Assembly (NCBI RefSeq): GCF_039649665.1
Contig: NZ_JBDJAW010000042.1
Location: 1-64,000 of the forward strand
Source: Microbispora sp. ZYX-F-249
Lineage (GTDB): Bacteria; Actinomycetota; Actinomycetes; Streptosporangiales; Streptosporangiaceae
DNA length: 64,000 nucleotides
Direction: 5' to 3'
The notes below the pieces were generated by a model, which saw nothing but the letters and a program-made list of their open reading frames with translations, had not been told where the DNA came from and searched no databases. Positions 1-64,000 of this stretch are shown here, piece by piece; position 1 is the stretch's first letter; each line of letters starts with the position of its first letter. The position numbers and the translations under genes were made by a program.

Positions 1-30
1 TCCGGGTCGAGTCCGCCTCGCCTCGCACAC

Positions 31-3000
31 TCACCGTCCGCTCACCCCGAGACGCTCGGCCAGTTCCTCTGGTGTCCAGCCCTCCGCGACCCGTACGTCC
101 CAGCCCGCCTGGGCGTAGGCGGCGTCGCGTTTGCGCGCCTCGTCGTCGTCCCCGGCGAGGACGACCGCCAGCTTGGCCTGCGGCCAGGCCAGCTCTGCCT
201 GCCAGGCCTGCTCGCCGAGTTCGTAGCCCGCCTCGGGAGCGGGCACTCCCAGCTCGGTGAGAGCGTGTGCCAGGCGCGCCAGCGCGGCGTCCTCGGGGTC
301 CAGGAGGTCGAGAACCTCCTCCCAGTCCTGCGGGACGACATCCTCCGCCGTCTCGTCGGTCACCTCGGTCTTGTCGGACGGGGGCCGTCCCGACTCTCCC
401 TCCTCGTCCGGCGGGCGCGGTACGAACGGCGTGTCGTCGGACAGATCGCCGGCGAGGTCCGCGTCGAGCGGAAGCCTGCTGAGCGCCGTTTGGAGACCGT
501 CACCGCCCGCCGCGGCGAGCAGCCCCGGATCGAACAGGTCCAGCTCGCTGAGGGCGAGCTGGCCGCCGTCGCCCGCACCGGCGTCGAGGAACTGCAGGAG
601 ATTGCCCCAGTAGAGCCAGCCCGCCCAGTGACGCCGGTGCGCCGCGTCGTCCGCGAGGATCGTCTCGTTCCGGTCGTCGATCACGGTGAACGCGCTCCAC
701 GCTCCCGCGCGACCATCTACGACGACCGTGAGGCGGCAGCCGTCCAGGTCGTCTGTGGAACAGACCCTGATAGGGCCCGCCGCACCGGGCGGCAGGTCCT
801 CGCCGCGCAACGACGCCGCCACCCGCTCCGCCACCCCACCCGGGTCGCAGATGCTCATGCCGTTGAGTTTGCGGACCGTGCCCGCCACCACCGCCTCGGC
901 GCGGTGCAGCCACAGCCGCCGGTCGGGCTCGCGAAGATAGGCCAGCAGCGTCTCGACCGGGTTGGTCCACATCGTGCGTACGAGCTCGACGGGCTCGCGG
1001 TGCGGTTCCGAGCGCCCGTAGAACCCGCGGGCCTGTTCCTGCGCGATGCCCTCGTACGGCTTGCGCAGCGGCTCGACCGACTGGTCGGGGGCGAAGCCGC
1101 GCCCCTCCCACTCGTCGAGGTTCTCCCAGGTGAGCTGGAAGACGAGCCGGCCATGGGCACGCAGCCTGGTCCGTTTGTCCGCGTCGTCGGCCAGCCGGTT
1201 GATCTCCGCCGTCGCGTGGTAGGCGTAGCCGTCGAGGTAGACGGCTACCTCCTGGGGTTCGTCGTCCACCAGCCGGAACAGCACATCGGGCCGCGTTCCC
1301 CTGATGGTGTTCTGCAGGGTCATCCGCCAGTGCCTGATCACGCCGCCGGGGCCCTCGACGCGCAGGTCGGCGGTCTTCCTGCCGTTGACGACCTCGCCGC
1401 GGGCGAGCGCGGCACACGTGTCGGACCGGCGGGCCCACGCCTCCAGGCCGTCCAGGAAGCGTGCCTCCAGCTCGCTTTCGACCTGGTCCCACAGGGAGAT
1501 GTCGGCCGTGGTCGTGACCGGGGCGACCTCCCACTTCTCCAGCAGCTCGCCGAGCATCTCCAGGGCGTCGGCCCGGCTGACCTTGTCGTACATGCTGCCG
1601 GGGACGTGGGAGAGCAGGCAGCGGTGACAGGCCCGCTTCTCGCGCTCCTCCTTGCAGCGGCACTCGGCCACGATCTTGTACGCGGCGCTGAGCACCTCGC
1701 GGAAACCCTCTGGCGAGGAGAGCCGGTGCAGGTAGCCGGTGCCGCCGGGCAGGGTGTCGTGCAGCACGAGGAAGCGCCGCTCCCGGCCCGTGGCCGGGTC
1801 GGGCATCGTGGCGGTGACGACGTCGAGGTGGTCGGGGTCGCCGCCGTACCGCGCCGCCACCCCGGCCATCAGCGCCGCCTGGAACGAGGCGGAGCGCTGC
1901 TCGACCATCAGCGTGGCGACCGGGAGCAGGATGCGCAGCGCCTCGGTGTGCAGTTCGTGGGCGAGGATGAGCTTGACGTGCTCGGTGTCGCGGGCCGACC
2001 GCCGGAATGGGCACCACGGCCGGTGGTGGCTGCGCGACCGGTCGAACGACGAGGTGGCGACCAGCCCGTCGGACTCGTTGGAGGCCGGCGGGCCGTCCAC
2101 GGTCGTCCCGCCGCATGACGGGCAGGCGTGGAAGGGGTTGAGCCGGACCTGCTCGCCCGCGAACCGGTCGCCGGCCGGGCGGTCGTAGCGGGCGGTGCCC
2201 AGGTTGAACCGCCGGATGACGGCCTGCCGGGTGAAGTCGACGCCGAAGACGGCCGTGGCGTGCCGCCAGGACGCTCCCGGCGCGATGTCGGCCGGGTCGA
2301 CGTCGACCGCGACGGCGGTCTCGTAGTAGCGCCGCTGCCTGTCGTCGCTGTCGTCGCGGATCTGCACGTCGTCGCGACGGTCATGGGCGGTGACGCGGGT
2401 GGGCCGCAGCACCTTGTGCAGCGAGCCCAGCTCCCCGATCTGCCGGCTGCCGCAGCGCGGGCACGGCGAGGTGTCCTCGGCCGCCCGGAAGGTCCGCACG
2501 TGGCCACAGCCGGGGCAGACCCTCCACTCCTCCCAGGCCGGGCGGGACGGGGTGCCGATGTCCAGGCCGCTGATGCGGTGCTGGTAGCCGCGCATGTAGA
2601 AGGAGTTGCCGGGGGCCAGCTCGGTGAGGGCCAGCCTGGCGGGACGTTTGTACTCGCGGACCTCGCTGTGATACCGCCTGCCGCCCGGGACCTCCTCGTC
2701 CCAGGTGATCGTCGCCTCCAGCGTGGTGGCGGCGTCGATGAGGGAGTAGTTCGGCAGCAGGCCGAGCTCGACCAGCGCGCTCTGGGCGTTCTGCCCGCCG
2801 ATCTCGCTGATCAGCCGGGCCACGGCCCGGCGCTCGGCCGCGAGCGACCGCTTGATCGCCTGCTGGCTCGGGTCGGACTCCACCAGTGTCTCGGACGCCG
2901 CGTCGATGACGTTCAGCCGCTCGCGCAGGTCGTCCAGGCGCCGGTTCCACACCCGCTCGGCTTCGTCCACGGTCTCCTTCAGCCCGCCCGTGGCGAAGCC

Positions 3001-6000
3001 GCGCAGCTCGGCGGCCGCCGCCTCGCTCACCGCGTCGCCGAACAGCTCCAGGAACCCTTCCGCGAGCGTCGCGCCGGACGCCAGCGCGGCGGTGGTGAAG
3101 CCGGCGAGCCAGCCGGTCTCCCCGAACAGCGCCGACGCCCGCCGCGGCAGCGCCCGTACGCCGGAGAGCCGGTCACGTGCGCACAGGTCGACCAGGTGGG
3201 CGGCGTACTGCCGGCGCAGGATCTCCACGGCCGACAGGTAGCTGCCGGGCGGGACGATCTCGCCGGCGATCATGTCGCGCGGCTCTTCCAGGAAGTACAG
3301 GTCGCGCGGGGACCGGCCGACCATCGTGACCAGGAACGCGTTGCCGGTGCGGCGGCCGGCCCGGCCGACCCGCTGCACGTAGTTGGCCGGTCCCGGCGGC
3401 AGCGAGGCGAGGATGACCGCGGACAGCTCGCCGATGTCGATGCCCAGCTCCAGCGTGGGCGTGCAGGACAGCACGTTGGGGTCGCTGTAGCGGGTGCCCT
3501 CGCGGAAGCGTTCCTCGGTCTGCTCGCGCTGGCGACGGGTGAGCGCGCCGGTGTGCTCGGCGGTGACGACCCGGAAGACGCCCTCGCCCCGATAGAGACG
3601 GCGGTAGTAGTCGCTCCGGTGGTCGCGGGTGCCGCGGTCGGTCAGGGAGCCGCCACAGCGGTAGCGGGGGCACGGCTGGCCGTACCAGTCCTTGACGAGG
3701 TGCGGCGGGAGCGTCTGCTGCCACGCGCATCGGTCGCAGCCGATGCCGGCGTCGTCGACGTGCTCGTCTTCGAGCAGGTGCACCAGGATGTGGCCGGGCT
3801 GCAGGCCGTACACGCCGGTGGCTCCGTCGTCGGCGGTGCGTTTGGCGACGACGCCCTCGGCGGCCAGCAGGGGAAGCAGCCGGGACAAGTACTCGCCGGC
3901 CTGGCCCCGGGTCAGGCCGAGGCAGCGGGTGGCCCAGTCCTGCGACCAGCCCTGGTCGGCGTCGACCCGGTCGAACTCCGACTTCCTCTTCATCCGGTCG
4001 AGCAGGAACGTCGGCGCGCTGACCCCGCGCGGGAACGCGGGCATGCCGTCCGGGCGGCGTCCCCAGATCGCGTTGTAACGGCTGGTCCCGGCGTTGCCGA
4101 TCCATCTGTCCAGCCAGGCGTGCTTGACCGCGCCCCGGTAGCGGAGCCGTTCCAGCAGGCCGCGTACGAGGACGAGGTAGCGGTCGTCGGGCTGCAGCTC
4201 GACCATGCCGGAGGTCGCGGTGTGCGCGTCACGAGCCAGCGCAGTGATCCTCTCCGGATCGGCGAGCACGACCTCGGCCGCGGCCGTCCGCGTGAGCTCC
4301 AGCGTGCGGCCGTTCCGGGAGCGCAGGCCGAGCTCCATGACGGTGGCGAAGGCCAGCCGCTCCCCGATGAGGTTCCACGTGTCGGGGTCGCCCTCGGCCT
4401 CCTCGGCGAGGATCGCGTCGATCTCCGGGCGGTCGTGCAGGTCGGGCGGGACGACCGCGGGCAGCACCCCGGCCTCGCTGGCCGCCGCCGCGAGGTCGCC
4501 GATGAGGTCGTTGAGCAGGATCGGCGCCTCGGGGTCCAGCCGCGAGGTGAGCAGCCGGCGCAGGGAGAAGGCGTAGGAGCGGTTGGCGACGAACCCGGCA
4601 CGATGCGCGGCGTCCTGCACCGAGTCGTTGAACAGCAGCGTCTTGCGCTGCTCCGGCTCCAACTGGCCGCCGGCGAACAACTGCGTGATCGCCACCGACG
4701 CGAGCGAGGCCAGGCCGGAACCGAGGAAGCGGATGCCCTCGTCCATGTCGCACGCCGGGCAGCGGTCCTGCTCGGCGGCGTAGAGCGCCTCCGGCGTGGT
4801 GCGCAGGTCCGTCAGGACGAAGACGATGTCACCCTCGCCGTAGGTGTCGCGCGCGGGGTCGTACGGCCGGACCCGCTCCCCGTCGAGGACGGCGAGGTTG
4901 CGTACGGCCGCCTCCACCTCGCGCTCGGTCGCCTGGATCAGCGGCCGGACCCGCTTTTTCTCCGTGCCGACGTTCGCCCGGTAGATCCGCTCAGGGGTGG
5001 TGATCAACTGGTCCGGGTCGCGCTCGGGCGAGAAGGCGGCCCAGCCGGAGCGGCCGCAGTGGCGGCAGTAGACGGCCGGAAGCAGGGTCTTGCCGAGCAC
5101 GCTGAACGTGGAGTCGGCGTCCACCACGGGCAGCTCGCCGATCCAGGCGAAGGCCGGGGTGTGGTGTGCCAGGCGGAGCAGCCGTGAGACCGCGCGCACC
5201 CACATGTGGGTCTCGACCAGCAGGAACGGCCGTCTCGGCCGCTTGCCGAGGTCCTCGGTGTCCTCCGGGTCGCGGGCGGAGGACAGCAGCGCGACGAACC
5301 GGGCCAGCGCGGTGGCCGCCCGGTCCGGGTTCGCGCGAATCGCGGCGCCCCAGTTGTAGGCGCCGCGCCGCGGCAGCAGATCGAGCATCTCGTCGAAGGT
5401 GCGCGGCTCGCCGCCGAGCACGTCGAGCACCGCCTGCGTGAGGATGTGCCGGCGCAGCACCTTCCCCAACTCCTGCGGGCCGAGCCCGGTCCGCCCGGTG
5501 ACGGCGGCGGCGAGCTCGTCCATCGCCGTCGGATCGCGCAGCGGGTCGCCGCAGGCGATCAGGTCCTCGGGGCCGGGCAGCGGGAGCGTGACGTCGATGT
5601 CGCCGATGAACTCCTCGACCGTGAGCCGGTCCTCACCGACCACCGACTTCTCGGGGAACGGCATGCCGAAGACCTGCTCGGCGACCTCGCTGATGCTTCG
5701 CCCGCCGCCCTCCTGCCCCGTGTTCTCGCCGAGGGTGGCGGAGGTGGCGACCGGGCAGATGTCGCCGAGCGGCCGGCCGGGCTGTGCGTGCCCGGTCGCG
5801 GCGGCCAGCCGGCGCAGCAGCATGGCCACGTCGGTGCCCTGCGCGCCGTCATAGGTGTGGAACTCGTCGACCACCACGTACGCGATCTCGGCGTCCTGCC
5901 ACAGCGGCAGGTCGTCGGGCCGCTGGAGCAGCAGATCGAGCATCTTGTAGTTGGTGATGAGCACGTCCGGCGGGTTGTGCCGGATCTCCGAGCGCCGCGT

Positions 6001-6537
6001 CATCACCTTCGCGTAGCCGACCTCCGGCGTGTCGCCAATGTAGAGCGCGGCGGTCACGTCGTGCAGTCCCGACTGCTGCAGGTAGCCGTTGATGCGGTGC
6101 GCCTGGTCGGTGGCCAGGGCGTTCATCGGGTAGAGCAGGACGGCCTTGACGCCGCCCTTCCCCTTGGCCCGCTCCCGGCGGCAGTGGTCGAGCACGGGGA
6201 TGAGGAACGACTCGGTCTTGCCCGAGCCGGTGCCCGTGGTGATCAGCGTCGGCTCGGCCTTCTTGCCGAATGTGCTGAGCCGTTTGAACGCCTCCGCCTG
6301 GTGCCGGTACGGCGAGAAGCCCTCCGGCGCCCACTCCAGCATTGTGCGCCAGCCGTCCTTCGCGGTCCGGAACGGCGTACGGATGCGCAGGTACGGCCCG
6401 CGGAAGATGCCCTGCTCGGGATGCTCGAGGAACCGCTTCAGGGCCTGGCGGACGGGCGGGTCTGCCAGGGCGAAGGTGGTGGTGAGGTACTGCGTCAGGC
6501 TCTGCCGCAACTCCTCCGCGGCCAGCGTCGGCCTCAC
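31..6537 (-). CDS. Giant DEAD/DEAH helicase with DUF1998 and nuclease-like C-terminus (DruE / DrmA-DrmB-like)
   Basis: The product is a 2168-residue superfamily 2 helicase, probably a nucleic-acid motor of an anti-phage system. Walker A GTGSGKT lies at residues 102-108 and DEFH at 224-227. The second RecA lobe, with a QRVGRAGRRTG motif, is near residue 1046. Cys pairs suggest zinc sites near 490, 594 and 940. A DUF1998-like block (CPSCGG near 1475, a CxC...CxxC cluster near 1630) follows, as in MrfA, DrmB and Druantia DruE. Further on, RPDVLF...YLDG near 1760 resembles a Vsr/DUF559 nuclease fold, and the tail has an ELAWPQAK segment reminiscent of PD-(D/E)XK cores. The GTG start has a GAGGAGGA ribosome site three bases upstream. 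It is probably the distal gene of the minus-strand operon, but VapBC-like genes now separate it from its partners. The helicase and DUF1998 calls are firm; the nuclease calls are inference. Confidence 0.85.
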   Translation of the reverse strand: MRPTLAAEELRQSLTQYLTTTFALADPPVRQALKRFLEHPEQGIFRGPYLRIRTPFRTAKDGWRTMLEWAPEGFSPYRHQAEAFKRLSTFGKKAEPTLITTGTGSGKTESFLIPVLDHCRRERAKGKGGVKAVLLYPMNALATDQAHRINGYLQQSGLHDVTAALYIGDTPEVGYAKVMTRRSEIRHNPPDVLITNYKMLDLLLQRPDDLPLWQDAEIAYVVVDEFHTYDGAQGTDVAMLLRRLAAATGHAQPGRPLGDICPVATSATLGENTGQEGGGRSISEVAEQVFGMPFPEKSVVGEDRLTVEEFIGDIDVTLPLPGPEDLIACGDPLRDPTAMDELAAAVTGRTGLGPQELGKVLRRHILTQAVLDVLGGEPRTFDEMLDLLPRRGAYNWGAAIRANPDRAATALARFVALLSSARDPEDTEDLGKRPRRPFLLVETHMWVRAVSRLLRLAHHTPAFAWIGELPVVDADSTFSVLGKTLLPAVYCRHCGRSGWAAFSPERDPDQLITTPERIYRANVGTEKKRVRPLIQATEREVEAAVRNLAVLDGERVRPYDPARDTYGEGDIVFVLTDLRTTPEALYAAEQDRCPACDMDEGIRFLGSGLASLASVAITQLFAGGQLEPEQRKTLLFNDSVQDAAHRAGFVANRSYAFSLRRLLTSRLDPEAPILLNDLIGDLAAAASEAGVLPAVVPPDLHDRPEIDAILAEEAEGDPDTWNLIGERLAFATVMELGLRSRNGRTLELTRTAAAEVVLADPERITALARDAHTATSGMVELQPDDRYLVLVRGLLERLRYRGAVKHAWLDRWIGNAGTSRYNAIWGRRPDGMPAFPRGVSAPTFLLDRMKRKSEFDRVDADQGWSQDWATRCLGLTRGQAGEYLSRLLPLLAAEGVVAKRTADDGATGVYGLQPGHILVHLLEDEHVDDAGIGCDRCAWQQTLPPHLVKDWYGQPCPRYRCGGSLTDRGTRDHRSDYYRRLYRGEGVFRVVTAEHTGALTRRQREQTEERFREGTRYSDPNVLSCTPTLELGIDIGELSAVILASLPPGPANYVQRVGRAGRRTGNAFLVTMVGRSPRDLYFLEEPRDMIAGEIVPPGSYLSAVEILRRQYAAHLVDLCARDRLSGVRALPRRASALFGETGWLAGFTTAALASGATLAEGFLELFGDAVSEAAAAELRGFATGGLKETVDEAERVWNRRLDDLRERLNVIDAASETLVESDPSQQAIKRSLAAERRAVARLISEIGGQNAQSALVELGLLPNYSLIDAATTLEATITWDEEVPGGRRYHSEVREYKRPARLALTELAPGNSFYMRGYQHRISGLDIGTPSRPAWEEWRVCPGCGHVRTFRAAEDTSPCPRCGSRQIGELGSLHKVLRPTRVTAHDRRDDVQIRDDSDDRQRRYYETAVAVDVDPADIAPGASWRHATAVFGVDFTRQAVIRRFNLGTARYDRPAGDRFAGEQVRLNPFHACPSCGGTTVDGPPASNESDGLVATSSFDRSRSHHRPWCPFRRSARDTEHVKLILAHELHTEALRILLPVATLMVEQRSASFQAALMAGVAARYGGDPDHLDVVTATMPDPATGRERRFLVLHDTLPGGTGYLHRLSSPEGFREVLSAAYKIVAECRCKEEREKRACHRCLLSHVPGSMYDKVSRADALEMLGELLEKWEVAPVTTTADISLWDQVESELEARFLDGLEAWARRSDTCAALARGEVVNGRKTADLRVEGPGGVIRHWRMTLQNTIRGTRPDVLFRLVDDEPQEVAVYLDGYAYHATAEINRLADDADKRTRLRAHGRLVFQLTWENLDEWEGRGFAPDQSVEPLRKPYEGIAQEQARGFYGRSEPHREPVELVRTMWTNPVETLLAYLREPDRRLWLHRAEAVVAGTVRKLNGMSICDPGGVAERVAASLRGEDLPPGAAGPIRVCSTDDLDGCRLTVVVDGRAGAWSAFTVIDDRNETILADDAAHRRHWAGWLYWGNLLQFLDAGAGDGGQLALSELDLFDPGLLAAAGGDGLQTALSRLPLDADLAGDLSDDTPFVPRPPDEEGESGRPPSDKTEVTDETAEDVVPQDWEEVLDLLDPEDAALARLAHALTELGVPAPEAGYELGEQAWQAELAWPQAKLAVVLAGDDDEARKRDAAYAQAGWDVRVAEGWTPEELAERLGVSGR

Positions 6538-6632
6538 CGGTCCTCCTCATGCACTCGTACGGCCTGCATCAGTCCGAACATGGCCCGCCCTCGCACTTCT
6601 GTTCGGTCAATGTTCACCAAGGACAGCCCATA

Positions 6633-6649
6633 TACAGTGAGTAACTGTA
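6633..6649. promoter_or_regulatory. Palindrome upstream of the VapBC-like pair (candidate autoregulatory operator)
   Basis: TACAGT-GAGTA-ACTGTA is a perfect 6-bp inverted repeat with a 5-bp spacer just upstream of the antitoxin gene. VapB-type antitoxins usually repress their own operon through such sites. A TAAGAT hexamer (6648-6653) overlaps the right arm and could be a -10 element, which would place a transcription start near the in-frame ATG at 6660. Confidence 0.4.
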
Positions 6650-6725
6650 AGATGACCATATGTTGAAGCCTGTTCGCAACGAAGTCCCGGCTGACCGCCG
6701 CAGTACGCATGTCTATCCTGAAGGG

Positions 6726-6899
6726 ATGAGCACCGAGGAACCTATCGACTACGAAGCCGTCCGACGACGGTTTCCTTGGGTCGGCCTGGGAGACAGTGGC
6801 GAACACGATCTCTCCACCCGCTACCGGGAGATCATGGCAGAGGCCCGAAAGAACCGGGAGATCGTGGAGGCGATCGACGCCATCCGACGCAGCGCGTGA
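6726..6899 (+). CDS. Putative VapB-like antitoxin
   Basis: This 57-residue charged protein (MSTEEPIDYEAVRRRF...) directly precedes and overlaps (GTGA) a PIN-domain gene, the usual order of a type II antitoxin and toxin. The C-terminal half (YREIMAEARKNREIVEAI) looks helical and could be the toxin-binding segment. I recognise no clear ribbon-helix-helix or AbrB DNA-binding motif, so the assignment rests mainly on context. The start is uncertain. AAGGG abuts the ATG at 6726 with no spacing, while an in-frame ATG at 6660 follows a possible -10 hexamer and could be leaderless, giving 79 residues. The pair lies antiparallel to the surrounding defence-like operon. Confidence 0.6.
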   Translation: MSTEEPIDYEAVRRRFPWVGLGDSGEHDLSTRYREIMAEARKNREIVEAIDAIRRSA

Positions 6900-7342
6900 A
6901 GAGTCTGCTGTGCGACTCAGGGCCACTGATCGCCACCTTCGACCCAAGTGACAGATTCCATGCTCGGTGCACTCGGCTTCTCATGACATGGCCGGGACGG
7001 CTCATCATTCCCGAACCTGTCCTCGGGGAGACCTGCAACTTCCTTCGCAACAACGTCCGCAAGGGCGCCGTGCTGGAAGCTACGCTGCTTGAAGCCGTTA
7101 CTGCGCACGAGGGCGATTTCTCCATCGCAGACCCGACTGCAGAGGACCGCAGACGCGCCTCTGAACTCGTTCGGCGGCTGGCCAGCGCCCCCATGGGTTA
7201 CGTCGATGCAACGGTCTTGGCCATGGCTGAGCGGCTTTCCATCACCGACGTTGCAACAACCGACGCCAAGTTCGTCGGACTGGCTCATGGCGTATCCCGG
7301 ATCACTCCGCTCGCCTGGCCATTCCAGGAGAACGGCGCCTAG
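6896..7342 (+). CDS. PIN-domain ribonuclease toxin (VapC-like)
   Basis: This 148-residue PIN-fold protein would act as a metal-dependent endoribonuclease that is inhibited by the upstream antitoxin. The acidic residues expected in a PIN active site are visible: Asp in LLCDSGPLIA near residue 7, Glu in LGETCNFLR, Asp in GYVDATVLAMAERL, and Asp in TTDAKF near the end. The GTG start overlaps the antitoxin stop by four bases, which fits translational coupling. The length is typical of VapC. It may stabilise the flanking locus or act as an independent stress or phage-response module; the sequence does not decide which. Confidence 0.85.
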   Translation: MKSLLCDSGPLIATFDPSDRFHARCTRLLMTWPGRLIIPEPVLGETCNFLRNNVRKGAVLEATLLEAVTAHEGDFSIADPTAEDRRRASELVRRLASAPMGYVDATVLAMAERLSITDVATTDAKFVGLAHGVSRITPLAWPFQENGA

Positions 7343-7364
7343 GGCCGACGCAGCGACAGCGCGA

Positions 7365-7610
7365 AGGCCGGGCACCCGATATCCCTCGGTAGTCCCGGCC
7401 TCGCTTCCGTGCTCCCAGGGGCACGGCACAGCCGAGAATGCCGCACGCCGCATGCCCCGGCAAGCAGCTTTCGCCAACGGCCCAGCCGTGCAATGGCAGC
7501 GCGTAGGCCGGACGCCCGATTCCATCGGGAGGCCCGGCCTCACTTCCAACACCCACCGGGGGTGCGGCACTGTTGAGGGTGCCGCACACTGAGTGACCGG
7601 GCAAGCGGTT
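7365..7610. repeat. Two tandem imperfect copies (about 140-bp period) of a three-hairpin element
   Basis: The non-coding gap between vapC and the ParA gene holds two diverged copies. Each has an outer stem AGGCCGG...CCGGCCT (7365-7401 and 7505-7540) enclosing a small CCGA/TCGG helix. A second stem follows (GTGC/GCAC at 7409-7424; CACCC/GGGTG at 7550-7564), then a third (CGGCA/TGCCG at 7424-7443; GCGGCAC/GTGCCGC at 7564-7585). The second stem differs in sequence between copies but still pairs, so structure appears conserved. Both copies end with a CCGG(G/C)CAAGC-like string. The strand of any transcript is unknown. It could be a structured RNA, a bidirectional terminator array or a protein-binding site for the ParA system. 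Confidence 0.55.
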
Positions 7611-7614
7611 ATCG

Positions 7615-8688
7615 TCACAGCGGTCCCCCGCGGTCGGACGTCGCCGGAGGCTCCTCGCGGATCTTGGCGAGCCGTTGCAGCACGTTCTGCGCCAGCTGCT
7701 GGAATTCGCTGCGGCACTTCTGGACGTATGTCTGGGTGCTGCCGAGCGCCCCGTCTGCGGCCTTCAGGTCGAACATGGGTTTGCGCGCGTCATGAGCGAG
7801 CGGCATGAGGCTCTGGTAGTTGCGCAACGTCGCAATCTCGTACGAATGGCCTTCGGCTTCCCAGGGTTCATTGAGTACTGCGTCGGCGAATACGTGAGGA
7901 ATGCGGTCGACCCATCTCCGGTACGCCTGAACGGGACGGTCAAGCCGCATCGCGGGCTGCATGATGACATAGCCCAGCGGGGTCATCGAGCCGGGAGGCG
8001 CGGCAATCACCGGCGGCACCTTCGGTAGCACGCCGCTCTGCCACATTCCGCGCCACTCCCTGAGGGCCGGCCCAAGGTTTCTGAGGCCGCGCAGCGAGAA
8101 CAAATCGGCGGCGAGCGGCATGAGCACCGTGTCGGCGGCAAGAAGCGCGGCCCGGTTGATTGCCCCAAGGTTAGGCCCGACATCGATCAGTACGACGTCG
8201 GCCTCCACTCGCCTAGCAGCGTCCAACAGGATTCGATAGAACGCCGTGGTGGTGCGGAGCGCGTCCGGCGCCCCCATGAGACACCTCGGCCAGGCCTCGG
8301 ACAGTTTGTCCTCGAAGGCGCTCAACTCGAGGTCGCCCGGGACGAGCCACAACCCGCCAGTGATCCGAATCGGTGGATAGAACTCGACGTCCCCCAAGCC
8401 CTCCATAATTGGCCGCACCGAGGCGGCGACTGTCCCCGATTCCCTGGTGATCCTGCGCGCGGCCGGTCCGGTCAGATTGGCCTGCCCTCCCCACGATGGG
8501 CTTTCCGGTTCCGCCCACAGGACGGCGAGGTCGTCTTCATCAAGGAAGGCGGAGGTCAAGTTGGCCTGCGGGTCCAGGTCAACCGCGAGCACCCGGTGGC
8601 CGAGGCGCTCGAACATGTGCGCCAAATGGTAGGTGAGGGTTGTCTTTCCCACGCCGCCCTTGTTGTTGAAGAGCGCCACCGAAATCAT
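7615..8688 (-). CDS. ParA/MinD-family ATPase
   Basis: This 357-residue protein has a deviant Walker A box, FNNKGGVGKTT, at residues 7-17, then VDLDPQAN near 38 and a switch segment VLIDVGPNLG near 170. These are the marks of ParA/Soj-type cytoplasmic ATPases that form ATP-dependent dimers on DNA. No ParB gene is adjacent. Instead the gene overlaps the preceding AlbA_2/GHKL gene by four bases (ATGA), so the two are probably translationally coupled. The start is supported by GAGGAGG five bases upstream. Stand-alone ParA-like ATPases also occur in defence islands, and the setting favours that over plasmid partitioning; this is inference. GC looks lower than in neighbouring genes. Confidence 0.85.
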   Translation of the reverse strand: MISVALFNNKGGVGKTTLTYHLAHMFERLGHRVLAVDLDPQANLTSAFLDEDDLAVLWAEPESPSWGGQANLTGPAARRITRESGTVAASVRPIMEGLGDVEFYPPIRITGGLWLVPGDLELSAFEDKLSEAWPRCLMGAPDALRTTTAFYRILLDAARRVEADVVLIDVGPNLGAINRAALLAADTVLMPLAADLFSLRGLRNLGPALREWRGMWQSGVLPKVPPVIAAPPGSMTPLGYVIMQPAMRLDRPVQAYRRWVDRIPHVFADAVLNEPWEAEGHSYEIATLRNYQSLMPLAHDARKPMFDLKAADGALGSTQTYVQKCRSEFQQLAQNVLQRLAKIREEPPATSDRGGPL

Positions 8689-9872
8689 GCCGGCCTCCTC
8701 AGAATCACCGACCACGACGAGTCGTCGATGAGGAACTCCGCATCGGGGTTGCCGTTCTCCCTGAGAGCTGCCTGGATCCGGCCGATTCCCCGGCCGAACC
8801 TGTTGACATACCCGAGCGCCTTCATGGCGGCGGCAAGCGAAGGATTGCGGTAATCGCATACCCGATCGAAGTTGTCCGGTCGGACCTGCCCGTACGGACC
8901 ACCCGGGTTGGTCACCTCGATCCTGTCGGAGAACCAGAGGATGCGTACGGGGGCGTGCGAGGTCTCGTAGTTGCGGTGCATGATCGCATTCATGCAGGCC
9001 TCGCGCAGGGCCGCGAACGGATAATCCGGCTGCTGCCGCTCGCGGAACCCGTCCACCGCGACCACCTGAGTGTGGAGATGACCGCGAAGCAGAGCGTCCA
9101 GACGGTTGGCGAGATCGACGACGTTGTACCGAAGTTCCTGGTCATCGGCGATTAGAGCTTCCGGCCCGGTGCCGTCGTAGCGGACAAACTGCACGTACGC
9201 GCCGGGGATGAAAGCACTGGGGTCGAATCCCAACACCAGTTGCCCGAGAACTGTGGGGGTGCCTGCGAGATCAGTCATGCGGAGACTCGCGAGCTTGAGC
9301 TCTTCCGGCCGGCCGTTCTCCTCGATGACATCGGCCGAGACCACGGACGGCAGATAAGTCGACCGGAACAGCGCCAGGTCCAGGTCTCCCAGTGTGCTAC
9401 CCGGGACGCTCCGCCCGTCGAAGGGACCGTCGAGCGCCCGGCGACGCTCGGTAAGCACACGCTCGTCCTCTCGGGTCGCCCTCCGCGTGGTCGGCCCCGG
9501 GCGAACCCAGACGACGCCGTTGTAGCGCACGGGCGGAGTCGCCGAGGCTTCGACGTGAATCCGTATGACCGTTTCGCCCTTGAAAACACCCGTCTCCACG
9601 GTCATGGAGGGCAGGTCGAGGATCTGTCCTCTGTCGCGGAAGTCGGTCAGGTTCCGCAGCACCTCGTCACTGATCTTGACGTCGGGGACCGGCCGGCCCT
9701 TGTCATCCACGCCGATGAGGAGATTCCCTCCGCCGCGTCCACACAGGTCGTTAGCGAAGGCGCAGATCGCTTGCCCGATCTTGTCTCGATTGGAGATGGA
9801 CTGCTTGAACTCCAGGACCGTGCTCTCCTGGTCTCCGAGCAGATCGGCGAGGTCTGTGGTCATGTCAGTCAT
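8685..9872 (-). CDS. AlbA_2 (Schlafen-like) / GHKL ATPase-type protein
   Basis: This 395-residue protein begins with an AlbA_2/SLFN-type domain (ESTVLEFKQS near residue 15, then a helix and GNLLIGVDDKG near 50). It continues through a linker with WVRPG and ends in an ATP-binding, HATPase_c_4-like region with REACMNAIMHRNYE and IEVTNPGGPYG. This architecture is often annotated as a putative transcriptional regulator or ATP-dependent DNA helicase of the RecG-like COG2865 group. Schlafen-like domains are nucleases in some other families, so a nucleic-acid role is plausible but unproven. It lies 43 bp after the methylase gene and is coupled to the ParA gene, suggesting the pair work together. Confidence 0.8.
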   Translation of the reverse strand: MTDMTTDLADLLGDQESTVLEFKQSISNRDKIGQAICAFANDLCGRGGGNLLIGVDDKGRPVPDVKISDEVLRNLTDFRDRGQILDLPSMTVETGVFKGETVIRIHVEASATPPVRYNGVVWVRPGPTTRRATREDERVLTERRRALDGPFDGRSVPGSTLGDLDLALFRSTYLPSVVSADVIEENGRPEELKLASLRMTDLAGTPTVLGQLVLGFDPSAFIPGAYVQFVRYDGTGPEALIADDQELRYNVVDLANRLDALLRGHLHTQVVAVDGFRERQQPDYPFAALREACMNAIMHRNYETSHAPVRILWFSDRIEVTNPGGPYGQVRPDNFDRVCDYRNPSLAAAMKALGYVNRFGRGIGRIQAALRENGNPDAEFLIDDSSWSVILRRPA

Positions 9873-9915
9873 TGTGCCGTCCGGCACTGACAACGGTGCG
9901 TAGTCAAGTAGTTCC

Positions 9916-12900
9916 TCACAAGACCTCGCCCTGCCTGGCGCGGGCCTGGCGGAGCCGCTCGGAGAAGACCGCGTGCGCCTGGCGATACTCGGCCTCTCGA
10001 TTGGCCTTGTAGAACGGCGCGGTGTACCCGTCGGGCACCGGCCCGTTGATCTCCGGGTCCAGGTGGGCCATGAGCTGCTCGAAGTGCTGCTTCGTCTGGC
10101 CATAGCCGTAGGTGTTGTGGTTGCCCGCGATCTTCCGCCCGTTCGCGTCGAACCAGATCTGCGCCTCGTAGTCGGACAGCACGGGGTATCGGGAACGATA
10201 GATGGCGACGAGCTGCTCGACCGTCATGCCGAGCCAGAGCGCGACCAGCGCATCCAGCTCGACCAGCGCGGCCCGCCGCGCACGTTCACTCCGCAACGGC
10301 ATGTTCCGGTTCCAAGTGGAACAGACCTCGTTGAGCGGAGGCAGGCCCGGCCAGTCAGTCGCCCAAGAATCGGTAGACCAGCATTCGTGGTAGAGCTCGG
10401 CCCAGAGGGAGGCATAAGCATCCGTTAGACAGTTGAGGCGCAGGGTTCGCAGCAGCACCGCCTGAGCTAGGGGATGGCCTGGGTCGGGCGCGGGCATACG
10501 CTGGGCCTCGGCGACCTGGAAATTCGTGCGCCCGATAATCCTCAAGAGATAATCCATGGGCAGCGCGGCCCAAAATCCAGCGGACAGGGCGGTTTCAAGA
10601 TCTGTCGGCATCGCCAGGGAATAGACCGCATGCACATGCGCCGGGCCCGGCGGGATCAATGTCGCAAACAGCGACCGTTCAGTATCGAAGGGAATCATCG
10701 CCCGCCAGGCGAGCCGAAAGAAATCGGTATACCGCCGGACCACTCCCTTACCGTCTTCCCATCGGTCCTGCACACCCAGGTAGGTTTCCTTGTCACAAGC
10801 CCGCTCGTAGTTGGTCACCGGAACAGCATCCTCGGACAGAACCGTCAAGTCCAAAGTCGCCCAGTCACGGTTCGTCTTGCATGGAATTCTTGGCTGCTTA
10901 CTATATGAGGTAGCCACACCGATATGAGGACCTTGAAAAATGACGTCGCGGAGGGAACCCGCCTCCCTGGTATTCCAGCGAATCGTTCCCGCAGCACGCG
11001 CACGCGGCTCGTCATAACCTCTGCTAACCCGCGGGTCGCCCCTCCCCAGACGCCGGTCGTAGACGGCAAGAGCCTCAATGGCACCGGCCTCCGCAGTTGT
11101 CACTGGATACAGCAAAGGCGTTTGCTCAACCGGAAGATCGACTGAATTTGTAAGCCGCCTCCACTGAGCAAGTAACATCCCGTTGACCTGGATCACCCGC
11201 GCCCTGTGGGGGCGCAGATCCCACTTGCCTTCGTGTTTGATACCCGGCAACTCTCCGACGCCATCGTGTTCGAGCGAGCCTATCAGCGTCTTTGAATCAA
11301 ACAACCAACTGACATGAGAAAAACCAATCGAACCGAAGTTCCCGTAGACATGGACTGCAAATTCGGTGTTGGCATGAATTTCTGAAAAGATTCCGCGCCG
11401 GTTATGGAAGTGCGCATGCATACGCAGGTGAGCGTAGGCGGCAGCACGTAAGCGACCCTCGGCAACACCGCCGAAATGGCTGTCCGGATGAATGAGGCCT
11501 GCCGTACCGTAACGGCCGAGGTTGGCCCAAATACGGCACATGAATGCCCGATAGAGGTCGGGCTGAGTTCCCTGCAGCAGCGGATAGGCAGCGGTCGAGC
11601 CCAGGAAGGAGAGCACGCCTGTGTAGGTAGCCAGCTCGCCGAGAAGGTACCGCTGTCCAGCACCCTCATGAAGAACCGTCGACCTTCGCACCTGCCAGTC
11701 AGCGAGACTGGACTTTTCGCTGAGCATGAACCACGGTTCCAGCTCGGCGAGAATCGGCGCCTCTATCCAACGCGGCCGGACCCAGGGCGGGTTGCCTACT
11801 TGGAGATCGAAGCCGCCCTTGGTGAAGACCTGGGCGAACTGGAGCTCCCAGTGGAAGAAGCCCTGCTGGTCGGCGATGTCTTTGACCGCGTCGAGCCACG
11901 GGAAGCGCTCACCGAGCCTGAAAGCCGAGTCCATGCCCATCCAGGTCTGGAGTTCGTCCTCGTAGACCTCCAACTCCGCGAGGGACGCGAAATTCGCGAC
12001 CAGGGAGTCTTCCGGGATATCCGCACGACCGAGCAGGGCCTCGGCGAAGTCGAGCCAGTCGTCGAGGGTGGCCAGGGGGATCACCGGGCGTAGGGGCTCC
12101 AAAGTGGGCCGGGGCTTGCGGGCGGCGGGCTTGGCCGGGCCGCCGGCCCTGGCGGCCTTCGCGTCCATGGCGTACGCCGCGAGGTCGAGCTGCTTGTCGC
12201 CCATGCTGAACAGGGACTCGGTGACGTAGACGTCTCCGAAGCCGATCGACTCGTCGGCGGCGGTGCTCTCGGTCGCGGGCGCGGTCGCCGACGAAGCCGG
12301 GGACGCGGGCCGTACCGGATCGGCCTCAGCGGCCTCGGCGGCGTGGCGGGCGTAGACCTCGTCGGAGCCGTCGAGCAGGCCCGCCTTGTCGAGCGGCCAG
12401 AACCACAGCGCGCACCAGGCGTCCATGACCTTCTTGAGCCGCCAGTACGGTGTGCCCGGCGCGGTCAGGTCGCCGTACACCTTCTCCTTGGGCACGGCGT
12501 CGGCCGGCTGCTCGATCCAGTCGGCGCCCCAGACGTCGATCTTGCGGCTGATCTCGCGCTCGGAGATGGCGAGGCGCTGCTGGACCAGGTCCCACAGATA
12601 TTCGGCCCGCTTCGACAACGCCTGAAGACGCTGGAGCTGGGTGAACTTCTGACCCTGCTTCTTCTTGTCGGAGACGCTCCTCTGGATCTGCTTGCGCCAG
12701 GCCTTGAGCCGGTTGGCCTGCTCGGGAGCGAGCTCCTTGGCCTCCTTCGCCTGAGCGACCGCACCCCAGCCCTCGGCGGGCAGCAGGAAGTGGTGCACCT
12801 TGCCCGAGGGCAGCTCCCCCGCCGAGAACGGCAGGTCCTCGGGGGCCTCCTTCAGCCAGGTGCCCTTGGCTAGAGAGGCGGCGCCGTACACTCTGCGGCC

Positions 12901-14970
12901 CGCGCCGATGAGCGAGTTCCCGCGCCGCAGGTGCAGGCCGAACCAGGGGGCCTGCAGTCCGGGGTGCATGACGTTGAGCCACAGCGAGACCTCGGCCAGC
13001 TCGATGGCGGTCTCGTTGAGATCGACGCCGTAGGAGTTGTGCAGGGCGACGTACGCCTTGACCTTCTGCAGCTCCTCCTCGTACCGCTCGGGGTCGATCG
13101 AGACGCCGAGCTCCTGCTGGCGGCGCTTGAGATATTCGGCGGCGACCTGGTTGATGGCCTCGTTGAGGAACGCGCCGGAGCCCAGGGCGGGCTCGCAGAT
13201 CTTCCACTCGAGAATTTCCCGGGCCGGAGTGACCGTGTCGTCCTGGTCGAGGCGGTGCTGGAGCGCGAGCTGGACGGTGACCCGGGTCAACGACTCGGGC
13301 GTGTAGTAGGAGGCGCTGGTCTCCCGGTCGCGGCCGGCCAGGCGGTAGACGAACGCGCCCTCGCGGTAGCGCTTGTACTCGTCGAGCCTGTTCCCGTCCT
13401 CGTCGACGGCGTGGACGAAGACCTCCGACGGGTAGTCGTCCACCTTCGAGGCCGGGATCAGCCACGAGCCGTCCTTCGGGTCGCCCCCCTTGGCGACCTC
13501 GTACAGCTCCTCGGCGGCGATGAACCCGGTGTAGGACATCAGGCCCTCGTACACCGCGCCGAGCTGGTTGATGCCGAGCTGGGCGTAGGAGATGAAGCCG
13601 CCGCGCTCCTTCCTGCGCCCCTTGGTGAGCATGAGCTTGCGCAGCACCTTGTAGAGCGTCTCGTTGCGCAGCCGGGTGTCGATCCGCGGCGCGTCCGGGT
13701 CGTCCTCGTCCAGGGAGATGGCGTCGCGGCCGATGAGCTTGATCGCCTCGGGCTCGAACAGATCAGAACGGAGCGGCTCGAAGCGCAGGCCCTCCCCCTC
13801 CGAACCCTCGGGCTCGACGCCCATGCGCGGCCGGTGCCCCCGGTTGACCATCTTGAACAGCAGGTCGAGTGACTCGTACAGGTGGAAGGAGTTGCGGGCC
13901 TCCTCCCCCGTCAGGTCGCGTACGACCAGGTCGCCGAGGCGGGCCAGGCTGTAGCCCTTGACGTAGTCCTCGTCGTCGGTCGGCAGGATGCCCAGCTCCG
14001 GGCGGGCCTCCGCGTACAGCAGGAACAGGATCCGGTAGAGGTAGCGCAGCGACTCGCGGCCCAGCTCCTTCGCCAGGGCGGCGGGCTCCATGACGTCCTC
14101 GGACCGCACGCCCTGCGCGCGGATGCGGGCGAGCACCTCGTTGGCGATGAGCTCGACCGAGTCCTTCAGGCCGTCGCGCAGCTCCTTGGACACGCCGACC
14201 GCATGGCTGCGCGACCGGTCGAGCAGCTCGGCGAGCGGCTCCGAACCGCCCTCCTCGGGCGGGAGCAGGGAGTCGGCGCCGAACAGGGCGGCGATCGTGC
14301 CCAGCTCGGCCTCGTTGCCCCGGCCCAGCGCGACGTCGAGGCTGACCGCGAGGTAGCGGCCCTCACCCCACACGGCGCGGTCGGCCAGCACGACCACGCC
14401 ACCGGCCAGGATGAGCACGTAGCGCGGCGGCTCCTCAGAGGTCAGCAGCCAGGTCGCGAGCCTGGTGCCGGAGGTGATCTCCTCGGTGTTGTCGAGCCGG
14501 ACCGGAGACAGCAGCCGCCCGGCCTGGTCGTCGTCGAGGGCGGCGTCCACGTCGGCGGCCCAGCCGCACTCGATCGCGACGAGATGCCGGTCGGCGTAGG
14601 CGACCTCGACGACGTGCTCCTTGCCCGCCCGTTCGACGGTCAGCTCACGCGGAGCCGCCTTGTAGCCGAGGGCGCGCAGCACGTCTCCGTGGAGCTCGCC
14701 CAGCTCCTTGCGCCACTCGGCGCGCTCGTCCGCCGTCAGCGTCTCACCGTCGCGCAGCCGCGCGTCCAGCTCGGCGAAGTACGGCCGGTCGGCGAAGTAG
14801 GGCTTGGCCAGCCCACGCAGCCCCTTGCGCGGGGTGGTGCGCCCGGCCTTCTCCTCCTCGCTCCAGCGGGCGAACAGACCGCCGGACTTCTTGAGGTCCT
14901 TGGGCAGCACCTCGGCCAGGTAGTGGGCCGAGAAGTAGTCGCCGCGGTTGACCAGCGAGTCGAAGCTCAT
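9916..14970 (-). CDS. Large Eco57I-type adenine-specific DNA methyltransferase (DrmMI / PglX-like)
   Basis: This 1684-residue protein is predicted to methylate adenine in host DNA and so mark self DNA for the linked helicases. SAM-binding motif I, EPALGSGAF, is near residue 597 and the catalytic NPPW motif near 1061. The unusually long stretch between them contains a helical insert and a low-complexity Ala/Pro/Ser linker. An N-terminal domain of about 550 residues with nuclease-like IECGW...VLILAGG strands precedes the core. The C-terminal third should contain target recognition; its DNA (about 10450-11720) is visibly AT-richer than the flanks. The start overlaps the SNF2 gene stop (ATGA). 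Gene order with the SNF2 helicase matches drmD-drmMI of class 1 DISARM. The exact family name is an inference. Confidence 0.85.
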   Translation of the reverse strand: MSFDSLVNRGDYFSAHYLAEVLPKDLKKSGGLFARWSEEEKAGRTTPRKGLRGLAKPYFADRPYFAELDARLRDGETLTADERAEWRKELGELHGDVLRALGYKAAPRELTVERAGKEHVVEVAYADRHLVAIECGWAADVDAALDDDQAGRLLSPVRLDNTEEITSGTRLATWLLTSEEPPRYVLILAGGVVVLADRAVWGEGRYLAVSLDVALGRGNEAELGTIAALFGADSLLPPEEGGSEPLAELLDRSRSHAVGVSKELRDGLKDSVELIANEVLARIRAQGVRSEDVMEPAALAKELGRESLRYLYRILFLLYAEARPELGILPTDDEDYVKGYSLARLGDLVVRDLTGEEARNSFHLYESLDLLFKMVNRGHRPRMGVEPEGSEGEGLRFEPLRSDLFEPEAIKLIGRDAISLDEDDPDAPRIDTRLRNETLYKVLRKLMLTKGRRKERGGFISYAQLGINQLGAVYEGLMSYTGFIAAEELYEVAKGGDPKDGSWLIPASKVDDYPSEVFVHAVDEDGNRLDEYKRYREGAFVYRLAGRDRETSASYYTPESLTRVTVQLALQHRLDQDDTVTPAREILEWKICEPALGSGAFLNEAINQVAAEYLKRRQQELGVSIDPERYEEELQKVKAYVALHNSYGVDLNETAIELAEVSLWLNVMHPGLQAPWFGLHLRRGNSLIGAGRRVYGAASLAKGTWLKEAPEDLPFSAGELPSGKVHHFLLPAEGWGAVAQAKEAKELAPEQANRLKAWRKQIQRSVSDKKKQGQKFTQLQRLQALSKRAEYLWDLVQQRLAISEREISRKIDVWGADWIEQPADAVPKEKVYGDLTAPGTPYWRLKKVMDAWCALWFWPLDKAGLLDGSDEVYARHAAEAAEADPVRPASPASSATAPATESTAADESIGFGDVYVTESLFSMGDKQLDLAAYAMDAKAARAGGPAKPAARKPRPTLEPLRPVIPLATLDDWLDFAEALLGRADIPEDSLVANFASLAELEVYEDELQTWMGMDSAFRLGERFPWLDAVKDIADQQGFFHWELQFAQVFTKGGFDLQVGNPPWVRPRWIEAPILAELEPWFMLSEKSSLADWQVRRSTVLHEGAGQRYLLGELATYTGVLSFLGSTAAYPLLQGTQPDLYRAFMCRIWANLGRYGTAGLIHPDSHFGGVAEGRLRAAAYAHLRMHAHFHNRRGIFSEIHANTEFAVHVYGNFGSIGFSHVSWLFDSKTLIGSLEHDGVGELPGIKHEGKWDLRPHRARVIQVNGMLLAQWRRLTNSVDLPVEQTPLLYPVTTAEAGAIEALAVYDRRLGRGDPRVSRGYDEPRARAAGTIRWNTREAGSLRDVIFQGPHIGVATSYSKQPRIPCKTNRDWATLDLTVLSEDAVPVTNYERACDKETYLGVQDRWEDGKGVVRRYTDFFRLAWRAMIPFDTERSLFATLIPPGPAHVHAVYSLAMPTDLETALSAGFWAALPMDYLLRIIGRTNFQVAEAQRMPAPDPGHPLAQAVLLRTLRLNCLTDAYASLWAELYHECWSTDSWATDWPGLPPLNEVCSTWNRNMPLRSERARRAALVELDALVALWLGMTVEQLVAIYRSRYPVLSDYEAQIWFDANGRKIAGNHNTYGYGQTKQHFEQLMAHLDPEINGPVPDGYTAPFYKANREAEYRQAHAVFSERLRQARARQGEVL

Positions 14971-17759
14971 CGGGGTCCATCCTGGGGAACGAGTGCGGCG
15001 AGGACCCGCAGCAACGGCTCCCCTGTGATCTTGAGGGAGTCGAGCAGGCGCTGCTGCCGCTCGACGGTCTCGCGGACGCGCTGCTCCTTGCGCCCGCGCT
15101 GGGAGGCGTGCACGCCGTCGAGGGTGAGCTGCTGCCACTCACCGAGCCGGTCGCGGTAGAGGTCGAGCGGCTCCACGACCTTCTTCTCGTACGCCGAGCG
15201 GCGCTCCTCCAGATGCGCGCGGGCGGTGGCGACGGCCTGGGGCACCCGCTCCTGCAGCGGCCGGAGGTCGATCATCTGCCCGGTGTTGATCATCCTGGGA
15301 CCGACCTCGGCCGCGGCGAGCACGTCGGTCATCTTCCGGTCGAGCACGCCCGCGGGGGTGACGGCCATCCACTCGACGACGGTCGGCTGCCCGAGCCGGT
15401 TGGAGTAGATGCCCTGGATGAGGAAGGTCGGCTCGTCGACCTGGGCGGTGACGACCGGCGCCTTCTGGCGTCCGAGCCGTACGAGGACCTTGTCGGTCAC
15501 CCAGTCGACCATCGGGTGCAGGTCGGAGAGGTAGGCGATCTCCGGCCACATCGTCTTGGTCCTGCGCGCCTCGTCGAGCTTGCGCTGGGCCTCATCGCGG
15601 TCGAAGGTGACCTTCATCCGCCTGCGCACGTCGTGGGTGCGCAGGTAGTCGGCGGGCAGCGCGGACAGGCGGTGGGCGAGGTCCGGCGGCGGCTCGAAGG
15701 CGAGCATCACGCCGTCGTCCTCCAGGTCCTTGAGCAGCCCGAGCGTGTCGACGGCCTCCTTGACGAACGCCTCGGAGCCGTCGAAGAGCCGGGGCACCTC
15801 CGCGCGGAGCGGGTCGGCGCCCGTGACACCGCCGTCGACCGAACCGAACAGGCCGTCCAGGCCGAATGGGTCATCGGCGTTGTGCGCGGCGAGGGACTCC
15901 TCCACGCTCTTGCCGGCGAGCAGGTCCTGGATGAGGCGGCGTTCCTCGCGTTCGGCGCGGTACTCGCCGGTGACGGCCTCGGCCGTACCGAGCGTGCGGT
16001 GCGCCGTCGCCTCCTTCTCCAGGAGCTTCTCGGCGACGGCCCGGTCGTCCTTGGCCCCCTCGACCTCCGAGGTGAGGATGAGCGCCCGGAACTGCGGCTG
16101 CCGCGTCTGGCCGTAGCGGTCGATGCGGCCGTTGCGCTGCTCGATGCGGATGAGGCTCCACGGCACGTCGTAGTGGACCAGGTGATGGCACTGCCGGTGG
16201 AGGTTGACGCCCTCGGAGGTCACGTCGGTGGTCACCAGCAGGCGTACGGGGGCGTCGGAGAGCCCGAAACGCTCGATGATCTCCTGCTGCTGCTGGTCGG
16301 ACATGCCGTTGCCGAGCATCATCTCGACCTCGCCCTTGCCGGTCAGGCCGAGCCGCTTGGGCAGGACCTCGGCCAGCCACCTGACCGTCTCGACGCTCTC
16401 GGAGAAGACCACGGCCCGGGTCTCGCCGCCGTGCCGTACGCCGATCTCGTCACGCAGCAGGCGGACGAGGGCGTCGAGCTTGGCCGAGTCGGCGTCGGTG
16501 ATCTGCGCGGTCAGGTCCGCGAGGGTCTTCAGCGCGTCGATCTCCCGGGGCTCCTTGGCGTTCTTCAGCCGGTTGCCGACCGTCTTGGCAAGCGCCTTGT
16601 GCGAGGAGAGGAACGCCTTGAGCAGCGTGTAGGGGAAGAGCCGGTTCTTGCCGTCGACCACCGGGCCGCCCGCGCGCTGATGCTCAGCCGACGAGCCCTG
16701 GGCGAGCCAGACCTGGGTGAGCTCCTCGAAGACCTTCTCCTCGGCGGGGGTGGCGGCGCAGCGCACCGGGACGGAAGGACCCCGGTCGGGCCACTTCGCG
16801 CCCATCTCGTTGCGCACCTCGGGGCTGATCTTCGTACGGCGGATGTAGAGGTGCTCGATGTCCTTGGCGGAGTAGCTGCGGTCGTCGGCGATCGCGGCGG
16901 GGTCGAGCATGCGGATCAGCTCGGCGAACGACTCGCTGTTGCCGTTGTGCGGGGTGGCGCTGGCCAGCAGCAGCGCGTCCGTACGGCGGGCGAGCAGCTT
17001 GGCCAGCTTGTTGCGCAGGCTGGCCTCGCCGATCAGGTTGTGCGACTCGTCGATGACGACCGCGTCCCAGTCCATCTTCTCCAGGTGCTGGCCGTACTTG
17101 CCCTCGTTCTTGAGGGTGTCGATGGAGACGATGATCCGCTTGTAGTAGGTGAACGGGTTGCGGCCCGCGGGGATCTCCCGCTGGATGCGCTCGATGCCCA
17201 CGGAGTCGAGACGGATCAGCGGGATGGCGAAGCGGGTCCACAGCTCGTGCTGGAACTGCTCCAGCACCTGCTGCGGCGTGACCACGAGAATGCGCTCGCC
17301 CCGGCCGCGCCGGATGAGCTCGGCCAGGATGAGGCCGATCTCCAGGGTCTTGCCGAGGCCGACCACGTCGGCGATGAGTATGCGCGGGCGCAGGCCCTTC
17401 AGCGCGAGCTCGGCGGGCCGCCGCTGGTAGGGCAGCGGGTCGAGGAGGAAGCGGTCGGCGAGCGCGAGACCCTTCTCCGTCTGCGGGAGCGGCGTCCGGC
17501 GCAGGACGGCCTCGATGAACAGGCGGCTCTGCGCGAAGCGCGGGGTCATGTCCTGCTCCAGGACGGTCTCCTCCGGCTTGAGCAGGCTCACCTCGTCGAG
17601 GTCGGTGAAGAAGACCGCGTCCTCGTCGCGGACGAACTCCGACGCACCAACCGCCGTGATCTTGTAGCCACCCGTGGCGAGCTGCGCACAGGTGCGGACG
17701 ATCCACTCGGCGTCCCGGACCTCGATGCGGGCGCCGGGCGGGAAGGAGGTCTCGGTCAC
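14967..17759 (-). CDS. SNF2-family helicase (DrmD-like)
   Basis: This 930-residue SF2 translocase of the SNF2/RapA group carries Walker A DVVGLGKT at residues 131-138, the DESH box at 238-241, and a second-lobe motif LLVTTDVTSEGVNLHRQC followed by RIEQRNGRIDRYGQT. A short N-terminal barrel-like segment (residues 1-60, ending ...AVFFTDLDEVSLL) is typical of DISARM DrmD and similar helicases. The GTG start has AGAGGAG four bases upstream. The gene begins nine bases after the kinase stop and overlaps the methylase start by four bases, so the three are almost certainly co-transcribed. The known DISARM partner suggests it surveys or remodels incoming unmethylated DNA; that role is extrapolated. 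Confidence 0.88.
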   Translation of the reverse strand: MTETSFPPGARIEVRDAEWIVRTCAQLATGGYKITAVGASEFVRDEDAVFFTDLDEVSLLKPEETVLEQDMTPRFAQSRLFIEAVLRRTPLPQTEKGLALADRFLLDPLPYQRRPAELALKGLRPRILIADVVGLGKTLEIGLILAELIRRGRGERILVVTPQQVLEQFQHELWTRFAIPLIRLDSVGIERIQREIPAGRNPFTYYKRIIVSIDTLKNEGKYGQHLEKMDWDAVVIDESHNLIGEASLRNKLAKLLARRTDALLLASATPHNGNSESFAELIRMLDPAAIADDRSYSAKDIEHLYIRRTKISPEVRNEMGAKWPDRGPSVPVRCAATPAEEKVFEELTQVWLAQGSSAEHQRAGGPVVDGKNRLFPYTLLKAFLSSHKALAKTVGNRLKNAKEPREIDALKTLADLTAQITDADSAKLDALVRLLRDEIGVRHGGETRAVVFSESVETVRWLAEVLPKRLGLTGKGEVEMMLGNGMSDQQQQEIIERFGLSDAPVRLLVTTDVTSEGVNLHRQCHHLVHYDVPWSLIRIEQRNGRIDRYGQTRQPQFRALILTSEVEGAKDDRAVAEKLLEKEATAHRTLGTAEAVTGEYRAEREERRLIQDLLAGKSVEESLAAHNADDPFGLDGLFGSVDGGVTGADPLRAEVPRLFDGSEAFVKEAVDTLGLLKDLEDDGVMLAFEPPPDLAHRLSALPADYLRTHDVRRRMKVTFDRDEAQRKLDEARRTKTMWPEIAYLSDLHPMVDWVTDKVLVRLGRQKAPVVTAQVDEPTFLIQGIYSNRLGQPTVVEWMAVTPAGVLDRKMTDVLAAAEVGPRMINTGQMIDLRPLQERVPQAVATARAHLEERRSAYEKKVVEPLDLYRDRLGEWQQLTLDGVHASQRGRKEQRVRETVERQQRLLDSLKITGEPLLRVLAALVPQDGPR

Positions 17760-17768
17760 GGTTCTCCT

Positions 17769-18788
17769 CTAGAAACGGGCGCCGGCGGCGTACGCGCCGC
17801 GGAGGCGGTCGGCGAGCTTGGCGACCACGGAGCCGGGCACGACGACCTCGGACAGGTTACGGGGGCGCGGCCGGACGGACGGAGCAGGGGCCTTGGGGTC
17901 GGTCTCCCGCTCGACATAGGTGGCCTCGGCGAACCCGCGCACGGCCGCCGGCAGCGTGTCCCCTCCTGCCGTCGCCAGGTCCTTCAACTGCTCGTACGCC
18001 TCGCGCACGGTGGGGCGGTCGGCGGGGTCGTGGGCGACCATCGCGGCGATGAGCGGCTCGAACTCCGCGGGGAGGCCGCTCAGGTCGGGCTGCACCTCGG
18101 CGCTGATGATGTTCATGAACAGCGCCGCGACCGTCTTGCCTTCGTACGGGTAGTGCTTGGCCAGCGCGAACATCAGCGTCGCGCCGAGCGAGTAGACGTC
18201 GGTGGCGGCGGTGACCGTCTTCGGGGTGTTGGCCTGCTCGGGCGACATGCACGCGGGCGTGCCGAGCGTCGAGGTGGTCGTGGTCAGGTCGGTCGGGCCC
18301 TCGACGAGGGCGACCAGGCCCAGGTCGATGACCTTCGCCCCGTCCTTGCCGAGCAGGATGTTGCCCGGCTTCAGGTCGCGGTGGAGCAGACCGGCCTCGT
18401 GGATGTCCCCCAGGGCGGACGCCAGCAGGACGCCGAGCGTCGCCGCGTGCTCGCCGCTCAGCGGGCCGCGCGTCTCGACGTACTCCTTCAGGCTCAGGCC
18501 GCGCACGTACTCCACCGCGAGCCAGGGCGGTTCCTCGTCCTCGCCGGAGGCGTCGAACAGAGCGGCGACGTGCGGCCCCTGAACGGTGCGTAACGCGTCG
18601 ATCTCCCGGGCGAACCGGGCGCGCGCCTCGGTGTGGCCGAGCAGGTCCTCACGGATGATCTTCACGGCGACCTGTTCGTAGTCGTCGGTGATCCCGTAGA
18701 AGACCCGGCCCATCCCGCCGGAACCGAGCCGTCCGCGTAGCGTGATCCCGCCGATCCGCTGGGGGTCGGAACGGTCCAGGGGGTCCAT
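17769..18788 (-). CDS. Soluble Ser/Thr protein kinase (PknB-type)
   Basis: This 339-residue Hanks-type kinase begins at MDPLDRSDPQR, preceded by GGAGG and AGGTGAGC. Visible motifs are the glycine loop RLGSGGMGRVF, VAVKII, catalytic LHRDLKPGN, VIDLGL (DLG instead of DFG) and the activation segment GTPACMSPEQA. It has no transmembrane helix or extracellular sensor, so it is cytoplasmic; a Pro-rich tail of about 60 residues follows the kinase fold. As first gene of the minus-strand operon, it reads into the SNF2 helicase and methylase genes. That is unusual for DISARM but parallels the kinase PglW in BREX type 2. Alternatively it may regulate both divergent operons. Confidence 0.9.
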   Translation of the reverse strand: MDPLDRSDPQRIGGITLRGRLGSGGMGRVFYGITDDYEQVAVKIIREDLLGHTEARARFAREIDALRTVQGPHVAALFDASGEDEEPPWLAVEYVRGLSLKEYVETRGPLSGEHAATLGVLLASALGDIHEAGLLHRDLKPGNILLGKDGAKVIDLGLVALVEGPTDLTTTTSTLGTPACMSPEQANTPKTVTAATDVYSLGATLMFALAKHYPYEGKTVAALFMNIISAEVQPDLSGLPAEFEPLIAAMVAHDPADRPTVREAYEQLKDLATAGGDTLPAAVRGFAEATYVERETDPKAPAPSVRPRPRNLSEVVVPGSVVAKLADRLRGAYAAGARF

Positions 18789-19154
18789 GCTCACCTGCCT
18801 CCACGGCGACGTCGGGGGTAACGCACCACGCCCAAGATAAGCGGATCGGCCCTCTGAGATGCTCGTTCCGGTCTCAAGAAGATCACACCGCACACCAGGC
18901 GCCCGGCAACACTAGCCGAACGTTGCAGCGCCCGTACAGCAGAACCCTCACGTTGGACCAAACCGTCAATCCACTTGTGTTCTCAGTTCACAATGTGGTC
19001 TACTTGTCCGCGTTCACACCCCGCCGCGGCTTCCCACCGAGTCGACACTTCGAGACGTGATAGTTGACATCTGTACCAGAAGCCGGAAAGATCACGCCGA
19101 TTTCTGGCGCATGGACCGGTCCACCCGGAACCCCGCGTTTCGCACCCCCCAAAT
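18789..19154. other. 366-bp divergent intergenic control region
   Basis: This is the only gene-free stretch over 300 bp. It separates the kinase-SNF2-methylase operon from the membrane/TerY-P/BrxD operon, so both leftward and rightward promoters must lie here. It is lower in GC than the genes around it, especially near 18960-19090. Apart from the rightward promoter candidate listed separately I find no convincing operator palindrome, ORF or structured RNA. Confidence 0.7.
19064..19092 (+). promoter_or_regulatory. Candidate sigma70-type promoter for the TerY-P/BrxD operon
   Basis: A perfect TTGACA hexamer (19064-19069) is followed after 17 bp by AAAGAT (19087-19092), a weak match to TATAAT. 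The spacing is ideal and the site lies about 60 bp before the first start codon of the rightward operon. The weak -10 makes this a candidate only. Confidence 0.35.
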
Positions 19155-20846
19155 ATGACGAGAGGACGTCGGTCTTCCGTGACGGACCAGGAGCTTGCCG
19201 CCGAACTCCGTAAGCTCGCGAGGCACCCCGCGTTGGCCGCCCGGGCGGACCAGCTCGCCGATCTCGCGGACGCCGTGGACGACCCGGACAAGGCCGAGCT
19301 GTGGTGCGAGGTGGACCTGTTCGCCGCCTTCCCGCCGGAGGACACCGTCCAGGTGATCGTGCCGTCCACGCCGGCCTGGCAGAAGACCGTCAGGGTCATC
19401 TACTACGCGCAGGCCGTGCTGGTCTTCTTCCCGATCGCCATCACGTGGCTCGGGCTGAAGAAGGCGACCACGGCGTACGGGGAGGCCCTCGCGTCGGGAG
19501 GGGTCGAGGTCGCGCGCCGGCCGTTCCTGGAGATGTGGCAGCAGGGCTTCGACGGCAAGCTCGGCGGCCTGTGGAAGTTCGACAACGTGGCGATGATGAC
19601 GCTCACCATGCTCGCCCTCGTGATCGGCGTAACCCTCGCGGAGCGCTACATGCACCGCTGGGAGGACGAACGGGCGAGTGAGCAGGAGGAACAGCTGCGT
19701 CCGCGCCTCCTGTCGGCGCTCACCCGGGCGACCCTGTTTCTCGGCCGGGTACGCCTGGCATCTCCCGCCCGGTTCCAGGCCGAGCTGACCAAGAGCGCGA
19801 GCGAGCTGAGCAAGGTCGGCAGGACCATGAACAAGGTCCACAAGCAGGTCGTGGAGGAGCTGGAGAAGGCGCTGGAGGCCACCGGCCAGGCCACGGACGC
19901 GTTGACCGCGGGTGCCGCCGAGGTGCGGGACTCGGTCGCGAGCCTGGACAAGCACATGGCCGCCGTCTCCTCGGCCGCCGAGACCCTGCTGCGTTCGGTC
20001 GAGCGCACCGCCTATGCCATCGACTCCGTGGGCGAGAAGACCGACGAGGCGGTCGACCGGGTCGGTGACCGGCTCGGCAGTGTGATCACCGACTCGGCGA
20101 CCGGTCTGCGCAGGTCCCTCGACGAAGTCGCCACGCTCACCGGCCAGGCCGTGCGCGACATGGCGGACTCCACCGGCCAGGTGGTCAAGGACCTCGCGAA
20201 CTCGACGGAACAGGTCGTGCGTGACCTGGCGGACTCGACCGGGCAGGCCGTGCGCGACACGGCGGCGAGCCTGGACGCACGCGTCGGCGAACTGGTGAGC
20301 GCCACGGCCGGTATCGGTCCCGCCGTGAGCAGGGTGGAGACCGCCGCCACCGAGAGCGGTGCCCGGATCAGTGACGCCCTCACCAGCGGCAGCGGCACCC
20401 TCGCCGCCGTGTTCGGCGGTGCCGGAGCCGACATCAGGGAGGCGCTCGACGACTGGGCCGGCACCGCGAGCGCGCACGCCGCGAGGATCGAGATGGTCTC
20501 GGACACCGCGGGCCGCACCGTGGGGCTGCTGGAGGAGACGCGGGACGCGCTCGACCGGCTGCCCGCCGACCTCGCGCGGTCTCTCCAGGACGTCCCGGCG
20601 GCCGTCCGCGACGTCACCGGTCCCGAGATCGCCGCGCTGGAGGCCGCCATCGTCCGGTTGGAGGAAGCCGTACGGCAGGCGGCAGAAGCCGTCGCCGCCG
20701 GCGCCGCGGTCCGTCGCTCCGCGGACCAGGCGGACGTCTCGGTCCAGCCGGCGCTCTTCACCGTGTCCACTGAGCCGTCCCCTGAGGCTCACCCGCTCGT
20801 GACCCCCGCGGCGGACGCGGACGGCGGCGACGGAGGACGTGCGTGA
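19155..20846 (+). CDS. Two-TM membrane protein with long cytoplasmic coiled-coil tail (ZorA/MotA-like candidate)
   Basis: This 563-residue protein has hydrophobic segments at about 79-99 and 143-162, separated by a 40-residue loop, then roughly 380 residues of almost unbroken Ala/Asp/Glu/Ser/Thr-rich helix. Four 11-residue repeats (about 329-372) point to a hendecad coiled coil, as in chemoreceptor signalling stalks. No chemoreceptor core motif is visible. It is coupled by GTGA overlap to a single-TM protein with an intramembrane Asp. That pairing recalls ion-driven stators such as ZorA/ZorB and MotA/MotB, where the A protein carries TM helices and a long tail. The ATG at 19155 was chosen; GTG at 19179 is an alternative with GAGAGGAC upstream. 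The stator analogy is inference. Confidence 0.7.
   Translation: MTRGRRSSVTDQELAAELRKLARHPALAARADQLADLADAVDDPDKAELWCEVDLFAAFPPEDTVQVIVPSTPAWQKTVRVIYYAQAVLVFFPIAITWLGLKKATTAYGEALASGGVEVARRPFLEMWQQGFDGKLGGLWKFDNVAMMTLTMLALVIGVTLAERYMHRWEDERASEQEEQLRPRLLSALTRATLFLGRVRLASPARFQAELTKSASELSKVGRTMNKVHKQVVEELEKALEATGQATDALTAGAAEVRDSVASLDKHMAAVSSAAETLLRSVERTAYAIDSVGEKTDEAVDRVGDRLGSVITDSATGLRRSLDEVATLTGQAVRDMADSTGQVVKDLANSTEQVVRDLADSTGQAVRDTAASLDARVGELVSATAGIGPAVSRVETAATESGARISDALTSGSGTLAAVFGGAGADIREALDDWAGTASAHAARIEMVSDTAGRTVGLLEETRDALDRLPADLARSLQDVPAAVRDVTGPEIAALEAAIVRLEEAVRQAAEAVAAGAAVRRSADQADVSVQPALFTVSTEPSPEAHPLVTPAADADGGDGGRA
20139..20270 (+). repeat. Four 33-bp repeats encoding 11-residue coiled-coil units
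   Basis: Within the coiled-coil membrane protein, four consecutive 33-bp units encode TGQAVRDMADS, TGQVVKDLANS, TEQVVRDLADS and TGQAVRDTAAS. Third-base differences between copies show the repeat is kept at protein level. An 11-residue period is characteristic of hendecad coiled coils. Confidence 0.8.
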
Positions 20847-21379
20847 GGACCCGTCATGGTTCGGGATCGTCCCTGCTCCTCGCGGGGTGGCTGTTCGCCG
20901 ACCTCCTGCTCGGGCTCACGATCATCATGCTGGGCGCGCAGGCGCCGCCTCCGGCACCGGCCAAGCCCCTGGGCGCGGAGGGAACCGCGAGCGCGTCACC
21001 GACCCCCTCGCCGAGCGCCTCTCCCTGCGCTACGCAGACCGCCGGCGTCGGGGCGAAGGCGACGAAGATCTCGTTCTCCGTCAACCCCGGCGCCAGTGAC
21101 GCCGCCCTCACCCGTCAGGTGAGGTCGGAGTTGCTCAAGCACAGGAGCCGCCTCGCCGGCAGGCATGCCGGCATGGTGCTCACCTTCGGCGCCGCGGGTG
21201 GAGCCGGCGACGGCGTGCATCTCGCGAGCCGCGTCAACGACGCCGTCAGCACGGCCTTCCCCGGCATCTTCGGGACGGCGGCCACCCGCGACTTCCATGA
21301 TCTCGCCGCTCCGGCCGGGTCGATCTCCATGGAGATCTACTTCGTGACCAGCGGCTGTACCCGCACCTCGAAGAGCTGA
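20843..21379 (+). CDS. Single-TM extracytoplasmic protein with intramembrane Asp (ZorB/MotB-like candidate)
   Basis: This 178-residue protein has one TM helix at about 11-31 containing GWLFADLLLGL, with Asp20 buried in the helix. A Pro/Ser-rich linker (34-62) and a compact domain at about 72-175 follow outside the membrane. Cys62 and Cys172 bracket that domain and could form a disulfide. A charged Asp near the start of a lone TM helix is the hallmark of MotB, ExbD and ZorB, where it carries protons or ions. The VLTFG...LASRVNDAV stretch could be a divergent OmpA-like fold, but key peptidoglycan-binding residues are not obvious. The GTG start overlaps the upstream stop. Function is unproven. 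Confidence 0.65.
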   Translation: MRTRHGSGSSLLLAGWLFADLLLGLTIIMLGAQAPPPAPAKPLGAEGTASASPTPSPSASPCATQTAGVGAKATKISFSVNPGASDAALTRQVRSELLKHRSRLAGRHAGMVLTFGAAGGAGDGVHLASRVNDAVSTAFPGIFGTAATRDFHDLAAPAGSISMEIYFVTSGCTRTSKS

Positions 21380-21389
21380 GGACCACCCG

Positions 21390-22061
21390 ATGAGTGAACA
21401 GGTACTCCCCTTCTACCTTGTCTGCGACGAGTCGTACTCCATGCAGGGAGCGCCGCTCGACGCCATCAACCAGGAGCTCCCCCTGATCTACCAGGAGATC
21501 GCCGTCAACCCGGTGGTGGCCGACCGGGTGAGGCTCGCCATCATCGGGTTCAGCAGCACCGCCGAGGTGCTGCTCCCGCTGGCCGACCTCAACGACGTGC
21601 ACTCGATGCCGCAGCTGTCGCCTCGCGGCGCGACCAGCTACGGCGCCGCGTTCTCCCTGCTGAAGCACACGATCGAGCAGGACATCGCGGGGCTGAAGCA
21701 TGACGGCCATGTCCCCTATCGGCCCACCGTGTTCTTCCTCACGGACGGGCTTCCCACGGACGAGTGGCATGTCGAGCACAAGAACCTGGTCAGCCGCGAC
21801 TTCAGGGCCCATCCGACCATCCTGGCCTTCGGGTTCGGCGACGTGGACCCCACGACCCTGCAGCAGGTGGCCACCTTCCGGGCGTTCATCGCGAACAGCG
21901 ATATGTCGCCCGCGCAGGCCCTGCGCGAGTTCGCGCGGCAGCTGCTCAACTCCGTGGTCCAGTCGGCGGTCGCGTCGTCGGCAAACCCCTCGGGCGCCGC
22001 CCAGATCGTCGTCCCCGACCAGGTGCCGGGCTACACGGTTCTCGCCCCCGACCCGCTCTGA
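21390..22061 (+). CDS. TerY-like von Willebrand factor A domain protein
   Basis: This 223-residue cytoplasmic protein consists of a vWA domain. The metal-ion-dependent adhesion site is intact: D13-E-S-Y-S17 (DxSxS), a Thr in RGATSYGAAF near 83, and Asp in FLTDGLPTD near 120. It matches the TerY group, which occurs with a PP2C phosphatase and a kinase as the TerY-P triad described alongside tellurite-type stress systems and DNA-processing genes. Both partners lie immediately downstream. The start is 10 bp after the preceding stop. A role as a metal-dependent scaffold for the phospho-signalling pair is inferred from those families. Confidence 0.88.
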   Translation: MSEQVLPFYLVCDESYSMQGAPLDAINQELPLIYQEIAVNPVVADRVRLAIIGFSSTAEVLLPLADLNDVHSMPQLSPRGATSYGAAFSLLKHTIEQDIAGLKHDGHVPYRPTVFFLTDGLPTDEWHVEHKNLVSRDFRAHPTILAFGFGDVDPTTLQQVATFRAFIANSDMSPAQALREFARQLLNSVVQSAVASSANPSGAAQIVVPDQVPGYTVLAPDPL

Positions 22062-22087
22062 ACCGTACGCCGGAAAAGGAACCCCCC

Positions 22088-22969
22088 ATGGAACAGCTCC
22101 AGGAGTACGCGGCGACCGAGACCGCGGAGGCCGTACCCGGAATCCCCCCGCCGCTCGTCATCGGCCGTGAGCCGCGCGTCCCGTCCGAGCCGGGCGCGCT
22201 GCCCTCGGTGCAGCGGCCGGACACCGAGATCGACGGAGCCGCACTGCCCGGCCTCGTGGTGCGGGCCGCCTCCGTCCGGGGCGACGTCCACCGCTACTAC
22301 GGCACACCGCGACAGGACGCGATGGGGCTCTGGCACGACGGCGACCGCACGCTGCTGGCCTGCGTGGCTGACGGCCTGGGCAGCAAGGAGCTCTCGCAGC
22401 TCGGCGCGGACACGGCCTGCCGGGCCGCCCACGCCTATCTCGACGGCCTGCTCGCCGACGATCCCGCGGAGCCCGCCCGGCGCTTGGTCGAGAGCATCGC
22501 CCGGGAGATCCGGGAACAGGCGGAGCGGTGCGAGGCGCCGCCGGACGAGTTGTCCACCACCTTCCTCGCCGCCGTGGTGCAGGAACGGCCCGAGACGCCG
22601 GCGCATCGCGTCGTCCTCGTGCGTGTCGGCGACTGCGACGCCTGGCGGCTGCACCGGGGGGTGCTGGTGCCCTGCTTCGATGACGACGACAAAGAGGAGG
22701 AGGCGATGGTCGCGACCTCGGAGACCCGCGCTCTGCCTCGCCACATCGAGCATGTCGAAGTCAGACAACTGGATCTCCACCCGGGCGACATGCTGCTCCT
22801 GTGCACGGACGGCCTGTCGAAGCCCATGCGTGGTCCGCAGGTGAGCACCCAGTTGGCGGCCTGGTGGCACAACGGCCCGCCGTCGTTGACCGAGTTCTTC
22901 TGGCAGATGAGCTTCCGGGCGAAGACACACGACGACGACCGGACCGCCGTGTGCATCTGGAGAGTCTGA
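22088..22969 (+). CDS. PP2C-family Ser/Thr phosphatase (TerY-P triad)
   Basis: This 293-residue protein starts at MEQLQEYAATE, seven bases after GGAAAAGGA. It has PP2C metal-binding motifs: Asp in GTPRQDAMGLW, VADGLGSKE, LLLCTDGLS and the C-terminal DDDRTAV. An N-terminal extension of about 60 residues, Pro-rich and probably disordered, precedes the catalytic core. It would dephosphorylate targets of the kinase that begins at the next base after its stop codon. Together with the vWA protein it completes the TerY-P triad. No TM helix is present, so it acts in the cytoplasm. Confidence 0.9.
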   Translation: MEQLQEYAATETAEAVPGIPPPLVIGREPRVPSEPGALPSVQRPDTEIDGAALPGLVVRAASVRGDVHRYYGTPRQDAMGLWHDGDRTLLACVADGLGSKELSQLGADTACRAAHAYLDGLLADDPAEPARRLVESIAREIREQAERCEAPPDELSTTFLAAVVQERPETPAHRVVLVRVGDCDAWRLHRGVLVPCFDDDDKEEEAMVATSETRALPRHIEHVEVRQLDLHPGDMLLLCTDGLSKPMRGPQVSTQLAAWWHNGPPSLTEFFWQMSFRAKTHDDDRTAVCIWRV

Positions 22970-24508
22970 ATGCCCTTCACCCCCCACCCCCTCGACCGGC
23001 AGCGCCACACCCTCGCCCTCGAAGCCGATCGCCTCGGCGAGGGCGGCCAGGGCGTGGTCACCCGGGTGCTCGGGCCGGAGAACCTCGTCTACAAGGAGTA
23101 CATGCCGCAGGCCAGCCAGGTGAACGACCGCGCCCTGGCCGACCTTGTCGACTTCGGTCAGCGGCAGGCCGCCGGGGAGGCACGCACCCTGCTCGCCCAG
23201 TGCGCCTGGCCCGTGGCGCGGGTGGTGAGCGGGGGCAGGGTCACCGGCTTCCTGATGCCGGAGGTGCCCGGTGAGTTCTACGGTCCGATCGGCGGCAAGC
23301 CCAAGCTGGTCGAACTGCAGTATCTGCTGTACGAGCCCAACTGGGCCTGGCAGGACCTGCACCAGCCTCATGTCATGGGCCGCCTGGAGATCGCGACGCT
23401 GGCCGCCAAGCTGATCGACCTGCTCCACAACCACGGCTGGATCGTCGGCGACCTGTCGTTCCGCAATCTCCTGTGGCGGCCCGCGGCGCCGTACAAGGTC
23501 TTCATGCTCGACTGCGACGGCCTGCGCCGGCACGGAGCCGAGCCGGTGCTGCGGCAGGCGCACACGCCCGACTGGAACGACCCGCACCAGCCGTCCAGCG
23601 GCCCGGACCTGGACACCGACCGGTACAAGCTCGCGCTGCTGGTCGGCCGGGTGCTGTCGCGGACCGCGTCGGTGCGGCCCGGCGAGGAGCCCGCGCTGCT
23701 TCCCGGTCTTCCGGATCAGGTGACCACGCCGGTCAGAGAGCTCTTCGCCCGGGCGGCAGGGCCGCGCGGCACCCGCCCGGCCGTGGCCGAGTGGGTGCAG
23801 GCGCTGGAAGGCCGCAAGCGCATCGCGGTGACCCGCCCATCCCGTCCGCAGCCCTCGGCCCCCACCGGCCCCCTCGCCCCCATGAACCTGGGCACGGGCA
23901 GGAGCAGCGTCCCCATCAGCCGGCCGGTGCCCAACAGCCGACGGGCACCCTCCCAGCCGGTGGTGAATCCGACGCCGATCGAGCGGCGATGGGCACCCCT
24001 GTCGCACAAAGGCGGAGTGCCGGCAGGGCAGGCTGGTCAAGCCGCACGCACCGCCGCACCGACGCAACCGGGTTTCCAAGCGGCGACCAAGGTCGCGCGG
24101 CTGCGGCCCGTATCGGTGACGGCGCCCGCGTCCGGTTCCCCGGCCGCGGCACCGCCGACGACTCCGGCGACTCCGGCGACAGGCCGGCCCACGCTGGGGC
24201 AGCGGGTGATCAACTCGCGGACCTATGCGGAGCAGCGCCTGCTGGCTCCCCGGGGCGGGGTCGTCGACGACGGCGCGGTGGCACGTGTCATCGACCACCT
24301 CGCGGCGGGCACGGGGCGGGACGCGGTGGTGAACATCGCGCGGCTGCTCGGGGAGACGTCGGACAGGACGGTCCTGCTCATGCGGGCATCGAAGAACCTG
24401 CTCAACGTGGAGCAGGCGGATGTGATCGCGCTGAAGGACGGCGACCGCACGGTCGAACTGAACGTGTCGCTGCTGGAAGAGCAGTTCCTCGAGGAGGATG
24501 AGCCGTGA
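22970..24508 (+). CDS. TerY-P type protein kinase with PglZ-tail-like C-terminal segment
   Basis: This 512-residue protein has a divergent kinase fold at residues 1-285: glycine loop GEGGQGVV, Lys in LVYKEYM, catalytic WIVGDLSFRNLLW and FMLDCDGL (DCD in place of DFG). Such kinases accompany TerY and PP2C. A Pro/Ala-rich linker (285-405) leads to a C-terminal module of about 100 residues ending LLNVEQADVIALKDGDR...VELNVSLLEEQF. From memory, this tail resembles the end of BREX-2 PglZ proteins (LLNV...VL...LD..LL..QF). If so, it may dock onto the BrxD-like ATPase encoded next, whose start overlaps this stop (GTGA). Kinase activity is likely because Lys and Asp remain; the tail homology is inference. 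Confidence 0.8.
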   Translation: MPFTPHPLDRQRHTLALEADRLGEGGQGVVTRVLGPENLVYKEYMPQASQVNDRALADLVDFGQRQAAGEARTLLAQCAWPVARVVSGGRVTGFLMPEVPGEFYGPIGGKPKLVELQYLLYEPNWAWQDLHQPHVMGRLEIATLAAKLIDLLHNHGWIVGDLSFRNLLWRPAAPYKVFMLDCDGLRRHGAEPVLRQAHTPDWNDPHQPSSGPDLDTDRYKLALLVGRVLSRTASVRPGEEPALLPGLPDQVTTPVRELFARAAGPRGTRPAVAEWVQALEGRKRIAVTRPSRPQPSAPTGPLAPMNLGTGRSSVPISRPVPNSRRAPSQPVVNPTPIERRWAPLSHKGGVPAGQAGQAARTAAPTQPGFQAATKVARLRPVSVTAPASGSPAAAPPTTPATPATGRPTLGQRVINSRTYAEQRLLAPRGGVVDDGAVARVIDHLAAGTGRDAVVNIARLLGETSDRTVLLMRASKNLLNVEQADVIALKDGDRTVELNVSLLEEQFLEEDEP

Positions 24509-25830
24509 CGGCGAAGGTCAGCCGGGCGAGGCGACGGCAGATCATCGATGCCCTGGGCCGCGGGACCGTGCCGCGCAACGGCCTCGACCTGTTCGCGGTC
24601 GGCATGGATCGCTTCGAGAAGGCGCTCGACGACGATCTGACGGCGGTCACGGCGGGTGGCGCGGGGTTCAAGGCGGTCCGGGGCGAGTACGGCTCGGGCA
24701 AGACGTTCTTCGCGCGCTGGCTGGCCGAACGGGCCAAGCGGAAGAGGATGGCCACGAGCGAGATCCAGATCTCGGACCGGACGACGCCCCTGCACCGGCT
24801 GGAGACCGTCTACCGCTCGCTGATCGGCGGCCTGAGCACGGCGACCTCGCCGCCGAGCGCGCTGCGGGACATCGTGGACACCTGGCTTCTCGCTCTCGAG
24901 GACGACACCGGGGTGGCCAAGGACGCCCGAGGCGCGATGACGGTCGCGGTGGAGGACCTCATCGAGTCGCGGCTGGCGGAGACCGCCAGGAACGCGCCCG
25001 CGTTCGCGACCGCGCTGCGCTTCTACCGGCGGGCTCGGCTGGCCGGCGACAACGCGACCGCCGACGGCCTGCTCGCCTGGGTGGGCGGCGAGCCGAACGT
25101 CGCGTCGAACGTCCGCCGCTACGCCGGGCTCAAGGGCGACGTCGACTCGGCCGCGGCCCTGCACTTTCTGCAGGGCCTGCTGGTCGTGCTGCGGGACTGC
25201 GGCTATCCCGGGTTGCTCGTCGTGCTCGACGAGGTCGAGACTCTGCAGCGGATGCGCAGCGACAACCGCGACCGGAGCCTGAACACCCTGCGGCAGCTCA
25301 TCGACGAGATCGACAAGGGCCGGTTCCCCGGTCTCTACCTGGTCATCACCGGCACGCCCGCCTTCTATGACGGCCAGCAGGGCGTGCAGCGGTCCCCCGC
25401 CCTCACGCAGCGGCTGCACTCCGACTTCAAGACCGACGCGCGGTTCGACACCGCCCGGGCGGTGCAGATCCGGCTCACCGGGTTCGACCGCGACAAGCTG
25501 GTCGAGCTGGGCTGCGCCGTACGCGATCTGTACGCCCAGGGAGACCCCGCCGAGCAGCGGATCAGGACGCTCGTGGACGACGCCTACGTCAAGGACCTGG
25601 CGTCGGCGGTGGCCGGTCATCTCGGGGCCGGAGTGGCACCCCGCGTCTTCCTGCGCAAGCTCGTCGCCGACGTGCTGTACCGCGTCTCCGACCACGAGGA
25701 CTTCCACCCGCGCAGGGACTACCGGGAGGTCCGGGTCGAGGAGGGCGAGCTGAACGACGACGAGCTGAACGCGTTGCGCCGTGGCCGCGCCGCCGCCTCG
25801 GCCGACGACGTGGAGCTCGACCTGTCGTGA
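24505..25830 (+). CDS. BrxD-like ATPase (DUF2791 family)
   Basis: This 441-residue AAA-type ATPase carries Walker A GEYGSGKT at 60-67 and a Walker B-like LLVVLDEVETL near 240. The N-terminal RQIIDALGRGTVP...GLDLFAVG motif and the overall layout match BrxD/DUF2791 proteins of BREX type 2 and of TerY-P loci. GAGGAGG lies eight bases upstream of the GTG start. It overlaps both neighbours by four bases. In BREX, BrxD is paired with the BrxHI helicase; the same pair is kept here without pglX or pglZ in the window. It probably loads or powers the helicase on DNA; that mechanism is inferred. Confidence 0.87.
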   Translation: MTAKVSRARRRQIIDALGRGTVPRNGLDLFAVGMDRFEKALDDDLTAVTAGGAGFKAVRGEYGSGKTFFARWLAERAKRKRMATSEIQISDRTTPLHRLETVYRSLIGGLSTATSPPSALRDIVDTWLLALEDDTGVAKDARGAMTVAVEDLIESRLAETARNAPAFATALRFYRRARLAGDNATADGLLAWVGGEPNVASNVRRYAGLKGDVDSAAALHFLQGLLVVLRDCGYPGLLVVLDEVETLQRMRSDNRDRSLNTLRQLIDEIDKGRFPGLYLVITGTPAFYDGQQGVQRSPALTQRLHSDFKTDARFDTARAVQIRLTGFDRDKLVELGCAVRDLYAQGDPAEQRIRTLVDDAYVKDLASAVAGHLGAGVAPRVFLRKLVADVLYRVSDHEDFHPRRDYREVRVEEGELNDDELNALRRGRAAASADDVELDLS

Positions 25831-27923
25831 CCTCGCCGGCCCTCGCGTTGCATCCGACGATCGCCTATCACCTCACCAACACTCTGGGCTGGCAGAGGCT
25901 GCGGCCGCTGCAGCAGGGGGCGCTCGGTCCCATCGGCGACGGCCGCGACGCGCTGCTCATCGCGCCGACGGCGGGCGGCAAGACCGAGGCGGCCGTGTTC
26001 CCGCTGCTGTCCGTAATGGAGGAGCAGAGGTGGACCGGGCTGTCGGTGCTGTACGTCTGCCCGCTCAAGGCGCTGCTCAACAACCTGCTGCCACGCCTGC
26101 AGGCGTACGCGGGGTGGCTCGGCAGACGGGTGGAGCTCTGGCACGGCGACGTGTCCCGCTCGCGCCGCCAGACGATCCTGCGTGATCCCCCGGACATCCT
26201 GCTGACCACTCCGGAGTCCCTGGAGGCGATGCTCATCGGCACCGGGGTCGACCACCGCCGCCTGCTGGCGGATCTGCGGGCGGTGGTGGTCGACGAGGTC
26301 CACGCCTTCGCCCGGGACGACCGGGGCTGGCATCTGCTCGCCGTCCTGGAGCGCCTCACCCGGCTGGCCGGACGGCCGCTCCAGCGCATCGGCCTGTCGG
26401 CGACCGTGGGAAATCCGGATGACCTGCTCTCCTGGCTGCAGGGGTCGGGTGCCGCAACCCGGCCCTCGGAGGTGATCGCCCCGGAGACGCGGACCGATCC
26501 CGGGGCGGCCGATGTGGAGCTGGACCACGTCGGGTCCGTCGCCAACGCCGCCCGCGTCATCGCGGCGCTGCACAACGGCGAGAAGCGCCTCGTCTTCTGC
26601 GACTCCCGCAGGATGGTGGAGGAGCTCGGCCAGATGCTGCGCGACCTCGGCGTCACGACGTTCCTCTCCCATTCCTCCCTGTCCGCCGAGGAGCGCCGGC
26701 GCGCGGAGGAGGCGTTCGCGCAGTCCCGCGACTGCGTCATCGTCTCGACCTCGACGCTGGAACTGGGCATCGACGTCGGAGACCTGGACCGGGTCATCCA
26801 GATCAACGCTCCCTGGACGGTCGCGTCGTTCCTCCAGCGTCTCGGGCGCACGGGGAGGCGCTCGGGGGTCAGGCGCAACTGCCTCGTCCTGGCCCTGACC
26901 CCGGACGACCTCCTCGCCTCAGCGGGTCTCCTGCTGCTGTGGAGCAGGGGGTACGTCGAGCCGCTGCGGCCGCCGTCGTCGCCCCGGCACATCGTCGCGC
27001 AGCAACTCCTCGCGCTCACGCTGCAGGAGGGCCGCATCGGCGACGCCCTGTGGCCGGACTGGTGGAACGGCATCGGCCCATTCGGCGAGCAGGACGCACG
27101 GCCGGTGCTCGACCATCTCATCGCGCAGGGCTTTCTCGAGCGGGACGGAGGCGGTCTCCTCGTCGGCCCCCAGGCCGAGCGGCGCTTCGGCCGCAGGCAC
27201 TTCATGGACCTCACCGCGGTGTTCACGGCACCGCCGGAGTTCACCGTCCTGCGCGGCAACGTCGAGATCGGCCGGACGGACCCCGGCCTGCTGACCTCCG
27301 CCGTCTCGGGGCCGCGCCTGCTGTTGCTGGCCGGCCGTACGTGGGCGGTGGACTGGATCGACTGGAAACGACGGCGATGCTTCGTCCAGCCCGTGGATGG
27401 GGGCGGCGGCAGGGCACGCTGGGCGACGTCGATGTCGGGCGGGGCCTCCTTCGCCCTGTCGCGGGCCATGCGGGACGTCGTGCTCGGCGCCGATCCGCCC
27501 GTGAAGCTCACGCGCCGGGCGGTGAGCGGGCTGACGGGGATACGGGAGGACCACCGCGACCTCGTCAGGCCCGACGGCACGGTGATCGTGCGGACCGGAG
27601 GAGACCTGCAGTGGTGGACCTGGGCCGGGTACCGCGCCAACGCCACCCTCACCGCGACCCTCGGGCCGCTCGCCGATCCGACGCAGCGCGTGGACGACCA
27701 GCACATCAGGCTGAGGAACGACCTGACCGGCACTGGGTGGCGGCAGGATCTCGTGAGCAGGCTGAGCCGCCCCGAGGTGGACGAGCGGGCGCTGAACGGG
27801 CTCAAGTTCAGTGCGCTGCTGCCTCACGAGCTCGCCGTCGAGACGCTGGCCGCACGCCTGGCCGACTACCCCGCGGCGGCCGCCGTGCTTGCCGAGCCGG
27901 CGCATCTGGTGAATTTCGTGTAG
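25827..27923 (+). CDS. Lhr-like DEAD/DEAH helicase (BrxHI-like)
   Basis: This 698-residue SF2 helicase has APTAGGKTEA at 46-55, DEVH near 157, SATVGN near 192, TLELGIDVGDLDRVIQ and QRLGRTGRRSG in the second lobe, then a winged-helix and C-terminal region typical of Lhr and BrxHI. It is coupled to the BrxD gene by a GTGA overlap and closes the seven-gene operon. BrxHI is a known component of BREX type 2; here it is associated with a TerY-P triad and a membrane pair. The expected activity is ATP-dependent DNA translocation or unwinding. No nuclease domain is evident. Confidence 0.9.
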   Translation: MTSPALALHPTIAYHLTNTLGWQRLRPLQQGALGPIGDGRDALLIAPTAGGKTEAAVFPLLSVMEEQRWTGLSVLYVCPLKALLNNLLPRLQAYAGWLGRRVELWHGDVSRSRRQTILRDPPDILLTTPESLEAMLIGTGVDHRRLLADLRAVVVDEVHAFARDDRGWHLLAVLERLTRLAGRPLQRIGLSATVGNPDDLLSWLQGSGAATRPSEVIAPETRTDPGAADVELDHVGSVANAARVIAALHNGEKRLVFCDSRRMVEELGQMLRDLGVTTFLSHSSLSAEERRRAEEAFAQSRDCVIVSTSTLELGIDVGDLDRVIQINAPWTVASFLQRLGRTGRRSGVRRNCLVLALTPDDLLASAGLLLLWSRGYVEPLRPPSSPRHIVAQQLLALTLQEGRIGDALWPDWWNGIGPFGEQDARPVLDHLIAQGFLERDGGGLLVGPQAERRFGRRHFMDLTAVFTAPPEFTVLRGNVEIGRTDPGLLTSAVSGPRLLLLAGRTWAVDWIDWKRRRCFVQPVDGGGGRARWATSMSGGASFALSRAMRDVVLGADPPVKLTRRAVSGLTGIREDHRDLVRPDGTVIVRTGGDLQWWTWAGYRANATLTATLGPLADPTQRVDDQHIRLRNDLTGTGWRQDLVSRLSRPEVDERALNGLKFSALLPHELAVETLAARLADYPAAAAVLAEPAHLVNFV

Positions 27924-27980
27924 CTCATTCACAGGTGTTTGCGTTGTGTATATGAGGGGTTTTTGGTACTTTAGTGGTGC

Positions 27981-28002
27981 CTGATCGGCCATCGGCGATC
28001 AG
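27981..28002. repeat. 7-bp inverted repeat downstream of the helicase gene
   Basis: CTGATCG and CGATCAG are separated by eight bases. The intergenic stretch (27924-28110) is AT-richer than its surroundings. The repeat could be a weak terminator for the upstream operon or an operator for the next gene; no T-run follows it on the plus strand, so I do not call it a terminator. Confidence 0.35.
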
Positions 28003-28110
28003 AAAAACCATCCCATTCCCACTGCGGACGCTCGTCCGGCTTGAGCATGCTTCCGCCGGTTACGCCCGAGGGCGCCGGCGTCTTCGCACCACCCCCTCGC
28101 AAGGAAGACG

Positions 28111-29442
28111 ATGACGACTATTCGCGTACGGGTCGACGACGAGTGGATCACGGTGACGTCCGCCCGTATCGGCACCGCCTCGGGCGCACGGCCCGCACCG
28201 GACGAGACCCCCATCCACATCATCGGCGGCGCACCCATGGACGGCTCCTGGCCGGCCGAGTACGGCACGCCGGACAGCATGGCCCCGGCGTACGCGGTGA
28301 CCGGCCTGACCCACGACAAGGCCTGTGAGCTGGGCCGGGCCTCCGGCCAGGAGGTGGTCTACGCCTGGAGTTACAACTGCCTGGCGGTGTTCGCCTGCGC
28401 CGACGGCTCGTACTCGCTCGCGGGCTGGCGTTCCGGCCCCGACGCCGAGCGGCCGACGCACGAGTCCTCCCCCGCCGAGCGGCCGCCGTACGAGTCCTCC
28501 CCCGCCGAGCGGCCCGCCGTGTACGACGCCGTCGCCGCCCCGGCGGTGGTTTCGGTGCCGCCGGCGACGGAACGCGGCGAGCACGCGGCGCATCCGGGGA
28601 ATGTCCCCGCTCCCCCGGAGCCCGAACGGCTCGCCGCGGACTGTCTGTTCCCCAGCCGCTCGCTGGGTGAGACCGGGGAGGTGCTGCTCAGGATCCGGGC
28701 ATGGCGGATGTTCGGCAGGAGGATCTCGCGAGTCCTGCAGGTCCGGGACGGCCGCCTGGAACTGCTCAGCCGGCGTGCCAAGGACCCGGTGCAGGTCGTC
28801 GACCTCGGCCCGGTCCCGGAGGACCCCCTGACCGCGGCGCTCGCCCGCGTGCCCGATCTGCTGACCTTCCCCTCCGAGGCCGCCGTCGAGATCGAATGCC
28901 CGGACGAGGACGCCGACCGGGTCGCCGGCCTCGCCACGCCGGTCTTCGGCGCCTACTACCCGGTCGAGGAACTGTACGAGTACGACGACAGCTGGGATGA
29001 CGAGGAGTGGGACGAGGAGGACTGGGAGGACTACCGGGCGGGGCGCGACCGCGCCTGGCCACGTGAGGACGAGCGCGCCTACTCCTGGTACGACGGGCTG
29101 ACCGCCGTCCGGATCCACATCAACGGCGTCCTGCACCTGGCCGCCGAGGTGGACGACCGGTGGGTTCTCGTCCCCATGGACCCCCGCCAGGAGTTCCCTC
29201 CGCTGCCCATGCCCTGGTCGTACTACACCGAGGACTCGTACGGCTTCGACGGCGGCTCCCCCATCAACAACAGCCACTGGTGGACCGGGTCGGGCAACAT
29301 CCGCGACGACCTGCACATCGCCTGGGCCGCGTGGGACGAGGGCGGCGAGGTGCTCCTCGCCCGCTGCGACAGGCAGGAGTTCGAGCGCCGCGTGTACGCC
29401 TGGGGCTACCTGGACCGCCCGGACGAGGGCGTGATCGAGTGA
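28111..29442 (+). CDS. Protein of unknown function with DUF3293-like N-terminus (paralogue 1)
   Basis: This 443-residue soluble protein has AAGGAAG upstream of its ATG. Residues 1-110 (IHIIGG...YAVTGLTHDKACELGRASGQEVVYAW) resemble DUF3293 in layout. A Pro-rich linker with a duplicated decapeptide follows. The C-terminal 270 residues share a pattern with the next gene: a strand-rich segment, DPL..AL..VPDLL.F, an acidic stretch, INGV.H.AA..D..WVLVP and a Tyr/Trp/Gly-rich tail. No catalytic motif is recognised. Its position right after the TerY-P/BrxD operon suggests an accessory, but an own promoter in the 187-bp gap is possible. Confidence 0.75.
   Translation: MTTIRVRVDDEWITVTSARIGTASGARPAPDETPIHIIGGAPMDGSWPAEYGTPDSMAPAYAVTGLTHDKACELGRASGQEVVYAWSYNCLAVFACADGSYSLAGWRSGPDAERPTHESSPAERPPYESSPAERPAVYDAVAAPAVVSVPPATERGEHAAHPGNVPAPPEPERLAADCLFPSRSLGETGEVLLRIRAWRMFGRRISRVLQVRDGRLELLSRRAKDPVQVVDLGPVPEDPLTAALARVPDLLTFPSEAAVEIECPDEDADRVAGLATPVFGAYYPVEELYEYDDSWDDEEWDEEDWEDYRAGRDRAWPREDERAYSWYDGLTAVRIHINGVLHLAAEVDDRWVLVPMDPRQEFPPLPMPWSYYTEDSYGFDGGSPINNSHWWTGSGNIRDDLHIAWAAWDEGGEVLLARCDRQEFERRVYAWGYLDRPDEGVIE
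28450..28509 (+). repeat. 30-bp tandem duplication in the linker of paralogue 1
   Basis: Two adjacent 30-bp units differ at only a few bases and encode RPTHESSPAE and RPPYESSPAE. The duplication is in frame and lies in the flexible Pro-rich linker, so it changes spacing between domains rather than a folded core. Confidence 0.8.
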
Positions 29443-30785
29443 CGACGAATCCGGACGGCGAAGGACCTCACAACGTGGACATCACCGGACCCGGCGACGA
29501 CGTCACGCCCGGAGCCTTCTCGGTCAGGTGGGACGACGCGTCGCCCTGGCCTGCCGTACAGACCCTCAACAGGCGGCGTGCGCGGCAGTTCCTGCTGGCC
29601 GTGTCGGAGAGCACCGTCACCGCGCACGGCGAGCAGGCCTTCCACGACGGCCTGCTGGCCCGCGGCCACGGCCTGGCGTTCTACACGCGCATCGCGTACG
29701 GCCGGCGGGAGTTCGCGTGCCGCCACTACGGCGGTCCCGAGCCCCGGCTGCTGCCCGCCGTGCCACCGGACCTCCTCCCGGAGCCGTGGTCGGAGCCGTG
29801 GCGGCTCGTCGCGACGTACCGGGGCCCGGAGCTGTTCGACGAGGACTGGGCCGAGCGGGTGTCCGCCCTGCCTCTGGAGTCGTTCCTCACCGTCCATGTC
29901 GACGGAGAGGGCGAGCGGGGCCTGCGCGTCAGCGACAGGACCCTGGAACTGGTCAGGATCGGGACGGACGGCGAGCGGACCGTCACCGCACTGGGCCGGC
30001 TCCGTGCGAAGGACGATCCGCTCGCCGTCGCCCTCCGGGCCGTCCCGGACCTGCTCGCGTTCGACCCGTACGCCGCGGTGGACATCACCGCGGATACCCC
30101 GTTCGCGGTCGCGGACGCCATCCGGTTCAGTGCCGATCTCGACCGCGCCGACGCGGAGGCCCGGGTGGACGAGGAGTTCTTCGCCGACGAGGAGGAGTCG
30201 CTGCTCGAAATTCTGGACGGCAATCTGGTCCCGGTGATGTTCCGGATCAACGGCGTCCCCCACTTCGCCGCCCGGGCGGACGGCGAGTGGGTGCTCGTGC
30301 CCGTGGAGAGGCTCTACCGCTTCCCCTCCCCCGTCACCAACCGGACGTTCATCTCCGTCTCCTTCGACTACGACGGCGGCGGCTACTCCAGCGGAGGGGG
30401 TTTCGAGACCATCGCGGAGATCCGGCCGGGGCTCAACATCGCGTGGGAGGATTACTCGGACGAGGCCTGGGACCGGGAGATGACCCTCTCCCGCGAGCCC
30501 CTCCCCGAGTTCGCCGCCGGACATCTGCCGTACCGGTTCAGCGACCGGATCATCGCCGTCGCCCTGGGTGGGGAATACCGGTTCCCCGACGACCTCTGGG
30601 GCCACGAGTGCGAGGAGTCCGAGGTCGAGACCAACCTGGGCGACGACGAGAAGTGGTACGTCGTCGAGACCCCGCAGCTCGGCTTCGAGCGTCACGACCC
30701 GGAAGGCGTACGCTTCCTGGCCGCCCTGGGGCTGTCGCCGGACGCGGCCGGGATCACGGTGTCCAGGCCGGATCCCGGCCGATGA
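29439..30785 (+). CDS. Protein of unknown function (paralogue 2)
   Basis: This 448-residue protein starts with GTG overlapping the previous stop (GTGA), so it is co-translated with paralogue 1. The middle and C-terminal parts align by eye with that protein: ...DPLAVALRAVPDLLAFDPYAAVDI..., an acidic run, FRINGVPHFAARADGEWVLVPVERL, a Gly/Tyr-rich segment and LNIAWEDY. The N-terminal 150 residues differ from its neighbour and are not DUF3293-like. No signal peptide, TM helix or known catalytic motif is seen. Its 3' end overlaps the convergent gene by 32 bp. Two diverged copies in one operon may form a heteromeric complex; that is speculation. Confidence 0.72.
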   Translation: MTTNPDGEGPHNVDITGPGDDVTPGAFSVRWDDASPWPAVQTLNRRRARQFLLAVSESTVTAHGEQAFHDGLLARGHGLAFYTRIAYGRREFACRHYGGPEPRLLPAVPPDLLPEPWSEPWRLVATYRGPELFDEDWAERVSALPLESFLTVHVDGEGERGLRVSDRTLELVRIGTDGERTVTALGRLRAKDDPLAVALRAVPDLLAFDPYAAVDITADTPFAVADAIRFSADLDRADAEARVDEEFFADEEESLLEILDGNLVPVMFRINGVPHFAARADGEWVLVPVERLYRFPSPVTNRTFISVSFDYDGGGYSSGGGFETIAEIRPGLNIAWEDYSDEAWDREMTLSREPLPEFAAGHLPYRFSDRIIAVALGGEYRFPDDLWGHECEESEVETNLGDDEKWYVVETPQLGFERHDPEGVRFLAALGLSPDAAGITVSRPDPGR

Positions 30786-31305
30786 CGCCGAGCAGACGGT
30801 CGAGCGGAGCGGCGTCGTCCGGGACCGCCACCGGCGGCCCGAAGGCGCCGCGTCGCCTGCCCATCTCCACCATGTTCTCGGTGAAGCCCAAGGCCCGCTC
30901 GACGGCCTCCGGGTCCGGCGCGTACTCCTGCCCGGTGGCCCTGGCCAGGTCCCACCCGTGCACGACCATGTCGACGAGGTACATGTGGGCCAGCGTGGTC
31001 ATCGGCATGCCCATGGCGGGGCTGGTCCCCTCCCACGCCTCCGGCCGCGACCAGGCGGCAAGCGCACGCTCCGCCCGCTCGGGGAAGTCGCCCGTGTAAG
31101 GTCCCTGCTCGACGCGCGGGCCCTTGCGAGCCAGCGACTCGAACAGCTCCGCCACCCACTCGAGGTGGTTGATCAGGTCCTCGACGTCGAACTTCTCGCA
31201 GGGCGTCAGGAGCCCGAGCTGCTCCTGCCGCACCGAGCGCACCACGCCCGCGGTGCGTTCGGTGGCGCGCGTCATCAACGGCATCATCTCTTGCATGGCA
31301 GCCAT
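30754..31305 (-). CDS. TIGR03086-family putative metal-binding protein (DinB/MDMPI-like)
   Basis: This 183-residue protein resembles the actinobacterial TIGR03086 group and the mycothiol-dependent maleylpyruvate isomerase N-domain: LTPCEKFDVEDLINHLEWV early, then a HMYLVDMVVHGWDLARATGQ helix. The His residues in NHL and VHGWDLA are the usual metal ligands of this four-helix fold. The start was placed at MAAMQEMM because upstream codons run into the divergent AraC gene. Members use mycothiol or bind metal, but the substrate is unknown. It overlaps the 3' end of the convergent unknown gene. The divergent AraC regulator, 52 bp away, may control it. Confidence 0.75.
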   Translation of the reverse strand: MAAMQEMMPLMTRATERTAGVVRSVRQEQLGLLTPCEKFDVEDLINHLEWVAELFESLARKGPRVEQGPYTGDFPERAERALAAWSRPEAWEGTSPAMGMPMTTLAHMYLVDMVVHGWDLARATGQEYAPDPEAVERALGFTENMVEMGRRRGAFGPPVAVPDDAAPLDRLLGVIGRDPAWTP

Positions 31306-31357
31306 CGTGCCGCGCCCGCCCGAGGCGCGGCTTGTAGAAACGCGACAGCGTGGATGG

Positions 31358-32128
31358 GTGAACCCGTACGCGGGGCTCGACGCCTTCGACTTCGTCCGGC
31401 AGGCGCCGTCGCCAGGGATCTCGGCGTACGTGGAGCACTTCTGGGTCGTCACGTGGACGGATCTCGGCGAGCCGTACGAGCAGCGCATCATCTCGCATCC
31501 CACGGTGAACATGACGATCACCCGGGATTTCCACCGGATCGCGGGAGTGATCAAAGGTGGCTTCTCCTACACCATGCGGGGCAGCGGCCGCGTGCTCGGC
31601 ACCCGCTTCCGCCCGGGCGGCTTCCGGCCGTTCCTCGACGGCCCCGTGTCCCGGCTGTCCGGCCGCTTCGTGGAGATCGGCGAGATGTTCGGGGCGGCCG
31701 GCGCGGCCCTGGTCGAACGGGTCCTGGCCGAGCCCGACTCCCGGGCCGCCGTCGCGCTCGTCGAGACGTTCCTGCGGGGTCTGCGGCCGTCCGAGGATCC
31801 ACTGGCGGAGGAAGCCGCGGCCCTGGTGGCGATGGTCGAGGACGACACGTCCGTGACCAGGGTCGACGAGCTGGCCGCCCGGTCGGGGCGCTCGGTGCGC
31901 TCGCTGCAGCGGCTGTTCCGGGACTACGTCGGCGCCGGCCCCAAGTGGGTGATCCGCCGTTTCCGGCTGCACGAGGCCGCGGAGCGGATCCAGCAGGGCC
32001 TCGACCTCGCCACACTGGCCGCCGAGCTCGGCTACACCGACCAGGCCCACCTGACCCGTGACTTCACCGCCGCTGCCGGGATGCCGCCTGCGGCCTACGC
32101 CCGGCTCAGCGGCCACGTCGCGCGCTGA
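31358..32128 (+). CDS. AraC-family transcriptional regulator
   Basis: This 256-residue regulator has a C-terminal AraC/XylS double helix-turn-helix: DELAARSGRSVRSLQRLFRD as the first HTH and TLAAELGYTDQAHLTRDF as the second. The N-terminal part (YVEHFWVVTW...SHPTVNMTI...GTRFRPGG) is a DUF6597-like cupin-type sensor. The chosen GTG gives VNPYAGLDAFDF; upstream in-frame codons would overlap the divergent gene. It is transcribed away from the TIGR03086-type gene across 52 bp and is the obvious candidate to regulate it. Confidence 0.85.
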   Translation: MNPYAGLDAFDFVRQAPSPGISAYVEHFWVVTWTDLGEPYEQRIISHPTVNMTITRDFHRIAGVIKGGFSYTMRGSGRVLGTRFRPGGFRPFLDGPVSRLSGRFVEIGEMFGAAGAALVERVLAEPDSRAAVALVETFLRGLRPSEDPLAEEAAALVAMVEDDTSVTRVDELAARSGRSVRSLQRLFRDYVGAGPKWVIRRFRLHEAAERIQQGLDLATLAAELGYTDQAHLTRDFTAAAGMPPAAYARLSGHVAR

Positions 32129-32229
32129 AGCAGCCCGGACTTCGAAGGACCTGAGCGGCGGCATCCGCCGGAAGCCGCCGGCGAGCCCGGCCGCCGGACC
32201 CCGAACGGGATCCGGCCGCACGAGCCGGC

Positions 32230-32853
32230 TCAGCGATCCGCCGTGCCGGACGTCTCGGGGAAGCGGCGGGTGGCCACGACGGCGGCCAAGTCGGGCGCGA
32301 GCCGCAGCTCCGCCGCGTCGAGCCCCGGGTGGCCGAGCCAGTGCATGCGGGCCCGGTCGACGGCGCCGTCGAACCGCGGCGGCCAGTGCCGGGCCGGGGT
32401 CAGGTCGTCGACGACCAGCGTTCCTCCCGGTCCGAGCAGCCGGTGCGGATCGGCAGGCTCCTCACCGCTCTTGCCCTGGCCTCCGCCGTCGAGCACGAGC
32501 AGGTCGTACGGCCCGTCCCGGTGGATCTCCCGCCAGTCGCCGCGGATCACCGACACCTGCGGGTGGCCGAGGAAGACCTGCGCCGCCAGGGCCGCTCGCC
32601 GCGGATCCCGTTCGACGCTGACCAGCCGGGCCCCGGGCCGGGCGCCCGAGGCCAGCCAGGCCAGGCCCACTCCGCATCCGGTGCCGGTCTCCCCGATCAT
32701 CTCGGCACCGGACGCCAGTGCGTACAGCAGGCGCCCCTGCTCGGGCCGGCAGGAAGGACCGAAGCCCGCCTGCCGCGCCACCTCGACCGCGCGCCCGACC
32801 AATGGAGGCAGGCCCGTGAGGCCGTCGTACGCCGCCGTGCCGTCGATCGACAT
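32230..32853 (-). CDS. SAM-dependent O-methyltransferase family protein
   Basis: This 207-residue protein follows the class I methyltransferase plan of the O-methyltransferase family 3: EMIGETGTGCGVGLAWLA for the SAM-binding loop, LVSVERDP for the acidic strand-2 end, VIRGDWREI, then YDLLVLDGGG and GGTLVVDDLTPARHW. Substrate cannot be predicted. It is monocistronic, lying between the convergent AraC gene and a small secreted-protein gene on the same strand 30 bp upstream. Confidence 0.8.
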   Translation of the reverse strand: MSIDGTAAYDGLTGLPPLVGRAVEVARQAGFGPSCRPEQGRLLYALASGAEMIGETGTGCGVGLAWLASGARPGARLVSVERDPRRAALAAQVFLGHPQVSVIRGDWREIHRDGPYDLLVLDGGGQGKSGEEPADPHRLLGPGGTLVVDDLTPARHWPPRFDGAVDRARMHWLGHPGLDAAELRLAPDLAAVVATRRFPETSGTADR

Positions 32854-32883
32854 CGCTTCAGGCTAGGACAACGGACGCCCGTC

Positions 32884-33234
32884 TCAGTAGGAACAGGCGC
32901 GGCGGGGCAGCTTACCGGACGCCTTGATGGTGACCGTCTTGTGGCGCGAGCTCTTCGGATCGCTGATCCACATGGTCAGTCGCGGGTACTGGTGGGCGCA
33001 CACCCTCTTCTCGCTCTTCTTCAGGTGCTTGAACCGGTAGATCACGCGCTTCCAGTTCTTCTCGGGGGTCTCGACCATCCATCCCTCGCCGCTCTGCATC
33101 TCTCCCAGGCAGTCGCGGATCCCCTGGCACGGGCTGCTGTACGTCGTCGCGGCGGCGGCGGACTGGGCGGCCGGCACCTGCGCGACGAGCATGGTCAGGG
33201 CGGCGGCCGCTCCCGCGGCGAACTTCCTGGTCAC
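32884..33234 (-). CDS. Small secreted protein of unknown function
   Basis: The chosen GTG (GAGGA eight bases upstream) gives a 116-residue preprotein with a classic Sec signal: TRKF, then AAGAAAALTMLVAQVPAAQSAAA. The mature part is about 87 residues, basic, with Cys residues in SPCQGIRDC, RVCAHQ and RRACSY, so two disulfides are possible. No family is recognised. An upstream GTG at 33249 would add five residues. It is divergent from the pca operon across a 175-bp region. Confidence 0.65.
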   Translation of the reverse strand: MTRKFAAGAAAALTMLVAQVPAAQSAAAATTYSSPCQGIRDCLGEMQSGEGWMVETPEKNWKRVIYRFKHLKKSEKRVCAHQYPRLTMWISDPKSSRHKTVTIKASGKLPRRACSY

Positions 33235-33361
33235 GTCTGCTGTCCTCACGATGGTTGTCTCAAGGTCGGCCACAGCCTGGCGCGTCGTCCTTGGGATCCA
33301 CTTGGAGATCGTTTGCGGCCCGTGCCGATGGCCCATCGGCGGCATGGACTATGCTCACGTT

Positions 33362-33395
33362 GTTCGCAAAATGAACCGGCGTTCGCATAGCGAAC
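33362..33395. promoter_or_regulatory. Tandem GTTC-N7-GAAC palindromes (IclR/PcaR-type operator)
   Basis: Two 15-bp sites, GTTCGCAAAATGAAC (33362-33376) and GTTCGCATAGCGAAC (33381-33395), lie 19 bp apart centre to centre, about two helical turns. The second is a perfect palindrome. They end 14 bp before the chosen thiolase start. Such GTTCGC-type repeats are the known recognition pattern of IclR-family regulators of beta-ketoadipate genes (PcaR/PcaU). The regulator itself is not in the window. Confidence 0.65.
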
Positions 33396-33409
33396 AAGAG
33401 GGGATGGTC

Positions 33410-34597
33410 ATGGGCTCGGCCTTCGTCTACGCCGCGGCGCGCACGCCGTTCGGCAGGTTCAACGGGGCACTCGCCGACGTCCGGCCGGACGACCTGGCGG
33501 CCACCGCGTTGCGCGGTGTGCTGGCCAAGCTGCCCGGGCTGGATCCGGCGGAGATCGGCGACGTGGTGTGGGGCAACGCCAACGGCGCGGGCGAGGACAA
33601 CCGCAACGTGGGCCGGATGGCCGTGCTGCTGGCCGGGCTGCCGGTGACCGTGCCGGCCACCACGGTGAACCGGCTGTGCGGGTCGAGCCTGGACGCCGCC
33701 ATGATCGGTTCCCGGACGGTCGAGAGCGGCGACGCCGACGTCGTCGTGACCGGTGGCGTGGAGTCGATGACACGGGCCCCCTGGGTGCTGCCCAAACCGT
33801 CGCGGGCCTTCCCCGCCGGCGACGTGACGGCCGTGTCCACGACGCTGGGCTGGCGGCTGGTGAACCCGCGGATGCCCAAGGAGTGGACGATCTCTCTCGG
33901 CGAGGCCAACGAGCTGCTTCAGGAGAGGTTCGGAATTTCGCGCGAGCGGCAGGACGCCTTCGCCGCGCGGTCGCACGTGCTGGCCGACGCGGCTTGGCAC
34001 GACGGCTTCTACGACGACCTGGTCGTCCCGGTCGAGGGCGCCGCCCTGACCCGGGACGAGGGGATCAGGCCCGGCACGACGCCGGAGATCCTCGCGGGGC
34101 TCAAGCCGGCCTTCCGTCCCGGCGGCACCATCACGGCCGGCAACGCCTCCCCGCTCAACGACGGCGCCTCGGCGGTCGTGCTCGGCTCGGAGGCCGCCGC
34201 CGGCCGGATCGGCGCGGACCCGATCGCCCGGGTCGCGGGCCGCGCCGCGTGCGCGCTCGAACCACAGATGTTCGGGTACGCGCCGGTCGAGGCCGCCAAC
34301 CAGGCGCTGCGCCGGGCCGGTATCGGCTGGGACGACGTCGGCGCCGTCGAGCTGAACGAGGCGTTCGCCGTCCAGTCGCTGGCGTGCCTGGACGCCTGGA
34401 AGGTCGATCCCGAGATCGTCAACACCAGGGGCGGCGCCATCGCCATCGGCCACCCGCTGGGCGCCTCCGGCGGGCGCGTCCTCGGCACGCTCGCCCACGT
34501 GCTGCGCGAACGCCGCCGGCGGTGGGGCGTGGCCGCCATCTGCATCGGCGTCGGCCAGGGCCTGGCCGTCGTCCTCGAGAACGTGGGCGCCGCATGA
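33410..34597 (+). CDS. pcaF: Thiolase, probable beta-ketoadipyl-CoA / acetyl-CoA C-acyltransferase
   Basis: This 395-residue thiolase carries the acyl-accepting Cys in NRLCGSSLDA, the NEAFAVQ segment, His in GHPLGASGGR, and the second catalytic Cys in AICIGVGQG. With the two CoA-transferase subunits encoded next it would carry out the last beta-ketoadipate steps, giving succinyl-CoA and acetyl-CoA. Acetoacetyl-CoA thiolysis is an alternative because the same gene set serves ketone-body use. Of two nearby ATGs, the one at 33410 has AGAGGGG at proper spacing; 33404 has none. It overlaps the next gene by ATGA. Confidence 0.85.
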   Translation: MGSAFVYAAARTPFGRFNGALADVRPDDLAATALRGVLAKLPGLDPAEIGDVVWGNANGAGEDNRNVGRMAVLLAGLPVTVPATTVNRLCGSSLDAAMIGSRTVESGDADVVVTGGVESMTRAPWVLPKPSRAFPAGDVTAVSTTLGWRLVNPRMPKEWTISLGEANELLQERFGISRERQDAFAARSHVLADAAWHDGFYDDLVVPVEGAALTRDEGIRPGTTPEILAGLKPAFRPGGTITAGNASPLNDGASAVVLGSEAAAGRIGADPIARVAGRAACALEPQMFGYAPVEAANQALRRAGIGWDDVGAVELNEAFAVQSLACLDAWKVDPEIVNTRGGAIAIGHPLGASGGRVLGTLAHVLRERRRRWGVAAICIGVGQGLAVVLENVGAA

Positions 34598-35271
34598 CCG
34601 CCGTGTTCACCGACCCCGACGAGGCCGTCGCGGGCATCGCGGACGGCTCCACCGTCCTGATCGGCGGTTTCGGCCTGGCCGGCATGCCCATCGGGCTCAT
34701 CGACGCGCTGATCCGGCAGGGCGCGACCGATCTGACCGTCGTCAGCAACAACGCGGGCAACGGCGACACCGGACTGGCGGCGCTGCTCGCCGCCGGGCGC
34801 GTGCGCAAGATGATCTGCTCGTTCCCCCGGCAGAGCGACTCGTGGGTGTTCGACGGCCTCTACCGGGCCGGGAAGATCGAGCTGGAGGTCGTCCCTCAGG
34901 GCACCCTGGCCGAGCGCATGCGCGCGGCCGGGGCCGGCATCGGCGCCTTCTACTGCCCCACCGGGGTCGGCACCCCGCTGGCCGAGGGCAAGGAGACGCG
35001 CACCATCGACGGCCGCGACTACGTGCTGGAGTATCCGATCAGGGGGGACGTCGCCCTCATCGGCGCCCACGCCGGCGACCGGATGGGCAACCTCGTCTAC
35101 CGCAAGACCGCCCGCAACTTCGGGCCGGTCATGGCGACCGCCGCGACGCTGACGATCGCGCAGGTGCACCACGTCGTCGAGACCGGCGGCCTGGACCCCG
35201 AGAGCGTGGTCACCCCCTGCATCTACGTCGACCGGATCCTGGACCTGAGCGCGACGGAGGCGAACCAGTGA
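34594..35271 (+). CDS. pcaI: 3-oxoacid CoA-transferase subunit A (PcaI-like)
   Basis: This 225-residue subunit A of a family I CoA-transferase has the glycine-rich VLIGGFGLAGMPIGLIDAL near its start, then VVSNNAG, GAFYCPTGVGTPLAEGKETR and GDVALIGAH. It forms a heteromer with subunit B and moves CoA from succinyl-CoA to 3-oxoadipate (or acetoacetate). Start and stop overlap its neighbours by four bases on both sides, so the three genes are one translationally coupled operon. Confidence 0.87.
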   Translation: MTAVFTDPDEAVAGIADGSTVLIGGFGLAGMPIGLIDALIRQGATDLTVVSNNAGNGDTGLAALLAAGRVRKMICSFPRQSDSWVFDGLYRAGKIELEVVPQGTLAERMRAAGAGIGAFYCPTGVGTPLAEGKETRTIDGRDYVLEYPIRGDVALIGAHAGDRMGNLVYRKTARNFGPVMATAATLTIAQVHHVVETGGLDPESVVTPCIYVDRILDLSATEANQ

Positions 35272-35960
35272 GCATCGTGGAGCACCTGGACCGCGGCCCC
35301 CTCGCCCGCGACGAGCTGGCCGCGCGCGTCGCCCGGGACATCCCGCCCGGTTCCTTCGTGAACCTCGGCATCGGCCAGCCCACGATGGTCGCCGACCACC
35401 TCCCGGCCGATTCCGGGGTCGTCCTGCACACCGAGAACGGCATGCTCGGCATGGGGCCCGCCGCCCACGGGGACGAGATCGACCCCGATCTCATCAACGC
35501 CGGCAAGTTCCCGGTCACCGAGCTGCCGGGGGCGTCGTACTTCCACCACGCCGACTCCTTCGCGATGATGCGCGGCGGCCACCTCGACGTGTGCGTGCTC
35601 GGCGCCTTCCAGGTCTCCGGCCGCGGCGACCTGGCCAACTGGCACACCGGCGCCCCCGACGCCATCCCCGCCGTGGGCGGCGCCATGGACCTGGCCACCG
35701 GCGCCAAGCAGGTGTTCGTCATGATGACCCTGTTCGCCAAGGACGGCACGCCCAAGCTCGTCCCCGAGTGCACCTATCCCCTCACCGGGCTCGCCTGCGT
35801 GAGCCGCCTCTACACCGACCGCGCCGTCTTCCGCATCGGCCCCGAGGGTGTCACGGTGGCCGAGACGTACGGCACGAGCGTGGCCGAGCTCGCCTCCCGG
35901 CTGGAGGTCCCCCTGCGCACCCTCGATGCGACAGACAGGACGGACCAGCTGGCACCATGA
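35268..35960 (+). CDS. pcaJ: 3-oxoacid CoA-transferase subunit B (PcaJ-like)
   Basis: This 230-residue subunit B contains the catalytic glutamate in HTENGMLGMGP near residue 53, the residue that forms the CoA thioester in family I enzymes. VNLGIGQPT, ADSFAMMRGGHLDV, GAMDLATGAK and a C-terminal PLTG.ACVSR..TD segment are typical. The GTG start overlaps the subunit A stop. The SDR gene begins 34 bp downstream and may be read from the same promoter. Confidence 0.88.
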   Translation: MSIVEHLDRGPLARDELAARVARDIPPGSFVNLGIGQPTMVADHLPADSGVVLHTENGMLGMGPAAHGDEIDPDLINAGKFPVTELPGASYFHHADSFAMMRGGHLDVCVLGAFQVSGRGDLANWHTGAPDAIPAVGGAMDLATGAKQVFVMMTLFAKDGTPKLVPECTYPLTGLACVSRLYTDRAVFRIGPEGVTVAETYGTSVAELASRLEVPLRTLDATDRTDQLAP

Positions 35961-35994
35961 TGAACCAGGACTCACCGGACGTTAGTCTCCTCCT

Positions 35995-36741
35995 GTGAGT
36001 AACCGGGCAGTCCTCGTCACCGGCGCGTCGCGCGGCATCGGACGGGCGATCGCGGTGGCCTTCGCCGCCGCCGGCGACCGCGTCGCGATCCACCACCGCG
36101 GCTCCCCCGAACTCGCCGAGCGGCTCCGCGCCGAGCTGCCCGGAGAGGGCCATGCCGTCGTCCGGGCCGACATCGCCGATCCCGGTGAGGCACGGCGAAT
36201 GACCGAGGAGGCGGCGGCCGCCCTCGGCGGCATCGACGTGCTGGTCAACAACGCGGGGGTCTTCCTGCACCACCCGATCATGGAGACCTCGTACGAGGAG
36301 TGGCAGGCGGTGTGGCGCGAGACGCTGGCCGTCAACCTCGTGGGACCGGCCAACGTCACCTGGAACGCCGTACGGCACATGGCTCCGGGCGGCAGGATCG
36401 TCAACGTCTCCTCGCGCGGCGCCTTCCGCGGCGAGCCGGACAGTCCCGCGTACGGGGCGAGCAAGGCGGGCCTCAACGCGCTGGGCCAGTCGCTCGCCGT
36501 CGCCCTGGCGCCCCTCGGCATCGCCGTGGCGACCGTGGCGCCCGGCTTCGTCGAGACCGACATGACGAACGAGCACCTCAAGGCGCCGCGGGGCGACGAG
36601 ATCCGCGCCCAGAGCCCGTTCGGGAGAGTGGCGCGGCCCGAGGAGATCGCGGCCGCCGTCCTTTACCTGGCGTCACCGGCCGCCGAGTGGGCCAGCGGCA
36701 CGATCGTCGACCTCAACGGAGCCTCCTACCTGCGCAGCTGA
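35995..36741 (+). CDS. Short-chain dehydrogenase/reductase (FabG-like)
   Basis: This 248-residue classical SDR shows the NAD(P)-binding TGASRGIGRA at residues 9-18, VNNAG near 85, catalytic Ser in VNVSSRGA and YGASKAG near 160. The C-terminal GTIVDLNGASYLR is the usual end of 3-oxoacyl-ACP reductase-like members. The sequence AIHHRG after strand 2 hints at NADP(H) preference but is not decisive. Distance to pcaJ allows co-transcription, though no SDR step is needed in the beta-ketoadipate route, so the substrate is unknown. Confidence 0.85.
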   Translation: MSNRAVLVTGASRGIGRAIAVAFAAAGDRVAIHHRGSPELAERLRAELPGEGHAVVRADIADPGEARRMTEEAAAALGGIDVLVNNAGVFLHHPIMETSYEEWQAVWRETLAVNLVGPANVTWNAVRHMAPGGRIVNVSSRGAFRGEPDSPAYGASKAGLNALGQSLAVALAPLGIAVATVAPGFVETDMTNEHLKAPRGDEIRAQSPFGRVARPEEIAAAVLYLASPAAEWASGTIVDLNGASYLRS

Positions 36742-36750
36742 GCCGGACGG

Positions 36751-37170
36751 TCAGTCGGGCGCCCAGTATCCGACCAGGACCTTCTCCAGCCTGCCCACGA
36801 CCGGTCGCCAGGTCGGGGGCAGGGTGTAGCGGGTGGCCCGGTGGCCCTTGTAGGTCAGGTGGTAGGCGAGGAAGTCGGCCCCCTGCGGCCGGGCCTCGGA
36901 GCGGCCGAGCCGCAGATGCTTCAGCGAGCCGCGCAGGCCGCGCCACTCCGCGGCGGTCAGGCACTTGCGGACGGTGGGTCCGGTCCGGCGGCTCAGCACG
37001 GCGCAGCCGTCGGTGTAGACGGCCACCCGGTTGCGCAGCCCGGCGAACCCGCCCTCCTCCCGCAACTCCACGACCAGCTTCCTGGGCGCCGTGACCGCCT
37101 CGGCGGGAGCCGTGACGGCCAGGACGGGCAGAGCCGCCAGCGGCAGCAGCGCGACACGCGAAATCCTCAT
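36751..37170 (-). CDS. Small secreted protein, weakly emfourin-like
   Basis: This 139-residue preprotein has a Sec signal (MRISRVALLPLAALPVLAVTAPAEA). The mature start, LVVELREEGGFAGLRNRVAVY, resembles the N-terminal strand pattern of emfourin-type protealysin inhibitors, and the rest is compact with two Cys residues (DGCAVL, RKCLT). Emfourins are usually cytoplasmic partners of metalloproteases and none is adjacent here, so inhibitor function is only a suggestion. The gene is convergent with the SDR, nine bases away. Confidence 0.6.
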   Translation of the reverse strand: MRISRVALLPLAALPVLAVTAPAEAVTAPRKLVVELREEGGFAGLRNRVAVYTDGCAVLSRRTGPTVRKCLTAAEWRGLRGSLKHLRLGRSEARPQGADFLAYHLTYKGHRATRYTLPPTWRPVVGRLEKVLVGYWAPD

Positions 37171-37279
37171 GCCCTCTATTACGGATCACGACGCCCTTCG
37201 GCTCACCGACAGCGTCCGCGTGTAGGGCGGGTGAGCACGGGCAGGCGGGTCCGAGTCTCCGAGTCGAAAGGTGACGACA

Positions 37280-37843
37280 GTGAGCACTGCTACGGAACAG
37301 GACGTCATCGACCTGCTGCTGGCGCAGCACAACCAGATCAAGACCAGGTTCGCGGAGGTCGCCGCCGCGCGGGGCGAGCGCAGACGTGAGCTGTTCAACG
37401 ACCTCGTACGGCTGCTGGCGGTGCACGAGGCGGCGGAGGAGCAGGTCGTGCACCCGGCGGCGCGGTCGAAGGCGGGCGAACAGGTCGTCGAGGCCCGGCT
37501 GCACGAGGAGGACGAGGCCAAACGCGCCCTGTCCGACCTGTACGACCTCGGCGTCGACCACCCCGAGTTCGACGCCCGGCTGGCCGCCCTGGAGAAGGCG
37601 GTCGTCGACCACGCCACGCACGAGGAGCGGGAGGAGTTCCCCCGGCTGCGTCAGGAGACCTCCCCCGAGCGGCTGCGCCGCATGGCCGGTGCGGTCCGGG
37701 CCGCCGAGGCGATCTCGCCGACCAGGCCCCACCCGGGCGCCGGAGAGTCCGCCACCGCGAACATGCTGGTCGGCCCGCCGGTGGCCGTGTTCGACAAGAT
37801 CCGCGACGTCGTACGGGACTGGCGGCAGTCGAACAAGGACTGA
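37280..37843 (+). CDS. Hemerythrin HHE cation-binding protein
   Basis: The chosen GTG (AAAGGTGA ending five bases upstream) gives 187 residues; GTG at 37271 would add three. HHE-type metal ligands are visible: His in LLAQHNQIK, HEAAEEQVVHP, LHEEDEAK and DHATHEEREEFP. Such di-iron four-helix bundles bind oxygen, NO or peroxide or act in iron handling. The C-terminal 50 residues are a basic tail. It is a single gene ending at a strong hairpin terminator. Confidence 0.85.
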   Translation: MSTATEQDVIDLLLAQHNQIKTRFAEVAAARGERRRELFNDLVRLLAVHEAAEEQVVHPAARSKAGEQVVEARLHEEDEAKRALSDLYDLGVDHPEFDARLAALEKAVVDHATHEEREEFPRLRQETSPERLRRMAGAVRAAEAISPTRPHPGAGESATANMLVGPPVAVFDKIRDVVRDWRQSNKD

Positions 37844-37928
37844 CCGACGCCCCGCCCGGTCTCGCGCCGGGGCGGCTCGGCCTCGAAGCCGCTCCGGCCG
37901 GACCCCGAGGGGACACCGGTCATGTGCG

Positions 37929-37959
37929 GTGCGGGCCCGTCCGATGGACGGGCCCGCAC
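37929..37959. terminator. 14-bp perfect hairpin between convergent genes
   Basis: GTGCGGGCCCGTCC pairs perfectly with GGACGGGCCCGCAC around a GAT loop. It lies between the ends of the hemerythrin and DedA genes, so it can terminate both strands; actinomycete terminators often lack a T-run. Confidence 0.75.
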
Positions 37960-37985
37960 GCCGCCACGCACCCTCCCTGGACCGC

Positions 37986-38591
37986 CTACGGCCCGCCCCG
38001 GTGCCGCCGGACGCGCCACACGACCACGGCGGTCACGACGACCGCGGCGAGAACGGCCGCGACCGCACCGCCGACGGCCGACTGCACCTGCTCGTACGCC
38101 GCCCCGGCGAAGAAGCCCAGAAGGGTGTAACCGACTCCCCAGAGCACCCCGCCCAGGACGTTGAACAGGAAGAACCGCCGGTAGCTCATCCGCGAGACCC
38201 CTGCCAGGGCCGGCATCATGGCGCGCAGGAACGCGGCGAACCGAGCGAAGAACACCGCCTGAGGGCCCCACCGGCGCATCAGCACCTGTGCCCTCTCCAC
38301 GCGGTGGCGACGGCGGCGCAGGACCCGTACGTCCAGGACCCTGGGGCCGAGGCGGCGGCCGACGAAGTAGCCCGCGCTGTCGCCGGCTATCGCGGCGAGC
38401 GTCACCACGAGCCCCAGCCAGTACACCGACAGTCTGCCCTGACTGGCGAGCACGCCGCCCAGCACGGCGGCCGTCTCCCCCGGCACGACGAACCCCACGA
38501 ACAGGGCGTCCTCGGCGAAGACCAGCGCCGCCACTGCCGCGTACAGCACCGTTCCCGGCAGGCCCCAGAGCCAGTTGATGATCGCGTCCAC
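37986..38591 (-). CDS. DedA-family membrane protein
   Basis: This 201-residue protein starts at GTG (VDAIINWLWG) with GGAGG just upstream. It has the DedA/SNARE-associated layout: FAEDALFVGFVVPGETAAVLGG near the N-terminus, a GDSAGYFVGRRLG loop, then RFAAFLRAMMPALAGVSRMSYRRF, followed by terminal TM helices. The Glu in VVPGE and the Arg residues in the FxRxxxxxRxxxP-like motif are conserved in the family, which handles lipid-carrier or phospholipid translocation. The substrate here is not known. Confidence 0.85.
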   Translation of the reverse strand: MDAIINWLWGLPGTVLYAAVAALVFAEDALFVGFVVPGETAAVLGGVLASQGRLSVYWLGLVVTLAAIAGDSAGYFVGRRLGPRVLDVRVLRRRRHRVERAQVLMRRWGPQAVFFARFAAFLRAMMPALAGVSRMSYRRFFLFNVLGGVLWGVGYTLLGFFAGAAYEQVQSAVGGAVAAVLAAVVVTAVVVWRVRRHRGGP

Positions 38592-38815
38592 CCGTCCTCC
38601 ATGCGCCTCCCCGTTGTCGTGTCCCCCAGGAGGTGCGCGTACGCGCGCCGCACGGCCGTGGGCGGTTCGCCCACTCCTGGAAACGCACGGAAGTTTGCCC
38701 GCGGACGGGCACCGGCACGACCGGCCTTCAGGCCGGCCCGGGAATACGTGAGGGGCGCCGCCTCTCCGACCGGGAGGGTGCACGGCGGCCGACCACCCAC
38801 AGGAGGAGATGCCGA

Positions 38816-40027
38816 ATGAGCGACGACGAGCAGGTCCTGGGCTACCCGATCCCCAACGACGCGGCGCTGGACCCGCCCGCCGAGTGGGCCGGGCTGCGCG
38901 CCACGTGCCCGGTCGCCCGCGTCACGCTGCCCAGCGGCGACGCGGCGACGCTGCTGACCCGTTACGAGGACGTCAAGCAGGTGCTGGCCGACCCGCGCTT
39001 CACCCGCCGGCTCGACGCACCCGACGCCGCCCGGTTGTCCGCGGACGGCGGCGGGGTGTTCAGCGGCGAGCTGGCGGCGATCCTCCCCGACAGCGGCGAG
39101 GAGCACCAGCACTGGCGGCGCCTGGTCGGCAGGTGGTTCACGGCCAAGCGCATGACCGCCATGCGGCCGGCGATGATCGAGATCGCCGAGGATCTCGTGG
39201 ACGACATGGTCAAGCGCGGCTCGCCCGGCGACCTCAGGGCGAGCCTCGGCTTCCCGCTGCCGGTCTACGTCATCTGCGACATGCTCGGCGTGCCCGCCGC
39301 CGACCGGGACCGGTTCTCCTACTGGTCCGACACGCTGCTCAACCTGACCCGCTACGGCAGGGCCGAGACCGAGGCCGCCCAGGGGGAGTTCTTCCAGTAC
39401 ATGTCCGACCTCGTCACGGCCAAGCGCGCCGAGCCCGGCGACGACCTGCTGAGCGAGCTGATCACGGCAGGCGGCCCCGAGAACGGCGGGCTGCCCGACG
39501 TCCAGGTCCTGGTCACGGGCATGGCGCTGCTGGTCGCCGGGCACGAGACCACCGCCAACATGATCGGGAAGATGGCCGCCATGCTGCTGGCCGACCGCTC
39601 CCGGTGGGAGCGGCTGCTGGCCGACCCGTCGCTGATCCGCACCACGGTGGAGGAGTCGCTGCGCTTCGACGCCAACGCCGGCTTCGGCCTCCCCCGCTAC
39701 CTGAACGCGGAGACCGAGGTCAGCGGCATGGTCCTGCCCCCCGGCACGACCGTGGTGTGCAGCATGGCCGCCGCCAACCGCGACGAGACCGCCTTCGAGA
39801 ACGCCGGCGACATGGACCTGACCCGCAGCCCGAACCCCCACCTGGCTTTCGGCTCCGGCGCCCACTCCTGCCTGGGGCAGGCACTGGCCCGCACCGAGCT
39901 GCAGGTCGTCCTGGAGGTGCTGCTGCGCAGGCTGCCGACGCTTGAGCTGGCCGTGCCCGTGGAGGAGCTGGAACGCGTGGAAGGGCTCGCCGTCGGCGGC
40001 CTGCGCGAGGTCCCGGTCCGCTGGTGA
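38816..40027 (+). CDS. Cytochrome P450
   Basis: This 403-residue soluble bacterial P450 has AGGAGGAG seven bases before its ATG. The I-helix oxygen-activation motif is LLVAGHETT, the K-helix EESLR, and the heme loop FGSGAHSCLGQALAR carries the axial Cys. It would receive electrons from the ferredoxin encoded 41 bp downstream. The substrate is not predictable; no biosynthetic enzymes are adjacent, so catabolic or tailoring roles are both open. Confidence 0.93.
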   Translation: MSDDEQVLGYPIPNDAALDPPAEWAGLRATCPVARVTLPSGDAATLLTRYEDVKQVLADPRFTRRLDAPDAARLSADGGGVFSGELAAILPDSGEEHQHWRRLVGRWFTAKRMTAMRPAMIEIAEDLVDDMVKRGSPGDLRASLGFPLPVYVICDMLGVPAADRDRFSYWSDTLLNLTRYGRAETEAAQGEFFQYMSDLVTAKRAEPGDDLLSELITAGGPENGGLPDVQVLVTGMALLVAGHETTANMIGKMAAMLLADRSRWERLLADPSLIRTTVEESLRFDANAGFGLPRYLNAETEVSGMVLPPGTTVVCSMAAANRDETAFENAGDMDLTRSPNPHLAFGSGAHSCLGQALARTELQVVLEVLLRRLPTLELAVPVEELERVEGLAVGGLREVPVRW

Positions 40028-40068
40028 CCCCCCGGCCGGCGTGCCCGATCGGCAAGGAGGACATGGAC

Positions 40069-40269
40069 ATGAAGGTCGTCGTCGACGAGGTCAAGTGCTG
40101 CGGCGCCGGGCAGTGCGTGCTGATCGCACCGGAGGTGTTCGACCAGCGCGACGAGGACGGCGTCGTCGTCCTGCTGGAGCCCGAGCCCGCCGAGGACCTG
40201 CACACCGCGGTCCGCGAGGCCGCCGCCGTCTGCCCCGCCGCCGCCATCGAGGTGGACGAGGACTCCTGA
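40069..40269 (+). CDS. P450-associated [3Fe-4S]-type ferredoxin
   Basis: This 66-residue protein starts eight bases after AAGGAGG. It has VKCCGAGQCVLIAPEVF near the start and VCPAAAI near the end, giving the three cluster Cys residues typical of actinomycete single-cluster ferredoxins that serve P450s. It is cotranscribed with the P450 and delivers electrons to it. Two more upstream in-frame starts exist but have worse spacing. Confidence 0.9.
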   Translation: MKVVVDEVKCCGAGQCVLIAPEVFDQRDEDGVVVLLEPEPAEDLHTAVREAAAVCPAAAIEVDEDS

Positions 40270-40289
40270 ACCGCGGGAGCACACCCGGT

Positions 40290-40321
40290 GGTGCCGGGAC
40301 GGACCGTCCCGTCCCGGCACC
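40290..40321. terminator. 13-bp perfect hairpin between convergent genes
   Basis: GGTGCCGGGACGG pairs perfectly with CCGTCCCGGCACC around a six-base loop. It lies between the ferredoxin stop and the end of the beta-propeller gene and probably terminates both. Confidence 0.75.
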
Positions 40322-40330
40322 CGGAGGGCC

Positions 40331-41590
40331 TCAGCCCGCGGCCGGAGGGGTCCAGCCGGCCGGGACGCGGGCGATGCGGACGCGCTGCGGGTGGTCGCCG
40401 ACCGGCACCGAGGTGATCTTCTGCCCGGTGGCGAAGTCGATGGCGGTGACCCGGTCGGCGCCGCTCTCGGAGATGACGCAGGCCCGCCCGTCGCCGCTGA
40501 CGGTCGCCCAGTAGGGCTTGGACGCGCTCACCAGCGGGCCCTCCCGCAGGGTGGCCCGGTCGACGACCGTGGCGTAGTCGTCCATCGTCGCGGCGACGCA
40601 GAGCTTGTCGCCGGCGGGGTTGACCGACAGTCCGTGGTGCCGGGAGTCGTTGACCCAGGTGGTGCGGTCCTCGCCGGTGGCCGGGTTCTTCGGCAGGGTC
40701 TTGATCCGGGTGATCGTGTCGGTGGCGGTGTCGTACTCGGCGAAGCCGTTGAAGAACGAGACCTGGAAGTACAGCTTCGACTCGTCCGGGGTGAAGACGG
40801 CGGGCCGCACCGCGTCCGACAGGTCCTTGCGGCCGAAGGCGTCCAGCCGGTCGCGCATGTCGACGGTCCGCACGACCTTGTACGTCGAGGCGTCCGCGAT
40901 CGTGATGTGGCGGTCGCCCTTCAGCCAGTCCTGGGACGGGCTGTCGAAGTCGTTGTTGACCTCGCCGATCGACATGTTCCAGATGTACCTGCCGCCGCCG
41001 GTGAAGATGTTCTCGTGCGGCTTGTCCCCCGTGCGGAACGAGCCGAGCTGCCTGCCGGTGTCGATGTCCAGGACGTGCACGGTGTTGGATGTGGAGGCCG
41101 ACACGGCGACCCGGGTCCCGTCGGGGGACACGGCCATGTGGTCGGCGCGGAAGCCGGAGACCGGGAAGCGCCATCTGATCGCGCCGGTGGTCAGGTCGAT
41201 GGACACCACGTCGGCGAAGCTCGGGCGGGAGACGACCATGGCCGTGCCGTCCGGGGTGGCGTACATGTCGTCGACGAACTGGTCGTGACCCTCGCCGGGG
41301 CCCTGCCGGATGCCCAGGAAAAAGGCCAGCTTGATGGGGTTGAGGTAGATCTCGGCCAGCCGCCGGGCCTTGTCGGGGATGACGTTGATCCGGCCGATCC
41401 TGGCGAACTCCCCGCTCGACTCGATGACGTCCGCGGTGCCGTCCCAGTTGTTGCCGACGAACATCACCTCGCGCAGTCCGCCGGCGGCGCTCGCGGGAGC
41501 GGCCGGAACGCCGCAGACGGCGGCGCCCGCGACCGCCACGGCGGCGGCGAGCAGGGATCTGCGCAGGCGTGCGAGGGCCGAAGCGTGCAT
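40331..41590 (-). CDS. Secreted YVTN-type beta-propeller protein
   Basis: This 419-residue preprotein starts four bases after GGAGGAA and has a Sec signal (RRSLLAAAVAVAGAAVCGVPAAPASA). The mature part consists of repeated SPDGTRVAVS..SNTVHVLDIDTGRQLGSF-like blades, as in YVTN/lactonase-like propellers. No lactonase active site is evident, and such proteins are often binding scaffolds. It is divergent from a TetR regulator with a perfect palindrome between them, so it is likely repressed by that protein. Confidence 0.8.
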   Translation of the reverse strand: MHASALARLRRSLLAAAVAVAGAAVCGVPAAPASAAGGLREVMFVGNNWDGTADVIESSGEFARIGRINVIPDKARRLAEIYLNPIKLAFFLGIRQGPGEGHDQFVDDMYATPDGTAMVVSRPSFADVVSIDLTTGAIRWRFPVSGFRADHMAVSPDGTRVAVSASTSNTVHVLDIDTGRQLGSFRTGDKPHENIFTGGGRYIWNMSIGEVNNDFDSPSQDWLKGDRHITIADASTYKVVRTVDMRDRLDAFGRKDLSDAVRPAVFTPDESKLYFQVSFFNGFAEYDTATDTITRIKTLPKNPATGEDRTTWVNDSRHHGLSVNPAGDKLCVAATMDDYATVVDRATLREGPLVSASKPYWATVSGDGRACVISESGADRVTAIDFATGQKITSVPVGDHPQRVRIARVPAGWTPPAAG

Positions 41591-41676
41591 GTGCTTCCTC
41601 CGGGGGGTGGGAGGTGGGCGAGATCGAGCATGGCCGGCCGAAGGGTCCGCGCGCCTTCGGCGCGTGGACTCGCACA

Positions 41677-41702
41677 AGTCTGAACATTTCGATATTCAGA
41701 CT
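41677..41702. promoter_or_regulatory. Palindromic operator between propeller and TetR genes
   Basis: Perfect 8-bp arms AGTCTGAA and TTCAGACT flank a 10-bp AT-rich centre in the divergent intergenic region, 87 bp upstream of the propeller start and 75 bp upstream of the TetR start. Size and symmetry fit a TetR-family dimer site that controls both genes. Confidence 0.65.
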
Positions 41703-41776
41703 GTGTTACTGGATGGTAGGCACGTGTGACCCCCGCCACAAGGCCCAAAATTCATGACAACGGAGCGGAGGACGCG

Positions 41777-42436
41777 GTGGCGGGCAGGATCACCCCGGCG
41801 GCGGGCCGGTACGGCGGCAGGCCGGCGGCCGAACGGCAGGCCGAGCGCCGCACGCGCTTCCTGGAGGCGGGCCTCGACCTGTTCGGCGCCGGGCCCGGCT
41901 ACCGCGCCACGAGGATCACGGACGTGTGCCGCGCCGCCGGGCTGTCCAGCCGCCAGTTCTACGAGGAGTTCCACACGCTGGAGGACCTGCTGGCCGAGCT
42001 GCACCTGTACGTCAACGACGTCGCACAGCAGGCCGTCCTCGGCGTGCTCCCCCAGGTGCGGCACCTTGAGCCCATCGAACGCTGCAGCCGGCTGTTCCGC
42101 GCGTACGCCGCCGGAGCCACCGCCGACCCCCGCCACACCCGCATCGCCTTCGTGGAGATCATCGGCGTCAGCCCCCGCCTGGACCGCCAGCGCCTGGACC
42201 GCCGGGCCCGCTGGATAGCCTTCCTGTGCGAGCAGCTGGACGACGCCGCGGACCGCGGCGAGATCCCCGCTCGCGACTTCCGCGTCACGGCCGCCGCCTT
42301 CATCGGGGCCATCAACGGCCTGATGCACGACTGGGCCGTCGGCTGGGTCGACGCCACCCTCGATCAGATCGTCGACGAGCTCCTGCTCATGCTCCTGGGC
42401 CGCCTCCAGGTCCCCGGCGAAGCCGGCCCCGCTTGA
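41777..42436 (+). CDS. TetR-family transcriptional regulator
   Basis: With the GTG at 41777 (GGAGG five bases upstream) the product is 219 residues. The N-terminal HTH is RTRFLEAGLDLFGAGPGYRATRITDVCRAAGLSSRQFYEEFHTLEDLLAEL; the remainder is a helical ligand-binding domain. It is divergent from the secreted propeller gene and separated from it by a strong palindrome, so it likely represses itself and that gene. The P450/ferredoxin pair farther on may also be a target, but no matching site was found there. Confidence 0.88.
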   Translation: MAGRITPAAGRYGGRPAAERQAERRTRFLEAGLDLFGAGPGYRATRITDVCRAAGLSSRQFYEEFHTLEDLLAELHLYVNDVAQQAVLGVLPQVRHLEPIERCSRLFRAYAAGATADPRHTRIAFVEIIGVSPRLDRQRLDRRARWIAFLCEQLDDAADRGEIPARDFRVTAAAFIGAINGLMHDWAVGWVDATLDQIVDELLLMLLGRLQVPGEAGPA

Positions 42437-42697
42437 GGATCTCCGCGATAAGCAGTGGCGGCCCCTCCACCATCACGTGAGATCCTGCGTCATCCACCCC
42501 AAGATCGAGCCAGGCGGTTCGCCACCCCGTCAACGCAGCCGTGGTTCGGCGGCCGGTCCTGGTGGGAGGTGCGGGACGCGCGCGCTTCACCGCGGATCCG
42601 GATGGCTGGCTCGCCGCCCTGATCCCCGCCATGCCGTCGCTGACCGCCCGCCCGTAGACGCACACGATTCAGCTGATCCCCGCGCCCGGGGCCTTTC

Positions 42698-43789
42698 TCA
42701 GGTCCGGGTGGGCGGCGGCGCCGTGCTGTCGCGGACGACCAGACGGGTGGGGACGAGGTCGGTGCCCGGCCGCGCGGCTCCGCCCTCGCGGATCTGCCGC
42801 AGGACGCCCTGGACGCAGCGCCGGCCGACCTCGGCGAAGTCCTGGTGGACGGTCGTGAGCGGCGGGACGAAACAGGAGGCGTCGGGGATGTCGTCGAAGC
42901 CGACCACGCTGACGTCGCCGGGGACCGCCCGGCCCCGCTCGTGGAAGGCCCGCAGCAGGCCGAGGGCCATCTGGTCGTTGGCGGCGAACACCGCCGTGCA
43001 GCCGGGTTCCGCGGCGAGCGCCAGCCCGGCGGCGTAGCCGGACTCGGCGGACCAGTCTCCGTGCAGCGGCGGGGGGACCGGCCGCCCGGCCTCCTCCAGG
43101 GCCAGCCGCCACGCCTGGGCGCGACGCTGGCTCGCGAAGGACGTCTGCGGGCCGGTGACGTGCCAGACCGTGTCGTGCCCCAGGCCGAGGAGGTGGCGTA
43201 CGGCGAGCCGGGCGCCCTCGGCCTGGTCGGTGTCGACGACGCTGTAGCGGTCTCCGGCGTCGGAGTCCACCACGACGACGTGGACCCCGGGAGGCAGCGT
43301 CACCGTGCCCGCGTCGAGGAGGTGGATCTCGATGATGACGATGACGGCGTCGACGGCCAGCTCGCCCATGCGGGTGAAGGCGCCCAGCACGTTGTCCTGG
43401 GTGGGGATGCCGATGGGGATCAGCGTGATCGCGTAACCCTCGGCCGCCGCGTGGGTGGCGATCGCCTCCACGGTGCGGCTGTTTCCGGTCGACGCCAGCC
43501 CGAAGAGGATCACGCCGATCGTGTTGAACTGCCCGTACCGCAGCGCCCGGGCCGCGCTGTTGGGCCGGTAGCCCAGCTCCCGCATCGCCGCCAGCACCTG
43601 CTCGCGGGTCGCGCCGACGACGCCGGGATGGCCGTTGGCGACCCTGGAGACCGTCTGGGACGAGACACCCGCGAGCCGGGCCACGTCGGCCATCGAGACC
43701 CGCTGCTTGCGCCGCCCGCCCGGGATGCCCGAGCCGCCCCGCTGCGCCCCGCCGATCGGCGCCTGCCGGGCCGCGCCGTCCGGATCCAT
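42698..43789 (-). CDS. LacI-family transcriptional regulator
   Basis: This 363-residue regulator has the LacI headpiece VSMADVARLAGVSSQTVSRV and hinge helix ELGYRPNSAARALR, followed by a periplasmic-binding-type sensor (IGVILFG...FDDIPDASCFVPPLTTVHQD). The ATG at 43789 was chosen; an in-frame ATG at 43879 would add 30 residues without an obvious ribosome site. It is divergent from a sugar ABC importer and GH42 gene. Two GTTTACGTAAAC-type sites lie between, so it probably represses itself and the transport operon until galactoside-type sugars arrive. Confidence 0.9.
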   Translation of the reverse strand: MDPDGAARQAPIGGAQRGGSGIPGGRRKQRVSMADVARLAGVSSQTVSRVANGHPGVVGATREQVLAAMRELGYRPNSAARALRYGQFNTIGVILFGLASTGNSRTVEAIATHAAAEGYAITLIPIGIPTQDNVLGAFTRMGELAVDAVIVIIEIHLLDAGTVTLPPGVHVVVVDSDAGDRYSVVDTDQAEGARLAVRHLLGLGHDTVWHVTGPQTSFASQRRAQAWRLALEEAGRPVPPPLHGDWSAESGYAAGLALAAEPGCTAVFAANDQMALGLLRAFHERGRAVPGDVSVVGFDDIPDASCFVPPLTTVHQDFAEVGRRCVQGVLRQIREGGAARPGTDLVPTRLVVRDSTAPPPTRT

Positions 43790-43908
43790 TCCTGTGCCGC
43801 TCCCGCCTGCTCGCCCCCGTCGCCGGAGATCGTACGCCGCGATCCGGCCGGATGTGGCCCCGGGCCCTTGACCTTCCATAGGGCCGGTGCCACCATACCG
43901 CGACAGAA

Positions 43909-43920
43909 GTTTACGTAAAC
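43909..43920. promoter_or_regulatory. LacI operator 1
   Basis: GTTTACGTAAAC is a perfect 12-bp palindrome with the central CG usual for LacI-family operators. It lies 120 bp upstream of the chosen lacI start. Confidence 0.7.
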
Positions 43921-43984
43921 ATAACCTCGGCGACTCGAGACATCACCCTCCGCGACGATCGGCCCCGACACTCGTTCGCTCCGG

Positions 43985-44000
43985 ATGTTCACGTAAACAT
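43985..44000. promoter_or_regulatory. LacI operator 2
   Basis: ATGTTCACGTAAACAT is a 16-bp near-palindrome (one mismatched pair) sharing the ACGTAAAC half-site with operator 1. It lies 39 bp before the first permease gene. Centres are 78 bp apart, allowing looping or independent control of the two directions. Confidence 0.65.
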
Positions 44001-44038
44001 GCCGGCACCGTGGACACGTTGCGGAGAGGAGCGAACCG

Positions 44039-44947
44039 GTGGTCTCGGAAGGGCATTCGGACGTTCGGGGAGGCCGGGCCGCCGGACGCCGGTCATGGGC
44101 AGGCTGGCAGTTCGTCGCGCCGTTCATGGCGGTGTTCGCGCTGGTCTTCCTGGCTCCGATCGCGTACTCGCTCTACCTGAGCCTGTTCCGCACCCGGCTG
44201 ATCGGCGGGACGTCCTTCGTCGGCGCCGACAACTACGTCAGGGTCCTGCGGGACCCGCAGTTCTGGTCGGCGTTCGGGCGCGTCGCGCTCTTCCTGGTCG
44301 TCCAGGTGCCGATCATGCTCTTCCTCGCGCTGCTGGTCGCCCTCGCGATCGACAGCGGCAGGTTGTACGGGTCGGCGTTTTTCCGGATCTCGGTGTTCCT
44401 GCCGTACGCGGTGCCCGCCGTCGTCGCCACGCTGATGTGGGGTTTCATGTACGGCACCAGGTTCGGCCTCATCGGCAACATCAACGAGGCGTTCGGGCTC
44501 TCGCTGCCCGATCCGCTGTCGCCCGATCTGATCCTCGCCTCCGTCGGCAACATCGTGACCTGGGAGTTCGTGGGCTACAACATGCTGATCCTCTACTCGG
44601 CGCTGCGGGTGGTGAGCCCTTCTCTGTACGAGGCCGCCGCGCTCGACGGGGCCGGCCAGTTCCGGATCATCTGGGCGATCAAGCTGCCCGCCCTGCGCGG
44701 CGCGCTGCTGATCGCCACGATCTTCTCGATCATCGGCAGCTTCCAGCTGTTCAACGAGCCGAGCATCCTCAAGACGATCGTGCCGAACTCGATCATCACG
44801 TACTTCACGCCGAACTACTACGCCTACTCGCTGTCCTTCCAAGGTCAGCAGTTCAACTACTCCGCCACCGTGGCCATCGTCATGGGGATCATCACGATGA
44901 TCGTCGCCTACCTCGTCCAGCTGCGCGGCATGCGGAAGGCGGTGTGA
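44039..44947 (+). CDS. Sugar ABC transporter permease (MalF/UgpA-type)
   Basis: This 302-residue inner-membrane permease has about six TM segments and the EAA loop EAAALDGAGQFRIIWAIKLPAL near residue 200, which docks the ATPase. It forms a heterodimer with the next permease. The GTG start follows GAGAGGAG. No ATPase gene lies in the cluster; in actinomycetes a shared MsiK-type ATPase usually serves such importers. Oligosaccharide or beta-galactoside import is inferred from the downstream GH42 enzyme. Confidence 0.9.
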   Translation: MVSEGHSDVRGGRAAGRRSWAGWQFVAPFMAVFALVFLAPIAYSLYLSLFRTRLIGGTSFVGADNYVRVLRDPQFWSAFGRVALFLVVQVPIMLFLALLVALAIDSGRLYGSAFFRISVFLPYAVPAVVATLMWGFMYGTRFGLIGNINEAFGLSLPDPLSPDLILASVGNIVTWEFVGYNMLILYSALRVVSPSLYEAAALDGAGQFRIIWAIKLPALRGALLIATIFSIIGSFQLFNEPSILKTIVPNSIITYFTPNYYAYSLSFQGQQFNYSATVAIVMGIITMIVAYLVQLRGMRKAV

Positions 44948-44950
44948 GCC

Positions 44951-45877
44951 GTGGCGACCTCCACTCCCACCGCCGGCCGTTCGAAGACCATCGCGGCCCG
45001 GGGCCCGCTGGTCGTCCGGCGGCGCCGGTCCCCGCGGGGCCGCCGCAGCGCGACGCTGACCGTGCTGACCGCGCTCGTGCTCGTCTACACGCTGCTTCCG
45101 CTGGTGTGGCTGGCGATCAACGCCACCAAGACCCAGGAGGGGCTGCTGGGCTCCTTCGGCCTGTGGTTCGCCGGCGACTTCGCCCTGTTCGACAACATCG
45201 CCGCGACTTTCGCCTACGGCGACGGCATCTTCGTCCGCTGGCTGCTCAACACCCTGCTGTACGTGGTCGCCGGGGCGGGCGGGGCGACCCTGCTGGCGGC
45301 CCTCGGCGGTTACGGACTGGCGAAGTTCGACTTCCCCGGCAGGAAGGCGGTGTTCGCCGTCGTGATCGGGGCGGTGGCGGTGCCCGGCACGGCGCTGGCC
45401 GTCCCCACGTTCCTGATGTTCTCGAAGATGGGCCTGACCGACACGCCGTGGGCGATCATCATCCCGTCGCTCGTCTCGCCGTTCGGGCTCTACCTGATGT
45501 GGACCTTCGCCACCGACGCCGTGCCGGAGGAGATCCTGGAGTCGGCGCGGGTGGACGGCTCGGGCGAGTTCCGCACCTTCTTCCGGATCAGCCTGCCGCT
45601 GCTGGCGCCCGGCCTGGTCACGGTCCTGCTGTTCAACGTGGTCGCCACCTGGAACAACTACTTCCTGCCGCTGATCATGCTGAAGGACCCCGGCTGGTAC
45701 CCCCTCACCGTCGGGCTGAAGTCGTGGAACCAGCAGGCCCTCACGGCGGGCGGCGAGGCCGTCTTCAACCTCGTGATCACCGGATCGCTGCTCACCATCG
45801 TCCCGCTGATCGCGGCGTTCCTGCTGCTCCAGCGCTACTGGCAGTCGGGCCTGGCCGCCGGAAGCGTCAAGGAGTGA
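44951..45877 (+). CDS. Sugar ABC transporter permease (MalG/UgpE-type)
   Basis: This 308-residue partner permease has a basic N-terminus, six predicted TM segments and the EAA-type loop EILESARVDGSGEFRTFFRISLPLL near residue 195. It begins three bases after the first permease stop, so the two are coupled. The substrate is as for the cluster, probably a galactose-containing oligosaccharide. Confidence 0.9.
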   Translation: MATSTPTAGRSKTIAARGPLVVRRRRSPRGRRSATLTVLTALVLVYTLLPLVWLAINATKTQEGLLGSFGLWFAGDFALFDNIAATFAYGDGIFVRWLLNTLLYVVAGAGGATLLAALGGYGLAKFDFPGRKAVFAVVIGAVAVPGTALAVPTFLMFSKMGLTDTPWAIIIPSLVSPFGLYLMWTFATDAVPEEILESARVDGSGEFRTFFRISLPLLAPGLVTVLLFNVVATWNNYFLPLIMLKDPGWYPLTVGLKSWNQQALTAGGEAVFNLVITGSLLTIVPLIAAFLLLQRYWQSGLAAGSVKE

Positions 45878-45956
45878 ACGGCGCAGGACGCATCGGCATG
45901 GAACGACCGCCCCCATCGACGTCCGCCTCCCCCGACAACCCAGAAAGGCACACCCC

Positions 45957-47327
45957 ATGGCGATAACCCGCCGTCGCGCCCTCCTGCTGGGCGCGGCCCT
46001 GACCGTGTCGCTCACCGCCGGCGCCTGCGGCTCCTCCGATTCCTCCGGCGGCAGCGGCTCCGCGGGCGACGCCGCCGCCCCCGCGGCGTCCGCGGCCGTC
46101 TCCGGCGCCGACATCGAGAAGGCCCTCGACACCGGCGGCTCGATCACCGTCTGGGCGTGGGAGCCGACGCTCAAGCAGGTCGTCGAGGACTTCCAGGCGA
46201 AGTATCCCAAGGTCAAGGTCAACCTGGTCAACGCCGGCACCGGCAACGACCAGTACACCGCCCTGCAGAACGCGGTCAAGGCCGGCTCCGGGGTTCCGGA
46301 CGTCGCCCAGGTGGAGTACTACGCCCTGCCGCAGTTCGCCCTCGCCAAGTCGGTCGCCGACCTCGGCGCCCTCGGCGCGGGCACACTGGACGGCACCTTC
46401 ACCCCCGGCCCGTGGAGCTCGGTGCACGTCGGCGACGGCATCTACGGCCTGCCCATGGACTCCGGCCCGATGGCCCTGTTCTACAACAAGGAGGTCTTCG
46501 ACAAGTACGACCTCGAGGTGCCCGCCACCTGGGACGAGTTCGCGGCGGCCGCGGAGAAGCTGCACAGGGCGAACCCGAAGGCGTACATCACCAACGACGC
46601 GGGCGACGCGGGCTTCACCACCAGCATGATCTGGCAGGCGGGCGGCAAGCCGTACACCGTCGACGGCACCACGGTCGGGATCGACTTCACCGAGCCGGGC
46701 ACCCGGAAGTTCACCGCCCTTTGGCAGAAGCTGATCGACGGCAAGCTGCTCGCGCCGGTCACCAGCTGGAGCGACGAGTGGTACAAGGGCCTGGGCGACG
46801 GCACCATCGCCGGCCTGGTCATCGGCGCGTGGATGCCCGCCAACCTCGAGTCCGGGGTCAAGGCCGGCGAGGGCAAGTGGCAGGTCGCGCCCATGCCGCA
46901 GTGGGAGGCCGGCGGCAGGGCCACCGCCGAGAACGGCGGCAGCTCGCTGGCGATCCCCGAGGCCGGCCCGAACAAGGCCCTCGCCTACGCCTTCCTCAAG
47001 TACGCCACGGTGGACGAGGGGGTGCGGGCCCGGGTCGACGGCGGCGCCTTCCCCGCCACCACCGCCCAGCTGCAGGACCCGAGGTTCCAGGACAAGGAGT
47101 TCCCCTACTTCGGCGGCCAGAAGGTGAACAAGGTGCTCGCCGAGTCCGCCTCCCAGGTCGTCGGCGGCTGGTCCTACCTGCCCTTCCAGGTCTACGCCAA
47201 CAGCATCTTCAACGACACGGCCGGCAAGGCCTACACCTCCTCCACCACGCTGCAGGACGGCCTGAAGGCCTGGCAGGACGCCTCGCTCACGTACGGCGAG
47301 GAGCAGGGCTTCACCATCAAGCAGTAG
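45957..47327 (+). CDS. Sugar-binding lipoprotein of ABC importer
   Basis: This 456-residue extracytoplasmic solute-binding protein of the family 1 type has a twin-Arg/basic N-terminus (MAITRRRALLLG) and lipobox LTAGAC, so the Cys near residue 24 would be lipidated. A Ser/Gly-rich tether follows. SITVWAWEPTLKQVVEDFQAKYP and GDGIYGLPMDSGPMALFYNKEVFDKYDL are typical of sugar-binding proteins. It delivers substrate to the two upstream permeases. An 8-bp hairpin follows its stop and may raise its expression relative to the downstream enzyme. Confidence 0.9.
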   Translation: MAITRRRALLLGAALTVSLTAGACGSSDSSGGSGSAGDAAAPAASAAVSGADIEKALDTGGSITVWAWEPTLKQVVEDFQAKYPKVKVNLVNAGTGNDQYTALQNAVKAGSGVPDVAQVEYYALPQFALAKSVADLGALGAGTLDGTFTPGPWSSVHVGDGIYGLPMDSGPMALFYNKEVFDKYDLEVPATWDEFAAAAEKLHRANPKAYITNDAGDAGFTTSMIWQAGGKPYTVDGTTVGIDFTEPGTRKFTALWQKLIDGKLLAPVTSWSDEWYKGLGDGTIAGLVIGAWMPANLESGVKAGEGKWQVAPMPQWEAGGRATAENGGSSLAIPEAGPNKALAYAFLKYATVDEGVRARVDGGAFPATTAQLQDPRFQDKEFPYFGGQKVNKVLAESASQVVGGWSYLPFQVYANSIFNDTAGKAYTSSTTLQDGLKAWQDASLTYGEEQGFTIKQ

Positions 47328-47344
47328 TCACCGGCGCGATCGCC

Positions 47345-47371
47345 GCCGCCGTTCCGCGGGGGCACGGCGGC
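47345..47371 (+). terminator. Intercistronic hairpin after the binding-protein gene
   Basis: GCCGCCGT pairs with ACGGCGGC around an 11-base loop in the gap between the binding-protein and beta-galactosidase genes. Its position suggests partial termination or 3'-end protection of the binding-protein message. Confidence 0.45.
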
Positions 47372-47411
47372 AGGGCGGAAGACCGCGTAACCATCAGTCG
47401 AAGGAGACGTT

Positions 47412-49469
47412 GTGCACTCTGACCACGGCCACCGGTGGCTGCGCTGGCCGTCCGAGCCCGGACGGGCCCGGATGGCGTTCGGCGCCGACTACAACCCGGA
47501 GCAGTGGCCTCGCGAGATCTGGGACGAGGACATGCGCGCGATGCGCGCGGCCGGAGTGAACATCGTCTCCTTGGCGATCTTCTCGTGGGCGCGGATCCAG
47601 CCCGGCGAGGACGTGTGGGACTTCGACTGGCTCGACGAGGCGATGGACCTGCTGCACGCCAACGGCATCGCGGTCGACCTGGCCACGGCGACGGCGTCGC
47701 CGCCGCCGTGGCTGACGGCCGGGCACCCGGAGATCCTCCCGGTGGACCGGCACGGCCACACGGTGTGGCCGGGTGCGCGGCAGCACTGGAGGCCGACCTC
47801 GCCCGTCTTCCGCACGCACGCGCTGCGGCTGACCCGGGCCCTCGCCGAGCGCTACGGGGGCCATCCCGCCCTCGCCGCCTGGCACGTCTCGAACGAGCTC
47901 GGCTGCCACAACGTCTACGACTTCTCCGACGACGCCGCGGCCGCCTTCCGTGAGTGGCTGCGAGCCAGGTACGGAACGCTCGACGAGCTGAACCGCGCCT
48001 GGGCGACCTCGTTCTGGTCCCAGCGTTACAGCGACTGGTCGCAGATCCTGCCGCCGCGCCTGGCGGCCTCCTTCCCCAACCCCACCCAGCAACTGGACTT
48101 CACGCGGTTCTCCTCCGACGCGCTGAAGGACCACCTGCGCGCGGAACGGGACATCCTGCGCGAGCTGACCCCGGATGTCCCCGTGACCACGAACTTCATG
48201 GTCATGGGAGAGACCAAGGGCATGGACTACGCCGACTGGGCCGGCGAGGTCGACTTCGTCTCCAACGACCACTACCTGCTGACGGGCGCGCAGGCCCGGG
48301 ACGAGCTGTCCTTCTCGGCGAACCTCACCGGCTCGCTCGCCGGCGGACGGCCATGGTACCTGATGGAACACGCAACCAGCGCGGTCAACTGGCAGCCGGT
48401 CAACCTGGCCAAGAGGCCCGGCGGCCTGGCCCGCGACTCCCTCACCCATGTCGCGTACGGCGCCGACGCGGTCTGCTTCTTCCAGTGGCGGCAGTCGGCG
48501 GGCGGCGCCGAGAAGTACCACTCGGCGATGGTCCCGCACGCGGGCACCGACAGCGAGGTGTTCCGGTCGGTGGCCGGCCTCGGCGCCACGCTGGCCGCCC
48601 TCGCGCCGGTCGCGGGCACCCGGCGCCGCCGCGCTGACGTCGCGATCGTGTTCGACTGGGACTCCTGGTGGGCGAGCGAGCTCGACTCCCACCCCACCTC
48701 GCTGCTGCGGTACCGCCAGGAGGCCCTCGACTGGTACACCGCACTCCTCGACGCGGGCGTCCGGGTGGACGTGGTCGACGTGGACGACGACCTCTCCGGC
48801 TACCGGCTGCTCGTGGCGCCGATCCTGCACGTCGTGCCCGCCGCCCTGGCCCGGCGGCTGGAGGACTGCGTCGCCTCCGGCGGCCACCTCGTCACCACCT
48901 ACTTCTCCGGCATCGTGGACGAGCACGATCACGTGTGGCTCGGCGGCTACCCCGGAGCCCTGCGCGACCTGCTCGGCATCCGCATCGAGGAGTTCGGTCC
49001 CCTGCCGGACGGTGACTCCGTCGACCTGGACCTCGGCGTGTCCGGCACCCTGTGGACCGACCGGATCGATCTCGCCGGCCCGGCGACCGAGGTCCTCGCG
49101 ACGTACAAGACCGGGGACCACGCCGGGCGCCCCGCCATCACGACCCGCCGTACGGGCGCGGGCTCGGCGTCGTACGTCTCCACCCGCCTCGGCCCGGAGG
49201 GTCTCGGGGCCGTACTCCCCCGTCTGCTGGACACCGCCGAGGTCTCCTCGGAGCTGCCCCCCGAAGCCCGCGGCCTGGTCGACCTGGCCGTCCGCACGGA
49301 CGGAACCGACGACTACTGGTTCCTGGTCAACCGCACGGACGGGCACGTCGACGTCTCCGCGGTCCCCGGCGACCCGCTCCACGGCCCCGCCCTGGCCACG
49401 GACACGACCCTGGCCCCCCGGCAGGTCCGGATCCTCCGCCGCGCCCGCGACCAGCGGGACCGCCGGTGA
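47412..49469 (+). CDS. GH42 beta-galactosidase
   Basis: This 685-residue protein is a glycoside hydrolase family 42 enzyme with a TIM barrel (FGADYNPEQWP near 22), acid/base Glu in AWHVSNELGC near 160, and nucleophile Glu in WYLMEHATSAVNWQ near 318. The trimerisation domain and a C-terminal beta domain follow. It has no signal peptide, so it cleaves imported beta-galactosides in the cytoplasm. The GTG start has AAGGAGA four bases upstream. It is the last gene of the LacI-controlled operon. Confidence 0.92.
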   Translation: MHSDHGHRWLRWPSEPGRARMAFGADYNPEQWPREIWDEDMRAMRAAGVNIVSLAIFSWARIQPGEDVWDFDWLDEAMDLLHANGIAVDLATATASPPPWLTAGHPEILPVDRHGHTVWPGARQHWRPTSPVFRTHALRLTRALAERYGGHPALAAWHVSNELGCHNVYDFSDDAAAAFREWLRARYGTLDELNRAWATSFWSQRYSDWSQILPPRLAASFPNPTQQLDFTRFSSDALKDHLRAERDILRELTPDVPVTTNFMVMGETKGMDYADWAGEVDFVSNDHYLLTGAQARDELSFSANLTGSLAGGRPWYLMEHATSAVNWQPVNLAKRPGGLARDSLTHVAYGADAVCFFQWRQSAGGAEKYHSAMVPHAGTDSEVFRSVAGLGATLAALAPVAGTRRRRADVAIVFDWDSWWASELDSHPTSLLRYRQEALDWYTALLDAGVRVDVVDVDDDLSGYRLLVAPILHVVPAALARRLEDCVASGGHLVTTYFSGIVDEHDHVWLGGYPGALRDLLGIRIEEFGPLPDGDSVDLDLGVSGTLWTDRIDLAGPATEVLATYKTGDHAGRPAITTRRTGAGSASYVSTRLGPEGLGAVLPRLLDTAEVSSELPPEARGLVDLAVRTDGTDDYWFLVNRTDGHVDVSAVPGDPLHGPALATDTTLAPRQVRILRRARDQRDRR

Positions 49470-49481
49470 TCGCGACCGGGG

Positions 49482-50150
49482 TCAGACCTCCCCGACGACG
49501 GCGAACACCGCGCGGGCCTCGGCATCGTCCGGCAGGCGCCATCCGGCCGTGATGTGCCCCCGCGCCCCGGCGGCGTCCTGCGCGCCGGGCCGCAGGACCC
49601 GGGTCACGCGCATGACCAGCCGCTCCCCCGGCCCGCCGTCCGCGGCGGTGCGCACGACGACGTCGGTGCCGTGCGGTCCGTCGTCCGTGGTCGCCGACAG
49701 CATCGAACCCCAGGCGGGACTTCCGGTGACGCTCCTGGTCACGGTGGGATCGGGGGTGTCGCTCTCGTTCTGGTGCTGCGGCTTGGCATCGCCTCGGAAC
49801 ACGGCGAGAAGCTGGGCGAGGAGGACCGGGTCGTGGGTTCCGTCGTAGATCCATCGCCGGCCCAGGACCCCGTGCTCCCCCGTGCCGATGAGGGCGTGCT
49901 CGGCTCCCTCCAGCGGCGCCCCCCGGTAGGTGAGCGGGACGTGGTAGGAGACCGGCCGGTCGCCGGCCGCGTCGTTGACCACCATGAACTCCATCCCGAC
50001 CTCGCCCTCGGGATCGTCGAGCCGGAAGCCGCCGGCCTTCGTCAGCTCCGGCCGGCGCCCCGGCGCCTGGTACCAGGCCCGGCCGGGCAGCCACGACGTG
50101 AGCAGCTCCAGCTTGCCGGGCGTCAAAGTGGTGTGATGAATGACAGCCAT
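49482..50150 (-). CDS. Maltokinase N-terminal cap-like domain protein
   Basis: This 222-residue protein beginning MAVIHHTTLTPGKLELLTSWLPGRAWY matches the cap subdomain found at the N-terminus of actinobacterial maltokinases and in stand-alone proteins sometimes mislabelled as glucan branching enzymes. No kinase domain follows, so it is unlikely to be an enzyme by itself. Start at 50150 has GGAGGG 11 bases upstream. It is convergent with the GH42 gene across 12 bp and is probably independently transcribed. Confidence 0.7.
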   Translation of the reverse strand: MAVIHHTTLTPGKLELLTSWLPGRAWYQAPGRRPELTKAGGFRLDDPEGEVGMEFMVVNDAAGDRPVSYHVPLTYRGAPLEGAEHALIGTGEHGVLGRRWIYDGTHDPVLLAQLLAVFRGDAKPQHQNESDTPDPTVTRSVTGSPAWGSMLSATTDDGPHGTDVVVRTAADGGPGERLVMRVTRVLRPGAQDAAGARGHITAGWRLPDDAEARAVFAVVGEV

Positions 50151-50312
50151 ACCGCGCAGGCCCTCCGTCGGCGTCCCGTCCCCGTGTTCCCCGGCGTCAC
50201 CGCCCGGGGCCGAACATCGTCTCACAGCGTGCGGCGGCGGTGAGCGAAGACGGCGCGGTCGCGGTCCGCGTCATGCGGCGGGCGTCCGCACCGCCGGTTT
50301 CCTGTCCCGCGT

Positions 50313-50328
50313 CCCCGGGTCACCGGGG
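50313..50328 (-). terminator. Hairpin at the end of the peptide-cassette operon
   Basis: CCCCGG and CCGGGG form a six-base-pair stem with a four-base loop, overlapping the stop of the ABC exporter gene on the minus strand. It is a short candidate terminator only. Confidence 0.35.
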
Positions 50329-52131
50329 CTGCGCGAGCTGGAAATCGGCCGCCTGACGGGTGAACAGGCGGGCGTACCGCCCGCCGAGGGCCATCAGCTC
50401 GTCATGCGTGCCTTCCTCGGCTGTCCGGCCGTCGGCGAGGACGACGATGTGGTCGGCGTCGCGCACGGTGTTGAGACGGTGCGAGATGAGAAGGCTCGTA
50501 CGGCCGCTGCGGTAGCCGCGGAGCCGCTGGTGGACGGCGTATTCGGCCTCGGGGTCGAGTCCCGAGCTGGGCTCGTCGAGGATGAGCAGGTCGGCGGTGT
50601 CCGCGCGGAGGAGCGCGCGGGCGAGGGCGACGCGCTGCCACTGTCCGCCGGACAGCAGCACGCCCTGGCCGGGGTCCCCGTCCTGTTCGGCGGCGAAGAA
50701 GCGGGACAGGAGGGTGTCGTAGCCGCGGGGAAGCCGTGCCAGTGTGTCGTGGACGTCCGCCCGGCGGGCCGCCTCGTGGATCCGTTCCGGCCGGTCGAGG
50801 GAGCCTATGTCGCCGACCGCGACGTTCTCGGCCGCGGTCAGGTCGTAGGCCATGTAGTCCTGGAACACCGCTCCGATCCGGCGGCGCAGGTCGTCGACAC
50901 GCAGGTCGCGCAGGTCGGTGCCGTCCCAGCGGACGCTGCCGCGCCCGGGGTCGTACAGGCGGCACAGAAGCTTGACGATCGTGCTCTTGCCCGCGCCGTT
51001 GAGGCCGACCAGGGCCACGCTCCGCCCGTACGGGATGGTCAGGTTCAGGCCGCGGAGCACCCAGGGATGGCCGGGGTCGTACCGGAACCAGACGTCGCGG
51101 AGCTCGACGCCGTGCCGCAGCGGTGTCACGTCGCCGCCGGCGACGGGTTCGGGCAGGTCGGGGCCGACGGCGACGACGTGGGCGTAGTGGCCGGCCAGGA
51201 CGAGCGCCTCGTTCAGCTGGGCCAGTTGCGTCACCACGCCGGACAGGGACGACTGCGTGCCCGCCACGGCCGCGGTGAGGACGGCCAGGTCGCCGATGCC
51301 GGCCCCGCCCGCCTCGATCCGGGCGACCAGCACGATCAGCGCGGCGCCCGCGATGACCGCGCTGAGCGCGGTCATCGCCCCGTTGTAGCGGACGGCGGTC
51401 AGGTCCACCCGGCGCTCCGCCCGCTGCGCGGCGCCCAGTTCGCCCAGCATGCGTCCGCGCAGGAAGCCGCCGATCCCGAACAGCCGGATCTCCTTGGCGG
51501 CCTGCTGGTCGAGCATCAGCAGCTGGTAGAACACCCGGCGGCGATCCGCGGGTGCCGTCTCCCAGAGCAGGCGTGCGCGGTGACGGCTGAGCCGGAGCTG
51601 GATGACCAGTTCGGGCACGGCGGCGGCGGCCACGACGGCGGCCAGGACCGGGCTGAGCGTGGCGAGCGCGCCGAGGAGCCCGGCGATGGTGATACCGCCG
51701 CGCACCACCCCGAGCGCCGACTCGGTGACGAGCTGCGGGGTGGTCTGGGCGGACTGCTGGGCCATCTGGAGCCGGTCGTGGAACCCCGGGTTCTCCAGCC
51801 TGGTCAGCCCCTGCATGCGGCACACCGCGGTGAACAGTTCGTCGCTGGTGTTCCACGCGATGCGGCGCCGCTGTTCTGCCTGGGCGTACCCGGACAGGTG
51901 AGGCAGCAGCGCGGTCAGGGCCCCGAGCACGGCCAGCACGGCGGCCGGCAGTGCCGTCGACGGACCCGGCCCGCTGGTCAGGCGGTCGATCAGGACCTTG
52001 GTGAGCCACGCGATCGCGACGGGGAGGGCGCCGTTCAGGACCGCCACGGCGAGCTGGGACAGGGCGAGCGCCGGCCCGCCCCGCCAGACGAGCCCCAGGG
52101 TGAGCCGCAGCGGCCCGAGTCGTGACCTCAC
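50320..52131 (-). CDS. ABC exporter (fused permease and ATPase)
   Basis: This 603-residue half-transporter has an N-terminal TM domain (about 1-320) and a C-terminal ATPase with Walker A GLNGAGKST, signature LSGGQWQRVALARAL, Walker B LLILDEPSSGLD and H-loop SHRLNTVRDAD. It dimerises to export a substrate. It lacks a C39 peptidase domain, so a peptide cargo would need a separate protease. It starts five bases after the TlpA-like gene and belongs to the six-Cys peptide operon, whose product is its likely cargo. Confidence 0.87.
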   Translation of the reverse strand: MRSRLGPLRLTLGLVWRGGPALALSQLAVAVLNGALPVAIAWLTKVLIDRLTSGPGPSTALPAAVLAVLGALTALLPHLSGYAQAEQRRRIAWNTSDELFTAVCRMQGLTRLENPGFHDRLQMAQQSAQTTPQLVTESALGVVRGGITIAGLLGALATLSPVLAAVVAAAAVPELVIQLRLSRHRARLLWETAPADRRRVFYQLLMLDQQAAKEIRLFGIGGFLRGRMLGELGAAQRAERRVDLTAVRYNGAMTALSAVIAGAALIVLVARIEAGGAGIGDLAVLTAAVAGTQSSLSGVVTQLAQLNEALVLAGHYAHVVAVGPDLPEPVAGGDVTPLRHGVELRDVWFRYDPGHPWVLRGLNLTIPYGRSVALVGLNGAGKSTIVKLLCRLYDPGRGSVRWDGTDLRDLRVDDLRRRIGAVFQDYMAYDLTAAENVAVGDIGSLDRPERIHEAARRADVHDTLARLPRGYDTLLSRFFAAEQDGDPGQGVLLSGGQWQRVALARALLRADTADLLILDEPSSGLDPEAEYAVHQRLRGYRSGRTSLLISHRLNTVRDADHIVVLADGRTAEEGTHDELMALGGRYARLFTRQAADFQLAQPR

Positions 52132-52136
52132 CCCGG

Positions 52137-52679
52137 TCAGGCCCGGGACGGCGCGGCCGGCAGCCGCTCCGGCTCATGACCGCGGGCGTCGACGGTGGTG
52201 TCCGGGCCGACGAGGAAGAACGAGGGGAAACCCGCGATCGCGAACGCGGTCGAAATCGCTCCTCCCTCGCTCTCCACCACCACGCTCACCTCGTCCGCCA
52301 GCGCGGCGAGCAGGTTCGCGGGGTCCTCACCGTGGACGACGACCACCGCCAGGGTCCGTACGCCGTCGGCGGCGGCGTCGCGGGCGGCCGCGACGAAGGC
52401 GGGCGCCTTGGGCAGGCAGTGCCGGCAGTCGGTGCTGAAGAACCCGACGAGGGTGCGCTCGCCGGCGAAGTCGGCCGAGCCGACCTTCGCGTCCGCGACC
52501 GTGACCGCGGAGAAGGGGGGAACCTCGGCGCCCACGGCGAGTCCGAGCTCGGGAACTTCCCCGCCGAGGGACGACTCCTTGCCGAGCGTTCGCAGTTTCC
52601 GGATGATCGCCGTGGTGAGGAGCAGGTTCACCAGGACGAGCCCGCCGAGGAGGACGACGGCGGCGACCAGGACGGCCAT
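52137..52679 (-). CDS. Membrane-anchored TlpA/MauD-like thioredoxin-fold protein
   Basis: This 180-residue protein has one N-terminal TM anchor (VLVAAVVLLGGLVLVNLLLTTAI) and a thioredoxin-like domain with the redox pair in FFSTDCRHCLPKAP and a cis-Pro region FPSFFLVG. MauD in methylamine operons works with MauE to form disulfides in a Cys-rich subunit. Here the MauE-like gene lies directly upstream and a six-Cys peptide gene before that, so disulfide formation or reshuffling in that peptide is the probable job. Confidence 0.83.
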   Translation of the reverse strand: MAVLVAAVVLLGGLVLVNLLLTTAIIRKLRTLGKESSLGGEVPELGLAVGAEVPPFSAVTVADAKVGSADFAGERTLVGFFSTDCRHCLPKAPAFVAAARDAAADGVRTLAVVVVHGEDPANLLAALADEVSVVVESEGGAISTAFAIAGFPSFFLVGPDTTVDARGHEPERLPAAPSRA

Positions 52680-52716
52680 GGGGCGTTCCCTTCTGTAGGG
52701 GGCGGGCGCTACGGGG

Positions 52717-53244
52717 TCAGCGGACGAGGTGGACCAGGTCGTCGAGGAGCACGACGGCGCCGACGGCGACCGAGGCCCCGAGCAGGCAGAGCGCGGCGGC
52801 GGGCGGCGCGACGGGCGTCCCGTCCGCCGCGGACGTCATGACGGCTCCGGCGACGGCGCAAGCGACGAGCACGGCGTTGCGGGCCACGTGCCGGCGGCCG
52901 ATCGGCTCGTCCGAGCCGCCGAAGCATCGGCACGGTCCGGTCGTTCCCCGCCGCAGCGCCGTCATCAGGACCACGGCGAACCCGAGGAGCAGGCCTCCCG
53001 CGAGCAGGAGGCCCGCCCTGCCGTCGCCGTCGAGGCCGGGCGCCGCCAGCATGACGACGGTCCCGGCCTCCACGGTGACGACGACCACGGCGGCGGGCGC
53101 CCCGAGAGGCACGGGAAGGCCGCCGAGTCGCCGTACCGCCATGGTGAATTCACCGAAAGCCCGCCGCGTCCGCAGCTTCGTCAGGACGGAGACCAGGGAG
53201 ACCCCCGTCAGCACGAGCCGCAGAGTCAACACGGCATAGACCAT
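52717..53244 (-). CDS. MauE/DoxX-like redox membrane protein
   Basis: This 175-residue protein starts at MVYAVLTLRLVL and has about four TM helices. The GPCRCFGGSDEPIGRRHVARN motif, with a CxC pair followed by FG and a basic helix, is diagnostic of MauE-like proteins. It would supply or accept electrons for the adjacent TlpA-like thioredoxin-fold protein. It follows the peptide gene by 16 bp. No methylamine dehydrogenase genes are present, so it serves a different Cys-rich substrate. Confidence 0.82.
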   Translation of the reverse strand: MVYAVLTLRLVLTGVSLVSVLTKLRTRRAFGEFTMAVRRLGGLPVPLGAPAAVVVVTVEAGTVVMLAAPGLDGDGRAGLLLAGGLLLGFAVVLMTALRRGTTGPCRCFGGSDEPIGRRHVARNAVLVACAVAGAVMTSAADGTPVAPPAAALCLLGASVAVGAVVLLDDLVHLVR

Positions 53245-53260
53245 GGATCTGTTGCCTGCC

Positions 53261-53470
53261 TCAGCAACGACCGAGGTTCGTCCAGGGGCCGGAGCAGCTG
53301 CCATAGCTGCCGTACTTCACGCAGATGCTGCCGGTCGGGTTGGGGTAGCAGTTCTTGACGCAGTAGTTGCCCTGCCAGCCGACGTAGTAGCAGGTGTCGG
53401 CCCGGGCCTCGGCGCCGGGGAGGAGCCTTTCGAGCAGCCGGTCTCCCAGGCGGTGCAGAGTGCGGATCAT
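53261..53470 (-). CDS. Six-cysteine secreted peptide precursor (putative)
   Basis: This 69-residue peptide has GAAGGGA six bases before its ATG. Residues 1-24 form an amphipathic Arg/Leu helix ending EARA, an AxA-type signal-peptidase site. The predicted mature 45-mer starts DTCYYVGWQG and is rich in Cys, Gly, Tyr, Asn and Pro. Cys residues are at 27, 37, 41, 50, 59 and 69, enough for three disulfides. The leader lacks a normal hydrophobic core, which suggests export by the linked ABC transporter rather than Sec. It heads the operon with MauE-like, TlpA-like and exporter genes. I recognise no described peptide family. Confidence 0.75.
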   Translation of the reverse strand: MIRTLHRLGDRLLERLLPGAEARADTCYYVGWQGNYCVKNCYPNPTGSICVKYGSYGSCSGPWTNLGRC

Positions 53471-53644
53471 GCGATGTCCCTTCGCTGGGTTCGGGCGTGG
53501 TAGGCCGCCCGCTCTGCGAGGATGCGCGGCGCCGCCTGCGCCGTGGTTGCGGCCGGTTGCGCGATGGGCCGCAGGCGTCGCGCTACCGCGGCGCTACCGG
53601 ATCCGTCGAGAATCGCGATCGCCCAACGAGGCCGAAGGGGGATC

Positions 53645-54085
53645 ATGCGATATCTCGTCATTCTGCTGTCGCTGGCCGCGGCGGCGGGGATCGCCGCGGC
53701 CCGGCGCCGCTTCGTCGTCGTACGGGTGGCCGGGACGAGCATGGTTCCGACGTACCAGCCCGGAGATCGGGTGCTCATCCGGCGGGGCCGGCGGGCCGTC
53801 CTGCGGCGCGGCCAGGTGGTGGTCTTCCGGCGCCGCCCGCCGGACAGCACGGGCCGGCCGGCCCGACTGCGCGACACGGAGTGGCTGATCAAGCGGATCG
53901 CCGCGATGCCGGGCGACGCGGTGCCCGACCGGGTCACCGCCGGTACGCGTGCCGCGCCGGGCGACGTGGTCCCGGCCGACCGGCTGGTGGTTCTCGGCGA
54001 CGGCCCCAACAGCAGTGACTCCCGGCACTGGGGTTACCTGCCGGTGAGCGAGGTACTGGGCGTCGTGGTCCGCAGATTGTCCTGA
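53645..54085 (+). CDS. S26-family signal peptidase
   Basis: This 146-residue serine protease has one N-terminal TM helix (YLVILLSLAAAAGIAAA), catalytic Ser in VAGTSMVPTYQPGD near 31 and Lys in WLIKRIAAMPGD near 83, then the GDGPNSSDSRHWGYLP box of type I signal peptidases. It is shorter than housekeeping LepB. AAGGGG lies upstream of the ATG. It is divergent from the six-Cys peptide operon with 174 bp between, and is a good candidate to cut that peptide after its AxA site. Confidence 0.88.
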   Translation: MRYLVILLSLAAAAGIAAARRRFVVVRVAGTSMVPTYQPGDRVLIRRGRRAVLRRGQVVVFRRRPPDSTGRPARLRDTEWLIKRIAAMPGDAVPDRVTAGTRAAPGDVVPADRLVVLGDGPNSSDSRHWGYLPVSEVLGVVVRRLS

Positions 54086-54094
54086 AACACCTGT

Positions 54095-54112
54095 TCGCGG
54101 CCCCGGCCGCGA
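54095..54112. terminator. Hairpin between convergent signal peptidase and SARP genes
   Basis: TCGCGGCC and GGCCGCGA form a near-continuous palindrome with a two-base centre in the 80-bp convergent gap. It is a candidate bidirectional terminator. Confidence 0.5.
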
Positions 54113-54165
54113 GCGGAACCCGGGGAACCCGGGGACGGTCGACGACAGACGCACGGGACACCTCG

Positions 54166-57100
54166 CTAGCTCCCGCCGTCGCGGCGCCGGCCTGAGACGC
54201 GAGTGGTCCACGTCGCGGCCGGCGAGTCCCCGTCCGCGAGCAGGACGGCGGTCGCGGCGGCCTCGGCGGTGTTGCCGAGCCGCCGGAACAGCCGGTGGGC
54301 CGCCGCCCAGGACCGTACGGCCGCCTCCTGGTCGCCGCGGTCGCGCTGGGCCCGGCCGAGGGACCGCAGCGCGAGAGCCTGCTCGTGGAGGTCGTGCAGT
54401 CCCCGCGTGATGCGCACCGCCTCGGTGAGCGCGCGGACCGCCTCGTCCACCCGGCCGCCGAGCCGGTGGGACTCGCCCAGGACGCGGAGCGCGCCGGCCC
54501 GTCCCGACGGGACCGCGTACTCGTCGAACACGGGCATCACCTGTGCGATGAGCCGCGCCGGGTCCCGGCGCCCGAACCGCAGGGACAGGTCGCCGAGGGC
54601 GAGCAGGAGGCACGCCTCGAGCAGCCGCTCGTGCCGCCCCCGGCAGATCCGCAGGCCCTCCCCCAGCTGCCGGGAGACGTACGGCAGCGCGGCGTGGTCG
54701 CGGCAGGCGGCGGCCACCTCCCGCAGGGCGAGGGCCCTGGCCCCGAGGCTGTTCCCGCGGATCGCCAGGCGGAGCGCGTGGTCCGCGCAGGCGGCCGCGT
54801 CCCCGTGCAGCCCCTGTTCCCGGTCCGCGACGGCGCGCAGGGACCACAGACGGCTCAGGGCGGGCTCGTCGCCGATCTCCTCGGCCATGGCCATGGCCTC
54901 GTCCGCCGCCGCGCGGGCCTGGTCGGGGTCGCCCGCGCGGCGCAGCGCGAAGGCCCGCAGGCACAGCAGGTCGAGCGCGCCGTGCCGTTCCCCCGCCGCG
55001 AGGAACACCGCGAGTGCCGCCTCGATCGCCTCCGGGTCGACGCCGCGCCGCACGTCCACCCCGATCAGGCGCAGATGGCCGAGGCCGCGCGTCATCACCG
55101 CCTCCCCCCACTGGTCGCCGCCCACCTGGCACGCCCGCAGCGCCAGCTCGTGCGAGGACGACCAGTCCCGGTAGTGGCCGCGGAAGGCGTAGTAGCCGGC
55201 CGCGCGGGCGGACAGTTCCCAGGCCGCCTCGCTCATCCCGAGCCGGCATGCCTGCGCCACCCCCGCCAGCGGGGTCTCCCGCTCGCTGTCGAACCAGGCC
55301 GCCGCGTCACCTACCAGCGCTCTGGTGGTGGCGGGGTCGGCGTACCACCGGGGGGCCGCGCCGCGGATGGCGGAGACCGGCTGCTCCGGCAGGCCGCCTC
55401 CCGCCGCCTCGGCCAGCGCGAGCAGCGCGCCGAGAACGCGGGCGATCGCCTTGTCCCGTTCGACGGCGGTCTCCTCCAGCTCCGCGCGTTCCCGCGCGAA
55501 GAGCCGTACGAGGCCGGGGAACCGGTAGCGGAACCGCCCGGTCCCGTCGCCGCCCGCGCAGCTCAGGAGCTGGGCCTCGACGAGCAGGTCGGCGTACGTC
55601 TCGGCGTCGCGCACCGGCACGTCGAGGGCCGCCGCGAGCATCCAGGCGGCGAAGCCGGTGACGTCGAGCAGGCCGAGCATCCGCAGCGCCCGCCGGGCGG
55701 TCTCGTCGAGCCTGTCGTAGTCGGCGGCCAGCCCGGCCCGCACCGACAGGTCGCCGACGGCGAGCTCGTCCAGGCGCCGCCGCTCTCCCCGCAGGCGATC
55801 GGCCAGGTGCCCGAGGTGCCAGTGCTCGCGCAGCGCCAGTTTCGCCCCGGCTATCCGTATCGCCAAAGGCAGGTGACCGCAGAGCCGGACGATCTCGGCC
55901 GCGACCGCGGGCCGCGCCGCCACCCGGTCCGGCCCGGCGATGCGCGCGAGCAGCTCGGACGCGCATGCCGGGTCGAGCGGGCCGACGCGTACGGCGCGGG
56001 CGCTCAGCCCCGCCAGGGCGCGCCTGCTCGTCACCAGCACGGCGCAGCCCGGGCCGCCCGGCAGGAGCGGCCTGACCTGCTCCTCACCCGCGGCGTCGTC
56101 CAGCACGACCAGCACGCGGCGATCGGCCAGAAGGGTGCGGAACAGCTCGCCGCGCTCCTCGGTCCCGTCCGGCACCGCCCGCGCGTCCGCGCCGAGGGCG
56201 GCCAGGAACCGCGCCAGCACCTCGGCGGGTTCGGCCGGTCGGGGGCCGGTCCCGCGCAGGTCGGCGTGCAGCCGTCCGTCGGGGAACGTCTCCCGCAGGC
56301 GGTGCGCGACGTGGACGGCGAGCGTCGTCTTGCCGGTGCCCGCCCCGCCGTACAGCGTCACGACCGGCGTCGCGGACGACCGCCCGCCTCCGCCGGTGAG
56401 CCACAGCCGCAGTGACTCCACCGTCTCCCGGCGGCCGGTGAAGTCGGCGATGTCCGGTGGCAGAGGGCACGGCACGGTCGCCGCGGGCCCCGCCCGCCCC
56501 TCGTCCGCCCGGCCCTCCGCGTCGCTGCCGGCGCCGTCACCGCCGCCGGTGTGCAGGGGACACGCGCCGTGCTCGTCCGCCCGGGCCGTTCCCTCCGCCC
56601 CGAGGATCTCGTCGATGATCGGGCCGGTCGCCTCGTCCCGCAGGACCGCCTCGTGAGCCCGCCGCAGCAACCGGCCGGGTTCCACGCCGAGCTCCTCGCC
56701 GAGCACGGTCCGCGTCCGCTGGTAGACCTCCAGCGCCTCGGCCTGGCGTCCGGCCCGGCTCAGGGCCAGCATCAGGCAGGCGTGCAGCCGCTCCCGGTAC
56801 GGATGCAGCCGGGCCGTCTCGGTCAGGCCGGTCACCAGCTCCGCGTGCCGGCCGCGGGCCAGATCGACGACGGCCAGCTCCTCACAGGTCAGCAGCCGCT
56901 CCTCCTCCAGCCGCCTGGCCTCGTCGGCCACCTGTGCCACGTCCCCGGCGTCGGCGAAGGCGGTGCCCCGCCACAGACCGAGCGCACGCTCGAACAGCAT
57001 GCCCGCCGTCGTCAGATCGGCGTTCCTCCTGGCGGCCCGCCCCGCCGTCGTCAGCTCCCGGAAGCGCAACGCGTCCAGCTCCGGCGGCAGTACGGCGACC

Positions 57101-57387
57101 GCGTAGCCGCCGGTCCCGTGGACGACGCGGTCGCGCTCCCCCATCGCCCGCCTCAGCCGCAGCACGTATATCTGCAGGGTCTTGTGCGCGCTGCGCGGTG
57201 GCGTGCTCCCCCACAGGGCCTCGATCAGCGCCGGCACCGGCACCGGGCTGCCCGGCGTGCACAGCAGGGTCGCCAGCAGGCGCCGCAGCATCGTCGGGCC
57301 CAGCGGAACCTGCGTGCCGTCGCGCCTCATCCGCAGCGGCCCGAGAACGTCGAACTCGAACACCGTCACCCCCGCGAGGCCGGTCAC
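54166..57387 (-). CDS. Large SARP-family regulator (BTAD, NB-ARC, TPR)
   Basis: With the GTG at 57387 (GGAGG nine bases upstream) the product is 1073 residues. An OmpR-like winged HTH (residues 5-95) is followed by the BTAD domain (to about 250), a linker, an NB-ARC ATPase with YGGAGTGKTTLA near 349 and VLVVLDDAAG near 425, and a C-terminal helical TPR region with many ...RALRSLGRAQRDRG... units. This is the AfsR/large SARP architecture of pathway activators for secondary metabolites. Its position beside the six-Cys peptide cassette suggests it switches that cluster on, but a global role cannot be excluded. Confidence 0.88.
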   Translation of the reverse strand: MTGLAGVTVFEFDVLGPLRMRRDGTQVPLGPTMLRRLLATLLCTPGSPVPVPALIEALWGSTPPRSAHKTLQIYVLRLRRAMGERDRVVHGTGGYAVAVLPPELDALRFRELTTAGRAARRNADLTTAGMLFERALGLWRGTAFADAGDVAQVADEARRLEEERLLTCEELAVVDLARGRHAELVTGLTETARLHPYRERLHACLMLALSRAGRQAEALEVYQRTRTVLGEELGVEPGRLLRRAHEAVLRDEATGPIIDEILGAEGTARADEHGACPLHTGGGDGAGSDAEGRADEGRAGPAATVPCPLPPDIADFTGRRETVESLRLWLTGGGGRSSATPVVTLYGGAGTGKTTLAVHVAHRLRETFPDGRLHADLRGTGPRPAEPAEVLARFLAALGADARAVPDGTEERGELFRTLLADRRVLVVLDDAAGEEQVRPLLPGGPGCAVLVTSRRALAGLSARAVRVGPLDPACASELLARIAGPDRVAARPAVAAEIVRLCGHLPLAIRIAGAKLALREHWHLGHLADRLRGERRRLDELAVGDLSVRAGLAADYDRLDETARRALRMLGLLDVTGFAAWMLAAALDVPVRDAETYADLLVEAQLLSCAGGDGTGRFRYRFPGLVRLFARERAELEETAVERDKAIARVLGALLALAEAAGGGLPEQPVSAIRGAAPRWYADPATTRALVGDAAAWFDSERETPLAGVAQACRLGMSEAAWELSARAAGYYAFRGHYRDWSSSHELALRACQVGGDQWGEAVMTRGLGHLRLIGVDVRRGVDPEAIEAALAVFLAAGERHGALDLLCLRAFALRRAGDPDQARAAADEAMAMAEEIGDEPALSRLWSLRAVADREQGLHGDAAACADHALRLAIRGNSLGARALALREVAAACRDHAALPYVSRQLGEGLRICRGRHERLLEACLLLALGDLSLRFGRRDPARLIAQVMPVFDEYAVPSGRAGALRVLGESHRLGGRVDEAVRALTEAVRITRGLHDLHEQALALRSLGRAQRDRGDQEAAVRSWAAAHRLFRRLGNTAEAAATAVLLADGDSPAATWTTRVSGRRRDGGS

Positions 57388-57601
57388 CCCGGCGAGCCTC
57401 CGATGGGCCGGGGTGCCCGCCGCCTCCTCCCCCGGCCAGGCCCTGCCCTGGCGCTCCCCGTCGCATGGTCGCCTTCTGCGGGCTCTGCCGAGCCTCGAAG
57501 AGGCCGGTATACGCGAGGTATAGGCCCTGGTGACGACCTTGGCGGCAGCGTCCCTCACCGGTCACGGCCAGCGGCGCCGCCCGTGACCGCCGGGCGGAGG
57601 C

Positions 57602-58639
57602 TCAGCTCGCGGTCAGTTTGCGGACCGGCGACTTGCACGACCGGCGCTGCGCGGGCGCCTGCGAGTCGAAGCGGACGTGCCAGTCGCCCGTGGACGGCAC
57701 CTTCTTCCGCAGCGTGAACCCGCCGTTCGACCCCGTCGTCGCGGACCCCTGTACGGCGCCGGCGCCCGAGCCCGCGGGGTCGAACCAGAGCCGGACGCGC
57801 TGCTGGGGCAGCGGGTCCCACCGGGCGGGCCGGCCGGCGGGCTCCACCCGGACGAGCAGCGTGCCGGTGTGGGTCGCCTTCCTGCCCGGCCTGCCGCTCT
57901 TGGGTTTCGCCGAATAGGTGATCCTGGTCCGGGCCCCGGCGGATCGCACCGTCGAACGGACCTCGGCGCTCCTGGTGGAGGTCACGCGCGCACCGTCCTC
58001 GGCGGACACGCGGAACTCCGCCGACCAGAAGCCGGATTCGGCCGCCGTCACCGTGGCGTCGAACCGGCCCGACCTGCCGGTGACGACCCGCGCCACCTCC
58101 CTGCGGGCGAGCATGTCGTCGGCCCGGAACAGCAGGGCGACCGTCCGTTCGGGCAGACCGCCCCAGTCGTCCTCGCCGGTCGTCGCCTCCAGGCGGCCGG
58201 AGACGGTCAGCGGGCTCCCCTCGTCGACCGGGTCGGGGGACAGTTCGAGGCCCTCGATCCTCGACCGCCGCGGCTTCTCCTCGGCGTGGACCTCGAACTC
58301 CCGCTCCTCGACGGCGTCGCCGGCCGCGACCGCGACACGCCAGCGGCCCGCCGCCGCGTCCCGGCCGAACACGTGCCCGGCCCGCCACCGCTCCTCGAAG
58401 GGGGTGCGCTCCACGCACTCGAAGCGCAGCCGCGTACGGGACTCGTCCGGGGCCGTCAGCTCGCCCCTGACCTCCGCGGCCGGGCCGCTGGTGACCACCT
58501 CGACGGTCACCTCGGCCGTGTCCTCACCGCCGATCGGGACGGGGTCGGGGTCCACCTCGACCGACTCGATCTCCACGAGGGCGTCGCCGAGGGCGGGCCG
58601 TCGCGCGAGGCGCGCGAGCAGGTGACGGATGATCCTCAT
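57602..58639 (-). CDS. Multi-Ig-like-domain protein of unknown function
   Basis: This 345-residue protein has three or so beta-sandwich-like repeats, including DPVDEGSPLTVSGRL, PERTVALLFRAD and QQRVRLWFDPAGSG...GGFTLRKKVPSTGDWHVRF. Repeats of this kind are common in actinomycete secreted proteins. The N-terminus (MRIIRHLLARLARR) is basic but lacks a clear hydrophobic signal core, so localisation is uncertain. It starts five bases after the kinase/WD40 stop codon, so it is coupled to that gene and may be its substrate or partner. Confidence 0.65.
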   Translation of the reverse strand: MRIIRHLLARLARRPALGDALVEIESVEVDPDPVPIGGEDTAEVTVEVVTSGPAAEVRGELTAPDESRTRLRFECVERTPFEERWRAGHVFGRDAAAGRWRVAVAAGDAVEEREFEVHAEEKPRRSRIEGLELSPDPVDEGSPLTVSGRLEATTGEDDWGGLPERTVALLFRADDMLARREVARVVTGRSGRFDATVTAAESGFWSAEFRVSAEDGARVTSTRSAEVRSTVRSAGARTRITYSAKPKSGRPGRKATHTGTLLVRVEPAGRPARWDPLPQQRVRLWFDPAGSGAGAVQGSATTGSNGGFTLRKKVPSTGDWHVRFDSQAPAQRRSCKSPVRKLTAS

Positions 58640-58644
58640 ATCCC

Positions 58645-61600
58645 TCAGCACACCTTCCGGTAGGGCGCCTCCGGCACGAGGCGCCGCCAGTCGTCTTCTC
58701 CCAGGGGGCCGCCCGCCCGCGCGCAGGCCTCCGCCGCGGCGCGTTCCGGGTCGACCGTGTAGCGCCGCAGCGTCCCGTCCCTCCCCGCGCTGTAGAGGTA
58801 CCGCCCGTCGACGCCGAAGGCGAGCGCGAGCACCGGGCCGGCGTGGACGGCGTACGGCTGGCCGAGCGGCGACCGGGAGACGGCGTCCCACAGGCGGACC
58901 TCCCCGCTCGTGCCCCCGGTGGCGATCAGCCGCCCGCCGGGCGCGTACGCGAGCGCCACGACGTCGTCGAACCGGCCCTTCTCCGGAGCGAGCGTCCCCG
59001 TCCGCCGCAGCGTGCGCGCGTCCCACAGGCCCACGCCCGCCTCGTGGAAGCCGGTGGCGATCGTCGATCCGTCCGGGCTGAAGGCGATCGACCGCACGCC
59101 GTCGAGCACCGGCCCGAAGGGACGGCCGGTGACCGTGCCGGCGGTCAGGTCCACCAGGGCGGCGTCCCGCCCGCCGATCGCGATAACCCGGCCGCCCGGA
59201 CCGGCCGCCATGACGTCCCATCCGGTCCTGCGCGGTACGGGAATCTCCACGCCGCGGGACAGGTCCCACACCCGGACGGGCCCGTACTCCCCGGCGACGG
59301 GCGCCACGGCGAGGACGTGGCCTCCGGCGGCCAGCCCGCCCACGGACGCGGCCCCCGCGATCGCGACACGGCGGAGCAGGCGGCCGTCCGGCACGTTCCA
59401 CAGGCTCACCGTCGCGGCGTCGCCCGAGGCTCGCGTGCCGTCCGGGCGGGGCGCGGAGGCGAGCGTGCGGCCGTCGGGAGCGAAGGCGAGCGCCCCGGCC
59501 GGGACGCCGCCGAGGGACGGGCCCAGGCGGGCGCCCGTGGCCGGGTCCCACAGCAGCGGTCCCGTGCCGTCCGGCGCGACGGCGAGCGTCCCTGCGCCCG
59601 GTGCGAAGGCCGCGGCGGCGGCCGAGGGAGCGACCGCCGTCGAACGGGAGGCCGCCGCCGCGTCCACCGTGGCGACCCGGCCGCCGCTGAGCAGGTAGCG
59701 CAGGACCGGACCGCCCGCCGCGCCCGTCGCGACCCTGATGTCCGGCATGCCGGTGGTGTCCTCCGGCGTGGAGTAGGCCAGCAGGCCACCGCGGTCCGCG
59801 CTCCACAGGCCGACGCCGGTGCGGTCGAAGGTCAGGACGAGGCGGCCGCCGTCGCCGTACGCGAGCCAGACGGCGGAGGCGCCCGCCAGGACGGGGCCGC
59901 GGCGGCGGCCGGTGGTCAGGTCCCAGAAGCGCACGTCCTCGCCGCGGCCGACCGCGAGGGTGCGGCCGTCGGGGCTGAACGCGACGGCGTCGGCACGCCC
60001 GCCGGCGGGGGCGGGAAGCCTGCGCGCCCGGCCGGAGCGCCCGGCCGCCGGCTCGTACAGGCGGAACCTGCCGTCGTCCAGCAGCACGGCGGCGTGCCGT
60101 GCGGAGACCACGACGCCCTCCACCCGCTCGTCGCGCACGTCCAGCAGCCCGACGCCGCCGATGACGTCCCAGACCTGACCCCGATGGCCGGGCGTGAGCA
60201 CGGCGAGACGCCTGCCGTCCGGGTCGAAGGCCATCTCCAGCGCGCCGTTCCCGAACGGCGGCCCGAGCGGGCGGCCGCTGCCCAGGTCCCACACGCGCAG
60301 CGCGCCGCCGTCGGAGACCGCGAGGCGGCGGCCGTCGGGGCTGAGCGCGACGGCGCCGGGGGCGGGCCCGATGCCCTGCGCGCCCCCGGCCACGCGGTGC
60401 GCGGCCACCTCCCACAGGACCACCCGGCCGGCGTCGGCGACCGCGAGCAGGCGGCCGTCCCCGCTCAGGTCGAACCGGGCGCCGGCGGTGACGGGCGGCG
60501 GCGAATCGATCCGCCGCAGGGGCTGGGCGAGCGAGCTGTAGAGGGCGGCCCGGGCCTCGGGCACCCCGGCCAGCCGCCACGCGGCCACGCTCAGCGCCAT
60601 CGCCCGCGCGGGATCGGACGAGCGCGAGGTCTCGGCCAGGGCCGCGAGCCGCCGGGCGACGGCAACGTCCCGCTGCCGCTCGGCGGACGACTTCTGGTCG
60701 AGCGCCAGCCCGGCCGAGGCCGCCGCGACCACCACGAGCACGGCGAGCGCGGCGGTGAGGCGGCGCCGCCGCCGGGCGCGGACCCGGGCGAGCGCCCGGG
60801 ACTCGTCGAGGAACGCCTTTTCCAGCGTGTTCAGCGTGACGTGGTGGCGCGTGGTGGCCGCCCAGCCGAGCGCGGTCTCCAGCGCCGTCCCCTGGTAGAG
60901 GTCGCCGGGACGCCGGCCGTGCAGGTCCCACAGGCGGGCGGCCTCGGTCAGGGGCCGCTGCACGCGCAGGCCCGCGCGGTCCGCGTCGACCCACCCGTGC
61001 AACCGCGGCCAGGCCCGCAGCAGCGCGGCGGCGGCGAGGGCGACCGTCTCGCCGTCCCGGACGACGAGATCGGCGCGGGCGAAGCCGGACAGCACCCGGG
61101 CGGCGGTCTCCCGGTCGACCACGCCGTCGAGGAGCTCGTCCTCCGGCACCCGCCGGGGCAGGTCGTCGCCGCCCTCCCCCGGCGCGACCATCCGCAGCAT
61201 GATCCGCGGCACCAGCGCCTGGTCCGCCGGGGCGAGCGCGCCGTACGCCTCCTCCGCCACGGCAGCGAGCGAGGGTGGCGCGAGGGCCCGGGCCGGCCCG
61301 GTGCTTCCGGCCCCACGGGTGCCCTCGGCCGTACGGGTGCCCTCCGCGAGCAGCGCCTCGCCCCGGCCGTACGGCGACCGACGGCCGAGCAGCGCCGCGA
61401 GGAGGACCTCCGCGTCGGGCCTGGCCTCCGGGTTCTTGTCCAGGGCCCGGGCCACCAGCCCGCGCAGCGGCTCCCGCAGCGCCGTCAGGTCCGGTTCGGC
61501 GGCCAGGATGCGGTGCAGCAGGGCCGCGACCCCGGTCAGCGCCTGCCCCGGCGGGCCGGCAGCGGCGCCGGGTGCCGGCAGCGGCGTGGTCTCCCCGGCG

Positions 61601-62238
61601 AACGGCTCCCGGCCGGTGGCGGCGAACAGCGTCACCGCTCCCCAGGCCCAGATGTCGACGGCGGGGCCCGCCCGGGCCCCGACCACGATCTCCGGGGCCA
61701 TGAAGGCCGGTGTGCCGGCGACGTGCCCCGTCGTCGTCAGCGACATGTCGGCGGTCCTGGCGATGCCGAAGTCGATGACCCGCGGGCCGTCCGGGCCGAT
61801 CAGCACGTTGTCCGGTTTGAGGTCGCGGTGGATCACCGACGCCTCGTGGATCGCGGCCAGCGCCGTCGCGATGCCCGTGGCGAGGCGGTGCAGCTCCTCC
61901 GGCCCGTACGGCCCGTTCCGCGCGACCGTCGCGCGCAGGCTGGGCCCGGCGACGAACTCGCTCACGATGTAGGGCCGGGGGCCCTCCAGGTCGGCGAAGA
62001 TGACCCGGGCCGTGCAGAACGGCGCGACCCGGCGCGCGGCGGCGACCTCCTTGACGAACCGCGCCCGCGCCTGCTCGTGCTCCTCCCCGCCCGCCGGGCG
62101 CAGGACCTTGACGGCGACCCGCTGCCCGGCCTCGTCGTACGCCTCGTAGACGACGCCCTGCCCGCCCTCGCCCAGGCGGCCGGCGAGCCAGTAGCCGCCG
62201 ACCCTGCGCGGGTCGCCGGGGAGCAGGACGGTCGCCAT
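58645..62238 (-). CDS. Ser/Thr kinase fused to nSTAND1-like C-region, TM helix and WD40 propeller
   Basis: This 1197-residue protein starts with a Hanks kinase: GRLGEGGQGVVYEA at 20-33, K44, IHRDLKPDN near 135 and VIDFGIARTAD near 155. Residues about 330-480 match the winged-helix part that normally follows an nSTAND1 NTPase (LVPRIMLRMV...LLRAWPRLHGWVDADR...LYQGTALETALGW). The preceding P-loop NTPase is missing and the usual AHEALLR reads AAAALLR. A TM helix (about 486-506) leads to a probably extracellular WD40 propeller with LSPDGRRLAVSDGG-like blades. It may sense ligands through the propeller and signal through the kinase. Confidence 0.85.
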   Translation of the reverse strand: MATVLLPGDPRRVGGYWLAGRLGEGGQGVVYEAYDEAGQRVAVKVLRPAGGEEHEQARARFVKEVAAARRVAPFCTARVIFADLEGPRPYIVSEFVAGPSLRATVARNGPYGPEELHRLATGIATALAAIHEASVIHRDLKPDNVLIGPDGPRVIDFGIARTADMSLTTTGHVAGTPAFMAPEIVVGARAGPAVDIWAWGAVTLFAATGREPFAGETTPLPAPGAAAGPPGQALTGVAALLHRILAAEPDLTALREPLRGLVARALDKNPEARPDAEVLLAALLGRRSPYGRGEALLAEGTRTAEGTRGAGSTGPARALAPPSLAAVAEEAYGALAPADQALVPRIMLRMVAPGEGGDDLPRRVPEDELLDGVVDRETAARVLSGFARADLVVRDGETVALAAAALLRAWPRLHGWVDADRAGLRVQRPLTEAARLWDLHGRRPGDLYQGTALETALGWAATTRHHVTLNTLEKAFLDESRALARVRARRRRRLTAALAVLVVVAAASAGLALDQKSSAERQRDVAVARRLAALAETSRSSDPARAMALSVAAWRLAGVPEARAALYSSLAQPLRRIDSPPPVTAGARFDLSGDGRLLAVADAGRVVLWEVAAHRVAGGAQGIGPAPGAVALSPDGRRLAVSDGGALRVWDLGSGRPLGPPFGNGALEMAFDPDGRRLAVLTPGHRGQVWDVIGGVGLLDVRDERVEGVVVSARHAAVLLDDGRFRLYEPAAGRSGRARRLPAPAGGRADAVAFSPDGRTLAVGRGEDVRFWDLTTGRRRGPVLAGASAVWLAYGDGGRLVLTFDRTGVGLWSADRGGLLAYSTPEDTTGMPDIRVATGAAGGPVLRYLLSGGRVATVDAAAASRSTAVAPSAAAAAFAPGAGTLAVAPDGTGPLLWDPATGARLGPSLGGVPAGALAFAPDGRTLASAPRPDGTRASGDAATVSLWNVPDGRLLRRVAIAGAASVGGLAAGGHVLAVAPVAGEYGPVRVWDLSRGVEIPVPRRTGWDVMAAGPGGRVIAIGGRDAALVDLTAGTVTGRPFGPVLDGVRSIAFSPDGSTIATGFHEAGVGLWDARTLRRTGTLAPEKGRFDDVVALAYAPGGRLIATGGTSGEVRLWDAVSRSPLGQPYAVHAGPVLALAFGVDGRYLYSAGRDGTLRRYTVDPERAAAEACARAGGPLGEDDWRRLVPEAPYRKVC

Positions 62239-62347
62239 CCGGACCTCCCGCCAGCCGCGGACCGTTTGCCCCGATCGTGCTACGGGCGCCCGCCGCCGCC
62301 AAGACCGGACGGGTGATCGGTACCTCGTCCTCGGACGGCCGGCCGCC

Positions 62348-62788
62348 TCACCTGCGTCGGTGATGCGCGAGCAGCCGGGTGAGCAGGCGGGTCAGAGTCT
62401 GCCTGTCCTCGGCCGCAAGCGGTTCGAGCAGGTCGTCCTGCACCCTGTCCAGCGCCCGGTCCATCCGTCGCAACTGCTCGTCACCGGCCGCGGTGAGCGC
62501 CACGATGTTGCGCCTGCGGTCGTCCGGGTCCGGGGTCCGCTCGACGAAACCCTGCTCGCCCAGCTGATTGATCGCCGCCACCACGTCGCTGCGGTCCATG
62601 TTGCACCGGCGGCCGAGCTCGGCCTGACTGGCCGCTCCGAACTCGTGCAGCGCGGCCAGGATCCGGTAGTGGTACCCGCGCGCGCCCACCTCGCCGAAGC
62701 CGTCGGACGCCAGCCGGTGGGCGTGCACCGCCAGCTGGGTGAGCAGCCAGCTGGGCTTGGCGGTCAGGCGTTCCGGTGTCTCCTCCAC
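62348..62788 (-). CDS. MarR-family transcriptional regulator
   Basis: The GTG at 62788 gives 146 residues with a winged HTH: ASQAELGRRCNMDRSDVVAAINQLGEQGFVERTPDPDDRRRNIVALT. The Asp-Arg wing motif DPDDRR is typical. It is divergent from an epoxide hydrolase across 135 bp that holds three copies of a TTGGC-N3-GCCAA palindrome, strong evidence for direct control of both genes. The inducer is probably an epoxide, phenol or related lipophilic compound; this is inference. Confidence 0.88.
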   Translation of the reverse strand: MEETPERLTAKPSWLLTQLAVHAHRLASDGFGEVGARGYHYRILAALHEFGAASQAELGRRCNMDRSDVVAAINQLGEQGFVERTPDPDDRRRNIVALTAAGDEQLRRMDRALDRVQDDLLEPLAAEDRQTLTRLLTRLLAHHRRR

Positions 62789-62806
62789 GCCGGCCAGCCT
62801 ACATTG

Positions 62807-62862
62807 TTGGCGCCGCCAATGAATCCCTATATGGTTGGCCCTGCCAACGTTGGCAGGGCCAA
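62807..62862. promoter_or_regulatory. Three TTGGC-N3-GCCAA palindromes (MarR operator array)
   Basis: Copies lie at 62807-62819, 62835-62847 and 62850-62862. The last two sit inside a perfect 30-bp palindrome at 62834-62863. Their spacing places two close to the hydrolase promoter and one at the MarR start, fitting cooperative repression in both directions. Confidence 0.75.
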
Positions 62863-62923
62863 CAAGTTGGGCCAGACAGTGGCATCCGGACAGCGCCGGA
62901 CGAATCCCCCTGGAGTAAGAAGC

Positions 62924-64000
62924 ATGATCAAGCCGTTCCGCATCGACATCCCCCAGGCCGACCTCGACGACCTGCGAGACCGGCTCTCCCGCACCCGCTG
63001 GCCGAACGAGGTCGCCGACGCCGGGTGGGACTACGGCTTCCCGCTGGCGCGGCTCAGGGAACTGGCCGAACACTGGCGCACCGGCTACGACTGGCGCGAG
63101 CACGAGGCCCGGCTCAACGAGCTGCCGCACTTCATCACCGAGATCGACGGCCAGAGCATCCACTTCGTCCACGTCCGGTCGCCGAAACCGGACGCGCTCG
63201 CGCTGATCCTCACGCACGGCTGGCCCGGCTCGTTCCTGGAGTTCCTCGACGTCGTCGAGCCGCTGTCGCGCGACTTCCACCTGGTGATCCCGTCCATCCC
63301 GGGGTACGGCTTCTCCGGGCCGACCCACGAGCGCGGCTGGGACATCGTCCGGGTGGCGCGGGCCTGGGCCGAACTGATGCGCCGTCTCGGGTACGAGCGC
63401 TACGGCGCGCAGGGCGGCGACTTCGGCGCGGGCATCTCCCTGGCGCTCGGCGCGGTGGCGCCCGGGCAGGTCACCGGGGTGCACGTCAACTACCTGCCGA
63501 CCCGGCCGGACCCGGACGCCGGCGTCGAACTGTCCGAGACGGAGGAAGCCCGGCTGGACAAGGTGCGGAAGCTGATGGCCCATCGCCCGCCGTACCAGGC
63601 CCTGCAGGCCACCACCCCGCAGACCATCGGCTACGCGCTGACCGACTCGCCGGTCGGCCAGCTGGCCTGGATCGCCGAGCGCTTCGCGCAGTGGACCGAC
63701 CCTCGCTCGCCGGTCAGCGACGAGCGGGTGCTCACCGACGTCTCGCTGTACTGGCTCACCGCCACCGCGGCCTCCTCGGCGCGGCTGCACCGCGAGGCCC
63801 CGCGGCGGACCGAGCCGTGCCCGGTGCCGGTCGGCGTTGCGGTGTTCGCGCACGACATCACGCAGTCGGTGCGGCCGCTGGCCGAGCGGCTGTACGACAT
63901 CAGGCACTGGTCGGAGTTCGAGCGCGGCGGCCACTTCGCCGCGATGGAGGTGCCGGACCTGTTCGCCGAGGACGTCCGCGACTTCTTCCTCACCCGCGTC
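62924..64000 (+). CDS. Epoxide hydrolase family protein (3' end outside window)
   Basis: The first 359 residues of an alpha/beta-hydrolase epoxide hydrolase with the N-terminal EHN domain (FRIDIPQADLDDLRDRLSRTRWPNE). The oxyanion motif is THGWPGSF near 100; the nucleophile Asp is in AQGGDFGAG near 165. GGHFAAMEVPDLFAEDVRDFF near the end supplies the catalytic His. The frame is open at the window edge; family length suggests only a few residues are missing. It hydrolyses epoxides to diols in the cytoplasm. The divergent MarR regulator probably represses it. Confidence 0.9.
   Translation, partial: MIKPFRIDIPQADLDDLRDRLSRTRWPNEVADAGWDYGFPLARLRELAEHWRTGYDWREHEARLNELPHFITEIDGQSIHFVHVRSPKPDALALILTHGWPGSFLEFLDVVEPLSRDFHLVIPSIPGYGFSGPTHERGWDIVRVARAWAELMRRLGYERYGAQGGDFGAGISLALGAVAPGQVTGVHVNYLPTRPDPDAGVELSETEEARLDKVRKLMAHRPPYQALQATTPQTIGYALTDSPVGQLAWIAERFAQWTDPRSPVSDERVLTDVSLYWLTATAASSARLHREAPRRTEPCPVPVGVAVFAHDITQSVRPLAERLYDIRHWSEFERGGHFAAMEVPDLFAEDVRDFFLTRV

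What the first reader, a model, noticed from the sequence alone, without database searches (positions are those of the whole stretch)
19155..27923. Candidate new system: stator-like membrane pair + TerY-P triad + BrxD/BrxHI motor
Seven consecutive genes, mostly with 4-bp overlaps, encode a two-TM protein with a long coiled-coil tail, a single-TM protein with intramembrane Asp20, TerY-like vWA, PP2C, kinase, BrxD-like ATPase and Lhr/BrxHI-like helicase. The first two recall ZorA/ZorB, the middle three the TerY-P triad, the last two BREX-2. No zorC/D/E, ter core genes, pglX or pglZ are in the operon. Membrane sensing relayed through phosphorylation to a DNA translocase would be a distinct defence or stress design.
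Basis: partly seen in the sequence, partly recalled or inferred. Interest (0 to 1): 0.85.

Follow-up and report, generated by a model that had tools for sequence, protein, structure and literature searches.

The report
Membrane-pair kinase operon with BREX motor
In a soil-type actinobacterium, seven neighbouring genes look like one machine in which an unrecognised pair of membrane proteins is coupled, through a protein kinase that carries a domain borrowed from the BREX phage-defence system, to a DNA-handling motor; it is probably a new phage-defence design, but its function has not been tested here.

Summary
In detail: seven co-directional genes at exactly 19155-27923. The full order recurs: 13 of 81 loci examined, window included; three more keep kinase-BrxD-BrxHI behind the pair but lack vWA and PP2C.

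Two things were missed. (1) The kinase ends in a ~104-residue winged-helix domain homologous to the C-terminus of BREX-2 PglZ. Of 30 loci with a linked kinase, the 16 with this domain have BrxD and BrxHI on the same strand; the 14 without it have neither there (one has both on the opposite strand). Operon BrxDs form one clade, so this may reflect one capture. (2) The membrane pair belongs to no family that the searches run here could name, and recurs in loci with TerY-P-like triads, GAP1/DO-GTPase, Hsp70 or CHAT-EAD1 genes.

It is neither Zorya nor BREX. Stator likeness rests on an intramembrane Asp, a near-invariant Pro/Thr in the partner and a coiled-coil tail; profile and fold searches gave no stator homology, and assembly was not testable.

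Best reading: an envelope sensor gates a TerY-P-type switch whose kinase recruits the BrxD-BrxHI motor to invading DNA. Sampled flanks carry defence genes. Function is inferred, not shown.

The parts
19155..20846 (+). gene 1 (563 aa): N-terminal helical part, two TM segments (aa 81-99 and 144-162), long helical coiled-coil-type tail; near-invariant Pro93, Thr97, Trp98 in TM1
   Evidence: hydropathy and column counts (P93 66/67, T97 65/67, W98 66/67 members of A5); AlphaFold model of aa 1-276, mean pLDDT 91
20843..21379 (+). gene 2 (178 aa): short basic N-terminus, one TM (aa 11-29) with Asp20 (codon 20900-20902), Pro/Ser-rich linker, alpha/beta outer domain about aa 69-168
21390..22061 (+). 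gene 3 (223 aa): TerY-like vWA with DxSxS (DESYS) and TDG
   Evidence: PF00092 1.7e-9; motifs
22088..22969 (+). gene 4 (293 aa): PP2C-type phosphatase with ADGLG and TDGL
   Evidence: PF13672 2e-34; motifs (the pattern tried for a third motif matched in no row, so that motif was not assessed)
22970..24508 (+). gene 5 (512 aa): protein kinase domain, Pro-rich linker, C-terminal winged-helix-type domain
   Evidence: motifs; NCBIfam LanL kinase 5.3e-7; alignment A3
24194..24505 (+). C-terminal domain of gene 5 (aa 409-512), homologous to the C-terminal wHTH of BREX-2 PglZ
   Evidence: PDLC02565 1.3e-18, NF033446 6.2e-17; alignment A6 with the C-termini of the ORFs upstream of brxD in L006 (annotated PglZ) and L007
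24505..25830 (+). gene 6 (441 aa): BrxD ATPase, Walker A GEYGSGKT
   Evidence: NF033438 4.4e-175 over cut-off; PDLC02494 600.6 bits
25827..27923 (+). gene 7 (698 aa): BrxHI helicase, APTAGGKT and DEVH
   Evidence: PDLC02503 1029.2 bits over aa 5-693; DEAD 3.1e-31; sequence

Best explanation
A composite defence (conflict) system. Genes 1 and 2 form an envelope-spanning sensor: gene 2 is anchored by one TM helix carrying a conserved Asp, with a domain outside the membrane near the wall; gene 1 supplies two TM helices and a long cytoplasmic coiled-coil rod. A disturbance of the envelope (for example DNA injection by a phage) changes the state of this pair, possibly with ion flow through a Thr97/Asp20 site, and the rod signals to the cytoplasm. 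A TerY-P-type switch (vWA, PP2C, kinase) reads the signal. The kinase carries at its C-terminus the wHTH domain that PglZ carries in BREX-2, and through it recruits or licenses the BrxD ATPase, which loads the BrxHI helicase on incoming DNA, so that the DNA is unwound, stripped or blocked before it replicates. SHOWN here: gene order and its conservation, domain identities, the PglZ-type domain on the kinase and its co-occurrence with same-strand BrxD/BrxHI, one clade for the operon's BrxD, separability of the membrane pair. INFERRED: membrane topology, sensing, ion flow, phosphorylation and its target, docking of the wHTH on BrxD, DNA as target, defence as purpose.
For: Full 7-gene order in 13 of 81 loci examined; 3 more have gene 2-kinase-wHTH-BrxD-BrxHI without vWA and PP2C (two with gene 1 in place, one cut by a contig end). 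wHTH, BrxD and BrxHI are linked on the same strand in 16 of 30 kinase loci and all absent from that strand in the other 14. In alignment A3 (10 kinases) all six with wHTH come from BrxD loci; of the four without it, three stop at 307-314 aa and one ends soon after the linker. In a 394-genome search the domain gave 51 places; in 49 of the 49 re-read it ends 1-10 residues before a stop codon, and BrxD follows on the same strand within 1.5 kb in 41 of 49 (one of the 41, L147, is this operon in a congener). Operon BrxDs: one clade of 16, SH-aLRT 100, with BrxDs of BREX-type loci of the same family beside them (support 87). In 6 of 7 genomes with the operon no second copy of the domain was found. 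Flanks: DpdE 841 bits, DrmD 1385, type I methyltransferase 405, type IIG 256; window island. Asp20 is present in gene 2 of the window and of all ten relatives in A1, which were reached through gene 1. Motifs of kinase, PP2C (two tested), vWA and BrxD present in the window, helicase motifs. BrxD as possible loader of BrxHI, and a wHTH at the C-terminus of Type-2 PglZ: PMC12839542 (section 18 and passages).
Against: No function tested; no nuclease found in the operon. L101 has kinase genes without wHTH and, next door on the opposite strand, BrxHI and BrxD, so kinase without wHTH and BrxD can be neighbours. BrxD does not follow the domain in 8 of 49 loci (L190 is cut by a contig end, L194 is a 97-aa frame), so docking to BrxD is not the only conceivable role; wHTH domains often bind DNA. 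The 16/14 split is not 30 independent events: the BrxD tree fits one origin. Two Herbidospora loci lack vWA and PP2C and have a degenerate kinase motif (GNLSIHKIL), so phosphorylation seems dispensable there. Stator homology was not found by profile or fold search. The flanking genes sent to PADLOC were hand-picked long ORFs (10 from 7 loci).
Confidence: 0.5

Rival explanations
1. The pair is a plain membrane anchor or wall receptor, not an ion-driven stator: gene 2 binds a wall or phage component and gene 1's coiled coil merely tethers the kinase complex to the membrane.
For: Only two TM segments in gene 1 (60 of 67 members by hydropathy, one in the other 7); no stator protein among the 50 listed Foldseek matches of gene 1 (345 at E<=10, none at E<=0.001), which look like coiled-coil noise; no MotA_ExbB among the 25 of 93 weak Pfam families shown for the 67 gene-1 members, and no plug or OmpA-type family among all 10 for the 63 gene-2 members; ZorA matches confined to the tail.
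Against: A conserved Asp in the gene-2 TM helix and near-invariant Pro93/Thr97 in gene 1 TM1 (65-66 of 67) are more than an anchor needs and recall the Asp facing a Ser/Thr ring in ZorAB (PMC11890865, passages). Gene-2's outer domain has weak fold matches to SiiA, OprF and OmpA peptidoglycan-binding domains, outranked by Rid-type proteins.
Confidence: 0.4
2. The kinase's C-terminal wHTH binds DNA (or a phage component) rather than BrxD, and BrxD/BrxHI are linked only because the three were captured together from a BREX-2 locus.
For: PMC12839542 treats clade-specific PglZ terminal domains, the Type-2 wHTH included, as recruited DNA- and macromolecule-binding modules (section 18). BrxD is not found next to the domain in 8 of 49 loci. 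One-clade origin fits capture of the pglZ 3' end with brxD-brxHI as one DNA block.
Against: The domain is kept in all 16 kinases linked to BrxD, including two with degenerate kinase motifs, and was not found in the 14 without same-strand BrxD.
Confidence: 0.35
3. A stress- or development-related surface signalling system rather than phage defence.
For: [quoted passage not shown] most of the 77 loci come from actinomycetes (that many of these are mycelial is recalled).
Against: BrxD, BrxHI and the PglZ-type domain belong to a phage-defence system; sampled flanks are defence genes; patchy presence (gene 1 matches in 14 of 100 genomes of the family, 13 candidates per genome scored); other loci with the pair also hold GAP1/DO-GTPase or CHAT-EAD1 genes of predicted conflict systems.
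Confidence: 0.2
4. An accessory of BREX-2 that works in trans with PglX/Y/Z.
For: Shared BrxD, BrxHI and PglZ-type domain; the window's genome also holds what looks like a BREX-2 locus (L184).
Against: In 6 of 7 genomes with the operon no other copy of the PglZ C-terminal domain was found (all candidates scored in G034 and G059, 150 of 169-227 in the others; PglX and PglY were not searched, and most assemblies are in many contigs). The operon's BrxD is a separate clade from the host's other BrxD.
Confidence: 0.06

Closest known systems
BREX type 2 (Pgl)
   Same: BrxD and BrxHI in the same order, and a PglZ-type C-terminal wHTH directly upstream of brxD
   Different: No PglX, PglY or PglZ phosphatase in the operon; the wHTH is on a TerY-P-type kinase; a membrane pair is added
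TerY-P triad (vWA, PP2C, kinase), alone or in CoCoNuTs
   Same: vWA, PP2C and kinase in adjacent genes; kinase with an extra C-terminal domain
   Different: The C-terminal domain is PglZ-type, not the zinc ribbon or OB fold described in PMC11090510 (passages); partners are a membrane pair and BrxD/BrxHI
Zorya (ZorA/ZorB)
   Same: Two-gene membrane pair: single-TM partner with intramembrane Asp (ZorB D24/D21 in PMC11890865, here D20) and outer domain; larger partner with cytoplasmic coiled-coil tail and a conserved Thr
   Different: No sequence or fold match found in the TM region; two TM segments; no zorC/D/E match; downstream module is kinase plus BrxD/BrxHI
GAP1-N2 DO-GTPase conflict systems, theme with kinase, PP2C and vWA (Kaur et al. 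2020, PMC7159879, passages)
   Same: Kinase, PP2C and vWA genes; in some Streptomyces loci the same membrane pair lies near GAP1, kinase and Hsp70 genes
   Different: No GAP1 or GTPase in the window operon; BrxD/BrxHI instead
Shango (SngB/SngC)
   Same: BrxD-like ATPase plus BrxHI-like helicase pair
   Different: Window proteins fit BrxD/BrxHI models far better (600.6 vs 125.6 and 1029 vs 375 bits); no TerB-domain match in the operon (that SngA has TerB is recalled)

Membership tests
Zorya | ZorA homologue (MotA/ExbB/TolQ membrane core) | tested here: not met
   NF033914 21.1 bits vs cut-off 190, residues 209-483; PADLOC ZorA matches start at residue 207 or later; no stator fold among the 50 listed
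Zorya | ZorB homologue with intramembrane Asp and peptidoglycan-binding domain | tested here: inconclusive
   Asp20 present and conserved; no PADLOC, Pfam or NCBIfam match for gene 2; weak OmpA/SiiA-type fold matches, none at E<=0.001
Zorya | zorC/D/E or other Zorya effector in the operon | tested here: not met
   no such PADLOC match shown for the seven proteins (for gene 7 the best 25 of 86 families were shown)
Zorya | 5:2 A:B assembly | not testable with these tools
   no complex prediction available
BREX type 2 | BrxD and BrxHI | tested here: met
   NF033438 over cut-off; PDLC02494, PDLC02503
BREX type 2 | PglX, PglY/BrxC, PglZ phosphatase core | tested here: not met
   no such match for the operon's proteins; only the PglZ C-terminal domain, on the kinase
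TerY-P triad | vWA + PP2C + Ser/Thr kinase in adjacent genes | tested here: met
   the kinase is recognised by motifs and a LanL-type match, not by Pfam; no PADLOC match for genes 3 and a weak one (0.016, PDC-M21C) for gene 4
TerY-P triad | C-terminal zinc ribbon or OB fold on the kinase (as described in PMC11090510) | tested here: not met
   C-terminal domain matches PglZ; no Pfam match in gene 5 at E<=1
GAP1-N2 conflict system | DO-GTPase and GAP1 genes | tested here: not met
   no such Pfam match in the seven proteins; such genes are present near the pair in L099 (DO-GTPase2, GAP1-N2) and L110 (GAP1-M, GAP1-C)
Shango | SngA (TerB-type) with SngB and SngC | tested here: not met
   SngB/SngC models score far below BrxD/BrxHI models and no SngA or TerB match is shown; that SngA is TerB-type is recalled

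The most novel reading that the evidence does not exclude
Genes 1-2 are the common membrane input of a whole superclass of actinobacterial and chloroflexotal conflict systems: a minimal two-helix stator-like sensor to which interchangeable cytoplasmic modules (TerY-P switch, TerY-P plus BrxD-BrxHI, Hsp70 pair, GAP1/GTPase, dynamin/SrfB, CHAT-EAD1) are plugged, and the PglZ C-terminal wHTH is a portable adaptor that plugs the BrxD-BrxHI motor into unrelated sensors.
Probability: 0.35. Interest if true: 0.9.

Novelty: new variant of a known kind. Interest (0 to 1): 0.72.

Why it matters
It joins three defence vocabularies (Zorya-like membrane input, TerY-P phospho-switch, BREX-2 motor) in one operon, and gives a concrete handle on an open question in BREX: what BrxD and BrxHI do and how they are recruited. 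Here they occur without the methylase, PglZ phosphatase or PglY in the operon, and the one other BREX piece kept is the PglZ C-terminal domain, now on a kinase. It also exposes a membrane-protein family, shared by many predicted conflict loci, that the libraries used here do not name.

Tried and rejected
Considered and rejected: Zorya membership (ZorA matches confined to the tail); BREX-2 remnant or accessory; chance adjacency of unrelated genes. A kinase-centred viral-contig search confirmed no relative; plasmid tblastn with the kinase gave 5 records, none covering 80% of it, and with gene 2 none.

Led nowhere: PDB sequence searches with the gene-1 and gene-2 profiles (coiled-coil or chance matches); Foldseek of gene 1; VIA-align library not on the machine. 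L101 (Thermoanaerobacterales MAG) has BrxHI and BrxD next to the pair but on the opposite strand; by my linkage rule (same strand, gaps under 2 kb) it is counted among the 14 without BrxD.

Biases: the 77-locus survey scanned for the gene-2 words AGWLFADL and AG[MI]VLTFGA, so Asp conservation in those loci is partly circular; it kept the best 80 of 100 confirmed matches. The less biased set is A1: the window plus ten of the relatives reached through gene 1 (contig-cut gene 2 of L031 and L032 and the weak hits G083 and G093 were left out). The genome search scored only part of its candidates (13 per genome at most, 12), so its tallies are lower bounds. Fragments of one genome are counted apart: L051, L070, L082 (Streptosporangium minutum) and L107, L115 (Actinomadura sp. 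KC06); L047 and L095 are two loci of one genome. Four of the 81 loci (window, L147, L034, L038) do not come from the scan. My profile and gene-picking thresholds are; absence of a part means absence by those profiles.


Full report
OBSERVATION. My gene limits are 19155-20846, 20843-21379, 21390-22061, 22088-22969, 22970-24508, 24505-25830 and 25827-27923, with junctions -4, +10, +26, 0, -4, -4 bp. Pfam, PADLOC and NCBIfam give vWA, PP2C, BrxD and BrxHI clearly (the vWA by Pfam only). Gene 5 matches no Pfam model at E<=1, but has kinase motifs, a LanL-kinase match and aligns with a kinase-like protein of a Rhodococcus plasmid (E 5e-23 in a comparison with five proteins). Gene 1's matches are to coiled-coil regions; gene 2 has none. 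In one search the helicase Walker A string printed for the window (GTGSGKTE) is not that of the operon's BrxHI; that protein reads APTAGGKT, as its relatives do.

THE MISSED DOMAIN. Residues ~361-507 of gene 5 match the last part of BREX-2 PglZ (PDLC02565 1.3e-18, profile 772-906 of 910; NF033446 6.2e-17, profile 750-889 of 890). A profile built only from six operon kinases finds the C-terminus of an annotated BREX-2 PglZ (L006, 38 bits; annotation) and of the ORF upstream of BrxD in an unannotated Azospirillum plasmid (L007, 59 bits). PMC12839542 (outline, section 18 and passages seen) describes a three-stranded wHTH at the C-terminus of Type-2 PglZ and suggests that BrxD may load or activate BrxHI. 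Searching 394 genomes of the class with the domain alignment A6 gave matches in 48 genomes, at most 12 candidates scored per genome. Of the 51 places listed I re-read 49 (not the window and not G033). In 49 of 49 the domain ends 1-10 residues before a stop; in 41 of 49 BrxD follows on the same strand within 1.5 kb, one of them this same operon in a congener (L147); in 8 it does not (L164, L166, L167, L169, L187, L190, L192, L194; L190 is cut by a contig end and L194 is a 97-aa frame). Apart from L147, L130 and L194 the frames are 900 codons or longer stop to stop, the size of PglZ; that they are PglZ was checked by annotation only for L006.

CONSERVATION. Gene 1 has matches in 14 of 100 genomes of the same family, the own genome included. 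A genome-collection scan with the gene-2 alignment gave 77 loci, mostly Actinomycetota, with some Chloroflexota and one Thermoanaerobacterales MAG. With the window, L147, L034 and L038 that makes 81 loci, scored by my own profiles in six frames. Architectures: 13 with all parts; 3 with kinase-wHTH-BrxD-BrxHI behind the pair but no vWA or PP2C (L054, L055, and L051, cut by a contig end inside gene 2); 11 with pair-vWA-PP2C-kinase; 3 variants of the last (L088, L101, L107); 43 with only the pair among my profiles; 8 others. Gene 1 accompanies gene 2 in 76 of 81; of the five without it, three are cut by a contig end. Among the 30 loci with a linked kinase, wHTH, BrxD and BrxHI are all linked on the same strand in 16 and none is in 14. 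One of the 14, L101, has BrxHI and BrxD beside the pair on the opposite strand. Fisher's p (7e-9) overstates the case, since the BrxD tree (64 rows, quick search, SH-aLRT, rooted on very distant rows) puts all 16 operon BrxDs in one clade with support 100, with seven BrxDs of BREX-type loci from the same family beside them at support 87. The natural reading is one capture of the pglZ 3' end with brxD and brxHI behind a TerY-P kinase gene; this is inference.

RELATION TO BREX-2. In seven genomes with the wHTH-kinase-BrxD-BrxHI operon, only the window's own shows a second copy of the domain, in a locus (L184) whose gene sizes and BrxD/BrxHI look like BREX-2. The other six show only the operon copy. 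Not every candidate was scored (all in G034 and G059, 150 of 169 to 227 in the others), and PglX and PglY were not searched for.

THE MEMBRANE PAIR. Gene 2 has one TM segment with Asp20 inside it in the window and in all ten relatives of A1, which were reached through gene 1; in the larger set of 63 the Asp is invariant too, but that set was mostly collected by words of which one contains it. AlphaFold models the part beyond a Pro/Ser-rich linker as an alpha/beta domain (block pLDDT 92-98 over aa 71-170). Foldseek against the PDB gives nothing at E<=0.001; the top hits are Atu1372 and Rid-family proteins, with peptidoglycan-binding domains of SiiA, OprF, OmpA and PA0833 among the first 30. Gene 1 has two TM segments (60 of 67 members by hydropathy; one in 7), with Pro93, Thr97 and Trp98 near-invariant in the first. 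Its model (aa 1-276) is all helical with a long helix running on from TM2; none of the 50 listed fold matches is a stator protein. No genome of 197 in the class has a ZorA above the family cut-off; the window's own weak match in that search lies in profile positions 461-609 of 619. ZorAB as described in PMC11890865 (passages seen) has a ring of Ser/Thr around the ZorB Asp; Thr97 and Asp20 would be the counterparts here, which is analogy, not homology.

OTHER NEIGHBOURS OF THE PAIR. In the 51 of 81 loci without a linked kinase of this type I searched the whole locus (up to about 20 kb, no test of operon linkage) with representative neighbouring proteins: 11 have a GAP1 like that of L110, 12 an Hsp70-type protein, 16 a relative of a 720-aa protein without Pfam match; three Thermogemmatispora loci have DO-GTPase and GAP1 relatives; eight have relatives of the CHAT-EAD1 and C9 genes of L077 (seven of them also of its kinase); four of a dynamin-like GTPase and an SrfB-like protein; 18 match none of these. 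The groups overlap. PMC7159879 (passages seen) describes GAP1-N2 systems with Hsp70, or with kinase, PP2C and vWA, and notes TM-containing components in 67% of the GTPase-centric systems; I saw no mention of this pair in those passages.

CONTEXT. Upstream on the minus strand lie DruE-like, ParA-like, Argonaute-like, type IIG-like, DrmD-like SNF2 and PD-T4-6-like kinase genes. Relatives of the last three at 62-85% identity, in the same order, are also beside the operon in Sphaerisporangium perillae and S. album. Ten hand-picked flanking proteins from seven loci with the operon all had PADLOC matches at 1e-5 or better; the strongest are DpdE 841, DrmD 1385, type I methyltransferase 405 and type IIG 256 bits; the kinase and SNF2 matches are less telling.

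REDUCED FORMS. Herbidospora daliensis and H. galbida (L054, L055) lack vWA and PP2C and carry a kinase with GNLSIHKIL in place of GDLSFRNLL, so it is probably inactive; wHTH, BrxD and BrxHI remain. Streptosporangium minutum (L051) lacks vWA and PP2C with an intact kinase motif. The constant parts in these forms are the membrane pair, the kinase-wHTH protein and the BrxD-BrxHI motor; phospho-control seems optional.

LITERATURE. Searches for TerY with BrxD, TerY-P with PglZ, kinase and helicase, TerY/vWA/PP2C/kinase/phage defense, BREX/ZorA/MotA/TerY, tellurite/TerY/TerB/helicase/vWA, BrxHI with BrxD, GAP1-N and related terms, TerY-P alone, BrxHI/kinase/phosphatase/vWA and ZorA/BrxD/PP2C/vWA/TerY/ExbB listed no paper whose title or abstract start describes this combination. 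I opened four papers, in passages or sections only: PMC12839542, PMC11090510, PMC7159879 and PMC11890865. The library is open-access only, without preprints, and supplements could not be read. In PMC12839542 the main text has no TerY, Zor, PP2C or Shango. Gao 2020 and Anantharaman 2012 were not read; they are cited through PMC11090510 (passages).

VERDICT. Real, conserved, and a new composite of known kinds with a membrane pair that my searches could not place. Domain facts are firm; membrane sensing, the stator, the phospho-relay and defence itself are inferences.

Noticed in passing
window 9916-18893 (minus strand); L044 and L047 left of the operon: A divergent block of type IIG-like methylase, DrmD-like SNF2 helicase and PD-T4-6-like kinase sits beside the operon and recurs beside it in two Sphaerisporangium species (62-85% identity).
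   Followed up: partly
window 31-6537 and 7615-10103 (minus strand): A 2168-aa DruE-like helicase gene, a ParA-like ATPase gene and an Argonaute-like ORF, in or next to a stretch of lower GC at 6-12 kb.
   Followed up: no
L184 (G000:C1:160673-175948): The host genome carries a separate locus that looks like BREX-2, with its own BrxD and BrxHI; that BrxD falls in another clade.
   Followed up: partly
L054, L055 (Herbidospora): Operon without vWA and PP2C whose kinase has lost the catalytic Asp motif: a probable pseudokinase that still carries the PglZ-type domain.
   Followed up: partly
L091, L097, L103, L108, L110, L112, L113 (Streptomyces): The membrane pair follows two Hsp70-type genes and precedes a conserved ~720-aa protein without Pfam match; kinase relatives lie further on in all, and GAP1 relatives in most.
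   Followed up: partly
L038, L066, L077, L094, L100, L105, L109, L111: The pair in loci with a 600-1000-aa protein without Pfam match (two representatives scanned), a CHAT-EAD1 relative and, in seven of eight, a kinase relative; perhaps another conflict system.
   Followed up: partly
L004 (Deinococcus psychrotolerans plasmid) 5002-19197: Two tandem BrxD-helicase pairs preceded by proteins that by eye look coiled-coil or ATPase-like rather than PglZ.
   Followed up: no
L005 (Rhodococcus opacus plasmid) 6983-12424: DUF4407 protein, a protein that by eye looks vWA-like, and a related kinase, followed by GIY-YIG and DUF3883 genes: perhaps a parallel membrane-vWA-kinase design.
   Followed up: partly
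L164, L166, L167, L169, L187: PglZ-sized frames with the C-terminal wHTH but no BrxD found within 1.5 kb downstream.
   Followed up: no
L101 1714-13485: Thermoanaerobacterales MAG with kinase-vWA-PP2C-kinase-pair on one strand and, on the other, BrxHI and BrxD separated by two ORFs, one of which reads like a HipA-type kinase (my reading, no search).
   Followed up: partly
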